This document shows positions 1 through 33,694 of a DNA stretch of 33,694 nt, piece by piece (position 1 is the first letter of the stretch; every line of letters starts with the position of its first letter). The stretch lies in NCBI GenBank assembly GCA_016782825.1, contig JADHXT010000003.1:1-33694 (forward strand), in the 5' to 3' direction. The stretch comes from Candidatus Brocadiia bacterium. GTDB lineage: Bacteria; Planctomycetota; PUPC01; DSUN01. The notes under the pieces are model-generated. The model was not told the origin of the DNA, ran no database searches, and saw only the letters and a list, made by a program, of their open reading frames with translations. The translations under genes were made by a program, and so were the position numbers.

Positions 1-151
1 CGCGTGTCTGCCCCCCCTGTCAGTCCGAGCGACGCCGAGGAATCTGGCTGAGGGCGGCGCGGCGCCCGAAGGTGGCCGCTGGGTCCGCCTGTGGCCAGAT
101 TCCTCGGCTCCGCGTTGCTCCGCTCGGAATGACAGGGGGGGCAGACACGCG
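1..151. repeat. Large imperfect inverted repeat (dispersed palindrome/REP- or MITE-like)
   Basis: 1-22 cgcgtgtctgccccccctgtca is the exact reverse complement of 130-151; 35-48 ccgaggaatctggc is the exact reverse complement of 94-107; gtccgagcg pairs 8/9 with 121-129. Confidence 0.85.
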
Positions 152-207
152 CGAGGGAGAGCCGATGCCCCGGACGCTGCGTGAAGTTCCTCCACCCACG
201 CTGGAGC

Positions 208-242
208 AGGGGAGGAGCCTTCGAGCGGAAGACTCCTCCCCT
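208..242 (-). terminator. Terminator-like hairpin downstream of the sugar isomerase gene
   Basis: AGGGGAGGAG...CTCCTCCCCT perfect 10-bp stem with an inner CTTC/GAAG stem, just beyond the stop of the minus-strand CDS at 255; no strong T tract. Confidence 0.5.
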
Positions 243-254
243 GGGCGTGACGGG

Positions 255-1112
255 CTACTTGCCTGCGGCCGCGGCGAGCAGCTTGTCGCGGATGCGCTCG
301 AGCAGCTTGCGGGCCTTGATGATGTCCTTCTTCTGCTGCGGGCCGGTGATCTCGCGCTCGATGGTCAGCGGGCCTTTGTATTTCAGGTCGATGAGTGTCT
401 GGATGAAGCGCTTGATGCCCACCTCGCCCTTGCCGAGAGGGGTCTCGGTGCCGAGCTGGTTTTTCTTGGTGGGTCCCACGCCGTCCTTGGCGTGGACGCC
501 GACGACGAGCTTGCCGACGAGCTTGAGGGCCTCGATGGGGCCGCCGGTGCCGTAGAGGATCATGTTGGCGGGGTCGAAGTTCACCTTCACGTTGGGCCGC
601 CGGATGTCCTCGATGAAGCGGAGGAGGCAGGGGCCGGTTTCCTGGCCGGTTTCGAGGGAGAGCTTCTGCTTGCTCTTGGCCAGATAATCGGCGAAGGCGC
701 GCACGGTGCGCACGATGGCGCGGTATTCGGGGTCTCTGCGGTCTTCGGGCACGAAGCCCACGTGGGCGGCCACGACTTTCACGCCGAGGACCTTCGCGAA
801 GTCGGCGATTTCCTTGGCCTTCTTCACGCGGGCCTTGCGGGGGGCCTTGGGCACGAAGCCCACGGTCTTCTGCACGGTGGGGATGTCGTCGTAGCTTTCG
901 CCGTCGAAGCCGCAGAAGACGGTGGTGATGGTCACGCCCATCTGCTTGGCGAGCTTCTTGAGCTCCTTGGCCTTTTCGGGCTTGAGCCACTCGTCGCCCG
1001 GGCGGCCCATCTGGGCGTTGGTGACGCCCACATCGAGCACCTTCTGGATGCTCTCGCGCGGGTCCTCGCCCACACCGAGCATCACGCCGATGGCCATTGG
1101 TTCCAACGCCAT
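255..1112 (-). CDS. Sugar phosphate isomerase/epimerase-like TIM-barrel protein
   Basis: ORF with ATG at 1112 preceded by GGAGG; motifs such as VVAAHVGFVPED, VNFDPANMILYGTGGP, VGVHAKDGVG and LTIEREI fit the xylose isomerase-like TIM barrel (AP_endonuc_2) family. Confidence 0.85.
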   Translation of the reverse strand: MALEPMAIGVMLGVGEDPRESIQKVLDVGVTNAQMGRPGDEWLKPEKAKELKKLAKQMGVTITTVFCGFDGESYDDIPTVQKTVGFVPKAPRKARVKKAKEIADFAKVLGVKVVAAHVGFVPEDRRDPEYRAIVRTVRAFADYLAKSKQKLSLETGQETGPCLLRFIEDIRRPNVKVNFDPANMILYGTGGPIEALKLVGKLVVGVHAKDGVGPTKKNQLGTETPLGKGEVGIKRFIQTLIDLKYKGPLTIEREITGPQQKKDIIKARKLLERIRDKLLAAAAGK

Positions 1113-1193
1113 GTTCCACTCCTCCAATAAGGGAACGTTACGGGTGGCCGACGACCGCAGTGTACCTGCGGGCGCCCGACAAGTCAATGCGGG

Positions 1194-2363
1194 CTAGCCG
1201 CGAAAGAACGCCGCCAGCACGAGAGCGCTGGCCAGGGTGAGCGCGCACGGCACCAGGAAAATCGGCCGCCAGCGAAACTTGCCGTCCTGGGTGTAGCGAT
1301 CCATCACCACGCCGGTGAACTGCGTGCCGAGGAAGAGCCCGAAGCCGAAGAGCGCCACCGTGTAGAGCCCCGTGGCCGAGCCCAGAATCTCCGGCGGCGC
1401 CTGCTGCGCCACGTAGATGAACCCCACGCCGATGAAGAAGGCATAGGCGATGCCGTGCAGCGCCTGCGATGCGATCACCAGCGCGCGGGGCCGCGTGAGG
1501 GAGTAGACGACATACATCAGAAGCCAGAACGCCGCGCCCAGGACGAGGGTCCAGCGGAAGCCAATCTGCCTGATCACGCGCTCGCCCTGGAAGACCATAT
1601 ACACCGAGGCGAGAACCTGCGCGGCCTGCGCGATGGTCATCACCGCCGGCACGTTGCGGTCCTCGACGCCCAGGTCGCCCAGGTAGCGCGCCGTGCCGAG
1701 GAAATAGAACTGGAGTTGAGTGGCCACCACGAACGACACGATGAGGAAGAGCAGGAAGTTGGGCTCCCGCAGCATGGAGAGCGCCTTGAGCAGCGGGTCC
1801 ACGGCCTTGGGCGGCGTGTGGGGCAGGGTGAGGCAGTAGAGGCCCATCAGCAGCGACAGCAGGCCGGCCAGCACCAGGCAGTCGCTGCCGTCGCCGCTGC
1901 CCTTGGCGCGGCGCCACGCCGAGAGCATCCAGCCCACCAGCACCCAGGCGACGACGCCCCAGAGCATGATGCCGAAGGCCTGCTCCTTGGGCTTCGTCAG
2001 GTGCGAGAACATAAGGGAGTTCACGAGCGCCAGCGTGGGAGCGAAGGCCAGCGCATACAGGCACATGGTGACGAACAGACCGCGGAAGGTGGTCTTGCGC
2101 GCCGCCAGCAGCAGCACGCCGCCTATCAGGTGGGCGCCCGCGAGGAACCACTGGGTGGCCACATACATGTCCACCACCAGGCCGCCCACGAGGGGCGAGA
2201 CGATGCAGCCCAGGTAGATGGTGCCGTAAATCCAGCCCGTCTGCTTGCCGCTCATCTTCAGCGGCCCCAGCAGCCGCGCCGCCAGCACCGGCGACCACGC
2301 GCCCCACACGGCGAATTGCAGAAACATCATCAGGCTCAACCGAACGTACAGTTCCGTGCTCAT
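1194..2363 (-). CDS. MFS transporter, nucleoside:H+ symporter-like
   Basis: About 12 hydrophobic segments; N-terminus MSTELYVRLSLMMFLQFAVWGAWSPVLAARLL resembles the NHS family; GGAGG-type SD upstream of ATG at 2363. Confidence 0.8.
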   Translation of the reverse strand: MSTELYVRLSLMMFLQFAVWGAWSPVLAARLLGPLKMSGKQTGWIYGTIYLGCIVSPLVGGLVVDMYVATQWFLAGAHLIGGVLLLAARKTTFRGLFVTMCLYALAFAPTLALVNSLMFSHLTKPKEQAFGIMLWGVVAWVLVGWMLSAWRRAKGSGDGSDCLVLAGLLSLLMGLYCLTLPHTPPKAVDPLLKALSMLREPNFLLFLIVSFVVATQLQFYFLGTARYLGDLGVEDRNVPAVMTIAQAAQVLASVYMVFQGERVIRQIGFRWTLVLGAAFWLLMYVVYSLTRPRALVIASQALHGIAYAFFIGVGFIYVAQQAPPEILGSATGLYTVALFGFGLFLGTQFTGVVMDRYTQDGKFRWRPIFLVPCALTLASALVLAAFFRG

Positions 2364-2441
2364 CACGTCCTCCTGACTCGGGGCGGGATGGGAAGCGCGC
2401 GTCAAGCATAGAGCGCGCGGGGCACGGCGTCAAGCGCTGAT

Positions 2442-2500
2442 GGAAGGGAAAAGTGAAAGTGAAAGGGAAAAGTGAAAGGGAAAGTGAGAGTGAAAGGGAA
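2442..2500. repeat. Homopurine simple-sequence repeat (GTGAAAG/GGGAAAA-type units)
   Basis: ggaagggaaaagtgaaagtgaaagggaaaagtgaaagggaaagtgagagtgaaagggaag between two minus-strand MFS genes. Confidence 0.9.
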
Positions 2501-2586
2501 GCCATGGTGTGCACCGATGGCATGCACTGGCCGAGCCCGTCGCAATGGACAGGCCCGGCCGTTCGGTGTGCTTTGCGATGTGCAGG

Positions 2587-3903
2587 TCAGATGCCTTCGG
2601 GGGCCGGGGGCTCCTCGTCGGGGATTCCCTCGTAGGGCTCGGGCTCGCCTGTGTCGGCGGGAGCGCCCGCCACCGCGGCGGCCGGCGGCGGCTCCTTGAA
2701 GAAGAGCAGGAAGGCGAGGGCGCACGCCACCGTAATGGAGCAAGGGATCAGGAAGATCCACGTCCAGTTAGGCACGCCATCTTTGGTCAACATGCCCATG
2801 ATCCAGCCGGTGAACTTGGCGCCGAGGAAGCTGCCCAGCCCCAAGGTCATCAGTGTCAGGAGGGCCTGAGCCGACGCGCGGATATCCTTGGGCGCTACCC
2901 TGTCCACATAAATCTGCGAGACGACGAAGAAGAACGTGTACCCGACCCCGTGGAGGGCCAGCGAGCCCACCACGAGCCACACCGGCACCGTCTGGTACAT
3001 CGCGAAGACCACGTAGCGCAAGGGCCACGCGATGACGCCGATGGCGAGGGTTTTCCGGACGCCCAGCTTCTTGAGCGCGAGGGCGAGCAGCGTGAGCATC
3101 ACGATGCCCTCCGCGACCTGTGATACGGTCAGCAGCAGGGCCTCGTACTTCGGCTGGAATCCCACGCCGGTCTTGGTGGTTAGGAACGTCCCCGTTGGCA
3201 AGTAGTAGAATTGCAGTCCGGTGGTCACAACGAAGCTGATGATCAGGAAGAGCGCGAACTGCCGGTTCCTCAACAGGCGGAAGGCTTCGACGAAAGCCCA
3301 CGGCTTCTCGGCTTGCTTCTTCGGCGGCGTGTGTGGCAGGAAGCAACAGGTGAGCGCCATCGCCAGCGAACACCAGCCCGCCAGGTGGAGCATGTCCCCA
3401 GGTACTGTCACGCCCTGTTTCGCAGCCAGTACGCGCCACAGTGTCAGGCCCCAGCCGGCGGCTATCCAACCGATCGTGCCGAAAGCTCGGATCGAGCCGA
3501 ATTGCTTGTCAGCGTTGGTTAGATGGTGGAAGCACAAGGAGGCAGTGAGGGCGAGTGTTGGCGCGTAGAGCAGCGCGTAAATCACCATGGCTGGCATCAT
3601 TTTGTCGAACGTCTTGTGCGCCGTCATCGTCAGGAGTACGAGGCCCCCGAGGAAGTGCACGGCGGCCAGGAACCACTGGGTGGGGATCCAGCGGTCCACG
3701 ATCTGCCCGCCGATGAACGGCGCCACCATGCAGGCCAGCCACAGCGCGGCGAAGATCCAACTCGCCTGGTCGTGGGAGAAGCCCAGACCATGTTCGCCTA
3801 CGTCGGTAATCAAGTATCGATACAGTGTCGGCATCCACGCGCCCCAGATGGCGAACTCCAGAAACATCATCAAGCTTAGCTTGATGCGCAAGCTCATCTT
3901 CAT
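2587..3903 (-). CDS. MFS transporter, nucleoside:H+ symporter-like (paralog of the preceding gene)
   Basis: MKMSLRIKLSLMMFLEFAIWGAWMPTLYRYLI; same architecture as the 1194..2363 protein; internal ATG at 3903 chosen because upstream residues are not MFS-like. Confidence 0.8.
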   Translation of the reverse strand: MKMSLRIKLSLMMFLEFAIWGAWMPTLYRYLITDVGEHGLGFSHDQASWIFAALWLACMVAPFIGGQIVDRWIPTQWFLAAVHFLGGLVLLTMTAHKTFDKMMPAMVIYALLYAPTLALTASLCFHHLTNADKQFGSIRAFGTIGWIAAGWGLTLWRVLAAKQGVTVPGDMLHLAGWCSLAMALTCCFLPHTPPKKQAEKPWAFVEAFRLLRNRQFALFLIISFVVTTGLQFYYLPTGTFLTTKTGVGFQPKYEALLLTVSQVAEGIVMLTLLALALKKLGVRKTLAIGVIAWPLRYVVFAMYQTVPVWLVVGSLALHGVGYTFFFVVSQIYVDRVAPKDIRASAQALLTLMTLGLGSFLGAKFTGWIMGMLTKDGVPNWTWIFLIPCSITVACALAFLLFFKEPPPAAAVAGAPADTGEPEPYEGIPDEEPPAPEGI

Positions 3904-4100
3904 CCTGTCTTCTCCTGTCCAGGGCGAACGCCTGTAGCCCACGATGCCGAACGGGCGCACTTCTACCCCACATCGTTCCGGCTTGTCAAGCCCATTCCCT
4001 CGTCTCAGGCATGGCTCGACATCGAGGGGCGTTCCTTGCGGCGCTCTCGTCTCGGCTTTCGCCATCCCGTCGGGCGCGCATCCCGACCGCCGCGCCTTCC

Positions 4101-4128
4101 TTGCACTGGCAGGTCAAATCCCTATAAT
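4101..4128 (+). promoter_or_regulatory. Candidate sigma70-type promoter for the EF-G-like gene
   Basis: TTGCAC (4101) - 16 nt - TATAAT (4123). Confidence 0.5.
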
Positions 4129-4178
4129 CTAAGGTCTTGCACATTTTCGCCAAGCCACGCTTCTGTGCGGAGACCAGA

Positions 4179-6233
4179 ATGGCCGACCATACGACAGCAG
4201 ACCTGCGCAACTTCGCCATCGCCGGCCACGGCAGCTCCGGCAAGACCACCCTGGCCGAGGCCATTCTGTTCAAGGCCGGCGCCACGTCGCGCTTTGGCAA
4301 GCCCGAGGAGGGCTCGTCCATCGCCGACGCCGACGCGGACGAGCGGGAGCGGCAGTTCACGATCTACTCCTCGATCCTGCACGCCAAGCACGCGGGCAAG
4401 CTGCTCCAGATCATCGACACGCCCGGCTACGACGATTTCTTCGGCGAGGTGGCCGGCTCGCTGCCGGCCGTGGAGACGGCGCTCATCGCCGTGAGCGCCG
4501 ACACCGGTATCCAGGTGAACACCCGCCGCGCGTGGAAGGCCGCCGAAGCACTCGGCCTCGCCCGAGCCGTCGTCGTCACCAAGATGAACGCCGAGAACGC
4601 CAAGTTCGCCGACGTGCTCGAGTCCATCCAAAGCACCTTCGGCAATACCTGCGTGCCCATCACGCTGCCCGTGGGGCAGGGCGCCGGCTTCAGCGGCGTG
4701 GTGAACACCCTCACCCCGCCGGCCGATGTGCCGGGCGACGTCGTGGGCGACGTCGAGGCGGTCGGCCAGGCCCTCCGCGAGTCCATCATCGAGGCCGACG
4801 AAGAGCTCATGATGCGCTACCTCGAGGAGGAGGAGATCACGGGCGACGAGGTCATGGGTGCCGCCGTGGGAGCCGTGGCCAGTGGCTCGCTCGTGCCGGT
4901 CTTCTGCGTGGCCGCCGAGAACGCGCTCGGCGTGGCCGAGCTGCTCGACGCGGTGGTCGCGCTCTTCCCCTCGCCCTGCGAGGGCCTCGTGCGCAAGGGC
5001 GTGAAGCCCGGCACCGAAGAGGAAGTGGAGCGGCCCGGCAGCGAGGACGCCCCGTTCAGCGCCCAGGTGTTCAAGGCTCTCTACGACCCCTTCGTGGGCA
5101 AGCTGGCCTACTTCCGCGTCTTCTCCGGCACGCTCAAGCTCGAGGACGGGCTTTACAACGTGCGCATCGGCAAGAACGAGAAGGTGCACCACCTCTACCG
5201 CGTGCAGGGCGAGAAGCAGGCCGAGGTGAGCGACGCCATCGCCGGCGACCTCATCGCCGTGGCCAAGATCGAGAGCCTCGAGGTGGGCGATACCCTCTGC
5301 GCGCCCGACGACCCCGTCGAGTTTCCGCCCATCTCCTTCCCCAGCCCCATGGTCGCCCGCGCCGCCGAGCCCAAGAACCGCGGCGACGAGGGCCGCATGT
5401 CCCAGGCCATCTCGCGCATCGTGAGCCAGGACAGAACCTTCCACGCCGAGCGCGACGAGGAGACAGGCGAGTTCATCACCACGGGCATGAGCAACCTGCA
5501 TCTCGACGTGATCCTCAGCAAGCTCAAGCGCAAGCCCTTCGAGGTGGAAATGGTCCTCAAGGACCCGCGGATCGCCTACAGGGAAACCATCGGCTCCAAG
5601 AGCACCTGTGCCTACCGCCACAAGAAGCAGACCGGCGGCGCCGGCCAGTTTGCCGAGGTGCACCTGCGCCTCGAGCCGCTCGAGCGCGGCGGCGACTTCG
5701 AGTTCGTCAACGAAATCTACGGCGGCTCCATCCCCACCAACTTCATCCCGGCCATCGAGAAGGGCGTGCGGGAAACGATGACCAAGGGCGTGGTGGCCGG
5801 CTACCCGGTGGTGGACGTGCGGGTGGCCGTGTACGACGGCAAGTACCACGACGTGGACAGCTCCGAGATCGCCTTCAAGATCGCCTCGTCGCGCGCCTTC
5901 AACGATGCATTCAAGCAGGCCAAGCCGCAGCTCCTCGAGCCCATCGTGGACATCGAGATCACCGTGCACAGCAAGTACATGGGCGACATCATGGGCGACA
6001 TGAGCGGCCGCCGCGGACGCATCCAGGGCATGGAAACCGACGGCGACCACCAGATCATCAAGGCCCAGGCGCCACTGGCCGAAGTGACCAACTACAGCCA
6101 GCAGCTCCGCTCCGTCACCGCGGGCGAGGGCAGCTACACCATGGCGTTCAGCCACTACGAGCCCGTGCCGCCCAGCGTCCAGCAGCAGGTGATCGCCCAG
6201 AGCGGCAAGAAGACCGGCGGCGACGACGACTAG
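4179..6233 (+). CDS. Elongation factor G-like translational GTPase (EF-G2-type paralog)
   Basis: P-loop AGHGSSGKTTLAEAILF, G3 DTPGYDDF, EF-G domain IV signature GAGQFAEVHLRLEP...NEIYGGSIPTNFIPAIEKGVRE, C-terminal SGRRGRIQGME. Confidence 0.9.
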   Translation: MADHTTADLRNFAIAGHGSSGKTTLAEAILFKAGATSRFGKPEEGSSIADADADERERQFTIYSSILHAKHAGKLLQIIDTPGYDDFFGEVAGSLPAVETALIAVSADTGIQVNTRRAWKAAEALGLARAVVVTKMNAENAKFADVLESIQSTFGNTCVPITLPVGQGAGFSGVVNTLTPPADVPGDVVGDVEAVGQALRESIIEADEELMMRYLEEEEITGDEVMGAAVGAVASGSLVPVFCVAAENALGVAELLDAVVALFPSPCEGLVRKGVKPGTEEEVERPGSEDAPFSAQVFKALYDPFVGKLAYFRVFSGTLKLEDGLYNVRIGKNEKVHHLYRVQGEKQAEVSDAIAGDLIAVAKIESLEVGDTLCAPDDPVEFPPISFPSPMVARAAEPKNRGDEGRMSQAISRIVSQDRTFHAERDEETGEFITTGMSNLHLDVILSKLKRKPFEVEMVLKDPRIAYRETIGSKSTCAYRHKKQTGGAGQFAEVHLRLEPLERGGDFEFVNEIYGGSIPTNFIPAIEKGVRETMTKGVVAGYPVVDVRVAVYDGKYHDVDSSEIAFKIASSRAFNDAFKQAKPQLLEPIVDIEITVHSKYMGDIMGDMSGRRGRIQGMETDGDHQIIKAQAPLAEVTNYSQQLRSVTAGEGSYTMAFSHYEPVPPSVQQQVIAQSGKKTGGDDD

Positions 6234-6260
6234 GCCCCGCCACTCCCGCGTTGCATCCTC

Positions 6261-6292
6261 ACGCAGGCCGCCCACACCCGGGTGGCCTGCGT
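6261..6292 (+). terminator. Hairpin downstream of the EF-G-like gene
   Basis: acgcaggcc ... ggcctgcgt perfect 9-bp stem, 28 nt after the stop codon; poor T tract. Confidence 0.4.
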
Positions 6293-6378
6293 GCGTTCTG
6301 CCACGTGGTGCTTGACACGGCACCGCCCCGCGCGTAGCTTCGCACCACACCGACATCCCGCACAGGAGACAGGCAACC

Positions 6379-8544
6379 ATGACAACGGGCCGCGACATTC
6401 GGCTGGCGCAAGGCGAGTGGCAGGTGGCGTTCGACCCCTCCGCATCGGCGCTGGCCTGTGCCCACGCGGCATCGGGCGCGGTCATCGAGGGCGTGCTCTC
6501 CTTCCAGGCGCTTCGCGACGACGGGGCGGAGGCGTGGCGCATCGTCCCCTCCCGCGACGACGTGGCCGACCGCCTGGCCCTCCTCGCGCCAGACGGCAAC
6601 GTGCAGGGCTACCTGGCCGCGAGCGTCCGGGGCGGCGTGCTGAGCATCCGCGCCGTCCATCGCGCGGCACAGGCCTACCGCGGCACGCTGCGCTTCCGCG
6701 GCACCGCACGGCTCGGCGCCGACACCTTTGCCTGCCGCACCCGCGCCCCCGAGGCGCCGCGGGTGGTGCAGATGGCCGCCGGCCCGGCCGACAGCGGGCT
6801 CAACGACTCGCTCTTCGACATCCCCACCGATGCCGTGCTGCGCCTCGGCGGCGACCGCGTGTCCATCACCACCGTGCCCGCCGAGGAAGGCAAGGCGCCG
6901 GCTTTCGGCGTCGCCCTCACCGCACGGCCCGAGACGGCGGCCCGTTCCGCGCTCACCTTCGAGCTCGAGCGCGGCTACTACCGCTCCCGCTACGTGCCGC
7001 ACTACAGCCCCATCGACAAGACTCGCTGCCCCTCGCCGCCCACGGGCTGGATGTCGTGGAACGTCTACTTCGACACCGCAGGCGAGGAGGAGAACCTGGC
7101 CGAGGCCCGTGTGGGCGCCGAGCACCTTCAGCCCTTCGGCCTCGAATTCTGGTCGATCGAATCGTGGCAGGACAACTCCGACACCCTGCCCGTCAGCCAG
7201 TTCCACAACCTCACCCTCCGCCCGCACCCCGGCCAGTTCCCCCACGGCATGAAGTGGCTGGCCGACGAAATCCGCGCCCTCGGCTTCCGGCCCGGCATCT
7301 GGACCGTGCCCTTCGGCACCGGCGACGAGGCCTTCTACGCCGAGCACCGCGAGTGGTTCCTCCACGACGCCGATGGCCAGCCCCTGCACAACTGGTGCGG
7401 CCGCACCGTGCTCGACCCCTCGCAGCCCGCCGTCCGCCAGCACATGGAAGACACCCATCGCACCATGGCCGAGGACTGGGGCTACGAGTTCTTCAAGATC
7501 GACGGCATGTCGGGCCGCAGCCAGGGCTACTCGGCCCACTTCTACGAACGCGACGACGTGCGCGCCACCTTCCGCGAGCCGTGCGACGCCCCCTTCGCGC
7601 TCTGCGTGGAAGCCCTGCGCCGCGGCATCGGCCCCGACCGCGTGTGGCTCGCCTGCCAGGGACACTACACAGGCCCCGAGGTGCCCTACGCCGACGCCGG
7701 CCGCATCGGGGCGGACATCGTGCACCCCAACCAGCCGCCGAAGTGGCACAACATCCTCCACCAGGCCGAGGCCACACTCAACCAGCTCTTCGCGCACAAC
7801 GTCGTGTGGTACGGCGACCCCGACACGCTGCTCGTCGGCGAGTTCCTCCCGCTCGACGTGGCGCGCATCGCCACGATCGTCGTCGGCCTGCCGGGGCAGG
7901 TGACGTTTGCCGGCGACAAGCTGGCCGCCCTGCCGCCCGAGCGGATGCGCCTGCTCCAGCAGTGCCTGCCCGTGTGTGACGTGCGGCCCCTCGACCTCTA
8001 CCCCCTCTTCGACCGCGCGCCCGTGTGGGACCTCAAGGTGCGGCGGCCCTTCGCCGCGTGGGACGTGGTGGCGCTCTTCAACTGGAGCGACGCCGAGGCG
8101 GAGACAGGCTTCGCCTTCGCCGAGCTGGGTCTGGAAGGGGAGGGCGACTACCTGCTCTACGACTTCTGGGGCGAGCGCTTCCTCGGCGCTCACAGCCGGC
8201 GCTTCGCGGCCCCCCTCGCGCCGCGGTCCAGCCTGCTGCTGGCCGTCCATCCCGCGCTCGGCCGCCCGCAGCTCGTCTCCACCGACCGCCACATCACCCA
8301 GGGCGCCACCAGCCTCGACGCCCTCCACTGGGACGACGCCAGCCGCACCCTCAGTGGCACCGTGCGCCTCGTGGCCGGCGTGGCCACCACGCTGGTAGTC
8401 CACCTGCCCGAAGGCTTCGTGCTGAGCGCCGCCGAGGCAGGCGAAGCCCAGGTAGTCTCGTGCACCCCGCGCGCCGACGGCACCCTGGCCCTCACCCTCC
8501 ACCGCGGCACCCCCGGCGCCGCGTGCTGGCGGTTGCGCTTCTGA
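6379..8544 (+). CDS. Alpha-galactosidase-like glycoside hydrolase (GH36/GH27-type)
   Basis: ATG with AGGAGAC SD; PTGWMSWNVYFDTAGEEEN, WSIESWQD, GFRPGIWTVPF, and FFKIDGMSG (putative nucleophile strand) fit the TIM barrel of clan GH-D. Confidence 0.75.
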   Translation: MTTGRDIRLAQGEWQVAFDPSASALACAHAASGAVIEGVLSFQALRDDGAEAWRIVPSRDDVADRLALLAPDGNVQGYLAASVRGGVLSIRAVHRAAQAYRGTLRFRGTARLGADTFACRTRAPEAPRVVQMAAGPADSGLNDSLFDIPTDAVLRLGGDRVSITTVPAEEGKAPAFGVALTARPETAARSALTFELERGYYRSRYVPHYSPIDKTRCPSPPTGWMSWNVYFDTAGEEENLAEARVGAEHLQPFGLEFWSIESWQDNSDTLPVSQFHNLTLRPHPGQFPHGMKWLADEIRALGFRPGIWTVPFGTGDEAFYAEHREWFLHDADGQPLHNWCGRTVLDPSQPAVRQHMEDTHRTMAEDWGYEFFKIDGMSGRSQGYSAHFYERDDVRATFREPCDAPFALCVEALRRGIGPDRVWLACQGHYTGPEVPYADAGRIGADIVHPNQPPKWHNILHQAEATLNQLFAHNVVWYGDPDTLLVGEFLPLDVARIATIVVGLPGQVTFAGDKLAALPPERMRLLQQCLPVCDVRPLDLYPLFDRAPVWDLKVRRPFAAWDVVALFNWSDAEAETGFAFAELGLEGEGDYLLYDFWGERFLGAHSRRFAAPLAPRSSLLLAVHPALGRPQLVSTDRHITQGATSLDALHWDDASRTLSGTVRLVAGVATTLVVHLPEGFVLSAAEAGEAQVVSCTPRADGTLALTLHRGTPGAACWRLRF
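8522..8544. repeat. Left copy of a 23-bp direct repeat flanking hicBA
   Basis: cgtgctggcggttgcgcttctga; matches 9070-9092 cgtgctggcggctgcgcttctga at 22/23 positions. Confidence 0.9.
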
Positions 8545-8651
8545 TCTTGAATGCGGCGGGGTGGGCGTGTAGAATAGTCTCAGTGGAGACACGAATCGAG
8601 CGCGGGTGCGACGCATCTCGCGTCAGGCGTCACGTGCTGGAGGATGTGGGC

Positions 8652-8852
8652 ATGAAGATCGAGATCGAGCGCGAAGAGGACGGACGGTGGATCGCGGACA
8701 TCCCCGAGCTGCCAGGTGTGTTGGCCTACGGCCAGGGCCGCGATGAGGCTCTGGCGAAGGCGAAGGCTCTGGCGCTCCGCGTCATCGCCGACCGTCTGGA
8801 CCACGGCGAGGCCATTCCCGAACTGGACGAGTTGTTTGCGGTGCCCGCATGA
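8652..8852 (+). CDS. hicB: HicB-like antitoxin
   Basis: MKIEIEREEDGRWIADIPELPGVLAYGQGRDEALAKAKALALRVIADRLDHGE, the classical HicB fold sequence; overlaps the next gene by ATGA. Confidence 0.88.
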   Translation: MKIEIEREEDGRWIADIPELPGVLAYGQGRDEALAKAKALALRVIADRLDHGEAIPELDELFAVPA

Positions 8853-9064
8853 GCGCGTGGCCTTCGGTCAAGTCACGCAAGGTCTTCTCTGCCCTTCTCC
8901 GCATTGGCTGGACGCCCAAACGCGAGGCACGGGGTTCCCATCGCGTGCTGTCGCGACATGGCTGGCCCGACTACGTATTCGCCTTCCACGACAGGGAAGA
9001 GATCGGGCCACGGATGCTGCGCCGCGTCGCAAAGCACACGGGGTTGACGCCGGAGGACCTCTAG
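8849..9064 (+). CDS. hicA: HicA-like mRNA interferase toxin
   Basis: MSAWPSVKSRKVFSALLRIGWTPKREARGSHRVLSRHGWPDYVFAFHDREEIGPRMLRRVAKHTGLTPEDL; catalytic GSHR(V) motif; 4-nt overlap with hicB. Confidence 0.9.
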   Translation: MSAWPSVKSRKVFSALLRIGWTPKREARGSHRVLSRHGWPDYVFAFHDREEIGPRMLRRVAKHTGLTPEDL

Positions 9065-9069
9065 GGGCC

Positions 9070-9092
9070 CGTGCTGGCGGCTGCGCTTCTGA
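9070..9092. repeat. Right copy of the 23-bp direct repeat flanking hicBA
   Basis: cgtgctggcggctgcgcttctga; one mismatch to 8522-8544. Confidence 0.9.
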
Positions 9093-9098
9093 GGCGGC

Positions 9099-10514
9099 TC
9101 AGTGGTCGGGCCAGATGTCCCACTTCCATCGCGTGTTGGCGAGCTGGTCGCCTTCGGCGCGGCGGCCGTGCACGGTGCCGAGGACGAGGCGCTCGCCGTC
9201 GCTGCGCAGGTGCACGATGCCCTGGATCGAGCGCTCGTGGAGCTGCGCCGTGCCTTTCTTGAACGCGGCCTGCTCCTTCTTCGAGAGCTTGCGGAAGCAC
9301 GCGGCCAGCTCGGTGGAGAAGACGGCGGGCGTGCGGCTCTGCGAGTAGCGGGTGATGGTGCCGAGGAGGACGGCGCGCGGGTGGCCGTGCGCGTCGTTGC
9401 GGTTGTCGCCTGAGGAGATGACGGCCGCGTCGGGCTTGACGGCCCGCAGGAAGTCCACCGAGAAGTGCTGGCTGCCGTGGTGCGCCGCCTTGTAGACGCG
9501 GGAGTGGGCGTTCTTCGCGTGCTTCTTCAGGTCGGCCAGCAGGTCGTCCATGGACGGCTCGTTGAGGTCGCCCGTCAGCAGGATGGTCTGGTCGCCGTGC
9601 ACGAGGCGGAGGACGATGGAGTTGCCGTTCACCGTCTTGCCGGCGTCGCCGTACCAGGGATAGGATGCCTTGGCCCCCTTGCCGCTGGCGCGCGGCCCGA
9701 GCACCTCGATGGCCAGGTGCTCGTTCTGGCGGTCGTAGGGGGGCAGATACTTGTCGGCGGCGTCGAGGCGGCGGAACTGGAATCCGCCGGGCGGCGGCTC
9801 CACGCGGCCCTTCCAGCGGGGCAGTTGCCGCATCTTGTCGAGGATGCCCGGCAGGTTGGCCCGGGCCGTGGCGACGGCCTCGACGAAGCTCTTCATGAGT
9901 GTCTTCATCTTTGGCACCGCGTTGGCCGATGGTGCGTGCACGAGGCCGAAGACCCGCCCGTCCTCGCGGCGGCCGGGGTCCTTCGCTGCGTCGGTGCGGC
10001 GGAAGAGGCCGTTGTGGTAGACGCGCTTGACGGCGATGCGCGGGTGCTTGAGGATGCGCAGGAGGCCCTGGGTGTGGTCGGCGTCGCTGTGGGTGGCCAC
10101 CACGGCCTCGAAGTCCACGTAGTGGTCCTTCTTGTCGAGCCGGTACTTGTTGCGGATGAACTCGAGGGCGTCGGCACTCTCGCCGCCGTCGATGAGCACG
10201 CGGCGGTCGTCGGGCGTCTGGATGAGGATGGAGTCGCCCTGGTCCACGTCGATGAAGAACACCTCGAGGCAGCGGCGGCGGGAGGCCGACTGCGGGTTCA
10301 CGTAGCCTTGGCCGCCGCGGTAGGCCACGTGGATGCGGCCGGTGGCCGGGAGCTGGGCATCGGGCTCGATGATCTTCATCCACTCGCCGAGGAGGAGCGA
10401 GGCGCCCTTCTTGCCGCCGGTCCGCGTGGTGTAGGCGGCGGCCAGCGGCTCGGCAGCGTAGAGGTACTGGGGGAAGTTGGGATCGACGATCACATGCAGG
10501 TCGGCCGTGCTCAC
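9099..10514 (-). CDS. Stand-alone ComEC/Rec2-type metallo-beta-lactamase-fold hydrolase with an N-terminal extension
   Basis: LEVFFIDVDQGDSILIQTPDDRRVLIDGG, THSDADHTQGL (HxDxDH), ILLTGDLNEPSMDDLL and KAAHHGSQHFSVDFLRAVKPDAAVISSGDNR are ComEC-type MBL motifs; no multi-TM competence domain. Confidence 0.85.
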   Translation of the reverse strand: MSTADLHVIVDPNFPQYLYAAEPLAAAYTTRTGGKKGASLLLGEWMKIIEPDAQLPATGRIHVAYRGGQGYVNPQSASRRRCLEVFFIDVDQGDSILIQTPDDRRVLIDGGESADALEFIRNKYRLDKKDHYVDFEAVVATHSDADHTQGLLRILKHPRIAVKRVYHNGLFRRTDAAKDPGRREDGRVFGLVHAPSANAVPKMKTLMKSFVEAVATARANLPGILDKMRQLPRWKGRVEPPPGGFQFRRLDAADKYLPPYDRQNEHLAIEVLGPRASGKGAKASYPWYGDAGKTVNGNSIVLRLVHGDQTILLTGDLNEPSMDDLLADLKKHAKNAHSRVYKAAHHGSQHFSVDFLRAVKPDAAVISSGDNRNDAHGHPRAVLLGTITRYSQSRTPAVFSTELAACFRKLSKKEQAAFKKGTAQLHERSIQGIVHLRSDGERLVLGTVHGRRAEGDQLANTRWKWDIWPDH

Positions 10515-10720
10515 GGTAGCCCTCCTTTTCGCGTGTGTGCGTGCGCGCCCGCGGTGGGTGGGAAGTGAGTTCGCCGGGCGTGCCTCCTTCCGGACGGCGA
10601 GGCGGCAGAATGCGCGCGGACCGAGCGCGCTCCACTGTATGTCCGACGGACTGCGATTTCAAGGAAAATCGCCGGCGGGCGTGCAGAAGTTCTGGCGGTG
10701 GCAGGGTACGTGGGAGGTGT

Positions 10721-10758
10721 GCGGAGGGGAAGCGCCTCGCCGGGAGCTCCCCCTCCGC
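10721..10758 (-). terminator. Inverted repeat downstream of the Gfo/Idh gene
   Basis: GCGGAGGGGAAGC / GCTCCCCCTCCGC, 12 of 13 bp paired, 12-nt loop, 36 nt past the stop codon. Confidence 0.4.
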
Positions 10759-10793
10759 GTTGGAGTTATCCAGTCATGCAGCCGTGCGTGCGA

Positions 10794-11855
10794 TCACTTG
10801 ATCGTGATGTCCTTGTAGCTGTAGCCGGCGCGCTTGAGCAGCGTGGCGCAGTTGGCCTTGCGGCCGGTCTTGCCGGCGGCGAGCATTGCGTCGGTGAGGA
10901 GGGCCACCTGGGCGCCGAAGAGCGCGGGCACGTGGTTCGCCGTGGTGCGGCCAGTGACGAGCTTGGCGAAGTTGTCGCCGGGGTCGCTGGGATAGCCGCG
11001 GGGCACGGTGAGCGGCACGGCCTTGGGGTCCTTGCCGGGCTGATGGAGGGTGAGGCCGGGGCTGCCCATGCCCATGGTGAGGATGCCCTTGGTGCCCTGG
11101 ATGCGCACGTCGTCGCTGAAGCCCTTGATGTAGTCGCCGATGATGATGAGGCGGCCGGCGGCGCCGTTGGTGAGCTCCACGCTGTAGGAGCCGTTGATCT
11201 CGATGGGGCGCCTGGCGCCGTGGTACAGGAAGTCGTAGCTGCCCTGCACGCTCTTGGGCATGGCGCCGGTCATGTACAGCAGGATGTCCTGGTAGTGGGA
11301 GCCGCTGTCGTTGAGCTGGCCGCCGCCGGAGTACTTGGGGCTGCCGCGCCAGCCGTTGCCGCGCCAGTCCTGCGCCATGTACACGTAGAAGCCGGTCACG
11401 TCGCCGATGGTGCCTTTCTGGATGAGCCGGCGCGCGGTCACATACTTGGCCTCGAAGTGGCGCTGGTAGGTGAGGAGGAACACCAGCTTCTTTTTCGCCG
11501 CCAGCTTGGCCACGGCGATGGCGTTCTTGACGCCGCACACCATGGGCTTCTCGATCATCACGTGCAGGTTGTGCTCGAGGGCGTACATCGTGTGATCGTA
11601 GTGGAGGGTGTGGGGCGAGAAGACACCCACGGCGTCCAGCTCGCACGAGTCGATCATCTTCTGGTAGCCGTTGGGGCCTTTGAAGCGTGCCACCTTGTGG
11701 CCCAGGCCTTCCTCCAGCTTATCCAGGCAGTCGGCGCTCGTGTCGGTCGCCGCCACCACGTCCACGGCCTTGTCCTTGTTGAGGGAGAACACGCGGTTGC
11801 GTCCCATCCCTCCCGGCCCGATCACCCCGAAACGGATCGTCTTGGCTTTCGCCAC
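10794..11855 (-). CDS. Gfo/Idh/MocA-family oxidoreductase
   Basis: GTG at 11855 after GAGGAG; Rossmann FGVIGPGGMGRNRVFSL and MIEKPMVCGVKNA (EKP motif). Confidence 0.9.
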   Translation of the reverse strand: MAKAKTIRFGVIGPGGMGRNRVFSLNKDKAVDVVAATDTSADCLDKLEEGLGHKVARFKGPNGYQKMIDSCELDAVGVFSPHTLHYDHTMYALEHNLHVMIEKPMVCGVKNAIAVAKLAAKKKLVFLLTYQRHFEAKYVTARRLIQKGTIGDVTGFYVYMAQDWRGNGWRGSPKYSGGGQLNDSGSHYQDILLYMTGAMPKSVQGSYDFLYHGARRPIEINGSYSVELTNGAAGRLIIIGDYIKGFSDDVRIQGTKGILTMGMGSPGLTLHQPGKDPKAVPLTVPRGYPSDPGDNFAKLVTGRTTANHVPALFGAQVALLTDAMLAAGKTGRKANCATLLKRAGYSYKDITIK

Positions 11856-11994
11856 GGCAAGCTCCTCGCGTCTGGCCAAGCCACAGGAGGACGGCCGAGG
11901 CCCGGTGCCTCGGCCCGCTCGGCACAGTGTAACCGAGCCCGTGCAGAAATCAAGGGGGAAAGCAGAAAGATCGCGCGCGATGTTCCGAGGCCTG

Positions 11995-12669
11995 TCAGCC
12001 GGGCTGCACGAGGGTGCGGCCGGCCTCGTAGGCTTCGGCGAGGGCGGTGGGGTGGTCGAGGATGTCGTCCTTGGTGTCCACGTTGATATAGCAGTGGTCG
12101 CCGGCGTACTCGAGTTCGAGCACGTCGCACAGGGCCTTGAGGGTGCGGCGGGCGCCGTCGAACATCCAGGGGCGGTCGCTGCCGCACACGGAGAGCAGCA
12201 GGCCACGGCGGCCGGGGCGGGGCGGGTCGAACAGCGGCTTGCGGGCGACGTACTTGAGGTTCCAGAAGCACTGGCACCGGTCGATGAGCATCTTGGCGTA
12301 GGTGCTCACGGCGGTGAAGTAGATGGGCGAGGCGAAGAGGAGGTGGGTGGTGCCGAGGAGCTTGGGGTAGACGTCCTGCATGTCGTCCTTCATCACGCAG
12401 CGGCCGGTGCTGATGCAGCGGTCGCAGGCGGCGCAGGGGATGAGCTTGTGGCCGCGGATGGCGTACAGCTCGGTGTCGGCGCCGGCGTCGGCGGCGCCGC
12501 GGAGGGCTTCGTGGAGGAGGCGGTCGGTGTTGCCGTCGCGGCGCGAGCTGCCGGCGATGCCGAGGACGGTGGGGATTGGGGATTTGCGATTTGCGATTTG
12601 CGATTGGGGATTGGCGATTGGGGATTGGCGGTTGGCGATTTGCGATTGGGGTGCGGGGGCGTCGGTCAC
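11995..12669 (-). CDS. Flavodoxin/NADPH-dependent FMN reductase-like protein with repeat-encoded N-terminus
   Basis: VLGIAGSSRRDGNTDRLLHEAL, CAACDRCISTGRCVMKDDM, FASPIYFTAVSTYAKMLIDR; GTG at 12669 overlaps the upstream TGA. Confidence 0.85.
   Translation of the reverse strand: MTDAPAPQSQIANRQSPIANPQSQIANRKSPIPTVLGIAGSSRRDGNTDRLLHEALRGAADAGADTELYAIRGHKLIPCAACDRCISTGRCVMKDDMQDVYPKLLGTTHLLFASPIYFTAVSTYAKMLIDRCQCFWNLKYVARKPLFDPPRPGRRGLLLSVCGSDRPWMFDGARRTLKALCDVLELEYAGDHCYINVDTKDDILDHPTALAEAYEAGRTLVQPG
12571..12651. repeat. Degenerate heptamer tandem repeat (GATTTGC/GATTGGG-type) inside a coding region
   Basis: ggggattggggatttgcgatttgcgatttgcgattggggattggcgattggggattggcggttggcgatttgcgattgggg; encodes QSQIANRQSPIANPQSQIANRKSPIP on the minus strand. 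Confidence 0.95.
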
Positions 12670-13751
12670 GTGTCGGCCTCCTCGGGCGGGTCGGCGGTTG
12701 CCTTGGGGATGAGGCGCTCGGGGGTGCGGGTGGGCACCTCGATGAGGCGGAGGAAGCGCAGCTCGATCTCGCGGACGGTTTCCTCGAGGGTGTCGGTCTC
12801 GCCGTCGTCGTCCACGTCGGTGGGCAGGTGGGCCTGGCCGCCGGCGAGCATCCCGTGTCCGCCGCCGGAGCCGATGTCGTCGAGGAGTGCGGCGGCGAGG
12901 TCGCCGGCCTTGCCTTGGCGCAGGTCGGTGCGGACGGAGAGGTGGAGGCGGCTTTCCACGAGGCCATGCACGAGCACCCAGCGGATGCCCTGGATGCGGA
13001 GGAAGAAGTCGGCCATCTCGCCCAGGATGTCGGGGGCGGGGATGGTGCCCAGGTTGCAGATGGCCACGTTGCCGTAGATACGACAGTCGGCGAGCGCGCG
13101 GGCCAGGGTGGCGAAGTAGTCGCGGGGGAGGCGCTCGCGCTCGATCTTGGCGAGGGCGCGGTGGTTGGCTCGGGGATAGAGGTAGAGGAAGGCGTCGGTG
13201 TCGGCGTCGCTGGCGCCGCGGGAGAGGTTCTGTGTGTCGGTCTTGATGCCGTAGAGCAGTGCGGTGGCGAGCTGGACGTTGGGCTCGATGTCGGCGGCCT
13301 GGAGGTATTCGGTGAGGATGGTGGAGGCGGCGCCGTAGTCGGTGCGGATGTCGGTGAACTGGTCGGAGGTGACCCGGGGGCCGCGGGGGTGGTGGTCGAT
13401 CACGATGTGGGCCTCGACGTCGTCGGGCCAGAAGCAGTTGCCGAAGCCGGGCTGGGTGTCCACGAGGGCGCGCAGGTCGAAGGCCGCCAGGTCGAGCGAC
13501 GCCGTGTCTGCGAGCGTCTCGCCGAGGAACTGAAGGGCGGCTCGGTTCTCGACGCGCACCACTTCGCCGGTGGCGGCGAGGGTGACGTCGAGGCGTGCCT
13601 TCTCGCTGAGCAGCAGCTTGAGGGCCGCGGCACACGCGATGCCGTCGGGGTCCGGGTGGTCCTGCACGGCCACCACCGCCGTGCGGTGGCCCCGCACGAA
13701 GTGCAGCAGACGAGCGAGTCGGGTGCGGGCCCTGTCGGATGCCTTGGCCAT
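12666..13751 (-). CDS. DHH/DHHA1 phosphoesterase (NrnA-like bifunctional oligoribonuclease/pAp phosphatase-type)
   Basis: VAVQDHPDPDGIACAAALKLLL, HIVIDHHPRGPRV (DHH), C-terminal GSGGGHGMLAGGQA (GGGH of DHHA1). Confidence 0.85.
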   Translation of the reverse strand: MAKASDRARTRLARLLHFVRGHRTAVVAVQDHPDPDGIACAAALKLLLSEKARLDVTLAATGEVVRVENRAALQFLGETLADTASLDLAAFDLRALVDTQPGFGNCFWPDDVEAHIVIDHHPRGPRVTSDQFTDIRTDYGAASTILTEYLQAADIEPNVQLATALLYGIKTDTQNLSRGASDADTDAFLYLYPRANHRALAKIERERLPRDYFATLARALADCRIYGNVAICNLGTIPAPDILGEMADFFLRIQGIRWVLVHGLVESRLHLSVRTDLRQGKAGDLAAALLDDIGSGGGHGMLAGGQAHLPTDVDDDGETDTLEETVREIELRFLRLIEVPTRTPERLIPKATADPPEEADT

Positions 13752-13911
13752 GGCGCGCGCTCGCCGGGGGAGGGGAGGAGGCAAATACCCGGATAGGTGC
13801 CTTGCACCGTTTCCGCGGTTGGTTTATTATACATACTCGTCTGACGGGCACGCAACCGTGCCGAACGCCCGAGGGTCGGCGGGATCTTTGCGACACTGGA
13901 AAGGAGCATGC

Positions 13912-14406
13912 ATGGCAGCCGTAACCCCGCTCGAGTATGCCATCAAGCTGGAGCAGGACGGTCTGGCGTTCTACACCCAAGCCGCGGCGGACACGACGAA
14001 CCCGCTGGGCAAGAAGATGTTCGAAGGGCTCGCCGCCGACGAGACGCGCCACGAGCGCATCCTGCGCCAGGTGGCCGCCGACATGCAGGTGACCCTTGAC
14101 GACAAGTTGCCGAAGGACCGCATCGTCACCCTCTTCGCCACGCTGGGCGAGGAGCTCCGCAGCCAGCTCGACGCCGGCGCCGGCGACACCGACGTCATCG
14201 ACAATGCCCTCGTAATGGAAAGGGCCGCCGAGGCACACTTCCGCTCCTGCGCGGCCGACGCCAGCGACGACCTGAAGGCTCTCTACGAACGCCTGGCGCT
14301 CGAGGAAAGCCAGCACGTGGATATCCTGGAAAACACCAAGACCTACCTCAACGACACAGGCCACTGGTTCTGCTGGGACGAAGGCAGCGTGCTGGACGGC
14401 GGCTGA
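13912..14406 (+). CDS. Ferritin-like/rubrerythrin-domain protein
   Basis: ATG with AAGGAG SD; four-helix metal motifs LEQDGLAFY, ADETRHERIL, MERAAEAHFR, LEESQHVDIL. Confidence 0.85.
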   Translation: MAAVTPLEYAIKLEQDGLAFYTQAAADTTNPLGKKMFEGLAADETRHERILRQVAADMQVTLDDKLPKDRIVTLFATLGEELRSQLDAGAGDTDVIDNALVMERAAEAHFRSCAADASDDLKALYERLALEESQHVDILENTKTYLNDTGHWFCWDEGSVLDGG

Positions 14407-14490
14407 GCCGCGCCACGAAAGAACACGGCCTGCGCTACGGTATAATCCCATAGCAGAAGCCCGGCGGGGCACTGGCCCCTGCTTTTGCAC

Positions 14491-14518
14491 TTGACAGCCC
14501 TTGGCGCGACTGTATAAT
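14491..14518 (+). promoter_or_regulatory. Consensus sigma70-type promoter upstream of the pilM-like gene
   Basis: TTGACA (14491-14496) - 16 nt - TATAAT (14513-14518), both hexamers exact; a second TATAAT lies at 14441. Confidence 0.7.
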
Positions 14519-14620
14519 TGCCAAGTGCCAAGTGAGTTGGAACCATTCGGGAAGGGCGTGACGACGTAAGCCGCGCGCTGGCTCCTCCGGAGCGCGCGCG
14601 ATAGCGAAGGAGTCCCGAGC

Positions 14621-16408
14621 GTGGCACGTAACGTGGCCTGGGGCATCGACATCGGAGAATCGGCGATCAAGGTCGTCCAGCTCCGCAAGAGTGGCGATTC
14701 GGTCGTCGTGCAAGACCACCGCACCATCGCGTGTGCCGCGCGGCCCGAAGAGGCCCAAGGCGCCGACAAAGACTACCGCATCCGCAATGCCATCGCCACG
14801 CTCCTGGAACAAGTAGACATCAAGGGCACCGTGGTCGTCTCCATCTCCGGCCAGGAGGTGTTTCCCCGCTTCCTGCCGCTGCCGCCGGTGGAGGCGAAGC
14901 GCATCCCCGAAGTGGTGCGCTACGAGGCCCGCACCTCCATGCCCTTCCCCATCGAAGAGGTGGTGTGGGACTACCAGCCCCTCGACGAGCACCCCGAGCC
15001 CGGCGAAGAAATCGAAGTGGCCCTCTTCGCCATCAAGCGCGCCACCGTCTACGGCTATCTGGCCAACCTGCGGCTCGCGCACCTCGTGCCCGATATCCTC
15101 GAGATTGGCCCCCTCGCCCTCTACAACCTGCTGTGCTACGACCGCGACATCGATGTGGGCACCGTGGTCATCGACGTGGGCGCCGGCAACACCGACCTGC
15201 TCATCATCGACGGCGACCGCTTCTGGACCCGCAACGTGTCCATCTCCGGCAACGACATTACCCGCGCGCTTCAGGAAAAGTACCAGATCTCCTTCGAGGA
15301 GGCCGAGCAGCTCAAGCAAAAGGCCGCCGACTCGAAGCAGGCCGAGAAGCTCTTCGGCGTCATGCGCCCCATCGTGGACGACCTGCTCGGCGAAATCCAG
15401 CGGTCCATCGGCTACTACAAAGCCCAGACGCACAACGTGCGCATCGAGCGCGTCATCCTCCTGGGCAATGTGTTTCGCCTCGAGCCCCTGGTGGGCTACT
15501 TCCGCGAGAGCCTGGACGACTACGACGTGGCCCGCATCGGCGGGCTGCAACGCATGCGCGTGGCCGGCGCCGACCCCGCCGAGTTTGCCCCCGAAGTGGG
15601 CAACTACGGCGTGGCCATCGGCCTGGCCCTCCAGGGCCTCGGCCTGGGCCGCGTGACCATCGACATGATGCCGTCGGATGTCATCCGCCAGCGCCTCATC
15701 AAGCAAAAGCTCCCCTACGCCGCCGCCGCCGTGGGCCTCCTGGCCGTGCCGATCTTCCTCGGCTTCGGCTCGGCCGCGAGCGACGTGTCCACCTACGACA
15801 CCAAGGTGAAGGAAGTGGTGCCGAAAATCCAGCGGTACCAACAGCTTGCGGCCGAGGAGAAGAAGGCCGCGAACCTGGAGCCCATGGCCAGCCAGCTCGA
15901 GGCCATCAGCAGCATCGGCCAGGGGCGGGCCGAATGGCCCCTGTACATGAATAGCCTCAACGAGGCCCTCCGTCAGGTGCCACGCAACCGCTTCCTTCTG
16001 CGGCGCATCCTCCACCTGGGCGATGGCACCGCCGCCCCCGGCATGGCGGGCGGAGGAGGGCTCGGACGCGGCGCGCGGCGAGCCCCACGCCCCGCGGCAG
16101 CGGAAGACAAGCTGCAGGAAGACGCCGTGACGCTCCTGCTCGAATTCGAGAGCGACCAGCGCTTCATCGTGGCCGACACCCGACTGCTCGAGCAATACTT
16201 CATCGGGCAGGCCTACGTGCGGAAAGTGGAGTTTGGCGAAGTGCGTCAGATGGCCGGCCAGATGGGCGGCGCGGCCGGGGGCCGCGAGGGCCTGATCCGC
16301 AACGCGGCCGATAGCGTGTGGGTCTCCTCGGTCACCGTCGTCTTCAGCATGCAGCCCCTCAAGGAGAGCCAGCCGTCTGCACCCGACAAGGCCGGCAATC
16401 GCAAGTAG
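14621..16408 (+). CDS. pilM: Type IV pilus assembly PilM-like ATPase with a C-terminal PilN-like TM/periplasmic extension
   Basis: GTG start; WGIDIGESAIKVVQLRKSG, VVSISGQEVFPRFLPLPPVEAKRIPEVVRYEA, VVIDVGAGNTDLLII, YGVAIGLALQGLGLGRVTIDMMP are PilM/SHS2 signatures; TM YAAAAVGLLAVPIFLGF followed by a PilN-like coiled region. Confidence 0.88.
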   Translation: MARNVAWGIDIGESAIKVVQLRKSGDSVVVQDHRTIACAARPEEAQGADKDYRIRNAIATLLEQVDIKGTVVVSISGQEVFPRFLPLPPVEAKRIPEVVRYEARTSMPFPIEEVVWDYQPLDEHPEPGEEIEVALFAIKRATVYGYLANLRLAHLVPDILEIGPLALYNLLCYDRDIDVGTVVIDVGAGNTDLLIIDGDRFWTRNVSISGNDITRALQEKYQISFEEAEQLKQKAADSKQAEKLFGVMRPIVDDLLGEIQRSIGYYKAQTHNVRIERVILLGNVFRLEPLVGYFRESLDDYDVARIGGLQRMRVAGADPAEFAPEVGNYGVAIGLALQGLGLGRVTIDMMPSDVIRQRLIKQKLPYAAAAVGLLAVPIFLGFGSAASDVSTYDTKVKEVVPKIQRYQQLAAEEKKAANLEPMASQLEAISSIGQGRAEWPLYMNSLNEALRQVPRNRFLLRRILHLGDGTAAPGMAGGGGLGRGARRAPRPAAAEDKLQEDAVTLLLEFESDQRFIVADTRLLEQYFIGQAYVRKVEFGEVRQMAGQMGGAAGGREGLIRNAADSVWVSSVTVVFSMQPLKESQPSAPDKAGNRK

Positions 16409-16456
16409 CACCGCCGAGCGCCACGCGGGACCACACTGGTCGAGGAACACAATCCT

Positions 16457-18127
16457 ATGTTATTTCTGAAGAAGCATGTCTTCTGGATGCTCATTGTCCT
16501 CGCCCTCCTGGCCGAAGGGGGCCTCACCTACGTTCTCGTGGGCAAACAGACCGACGCGCGCGCCATGCGCAAGGAGTACGAGCAGAAGAAGCAGCAGCTC
16601 GATACCTTCGAGCGCAAGCCCCCCGGCCAGCCCAAAGTGCTCAAGGCCCTCGGCGAACGTAAGGCCGCCGTCCGCGACGAACTCACCGACTGCCTCCTGT
16701 TCCTCTGGCACCGCGGAGAGGCCCTCGAGCAGCTCTTCGACGACGAGCGTCTCGCCGCGGCCAACGTGACGCCGTGGAGCCGCCACGTGGAAATGGGCAT
16801 GGGCCGCTTCAAGCTCCTCTACCAAAACACCTACGACGCCCACGTCGAGAAGCTCGCGCCCAAGATGGAGAAGGTGCTGATCGGCCGCGAGGCGTTGGGC
16901 CTGGCGCCGAGCAACTTCTTCACACTCACCGACATTCGCATCGGCGATATCTTCAGCGCCCAGAAGAAGTTCTGGGTGCTCAAGGAAATCGTCGACATCG
17001 CCGCCGACTCCAACATGGCCAGCCTCGCCAAGGTGCAGGTCACACGCGAAGCCCTTGATGGACCGGCCCGCGGCCGGGCCGCGCCCACCCGCAAGGGCAC
17101 GCTGCAAAGCGCCGTCAGCGTGCAGCTCATCGTGCGGTGCGAGTACCCCAAGCTCAGCAACTTCGTCGAAAGGCTCCATGCCTCGTCCCTCGGCATCCGG
17201 ATCCTCTCCGTTAACAACATCCAGCGCGCGGCGGGCGTCGCGGCGGCCGGGTCAGAGTTCGCGCCCACGATGCGCGCGCCCCGGATGCCCGGCCCCCCCA
17301 TGATGCCGCGCCCGGGAGGCATGAGCGCGGAACGGGGCCTCGAGGGCGGCGTCGCCATCCCGGGCACCCCCCGCCGCCCCATCGCCCCTGGGGCACCGGG
17401 CATCGTCCCCGCGGAAGTGCCTGTGGCCGCGCGCAGCGCCAAGGCAGGCGAAGTGGTGCGGCAGCTCGTCGAGGCCCAGATCCTCTGCGAGGTGCCCGAC
17501 GTCAATCTCGATATCTACCAGGTGGCCTTCAGCAAAGCCGCCTTCCCCAAGAAGTCCGACGTCAAGAAGTGGGCCGAGCAACAGGTGGCGGCCGCGGAGG
17601 CCATCCTGCTGCGAGCCAAGACCACTCGGGCGGCCCGATGGGCCGACGCCGCCATCCAGAAGCTCCCCGCGCCACCGCCCGAGAAGGCCGCCGAGCCAGG
17701 CAAGGCCGCCGCTCCAGCAGCGGCCACCAAGCCTCACACTCTCGTGGCCTACCCGGGCACGCCGTACGAGCGCGAGTATGTCGTGAGCGACCCGGCCCTG
17801 GCCCGCACGTGGCTCGCGAACGTCGCCAGCTACGAAGTGCTCCACGTGCGGGCACTCAAGGCCTTCTGGGAGTACGTGTTGGCCGCGCTCGGCACCGAGC
17901 GCACCAGCACCCGCGACGGCGTGGTCATCACCTTCCGCGACAAGAGCCACTTCGACGCCGACGCAGCCAACATGTATGAGCAGACCCTCACCGTGGCACT
18001 TGTCAAGCCAGGCACGCCCAGGAAGGCGAGCAAGCCGCGGCCCGTAACCGTCAAGTTCGGCCTCGCAGTCTTCACCCCTGACGAAAGCGCCAGAGGCCAG
18101 CAAATCTGGAAGGGGTTCGAGCGCTAG
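16457..18127 (+). CDS. Single-TM envelope protein, possibly PilO/Amuc_1100-like
   Basis: ATG; N-terminal TM FLKKHVFWMLIVLALLAEGGLTYVLV then a coiled coil; position directly after PilM/N; internal Pro/Gly/Met-rich linker MRAPRMPGPPMMPRPGGM. Confidence 0.55.
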   Translation: MLFLKKHVFWMLIVLALLAEGGLTYVLVGKQTDARAMRKEYEQKKQQLDTFERKPPGQPKVLKALGERKAAVRDELTDCLLFLWHRGEALEQLFDDERLAAANVTPWSRHVEMGMGRFKLLYQNTYDAHVEKLAPKMEKVLIGREALGLAPSNFFTLTDIRIGDIFSAQKKFWVLKEIVDIAADSNMASLAKVQVTREALDGPARGRAAPTRKGTLQSAVSVQLIVRCEYPKLSNFVERLHASSLGIRILSVNNIQRAAGVAAAGSEFAPTMRAPRMPGPPMMPRPGGMSAERGLEGGVAIPGTPRRPIAPGAPGIVPAEVPVAARSAKAGEVVRQLVEAQILCEVPDVNLDIYQVAFSKAAFPKKSDVKKWAEQQVAAAEAILLRAKTTRAARWADAAIQKLPAPPPEKAAEPGKAAAPAAATKPHTLVAYPGTPYEREYVVSDPALARTWLANVASYEVLHVRALKAFWEYVLAALGTERTSTRDGVVITFRDKSHFDADAANMYEQTLTVALVKPGTPRKASKPRPVTVKFGLAVFTPDESARGQQIWKGFER

Positions 18128-18180
18128 CCGCCGGCACCGTTGCCGGGCCGCACGTCTCGCACCGTCGAAGGGAATCGTTT

Positions 18181-19890
18181 ATGAGCCTCCAGGGCATCAA
18201 AGATGTGGCCTTCCACCACGGCGAGAAGGTCGTGCTGGGAGCCGTCCTGATCTTCGTCGGGCTCAACGCATACAGCCACTTCACCGGTGGAGAAGAAGGG
18301 GCGGGGGGCGTCGGCCCCATCGATATCCGAGGGGCCGACGGCGTGTCCAGAGCCATCGACCCCGCGTTCGTCCAGGCCGCGCTCCCCTACGTGGAGCCCG
18401 TCGAGATCGCCACCCCACGGCGCACCCCCTTCTGGGCCCCCATGACCGTCTTGCTGCCCCCGATCGCCGATCTCCAAGAAAAAGAGAACACCAAGGCCAC
18501 CCGCAAGTGCGGCTCCACCATCGTAGGCAGCCCGCGGCTCGTGCCGCTCACGCCCGCCGAGCAGAGGGCATACATGCCCCGCGGTGCCACGGGCCAGCCG
18601 TGCGAGGTGAACGTGGGGGTGGACCCGAAAGCCAAGGACACGCTGACGTTCGAGGTCGTCCGCCACGGCCATTGGGTGGCGTACGAAGCGCTGCTGGCCA
18701 ACGAGAACAAGTGCCGCGTCCTGGTCAAGGCGGCCCGCGCCGGCATCGTGTATGGCGACCGCATCGTGATGCCCACCGTCGATGCCGAGCCGTGCAAGGA
18801 AGAGAAGCTTGGCCTGGTGGTCCTGCGCTTCAAGCAGCCACCCAAGCCCGAGACACCCGAGGACGATAACGCCACCACCATCATCCGGTGGCATCTGGCC
18901 ACGGAGTACCGCATCTACCGCCAGAGCGAGTTTGACGAGAAACGCATCCTTCTCGCACGCCTCTCCGCCCAGGGCCGCCGCGGCACCGTCGACCCCGTCG
19001 GCCGCCGCACGCCGCGTGCTCCGGCCGGCTACCCGGGCGGCTACCCCGGCGCCCCGCCAGGAGGCCGGCCCGGCGTCTCCCCCGAAAGGGGAGCCGAGGG
19101 CCTCGTGCCCATCCGGCCCGGCGCGGTGCGGCCGGGCGCCGCGGTGGAAGAGCGCAGGCCCGCCGAAGCCGAGGCTGCGAAGGAAGGCGAGTACATCTAC
19201 TCCGACCGCACGGTCGAATCCGAAATGCTCTACCGCTACTGGATCGAGGCTTTTACCACCATAGCCGTGGGCGACGGCCCGTCCAAGGAGCTCAAGGAAG
19301 AGCTCGAGCCCTTCCGCGTCCGCACCAAGCAGAAGTTCTCTTTCAGATACGTGGGCGGCACCTACGACAAGGCCCACATCGTGGTCTACATCGGCCAGCC
19401 CATCCCCGAGTCCAACTCGAGGACCTTCCAGGTGCCGATCGGCGCCCGGATCGGCGACCTGCCTCTGGCCGAGACGCCGGAGACGCCAGCCGCCACCGAA
19501 CCCCGGCCTGGGGCCGAATCCATCGAGACGGCCAAAGGCGATCCCTTCGAGTTCGTGACGCGCTACGTGCTCGTGGACATCATCCCTGACGCCTATCGCG
19601 TCGTGCCCCACGAGCGAGCCGTCTCGCGTCGCGACGAGGACGGCAAAGTGGTCTTCATCAAGGAAACCGTTCTGCGCGAGGAAGTGGCCCGACAGATCAT
19701 CATCCGCGACCGAAAGAACCGCCTGTTGACCTTGTGGTACGAGCGCCCGATCAGGACGGCGCCGGCCAAGCCCAAGGCCGACCGACGGCCAGGATACCCG
19801 CCGACTCCCCGCCCACGCACCCCGCGGCGACCGGCTCCCGGCCTCAGGCCACGCCCAGACATGCCCGAGCAGCCTAGAGTCATCCGGTAA
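18181..19890 (+). CDS. Single-TM envelope protein of unknown function with Pro-rich linkers (pilus-cluster accessory)
   Basis: ATG; EKVVLGAVLIFVGLNAYSHF TM; GYPGGYPGAPPGGRPGV linker; C-terminal RRPGYPPTPRPRTPRRPAPGLRPRP; collinear with the pilM block. Confidence 0.55.
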   Translation: MSLQGIKDVAFHHGEKVVLGAVLIFVGLNAYSHFTGGEEGAGGVGPIDIRGADGVSRAIDPAFVQAALPYVEPVEIATPRRTPFWAPMTVLLPPIADLQEKENTKATRKCGSTIVGSPRLVPLTPAEQRAYMPRGATGQPCEVNVGVDPKAKDTLTFEVVRHGHWVAYEALLANENKCRVLVKAARAGIVYGDRIVMPTVDAEPCKEEKLGLVVLRFKQPPKPETPEDDNATTIIRWHLATEYRIYRQSEFDEKRILLARLSAQGRRGTVDPVGRRTPRAPAGYPGGYPGAPPGGRPGVSPERGAEGLVPIRPGAVRPGAAVEERRPAEAEAAKEGEYIYSDRTVESEMLYRYWIEAFTTIAVGDGPSKELKEELEPFRVRTKQKFSFRYVGGTYDKAHIVVYIGQPIPESNSRTFQVPIGARIGDLPLAETPETPAATEPRPGAESIETAKGDPFEFVTRYVLVDIIPDAYRVVPHERAVSRRDEDGKVVFIKETVLREEVARQIIIRDRKNRLLTLWYERPIRTAPAKPKADRRPGYPPTPRPRTPRRPAPGLRPRPDMPEQPRVIR

Positions 19891-19906
19891 CCGATGGAGA
19901 ATCGGG

Positions 19907-19935
19907 TTGACCCATCCCGTGTATTCCGCTAGAAT
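19907..19935 (+). promoter_or_regulatory. Candidate sigma70-type promoter for the secretin sub-operon
   Basis: TTGACC (19907) - 17 nt - TAGAAT (19930). Confidence 0.55.
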
Positions 19936-20017
19936 AAGCCCTGCTTTTCACCTTGCCAGCCGCACAGGCTCCTCCGATGTCAGGAGGCGTCCCTGCGACC
20001 ATGAAAGGAGGCGTGGT

Positions 20018-22501
20018 GTGCCTGCGCCGAATGCCCACCGATCCCCCGAAGCTGCCCTGAGCTCGCCCATGCGACGCACCGCTGCCCTCGTGCTGGGAGG
20101 GGCGCTGCTCCTGCCGCTGTTGCTTGCGGCCGCGGCGCGAGCAGGCGATGCCGATCGGCTGGCGCAAGTGCGGCAGAAGGCCATGGCCTCCGACCAGGAA
20201 AAGCAGCGCCAGTTCAGCATCCTCCTCGATCAAGGCCGCCATTTCCTCCAGAACAACGACTACGAACAAGCCGGCCGCGTGCTCGCGCAGGCCGCACGCC
20301 TCCGCCCCGACGACGCCACCTGCCGCCGCCTTGTCGCCGAGGCCCGCACGGGCCTCGCCTCCGCCGCCAAGCCCGACGAAATCCTCGACCGCGCGAGAGC
20401 CAAGTGGCAGGGACGCAATGCCACGCTCCGCCGCGAGCTCGACCAGAGCCTCTTCGAGGCCGAGCAAGCCCTCCACAAAGGGCAGGTCGCACGGGCCAAG
20501 CAGCACGCCCGTCTCGCCCTCCACGGCGCTACCTACATCAAGGACGCCGCCGTCGTCAGCGAGTTCCGCTCCCGCGCCGAGCGCATCCTGGCCACCGCCG
20601 ACAGCAAGGCCAGCGGCACCGCAGCCGCCCAGCGGCAGGCCGCACTCGACGCCAAGCGCAAAGCCGCCCGCCACCAGTCCTCCGACGCCCTGCGCAGCGT
20701 GCGCGAGCGCGGCTGGGCCCACCTCGACAAAGGCCAGCACGTCCAAGCCCTTGTGGCCGCCGACGAGATGCTCCGTCTCGCCCCCGGCAACGAGCAGGCC
20801 CTCTTCCTGAAAAACGAGGCCCTCAAGGCCAAAGACAAGGCCGAGGGCGTCGAAGTGGCCCGCAAGGAACGCAAGGAACTCCGCGACGACCTGCTCCTGC
20901 GTCAGCTCGAGCAGGAAACCACCCTGCCGAAGGACATCCTGGAGGAGAAGGTCGTCCTCTCGGACAAGGCCATGCGCCAGAAGCACAGCGTGCACCGCCG
21001 CTCCATGGAGCCCTGGGAGCAGCGCCTGCGGGCCAAGCTGCGCGACCGCATCACCTTCGAGTTCAACGAGAGCTCCGTCACCGAAGCCTGCCGCTACCTG
21101 GCCGAAGTCACCGAGAGCACCATCCTCGTCGACCCCGCCGTCGCCAAGAGCGAGAAGCGTCTCACCCTGCCGAAGCTCAAAGACCTCACCTTCGACCACG
21201 CCCTCAAGTGGGTGTGCCGCTTCTGGGACGCCACCTACGTCGTGCGCGACCACGCCATCCTCGTCACCCGCCGCGGCGGCCAGCTCAACGAACCCATCAT
21301 CCGCGACTACGACGTGGCCGGCCTCCTCATGCCCCTCCGCAGCATCCGCACCACACTCGACAGCAGCACCCAGCTCGACGACACCGGCCCCCTGCACAAG
21401 CTCACCACCAACGGCAAGCTCGATGTCAAAGACGAGCCCATCACCAAGGGCGCCATCGGCGAGGGATGGGCCGACTTCATCCGCGCCTCCGTCGCCCCCA
21501 ACACCTGGGACAGCGGCAGGGCACGCACCCTCCAACAGCAAGTCCCCCGCTACACCATCCAGTACCGCAACGGCCGCATCGTGGTCGTCCACACCCCCGA
21601 AGTCCACGAGCAGATCGCCTCGCTCCTCGAAAACTACCGCCGCGCCCGCAACCTCCAGGTGCACATCCTCGCCCGCATCCTCAACATCGAGATGGACTAC
21701 CTCCAGCAGATCGGCGTGAACTTCCCCGGCAACCTCGGCGACCCCGATGATCCCGCCGACGACACCTTCGGCTATTTCGACCCCCGCGAGGCCCCGCCAA
21801 ACAACCCCAACCGCAACTGGCAGCGCTGGGAGATTGCCGCCAACATCGAGCACTCGCACGGCGTCGGCGAGATCCCCGAGAGCTTCAGCGAGCCCGTGGG
21901 CGGCATCCTCGTCCGATACCACTACCTCAACCACACCGACGTCACCGCCATCCTCAACGCCGTCATCAAGCACCGCAAGGGCACCCTGCTCATCGCGCCC
22001 CGTCTCACCTGCTTCAACACCCAGCGGGCCAACTTCCAGGCCCTCACCAACTACAACTACGTCCGCTCCATCTCGAGCGACGAAGAGCCCGAGATCGGCA
22101 ACGTCCCCGACGGCATCATCTTCGACGTCCAGCCCTTCATCAGCGCCGACCGCCGCAACATCACGCTCGTCCTCCAGCCGCAGCTCCGCGTGCTGCGCGG
22201 CTTCCAGTCCTTCTCCTACATCAACTCGCTCACGGGCACCCGCGACCGCTCCGTCCAGCTCCCCACCACCGAGCTCACCAGCATCGCCACCACCGTCACC
22301 GTCCCCGACGGCGGCTCGCTCATCGTCGGCGGCCTGGGCCGCGTGGTGGAAAACGCGGGCTACGCCTCGCTGCCATTCTTCTATGCCGTGCCCGGCGTTC
22401 GCTATCTTCTCCGCGACCGGCGCGACGCCGAGCGCCGCACGAGCCTCAACGTTCTCGTCACCGCCGAGATCGTCAAGGACATCTTCGAGGATGGCCAATA
22501 G
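20018..22501 (+). CDS. Secretin (type II/III/IV pilus family) with N-terminal TPR-like region, copy 1
   Basis: AAAGGAGG SD before GTG 20018 (ATG 20069 is the alternative); hydrophobic leader RRTAALVLGGALLLPLLLAAAARA; STN-like ITFEFNESSVTEACRYLAEVTESTILVDPAV; secretin core DGIIFDVQPFISADRRNITLVLQPQ...VPTTELTSIATTVTVPDGGSLIVGGLGR. Confidence 0.88.
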   Translation: MPAPNAHRSPEAALSSPMRRTAALVLGGALLLPLLLAAAARAGDADRLAQVRQKAMASDQEKQRQFSILLDQGRHFLQNNDYEQAGRVLAQAARLRPDDATCRRLVAEARTGLASAAKPDEILDRARAKWQGRNATLRRELDQSLFEAEQALHKGQVARAKQHARLALHGATYIKDAAVVSEFRSRAERILATADSKASGTAAAQRQAALDAKRKAARHQSSDALRSVRERGWAHLDKGQHVQALVAADEMLRLAPGNEQALFLKNEALKAKDKAEGVEVARKERKELRDDLLLRQLEQETTLPKDILEEKVVLSDKAMRQKHSVHRRSMEPWEQRLRAKLRDRITFEFNESSVTEACRYLAEVTESTILVDPAVAKSEKRLTLPKLKDLTFDHALKWVCRFWDATYVVRDHAILVTRRGGQLNEPIIRDYDVAGLLMPLRSIRTTLDSSTQLDDTGPLHKLTTNGKLDVKDEPITKGAIGEGWADFIRASVAPNTWDSGRARTLQQQVPRYTIQYRNGRIVVVHTPEVHEQIASLLENYRRARNLQVHILARILNIEMDYLQQIGVNFPGNLGDPDDPADDTFGYFDPREAPPNNPNRNWQRWEIAANIEHSHGVGEIPESFSEPVGGILVRYHYLNHTDVTAILNAVIKHRKGTLLIAPRLTCFNTQRANFQALTNYNYVRSISSDEEPEIGNVPDGIIFDVQPFISADRRNITLVLQPQLRVLRGFQSFSYINSLTGTRDRSVQLPTTELTSIATTVTVPDGGSLIVGGLGRVVENAGYASLPFFYAVPGVRYLLRDRRDAERRTSLNVLVTAEIVKDIFEDGQ

Positions 22502-22573
22502 CCTCTCTGCTGCACGCCGTAGCGGGCCGCCGCACCCCTGCGCGGCAGCCGGCTCACCGAAGGAGACCCACAC

Positions 22574-25069
22574 GTGAGAGCCTGTTCCCCGCATGACCGC
22601 CGGCGCATCGTCGCCACCGCCCGGCTCATCGCGCTCCCTGCCCTCGTCCTGGCCCTGTGGCTGCCGCTGCCAGCCAGGGCGGAAGCCGCACCCGCCCCCC
22701 AAGGCGCCTCGCAGCTCCAGCAGCAGGAAGCCGCGCTGCTCCTCGCGCGCGGGCGCCATCTGCTCGCGCAGGGAGAGATCGGGCAGGCCCTCGCCGCGCT
22801 CCGCAAGGCCGCGCGCCTCGACCCTGAGAATGCCACGTGCCAGCGCCTGGTCGCCCAGGCCGAACGCGCCGCCCGCATGGGCAGCCTGCCTTCCAGCGCC
22901 AAGCCCATCAAGGAACAGTACGCCGCCCGCGCCCGCTCCATCGTTCGCCAGGCGGAGCACTCGCTCTTCGACGCAAAGAAAGCCCTCGACGGCAAGGACT
23001 ACGACCGCGCCGCCCAATACGCCCAGCGCGTGCTCACGGCCATCCGCTACCTCGATGGAGCCGAGCGCGGCGCCAAGCTCCGCGCCAGCGCCGAAAGCAT
23101 CCTCGCCAGCGCTCGCAGCGCGATGGAACGCGACCGCAGCCATCAGCGTCAGCTCGACCTCGAGAAGGCACGAGCCGACGGAGCCGCCGCCCGCCGCGAG
23201 CGCAACAGGGAAGCGCCCGGCGTCACCTCGCTGCGCTCCAAGGCACGCAAGCACCACCTCGACGGCGAGTACAGCCTGGCTGCCGAAGTGGCGCGCGAAG
23301 TGCAGCGCCTCGCCCCGGACGACGAAGAGGCCAAGGCCATCGAGGAACGCGCCCTCGAGGTCGGCAAAGGCCCCAAGAGCCTCGCCGGGCGCTCCAACAC
23401 ACGCGCGCGGCGCGAGGACGACCTGATTGCGTCGCTCGAACGCGAGGCCACCCCGCATCCCGACGGCAAGATCGTCCTCCCCGGCAAGGCCAAGGCCAAG
23501 GCCGTGGCCAGCGCCGGCGTGCGCCGCAAGCCGATGGAAGCGTGGGAACGCGAGCTGCGGGCCAAGCTCGAAGAAGAAGTGAGCATCGACTTCAAGCAGA
23601 CCCCGCTCGAGGACTGCGTGAAGCAGCTCGCGGCCATCGGCAAGGTGAACATCGTGCTCGACCCCGCTGCCGCGCGCGAAACGCCCATCACCATCGAACA
23701 CACCCGCATGCCGCTCGACGCCCTCCTGCGGTGGGTCGCGCGCTTCGCCAGCCTCCGCTACTGCGTGCGAGACGGAGCCGTGCTGCTCACCACCGGCCAC
23801 GGCGCCCTCGACGAGCCCGTCCGCCGGGTCTACAACATCACCTCCCTCGTCATACCAGAAGACGACGCCGTGCCCACGGCCATCATCGACGCCTCCATCG
23901 GCATGGCCGGCCCTGTGGAGCCCATGCCCAAGCGGCGGGTCGAAACGAAGCCCACCGAAGTGAACACCGACGGCCTCGGCGAGGGCTGGGCCAGCTTCGT
24001 GCGCGACACCGTGGCCCCCGGCACCTGGAACGTGGGCTCCCGCACCCTCCAGGAGCAAGGCCCCCGCTACACCATCCAGTACCGCAACGGCCGCATCGTG
24101 GTCGTCCACACCCCCGACGTGCACGAGCAGATCGAAGAGCTCCTCAACAACTTCCGCCGCGCGCGCAACCTCCAGGTGCACATCCTCGGCCGCTTCCTCC
24201 AGGTGGAGCAGACCTTCATCGAGCGGCTTACCCTCGGCAACGCCCAATGGAGCGGCCCCGCGGCCAACGGCCCCGGCCACGACCCCGCTGGCGGCAAGCG
24301 CTATGCCTTCACCCCCATCGAGCTTACCAACGACACCAACGTCGTCCGCGCCATCGCCGACCCCCTCGACCCCACCGCGCCCTCCATCGAAGCCCCGCTG
24401 GCTCGCTTCGCCAGCCTCAACGCCGATGGCGGCCTCGCGCTCAGTTGGGACTATGTGGGCGTGTTCGGCCACAACGCCCAGGCCCTGCTCAACGCCGTGC
24501 TCAAGAAGCAGAAGGGCACGATCCTCTCCGCGCCGCGCCTCACCTGCTTCAACACACAGCGAGCCAACATCCAGGTGCTCGTGAACCGCAACTACGTGCG
24601 GCGCATCAGCTCCGACGAAGAGCCCGAGATCGGCAACGTGCCCGAAGGCATCATCTTCGACGTCCAGCCCTTCGTGAGCGCCGACCGCCGCTACATCACC
24701 GTCGTCCTCCAGCCCCAGCAGCGCGAGCTGATCGCCATGACCAACTACAGCTTCAGCACCGGCCTCGAAGACATAGACGTGGACGCCGGCTTTGGCCTCG
24801 TGGCCCTCACCGGCCGCACCGTCCAAGTGCCCACCACGCGCCTGCGGTCCCTCGGCACCACCGTCACCATCCCCAACGGCGGCACCCTGATCGTCGGCGG
24901 CTTCAGCGAGGTGGAAGAACGCACCGGCGTTGCCAGCCTGCCCTTCATCGAGGCCATCCCTCTCCTCGGAAAGATCATGCGTGGCTTCGACAACGCCGAA
25001 GGCCGCCGCAGCCTCATCTTGCTCATCACAGCGGAAACCGTCCAGGACGTCTTCTCCCCGGAGGAGTAA
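22574..25069 (+). CDS. Secretin with N-terminal TPR-like region, copy 2 (tandem paralog)
   Basis: GTG with AAGGAG SD; VSIDFKQTPLEDCVKQLAAIGKVNIVLDPAA, EGIIFDVQPFVSADRRYITVVLQPQQ, VPTTRLRSLGTTVTIPNGGTLIVGGFSEVEERTGVASLPFIEAIPLLG. Confidence 0.9.
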   Translation: MRACSPHDRRRIVATARLIALPALVLALWLPLPARAEAAPAPQGASQLQQQEAALLLARGRHLLAQGEIGQALAALRKAARLDPENATCQRLVAQAERAARMGSLPSSAKPIKEQYAARARSIVRQAEHSLFDAKKALDGKDYDRAAQYAQRVLTAIRYLDGAERGAKLRASAESILASARSAMERDRSHQRQLDLEKARADGAAARRERNREAPGVTSLRSKARKHHLDGEYSLAAEVAREVQRLAPDDEEAKAIEERALEVGKGPKSLAGRSNTRARREDDLIASLEREATPHPDGKIVLPGKAKAKAVASAGVRRKPMEAWERELRAKLEEEVSIDFKQTPLEDCVKQLAAIGKVNIVLDPAAARETPITIEHTRMPLDALLRWVARFASLRYCVRDGAVLLTTGHGALDEPVRRVYNITSLVIPEDDAVPTAIIDASIGMAGPVEPMPKRRVETKPTEVNTDGLGEGWASFVRDTVAPGTWNVGSRTLQEQGPRYTIQYRNGRIVVVHTPDVHEQIEELLNNFRRARNLQVHILGRFLQVEQTFIERLTLGNAQWSGPAANGPGHDPAGGKRYAFTPIELTNDTNVVRAIADPLDPTAPSIEAPLARFASLNADGGLALSWDYVGVFGHNAQALLNAVLKKQKGTILSAPRLTCFNTQRANIQVLVNRNYVRRISSDEEPEIGNVPEGIIFDVQPFVSADRRYITVVLQPQQRELIAMTNYSFSTGLEDIDVDAGFGLVALTGRTVQVPTTRLRSLGTTVTIPNGGTLIVGGFSEVEERTGVASLPFIEAIPLLGKIMRGFDNAEGRRSLILLITAETVQDVFSPEE

Positions 25070-25096
25070 CGGCGCCAGCCGGCGCCGCACGCAGCG

Positions 25097-28000
25097 ATGA
25101 AACGTCTCCGTTACACAGCTCTCCTCGTCGCCCTCTCCGTCGCTTCCAGCGTCCATGCGGCCGGCACGTGGGAGCGCCAGATCGAGTTCGCCAAGAAGCT
25201 CGCCACTCTCCAGTACTACGACATCGCCGATATCGTGCTCGCGCGGGTCGAGCAGAGCCCCAACCTCATCGGCATTCTCAAGGCCAACGCACTCCGGCAG
25301 ATCGGCGACTACTACAGCTTCATCGCCTCCGGCGTCGCCGCCACCCAGGCCGGTCTCCAGGGCTACATCGACTCCCTCGAGAAGGCCAGCGAATACTACA
25401 AGAAATACATCGCGCACCGCTCGCCGAAGCGCGAAGACCGCTTCGACGCGCGCATGCAGCTCTCCCGCGTCTCCCTCGCCATCGCCGAAGCACACCTCCA
25501 GATCTACCGCGACTCCCGCACCGACAAGGCTGCCAAGGAAGCCCACAAGAAGAAAGCCCTCGAGATCTTCAAGAGCGCCCTGGCCCAGTTCCAGACCGCC
25601 ATCGACGCCAGGGGCAAAGAGGTCGAGGCCAAGAAAAAGCAGAAGCCCAAGGACATCAAGGCCACCAAGGCCAAGGCCGAGTGGCAGAAGCAATACGACG
25701 CCATGCGCATCGAGTACTTCCGCGTGCAGCTCGAGCACCTCAACGCCCGCGTCCGCTACGCCAAGCTACTCAAGGGCTTCGGTGTGGCCGCAGCGGAGTG
25801 GCAGGCCGAGCTGGCGCGCAGCAGCTCCGCCTACACCAGGCTGCTGCTCGACTTCGCCAACAGCCCCGGCGAAACCCAGGCCAATCTCTACCTCGGCATC
25901 TGCCTCATGGAGCAGGGCACCCAGAAGCACAAGGACGCCCTCCTGCGGTTCGAGACCGTGTGGCGCAAGAAGGAGATGTTCGAGCAGTACCGCCGCATCG
26001 CGTGCGAGGCCGCCTACTGGACCGCCGTCATCCAGAGGAGCCAGAAGAAGTTCGACGACGCCATCAAGACCATCGACGGCCTCGTGGAGTTTGCCTCCGA
26101 CGGCGCGTGGGACATGGAGAAGCAGCCGCGCACCGTCGAGAAGATCATCGAAACCCTCACCGAGCTCGAAGGCGCCGACCGCGACCAGTACACGCAGAGG
26201 GACGTGGCCAGGACCTTCCTGCTCCAGGCCGAGTGCTTCGCCGACAAGGCGGCCGACAAGAAGACCCCCGCCGGCGAGAGCAAGAAGCTCTACGGCGCGT
26301 CGTTCGACGTAGCCAACGCCGTCGGCCAGGTGCGTGGCCTGCGCGACCCCAAGTATGCCCCCCTCATGGAGAAATGGCGCCGCCTGGCCGGCCGGGGCCG
26401 TGTTCCCGTGGTCATCCTCCAGCAATACAAGAACGCCCTTCTCAAGAGGCAATACGTCCGCGCCGCGCGCCTCTACACCGAGCTGATCGGCCAGGGCGCG
26501 GTCAAGAAGCAAGATCTGCGCGACGGCTGGTTCACCGTGGGCCAGTGCTACTACGCCGGCGAGCGCCACTACGAGGCCGGCATCTGCTTCAGCGCCGTGA
26601 GCAAGTGGTACCCCGAGCCCGTCGGCAAGGCGCTCGAGGCCGCCCGGGCCGCCGTGGGCGCGCAGCACAAGCAGGCCGAAGCCACCAAGAGCGACTTCGA
26701 CAGCGCCTTGCTCGGCCGCTACCGCATCGCCGCCGAGAAGCTCGACCCCCTCGGCACGGCCGGCGTCACCATCCGCCGAGCCAAGGAACACCGCCAGAAG
26801 GGCCAGTTCGACCAGGCCTTCGCACTCCTCGCCCCGATCGACCCGCAAAACAAGGCCTACGCCAACGCGCTGTACGAAATCGCCCTCACGCACAAGGCCC
26901 GCTTCGAGAAGCTGCCGGCCGACCGCAAGACCAGCATCGCCGGCAAGAAAGCCCTGGGCGAGATGCTCGCCGGCTTCCAGAAGCTGCTCGACTACTACCG
27001 CACCGCGGCACCCAAGCTCACGGGTGAGGCCAACGCCGAGGCCCGCGGCCGCCTGGTCGCCGTCGTCGGCGCCGGCCTCCTCATGCTCGCCGACTCCTAC
27101 ATCCGGCCCTACCTCAACAACCCCAAGAAGGTGATCGAGCTCACCGACGACCTCGAGAAACGCTACCCCGGCATCGAGAAGACCCCCTCCGCCAGCGCCC
27201 TCTACATGAAGCGCATGCACGCCGCCTACGTGGTGATCACCCAGGCCAAGACCGCCGCCGAGGCCGTGCCCGTGCTCGGCATCGTGGAGGAAAGCTGGAA
27301 GGCCGTCCGCAAGTTCCCCGACTTCCAGTTTCTCGACCGCGCCGCCAGCATCGGCGCCTACTCCTACCTGAGCGTGGCCTCGAAGTATGACGAGGAAGCC
27401 AAGAAGCTCGCCGACGCCGCGGCCAAGAAGCAGCTCGCGGACAAGGCCGCTCAGGCACGCTACCGCGCCGTGGCCTTCTATGTCGAGCTCCTCCGCTCCT
27501 CGCCCAAGCAAGAGCTCAAGATATACCGCTACGTGCTCCAGACCCTCAAGTCGGGCGGCAAGGCCGAGGACTACAAGACCATTATCGAGCTGGCCCCCAA
27601 GGCCATCGCCCTGTACGGCCGCAGCCGCCGGTCCTTCGCCGACGTGCTGCTCATCCGCGGCATCCTCGGCCACGCCCATTACGGCCTGCGGCAATACGCC
27701 GAAGCCATCCCCTACCTCAGCGCCGTCGAGACGTACCACGAGAAGGCCTACCAGGAAGCACGCAGGAAATACGAAGAGCAGAAGGCCGCCTACGAACGCG
27801 ACCCCGGCCGGTTCCGCCGGGCCCCCAGCCCCCCGCGCCGCAACGCCGCACAGCCCGACGCCAAAGAGAAGCTCGCCTTCTGCTATCTTGCCAGCAGCCA
27901 GCGCGACAAGTACGAATGGCTCGAACGAGCCTACAACGACCTGCTGCGCATCTATGCCAGCAAACCGGAGAAGTTCTGGATCATCCGCTACAACCTCTGC

Positions 28001-28219
28001 GAAACCTACCGTCGCCGCGACAAGCACGGCGACGCCATCAAGCTCATCGACCGCTTCCACATGCGCGACTCGGGCATGGGCGGCTCCGCGAGCAAGGAGC
28101 GCTTCCGGCGTCTGGTCGGTCTCATTCGGAAAGACATCGACAAGCTCGACGACGCCAATCTGAAGGCCACGCTCAAGCTGCTGGCCGACGAGCTCTACAA
28201 GCGGCTGAACGCGCGCTAG
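25097..28219 (+). CDS. Large secreted/periplasmic TPR-repeat protein
   Basis: Signal peptide MKRLRYTALLVALSVASSVHA; helical repeats rich in A/Y/L such as GQCYYAGERHYEAGICFSAVSKWYPE and ILGHAHYGLRQYAEAIPYLSAVETYHEKA. Confidence 0.8.
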   Translation: MKRLRYTALLVALSVASSVHAAGTWERQIEFAKKLATLQYYDIADIVLARVEQSPNLIGILKANALRQIGDYYSFIASGVAATQAGLQGYIDSLEKASEYYKKYIAHRSPKREDRFDARMQLSRVSLAIAEAHLQIYRDSRTDKAAKEAHKKKALEIFKSALAQFQTAIDARGKEVEAKKKQKPKDIKATKAKAEWQKQYDAMRIEYFRVQLEHLNARVRYAKLLKGFGVAAAEWQAELARSSSAYTRLLLDFANSPGETQANLYLGICLMEQGTQKHKDALLRFETVWRKKEMFEQYRRIACEAAYWTAVIQRSQKKFDDAIKTIDGLVEFASDGAWDMEKQPRTVEKIIETLTELEGADRDQYTQRDVARTFLLQAECFADKAADKKTPAGESKKLYGASFDVANAVGQVRGLRDPKYAPLMEKWRRLAGRGRVPVVILQQYKNALLKRQYVRAARLYTELIGQGAVKKQDLRDGWFTVGQCYYAGERHYEAGICFSAVSKWYPEPVGKALEAARAAVGAQHKQAEATKSDFDSALLGRYRIAAEKLDPLGTAGVTIRRAKEHRQKGQFDQAFALLAPIDPQNKAYANALYEIALTHKARFEKLPADRKTSIAGKKALGEMLAGFQKLLDYYRTAAPKLTGEANAEARGRLVAVVGAGLLMLADSYIRPYLNNPKKVIELTDDLEKRYPGIEKTPSASALYMKRMHAAYVVITQAKTAAEAVPVLGIVEESWKAVRKFPDFQFLDRAASIGAYSYLSVASKYDEEAKKLADAAAKKQLADKAAQARYRAVAFYVELLRSSPKQELKIYRYVLQTLKSGGKAEDYKTIIELAPKAIALYGRSRRSFADVLLIRGILGHAHYGLRQYAEAIPYLSAVETYHEKAYQEARRKYEEQKAAYERDPGRFRRAPSPPRRNAAQPDAKEKLAFCYLASSQRDKYEWLERAYNDLLRIYASKPEKFWIIRYNLCETYRRRDKHGDAIKLIDRFHMRDSGMGGSASKERFRRLVGLIRKDIDKLDDANLKATLKLLADELYKRLNAR

Positions 28220-28241
28220 ACACGACGAGGAGACGCGACCC

Positions 28242-29315
28242 TTGAAGCTCCACATCCGCCCCGCCACGAGCTGGTGCCTGCTGGCCGGCCTGCTCGTCAC
28301 CCTGGCTGCCTCTGGCGCCCAGGCCGCGAGCACCATCTACCGCGACGAGATCTACCTGCGCGGCCAGGAAGACAAGCCCATCGTCACCAGCATCACCGCC
28401 GACACCATCAAGGAAATCAAGGCTGGCGGCGCCGTCTTCAACCCCCTCGGCGTCCTGCGAGTCGTCTACTCCGGCGCCCCGCAGGGCTACCGCAACGCCG
28501 AAGCCCACAGGGAAAGCGGCCGCTTCGAGGAAGCCCTCACCGGCTATCAGACCACCCTGCGCAACCTCACCGACAAGGACCGCAAGTTCTGGCTCGAGCC
28601 CCACTGCCGCTACTACATCGCCGAATGCTACCTCGAGATGGGCGATCTGGCCAGGGCCGAGGCCGCCTACACGGAACTTCTCGACAAGCACCCCGACACA
28701 CGCTTCAAGCCCGACGCCATGATGGGCCGGGGGCGCGTCAACTACGAGGCCGGCAACTTCGCCGCCGCCGAGCGCCGCTTCGACGACCTCGAGGTCTTCG
28801 CCGCGAAGGCCAGCTGGCCCGTGTGGCTCTACGAGGCCTATGGCTGGAAGGCCCGCTGCCTCCGCAAGCAGAAGGCATACAGCAAGGCCCTCGATTACGT
28901 CCGCAAAGTGATCGTCGCCCCCCCGCGGAAGTACGAAGACATCATCACCCTCGCCCGCACCGAGGAAGCCCTCATCTACGTGGACCAGGGCGAGTACGAC
29001 AAGGCCGCGGGACTCCTCAACAAGCAGATCGACCGCATCGCTCCCTCGGTGGACAAGGGCGCGCGCTTCGCGCGCATGGAAGCCCAATGCAAGAACGCGC
29101 TGGGCAACTGCTACCTGAAGCGGTTCGAGAAGAGCAAGGACAAGAAAGACCTCCAGGAAGCCCTCATCGGCTTCCTATGGAACGTCACGCTTCACGTCGG
29201 CTTGCCCGAGCGCACCGAAGCTCTCACCAAGGCCGCCGCGTGCTTCGAACAACTGGGACAGAAGACCCGCGCCGTCGAGCTGCGGGATGAACTCCAGGGC
29301 AAAGAGCCCAAGTGA
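28242..29315 (+). CDS. Secreted/periplasmic TPR-repeat protein
   Basis: TTG start after GAGGAG; signal peptide WCLLAGLLVTLAASGAQA; TPR units such as EAHRESGRFEEALTGYQTTLR and IAECYLEMGDLARAEAAYTELLDKHPDT. Confidence 0.8.
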   Translation: MKLHIRPATSWCLLAGLLVTLAASGAQAASTIYRDEIYLRGQEDKPIVTSITADTIKEIKAGGAVFNPLGVLRVVYSGAPQGYRNAEAHRESGRFEEALTGYQTTLRNLTDKDRKFWLEPHCRYYIAECYLEMGDLARAEAAYTELLDKHPDTRFKPDAMMGRGRVNYEAGNFAAAERRFDDLEVFAAKASWPVWLYEAYGWKARCLRKQKAYSKALDYVRKVIVAPPRKYEDIITLARTEEALIYVDQGEYDKAAGLLNKQIDRIAPSVDKGARFARMEAQCKNALGNCYLKRFEKSKDKKDLQEALIGFLWNVTLHVGLPERTEALTKAAACFEQLGQKTRAVELRDELQGKEPK

Positions 29316-29363
29316 GCAATCAGGACAACCCTCCGGCCGCGAAGAGGAGAAGGAGAAGACGAC

Positions 29364-30242
29364 GTGAACGTAAGGAAATGGACGATTCTGTCGCTCGCAC
29401 TCGTTGCAGTCGTGCTTGCCGTCGGCCTGTGTGTGTCGCACAGCATGGCCACTGCGGCCGAGGCCCCGCCGGCGGCGCCACCCGCTGCGCCCCCGGCCGA
29501 GGCCCCGGCGGCCCCGCCGGCCGCCCCGCCAGGCGCGCCGCCGGCGGTGGCACCCACCACGGCTGCCGCACCGGCCGCCACACCCCCTGCCGGCGGCGAA
29601 GCTGCCCCGCCTGCCACGGCCAAGACAAAGCGCACCGTCCTCCAGACGATCAACGCCGGTGGCCTCATCGGCTACGTCATCATCGGCCTCTCCTTTGTGG
29701 CCCTCTCGCTCATCATCGAGCACGCCGTGAGCATCCGCCGCGACAAGCTCTGCCCCGACGAGCTGGCCCAGGAACTCGAGGACTACTTCAACCAGGAGCA
29801 GTACGAGGAAGCCCTCGAGCTGTGCAACGTGGAGAAAAACCTGCTGACCGACGTGGTGCGGGCCGGCCTGTCGCGCATCGACTCCGGCTACGAGCGCATG
29901 CAGGAAGCCATGCAGGAAGCCGGCGAAGAATCCTCCGTCGCCCTCCAGCAGAAAATCAGCTACCTGTCGCTCATCGGCAACATCTCGCCCATGCTCGGCC
30001 TCCTCGGCACCGTGAGCGGTATGGTCAAGGCCTTCGGCACGATCGCCACGATGACCAACGTGAAGCCCGCCGTCCTGGCCGGCAGCATCAACGAGGCCCT
30101 GGTCACCACCCTCCTCGGCCTCACCGTGGCCATCCCCGTCATGTGCGCCTTCCAGTTCTTCTCGAACCGAGTCACACGCATCGTCCTCGAGTCCAGCACC
30201 ATCATTTCCGACATGATGGAGCGGTTCAAGCCGGCCAAGTGA
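29364..30242 (+). CDS. exbB: MotA/TolQ/ExbB-family proton channel protein with signal peptide and Pro/Ala-rich N-terminus
   Basis: GTG with AAGGAG SD; GYVIIGLSFVALSLIIEHAVSI, LSLIGNISPMLGLLGTVSGMVKAFGTIA, INEALVTTLLGLTVAIPVMCAFQFF are classical ExbB/TolQ TMs. Confidence 0.92.
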   Translation: MNVRKWTILSLALVAVVLAVGLCVSHSMATAAEAPPAAPPAAPPAEAPAAPPAAPPGAPPAVAPTTAAAPAATPPAGGEAAPPATAKTKRTVLQTINAGGLIGYVIIGLSFVALSLIIEHAVSIRRDKLCPDELAQELEDYFNQEQYEEALELCNVEKNLLTDVVRAGLSRIDSGYERMQEAMQEAGEESSVALQQKISYLSLIGNISPMLGLLGTVSGMVKAFGTIATMTNVKPAVLAGSINEALVTTLLGLTVAIPVMCAFQFFSNRVTRIVLESSTIISDMMERFKPAK

Positions 30243-30310
30243 GCCGAGCGCGGTAACCCGCTCGGCCTCGCCCCACGGGCGCGAGGGCCGGGCCCGGAGG
30301 CTTGCCCCGT

Positions 30311-30814
30311 ATGCACATCAGCACGCGGAAACGCATCAAAGAGACCGATCTGAACATGACGCCCATGATCGACGTCGTGTTCCTGCTCATCACCTTCTTC
30401 ATGGTCGTCACCGAGATCACCCGCCAGGACGACATCGCCGACCTCCAGCTCCCCGACGTCGCCGCGGCCACTATCGATGACAACCCCGACCCCGAACGGC
30501 TGATCATCAACATCAAGAAGACCGGCATGGTCTATGTGAGCGGCGCCGAGTACAACCTGGCGAACCCCGCCGACACCAACCGGGTGAAAAACCTGCTCTG
30601 GACCGAGGCACGGATCAGCCGCAGCCCGGCCACGGGCTCCGCCAATCGTGTCGTCCTTGTGCGAGCCGACAAGCGCACGCCGTTCAAGTACGTGCGCAAG
30701 ATCATGCAGCTCTGTGTGGACCGCGATATCGGCATCTGGCGCCTTGCCTTCGGCACCCTTCCCTTCCAGTCCCGCGAAGCGAAGCTCAAGGCCGAGGGCA
30801 AGACCGGACCCTGA
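30311..30814 (+). CDS. exbD: ExbD/TolR-family biopolymer transport protein, copy 1
   Basis: ATG 10 nt after GGAGG; LNMTPMIDVVFLLITFFMVVTEI with conserved Asp in the TM. Confidence 0.9.
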   Translation: MHISTRKRIKETDLNMTPMIDVVFLLITFFMVVTEITRQDDIADLQLPDVAAATIDDNPDPERLIINIKKTGMVYVSGAEYNLANPADTNRVKNLLWTEARISRSPATGSANRVVLVRADKRTPFKYVRKIMQLCVDRDIGIWRLAFGTLPFQSREAKLKAEGKTGP

Positions 30815-30845
30815 ACCGCCCCACTCCGACCAGGAACCCGCGACG

Positions 30846-31295
30846 ATGAAACCCTCTGACTCTGAAAAAAACGCCGTCAAGAAAGCGGAGCTGTCGCTCA
30901 CGCCCATGATCGACGTCGTGTTCCTCCTCCTGATCTTCTTCATGGTCGGCATGAAGTTCAAGGAGTTCGACCGAAAACTCGAAGCCGACCTGCCTCGCGC
31001 CGGGGAGCCGCCCAAGGACGAGCCGCCCGAGCTCGTCGACGAAATCTGGGTGCGCATCGACGACCAGAACAAGGGCCGCGGCGGCCCGGCCACCCCCAGA
31101 ATCGTCGTCGACCAGGTGGTCATGCGCAACTGGGACCACACCTTCAGCACCCTCGAACGCCTCGGCCGAGCACCGCAGGCACTCAAGGACCCCGTGATCC
31201 TCGACCCCACCGACGCAGCTCACACGGGCTGGGTGCTCAAGATCATGGACTACTTGCGCCTGCTCAAGTATCAGAACATCAACTTCAAGCAGTGA
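30846..31295 (+). CDS. exbD: ExbD/TolR-family biopolymer transport protein, copy 2
   Basis: LSLTPMIDVVFLLLIFFMVGMKFKEFDRKLEADLP; periplasmic domain VVDQVVMRNWDHTFSTLERL. Confidence 0.9.
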   Translation: MKPSDSEKNAVKKAELSLTPMIDVVFLLLIFFMVGMKFKEFDRKLEADLPRAGEPPKDEPPELVDEIWVRIDDQNKGRGGPATPRIVVDQVVMRNWDHTFSTLERLGRAPQALKDPVILDPTDAAHTGWVLKIMDYLRLLKYQNINFKQ

Positions 31296-31343
31296 CGGGG
31301 TGCGCCCAGAGCATGCCCCACCCGTCACGCCGACGGAACTGCG

Positions 31344-31370
31344 GAGCCGGCCCTCAAGGGCCGGCTCTTT
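31344..31370 (+). terminator. Terminator-like hairpin between exbD copies 2 and 3
   Basis: gagccggccc-tcaa-gggccggctc-ttt: perfect 10-bp stem, 4-nt loop, short T run. Confidence 0.7.
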
Positions 31371-31469
31371 GCATGACGGCCACCGACGCAAGCTTCCTGG
31401 CCCAAGACGGGTAGAATCCTGCAGATGGCCAGTGTCGCCGGCCCCCCCGCCCTGCTTGGAGGAAGAACC

Positions 31470-31895
31470 ATGCGCGTGCTGCGGCCACGTCAGAAGCCCG
31501 AGGCGCGTCTTTCCATCACGCCCATGATCGACGTCGTGTTCCTCCTCCTGATCTTCTTCATGGTCGGCATGAAGTTCAGGGCGTTCAACCGGAAGCTCCC
31601 GGCCGAGCTACCTCGCGCTGGAAAGGCGGATTTCGGCCACGAAGTCTGGGTGCGCATCGACGACAGGAACAGGGGCGGGGGCGGAGAGCCCAGCCCCAGG
31701 ATCGCCGTCGACCAAGTGGTCATGCGCGGCTGGGACCACACGTTCAGCACCCTCGAACGCCTCTCCCGAGCACCAGGGGCGCTCAAAGACCCCGTGGTCC
31801 TCGATCCCACCGACGCGGCTCATACAGGGTGGGTGCTGAGGATCATGGACTATCTGCATCTGCTGGGCTACTCGAACATCAACTTCAGGCAGTAG
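31470..31895 (+). CDS. exbD: ExbD/TolR-family biopolymer transport protein, copy 3
   Basis: ATG with GGAGGAAG SD; LSITPMIDVVFLLLIFFMVGMKFRAFNRKLPAELP; closely similar to copy 2 over its full length. Confidence 0.9.
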   Translation: MRVLRPRQKPEARLSITPMIDVVFLLLIFFMVGMKFRAFNRKLPAELPRAGKADFGHEVWVRIDDRNRGGGGEPSPRIAVDQVVMRGWDHTFSTLERLSRAPGALKDPVVLDPTDAAHTGWVLRIMDYLHLLGYSNINFRQ

Positions 31896-31917
31896 ATGAT
31901 CTGCTGCAAGCACGGCG

Positions 31918-31939
31918 GAGCCGCCTTCAGGGGCGGCTC
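31918..31939 (+). terminator. Hairpin downstream of exbD copy 3
   Basis: gagccgcc-ttcagg-ggcggctc, 8-bp stem; no T tract; resembles the hairpin after exbD copy 2. Confidence 0.45.
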
Positions 31940-31976
31940 GGCTCATGTCGGCGATGAGGCTGGGCGGGGAGGGCGG

Positions 31977-32804
31977 TCAGCGGCGGGCGTTTCGGCGCTT
32001 GCTCTGGTCGGTGAGAAACTTGCGCTCGCGCGCGCTCAGGCCATCGAAGCCCTCGCGAGTGATCTTGGCCAGAATCTCGTCCAGCCGGTCGTCGTCGCGC
32101 GAGCGTCGCTTCTGCTGCTTGCGCGCCTGCCGGGCGGGCAGGGCATCGAAGTAGCGCTCCACCGACCCTCCGTAGCGCCAGTAGAGCCAGGCGAACAGCG
32201 CGCCGCCCAGGTGAGCGGCGTGGGCCACGTCGCCGCCGTAGGCGCCGATGGCCCCGAGCACGTCGATGCCGATGATCAGAGCCGCGGCCCACTTCAGGCG
32301 GATGGGGAGGATGAAGAACAGCAGGATCGTCTGGTTGGGATAGCGGATGGCATACCAGATGAGCACCGCGATCACGGCCGCCGACGCGCCCATGGCGATG
32401 CCCCGCTCGCCAAACACATACTGCATCACGCAGAAGGCGAGGCCACCGGCGACGCCGCCGCCGAAGTACAAAGTGAGAAACCGACGCCGCCCCAGCAGGG
32501 CCTCCACCTGCGTGCCGAAGGCATACAGCACATACATGTTGAACACGATGTGCCAGATCCACGCCGGGTCGTGGAGGAACATGTAGGTGAACACCTGCCA
32601 CACCCACAGCTTCTCGACCACGAGGCTGGCGCGCAGCCCCAGGGCGAAGCCCAGGTGAACCCGCGCCGTGGCCCACACCAGGATCTGCACCACAAACACC
32701 GTGATATTGGCAATCAAGAGGAGCTTGATGGTGGAGGCGGGACGGCGGAGCGGCCCCTGGCCGTCGAGGTAGGCCGAATGGCGATAGCCACCGCGGTCGC
32801 GCAT
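31977..32804 (-). CDS. Rhomboid-family intramembrane serine protease
   Basis: HIVFNMYVLYAFGTQVE, active-site GASAAVIAV, HAAHLGGALFAWLYW; C-terminal DRLDEILAKITREGFDGLSARERKFL tail typical of rhomboid proteins. Confidence 0.9.
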   Translation of the reverse strand: MRDRGGYRHSAYLDGQGPLRRPASTIKLLLIANITVFVVQILVWATARVHLGFALGLRASLVVEKLWVWQVFTYMFLHDPAWIWHIVFNMYVLYAFGTQVEALLGRRRFLTLYFGGGVAGGLAFCVMQYVFGERGIAMGASAAVIAVLIWYAIRYPNQTILLFFILPIRLKWAAALIIGIDVLGAIGAYGGDVAHAAHLGGALFAWLYWRYGGSVERYFDALPARQARKQQKRRSRDDDRLDEILAKITREGFDGLSARERKFLTDQSKRRNARR

Positions 32805-32877
32805 CACACGTGGCCCTCTGCCGAAAGGGCAGCGACCTGTCTCGGGACAGGCCGACACAGGTCGAGGGGGAGGGGAG

Positions 32878-32953
32878 TGGAGCCCATGGTGGGAGTCGAA
32901 CCCACAACCTCAGCTTTACGAAAGCTGCGCTCTGCCGATTGAGCTACACGGGC
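32878..32953 (-). tRNA. tRNA-Thr (anticodon CGT), CCA encoded
   Basis: Reverse strand GCCCGTG-TA-GCTC..GAGC-G-CAGCT-TTCGTAA-AGCTG-AGGTT-GTGGG-TTCGACT-CCCAC-CATGGGC-T-CCA folds as a full cloverleaf. Confidence 0.95.
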
Positions 32954-32980
32954 TCCTGCCGCACAGGCGACACGACATCT

Positions 32981-33009
32981 ATTTAACACGTTCTGCCGCC
33001 CGAATGCAA
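32981..33009 (-). promoter_or_regulatory. Candidate promoter for the tRNA gene
   Basis: On the minus strand TTGCAT - 17 nt - TTAAAT, about 28 nt upstream of the tRNA 5' end. Confidence 0.5.
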
Positions 33010-33069
33010 GAGCGATGGCGCACCGCACAGGCCTCCACTTCGGCGCCCCCCGGTGGCGGGTGCTCTCGA

Positions 33070-33098
33070 TTGACATCAATCCCCACAAATGGTATCAT
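33070..33098 (+). promoter_or_regulatory. Candidate promoter for the Trm112-like gene
   Basis: TTGACA (33070) - 17 nt - TATCAT (33093). Confidence 0.6.
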
Positions 33099-33137
33099 CC
33101 ACAAGTTACACGCTCCCATGGTATCGGGCGGGCCGCG

Positions 33138-33344
33138 ATGATCGACGAGACGCTGCTGTCCATCCTCGCCTGCCCCGTCTGTAAGGCTCCCCTTCAACTC
33201 GACGAAGGGCGCCTCGTCTGCACCCAGACCCGTGTGAGCTACCCGATCGAAGACGATATCCCGATCCTGCTCGCCGACCGCGCCGAGCCCGTCCACCCCG
33301 ACGACCGCTCGCAGGCACACGCAACGTCGGGATCGCGCGCGTGA
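33138..33344 (+). CDS. Trm112-family zinc-ribbon-like protein
   Basis: MIDETLLSILACPVCKAPLQLDEGRLVCTQTRVSYPIEDDIPILL. Confidence 0.88.
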   Translation: MIDETLLSILACPVCKAPLQLDEGRLVCTQTRVSYPIEDDIPILLADRAEPVHPDDRSQAHATSGSRA

Positions 33345-33357
33345 GGAGCCGCCGTCG

Positions 33358-33694
33358 GTGATCGCCATCATCTCGGACGTGCACAGCAATCTCGCCGCGC
33401 TGGAAGCGGTGCTCGAGGACATTCGAGCCCGCCACGTCGAGCGAGTCATCTGCCTCGGCGATACCGTCGGCTACGGCCCCCAGCCCGTCGAGTGCCTCGA
33501 GCGCATCCGCCAGTTCGACGCCGTGCTCCTCGGCAACCATGACGAGGCCATCTTCCACAGCCACAAGACCGAGGAATTCAACGTGCGGGCCGAGCTGGCC
33601 GTCGAGTGGACCCGCAAGCAGCTCAGCCAAGGCCCCGAGCAGGAATCCCCCGGACGGCTCGACTTCCTGCGCAACCTCGAGCCGCTGAAGGAAG
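33358..33694 (+). CDS. Metallophosphoesterase (calcineurin-like/YfcE-type), truncated by the window end
   Basis: From GTG 33358: IAIISDVHSNLAALEAVL, CLGDTVGYGPQP, LLGNHDEA are the metal-binding motifs. Confidence 0.85.
   Translation, partial: MIAIISDVHSNLAALEAVLEDIRARHVERVICLGDTVGYGPQPVECLERIRQFDAVLLGNHDEAIFHSHKTEEFNVRAELAVEWTRKQLSQGPEQESPGRLDFLRNLEPLKE

Follow-up and report, generated by a model that had tools for sequence, protein, structure and literature searches.

An operon-like block of eleven genes, which joins a type IV pilus-like base and secretins to an ExbB/ExbD proton motor, was found in Candidatus Brocadiia bacterium. We propose that the block encodes one trans-envelope secretin machine driven by the proton-motive force (PMF), likely capturing surface polymers for periplasmic import, and we consider the case for this reading to be about evenly balanced. 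The DNA examined (the window) was the 33,694 nucleotides of positions 1-33,694, forward strand, of contig JADHXT010000003.1 (assembly GCA_016782825.1). The preliminary description had placed eleven collinear plus-strand genes at 14621-31895. The ORFs and the Pfam/NCBIfam matches confirmed this composition, and each gene was found at the coordinates first assigned to it. The features are as follows:

14491..14518, plus strand: sigma-70 promoter TTGACA-16-TATAAT, 12/12 consensus matches, ending 103 bp before the pilM start
14621..16408, plus strand: gene 1, PilM-N fusion, 595 aa (PilM_2, 1.2e-32; Amuc_1101 family, 1.2e-66)
16457..18127, plus strand: gene 2, Amuc_1100/PilO-like protein, 556 aa (AlphaFold2 model and Foldseek)
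18181..19890, plus strand: gene 3, periplasmic protein with an N-terminal TM, beta-rich, with a proline-rich C terminus (low-confidence model)
19907..22501, plus strand: gene 4, secretin 1 with N-terminal TPR (Secretin, 1.9e-18)
22574..25069, plus strand: gene 5, secretin 2 with N-terminal TPR (Secretin, 4e-19)
25097..28219, plus strand: gene 6, large protein of helical (TPR-like) repeats, 1040 aa, with signal peptide (counterparts in relatives)
28242..29315, plus strand: gene 7, TPR protein, 357 aa, with signal peptide and CpoB/YbgF-like repeats (TPR_16, 4e-15)
29364..30242, plus strand: gene 8, ExbB/TolQ with an Ala-Pro-rich N-terminal extension (MotA_ExbB, 2.9e-29)
30302..30814, plus strand: gene 9, ExbD1, proton Asp 24 (ExbD, 5e-21)
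30846..31295, plus strand: gene 10, ExbD2, proton Asp 23 (ExbD, 3e-15)
31425..31895, plus strand: gene 11, ExbD3, proton Asp 36 (TPMIDV motif; weak TolR/ExbD matches)

Genes 2, 3, and 6 had no significant Pfam family in the profile search. An ORF at 29312 was rejected as ExbB because it lies in the wrong frame. Long antisense ORFs (e.g., 19880-25738 on the minus strand, 1952 aa) were discarded as high-GC shadows of real genes.

The block ORFs are separated by gaps of 16-129 bp, and the one plus-strand terminator-like site inside the block, at 27459, is weak. A promoter match of at least 11/12 was present no more than 250 bp upstream of PilM at 16/63 loci, compared with 2/630 shuffles. Such matches were found at 1/55 loci upstream of ExbB and 0/94 upstream of TPR2. 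The results showed that a strong conserved promoter precedes pilM only. As judged from the sequence, the block is predicted to be a single operon.

An association of PilM and secretins with ExbBD had been claimed from the one stretch, and the neighbourhood survey bore it out. The two halves occurred together at 32/47 distinct informative PilM loci, where ExbB was nearly always accompanied by ExbD and the order was kept. ExbB was located downstream of PilM at 30/47 of these loci, and in G002 and G005 as well once more sequence was read. The conserved order was PilM, Amuc_1100-like protein, gene 3, secretin, TPR, TPR, ExbB, two to four ExbD genes and often a second secretin. This order was found again at more than 30 other loci, which indicates that the linkage is not due to chance, and the linked block spans many families of Planctomycetota. 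In the two relatives whose flanks were checked, unrelated housekeeping genes bordered the block. ExbB was absent nearby at 15/47 informative loci, and several of the unlinked genomes carried a separate TPR-TPR-ExbB-ExbD-ExbD module elsewhere. In the two closed genomes, G031 and G056, the PilM, secretin, and ExbBD modules all lie apart. This indicates that the PilM/ExbBD linkage is not universal.

No PilB/PilT-like ATPase was present at any block locus examined, with a working positive control, and no block gene matched the PilC platform or prepilin families in Pfam/NCBIfam. The initial statement that PilB and PilC are lacking is thus correct for the window and, as regards PilB, for all block loci examined, but it fails for the genome. 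The T2SSE (PilB) and T2SSF (PilC) families were both encoded outside the block in 61/61 genomes, so whole-genome absence of PilB was dropped as support and a contribution in trans is possible. An Amuc_1098-1101-type pilus or secretin might accordingly be driven in trans by PilB, with a separate TPR-TolQ-TolR envelope-maintenance module merely sharing its operon. These two families and the unlinked loci favor such an arrangement. However, the gene order is conserved in diverged lineages across the whole PilM clade, the promoter stands before pilM only, secretin genes flank the ExbBD genes on both sides in several relatives, and the block loci are free of ATPase genes. We consider two independent neighbors unlikely.

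The block resembles the alignment complex of the type IVa pilus (PilMNOP-PilQ) in its PilM, PilN-like tail, PilO-like fold, and secretin. It differs in that the operon contains no PilB/PilT, PilC, or prepilin and has a proton motor added. Moreover, block PilM and the phylum's canonical PilM form separate clades with a support of 100/100, and the canonical pilM has its own locus, a pilMNO-pilT-pilB region in G019.

Gene 1 encodes an actin-like PilM domain, followed by a TM at 364-382 (hydropathy) and a periplasmic tail. It matched PilM structures in the PDB (3jc8/2ych, E about 1e-27) and exceeded the cut-off of TIGR01175 (NCBIfam). The match to NF045709, the Amuc_1101 family, reached E = 1.2e-66 and 226 bits, under the equivalog cut-off of 650. 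The AlphaFold2 model of gene 2 has an N-terminal TM, a coiled coil, and two alpha/beta domains. In Foldseek its nine top matches were all Amuc_1100 (best E 8.3e-4), and PilO came next. The Amuc_1100 sequence model gave only E = 0.005 and a PDB sequence search with the gene 2 profile gave no match, so that this kinship came from the fold search alone. Gene 4, whose signal peptide probably starts at the ATG at 20069, matched the MshL/PilQ/Amuc_1098 models under their cut-offs. Amuc_1098, a secretin with N-terminal TPRs, is abundant in the outer membrane (PMC4960237), and uptake in Akkermansia requires mul genes, with MUL2 including PilM and Amuc_1100 (PMC13174399). By its profile matches and predicted fold, the first half of the block corresponds in Planctomycetota to the Amuc_1098-1101 (MUL2) locus of Akkermansia. 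Like Amuc_1098-1102 of Akkermansia muciniphila, the block has a PilM fusion, an Amuc_1100-like fold, and a TPR-secretin in identical gene order, with a single-TM protein (gene 3) at the Amuc_1099 position. In contrast, it scores under the NCBIfam equivalog cut-offs, its secretins are doubled, and TPR-ExbB-ExbD genes are added in the same operon. No Amuc_1102 pilin-like gene was seen beside pilM in the gene lists of the window or of two relatives checked.

In the second half, the counterparts of gene 6 in relatives, recognized by position and sequence, are 950-1400 aa long, and gene 7 matched tol_pal_ybgF at 2.4e-12, under the cut-off. Gene 8 matched MotA_ExbB (E about 3e-29) and, in the PDB, TolQ (8vlw/8odt); its nearest models were those of TolQ. 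Genes 9 and 10 scored above the ExbD cut-off; gene 11 gave weak TolR/ExbD matches, yet it shares the TPMIDV motif. T216 and T249 of gene 8 correspond to the ExbB pore threonines (TM2/TM3), and each was present in 54/54 relatives; the proton Asp of ExbD was present in 124/124. The predicted proton-path residues of ExbB and ExbD are thus kept invariant, as in the ExbB-ExbD-TonB and TolQ-TolR-Tol-Pal systems. Unlike those systems, the block has no accompanying TonB, TonB receptor, or TolB. TonB and TonB receptors were absent in the block-bearing genomes G007, G008, G018, G025, and G029, and TolB had no match in 57/61 genomes and only weak matches in the other four. Therefore, the ExbBD part was ruled out both as a TonB energizer and as Tol-Pal, and the motor belongs to neither of these two systems.

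Clusters of TPR-TolQ-TolR-TolR(-vWA) genes have already been noted in the PVC group (PMC12204202). The block shares with them TPR, TolQ-like, and several distinct TolR-like genes in a row, but here the TPR-ExbBD genes share an operon with secretins and a PilM base. No match to a vWA force transducer was found among the block genes scanned (Pfam/NCBIfam). No paper describing a PilM-secretin-ExbB/ExbD operon was found in the open-licence literature. The block had been put forward as a candidate undescribed machine at the outset. Both modules are singly known in the PVC group, and it is their joining in one operon that appears undescribed; the kinship to Amuc_1098-1101 means that the first half is not wholly so, and the TPR-TolQ-TolR-TolR arrangement is known.

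In the proposed machine, an inner-membrane base of the alignment-complex kind would consist of PilM-N, located in the cytoplasm and the inner membrane, together with gene 3 and the Amuc_1100/PilO-like protein, and the outer-membrane secretin would be the gate above it. The TPR proteins would span the periplasm as a bridge. An ExbB pentamer with ExbD, probably as heterodimers drawn from the three paralogues, would couple physically to the secretin and provide motion powered by protons, replacing a PilB-type ATPase. A proton-channel-driven secretin machine without a traffic ATPase had been suggested beforehand. The linkage, the block's own promoter, the ATPase-free block loci, the proton-path residues, and the separate PilM clade support this suggestion; the PilB and PilC families in every genome weigh against it, and its function and coupling are what we infer. 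The block's most likely role would be macromolecule capture or uptake, in which large polymers captured at the surface are imported into the periplasm.

Alternatively, the secretin rings may be tied to the inner membrane as press-stud junctions, e.g., in crateriform structures, while ExbBD-TPR keeps the outer membrane under tension in the manner of Tol-Pal and nothing is transported. Crateriform structures seem to hold the cytoplasmic membrane fast against the wall (PMC5394234). Gene 7 is similar to CpoB/YbgF, ExbB is nearest to TolQ models, and the lack of TolB in almost every relative may call for a replacement. However, all characterized secretins are gated channels, the two or three found per locus are more than an anchor would require, and the nearest characterized kin are linked to glycan use. 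We regard a purely structural anchor as quite improbable.

The Agl-Glt gliding motor of Myxococcus combines a TolQR-type motor with periplasmic TPR proteins, the same class of parts as in the block. A motor of this kind could move periplasmic TPR cargo for gliding, or export protein or polysaccharide via the secretins. Agl-Glt has other outer-membrane and base components, and to our knowledge it uses neither PilM/PilO-type bases nor secretins of the block type. No adhesin or pseudopilin genes were found beside the blocks checked. Motility or secretion is therefore very doubtful as the function.

The proposed import machine bears on two open questions in planctomycetes, the uptake of intact macromolecules and the makeup of crateriform structures (PMC5394234, PMC5520146). 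Crateriform structures join the outer and cytoplasmic membranes (PMC5394234), and planctomycete polysaccharide uptake has been ascribed to an "unknown mechanism" (PMC5520146). CCCP abolishes dextran uptake in Gemmata (PMC5394234). A PMF energy source fits this sensitivity, which is weak evidence because CCCP collapses every PMF-dependent process; the uptake experiments cited concern planctomycetes other than the block host. The block may possibly encode the crateriform structure. It is a tentative, less than even prospect that an ATPase-free proton-motor secretin engine both builds these structures and imports polysaccharides and proteins to the periplasm, with mucin uptake in Akkermansia as its sibling. 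The operon offers a defined candidate gene set for macromolecule uptake and links planctomycetes to the Akkermansia locus that has been implicated in the uptake of glycans. If the proposal is true, a secretin machine would be run by a proton channel instead of a cytoplasmic ATPase, and a descriptive puzzle of cell biology would become testable through single-gene deletion.

The model of gene 3 had a mean pLDDT of 49.6, which is too poor for a fold search. Profile matches from relatives of gene 3 included an FN3-like domain, which is a lead, and EF-hand-like matches were obtained for some of these relatives.

The block comprises eleven plus-strand genes at 14621-31895, with gaps of 16-129 bp between the open reading frames. 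Family profile searches bore out the gene families named in the preliminary description, with some refinements. Gene 1 encodes PilM with a C-terminal transmembrane segment (TM) and a periplasmic tail, ahead of which lies the PilN-like motif VTIDMMPSDVIRQ, and is therefore a PilM-N fusion. The products of genes 2 and 3 have one N-terminal TM each, both secretins carry N-terminal TPRs, and all three ExbDs contain the TPMIDV proton motif. The source genome is a 2.89 Mb draft (61% complete), in which the window is contig C38. The features at the promoter, the motor and the downstream border are as follows.

14491-14518, upstream of pilM: sigma-70 promoter, 12/12 match, the sole 12/12 site in the region
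29364 (start), plus strand: ExbB
31977-32858, minus strand: rhomboid gene, next after the block

A sigma-70 match of at least 11/12 within 250 bp upstream of PilM was found in 16 of 63 distinct loci, versus 2 of 630 dinucleotide shuffles. Among distinct relatives, such matches preceded ExbB in 1/55, TPR2 in 0/94, gene 2 in 0/43 and the secretins in 5/139, and a second promoter may lie before the secretins in some loci. The sequence evidence, which is not proof of co-transcription, points to one principal transcription start for the block.

A PilM homologue was present in 60/61 relatives. Loci were read in about 20 kb around the best match in 40 genomes and around 78 named secretin matches. These matches were collected by scanning GTDB, with each species represented by a single genome and a single short motif as the key; nearly all of those listed were labelled Planctomycetota. 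The 64 distinct PilM loci included 17 that were too short, 30 with ExbB downstream and 17 without it within the sequence read; in two of the latter (G002 and G005), ExbB and ExbD appeared on reading the next stretch. The conserved PilM-secretin-ExbBD linkage was thus recovered in 32 of 47 informative loci, counted per locus, with some loci closely related and many genomes drafts; the window is an additional case. The common order was PilM, Amuc_1100-like, gene 3, secretin, TPR1, TPR2, ExbB and ExbD, often with a second secretin after ExbD. Because ordinary housekeeping genes flank the block in the two relatives checked, its borders are sharp. In the unlinked genomes, TPR-ExbB-ExbD modules lie elsewhere (clear in G047, G049, G052, G056, G059 and G031, weaker in others). 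In the PilM tree, linked loci spread over the entire block-type clade. This suggests that the PilM-ExbBD association is old and was separated repeatedly, with the deep forks of the tree open.

Several loci varied in content. In the closed genomes G031 and G056 (L059, L065, L201-L204, L211, L212), block-type PilM, secretins and ExbBD modules were present but dispersed, and the secretins were very long (open frames of 1560-1710 aa). Three consecutive secretin genes followed PilM in L064 and L067, four ExbD genes followed ExbB in L197, and two gene 3-like genes lay side by side in L119 (2271-4653). In alignment, gene 3 relatives matched titin-type FN3 domains, and some matched EF-hand-like calcium-binding models. 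Planctomycete-type blocks also occurred in public records labelled Candidatus Kuenenia stuttgartiensis (L074, DYIT01000006.1) and Bacillota (L151, QNYK01000063.1); these labels may be wrong.

The lack of PilB and PilC reported for the window held for every block locus examined, where neither family was found and the positive control worked. Both families occurred elsewhere in 61/61 genomes, so genome-wide absence is not the argument. Canonical 350-aa PilM proteins formed their own clade (support 100/100), apart from all block-type PilM. In block-bearing G019, canonical pilM-N-O, a PilT-like gene and PilB lay together in one separate 20-kb region. Another PilM-type protein, highly diverged and roughly 600 aa long, is also encoded in the window's genome (G000:C277, L152, 1094-2302), next to a single-TM protein gene; no ExbBD was seen on that contig.

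ExbB T216 and T249 align with the TolQ pore threonines and were invariant in 54/54 relatives, as was the ExbD aspartate in 124/124. TonB_C was missing from 17/61 genomes and TonB receptors from 17/61. A TonB energiser was rejected, since block-bearing G007, G008, G018, G025 and G029 had neither. Tol-Pal was also rejected, TolB having no match in 57/61 genomes and weak matches in the other four. TPR genes, tolQ-like genes and pairs of tolR-like genes, accompanied by a vWA transducer, were noted in the PVC group by a published survey (PMC12204202); the second half of the block resembles this module but has no vWA gene.

The first half has the same gene order as Amuc_1101-1100-1099-1098 of Akkermansia muciniphila. 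Block PilM matched the Amuc_1101 family (226 bits). A Foldseek search with the gene 2 model (mean pLDDT 58, folded parts 70-90) placed crystal structures of Amuc_1100 in the first nine ranks (best E 8.3e-4), with PilO next. The Amuc_1098 model gave weak matches to the block secretins, whose N-terminal TPR layout is also that of Amuc_1098 (PMC4960237). In A. muciniphila, mul genes are said to be needed for polysaccharide uptake, and the MUL2 locus (amuc_1099-1102) is described as serving in attachment and transport (PMC13174399).

To the observed parts, order, conservation, promoter and motor residues we add an inferred function, for which we favour import. In this reading, the motor would act either on the secretin or on its base; import would be the machine's task. 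Import is favoured because the block's nearest kin serve glycan use, and because CCCP abolishes dextran uptake into the planctomycete periplasm, where crateriform structures connect both membranes and carry dextran-binding fibres; the authors of that study called the uptake system uncharacterised (PMC5394234). A further reason is that Planctomycetes take up chondroitin sulphate, which was put down to an unknown mechanism (PMC5520146). Competing explanations are that one operon holds two independent systems, or that the block is a structural anchor or a motor for motility or secretion.

Elsewhere in the window, a small plus-strand ORF at about 8650-8852 is HicB antitoxin-like (MKIEIEREEDGRWIADIPELPGVLAYGQGRDEALAKAKAL...). 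The minus-strand gene at 9099-10514 encodes a putative metallo-beta-lactamase-fold protein, by eye like the ComEC-type DNA-uptake hydrolase domain. A short tract of near-identical repeats (12560-12660, translated QSQIANRQSPIANPQSQIANRKSPIP) has a DHH-type gene on one side and a flavodoxin-reductase-like gene on the other.
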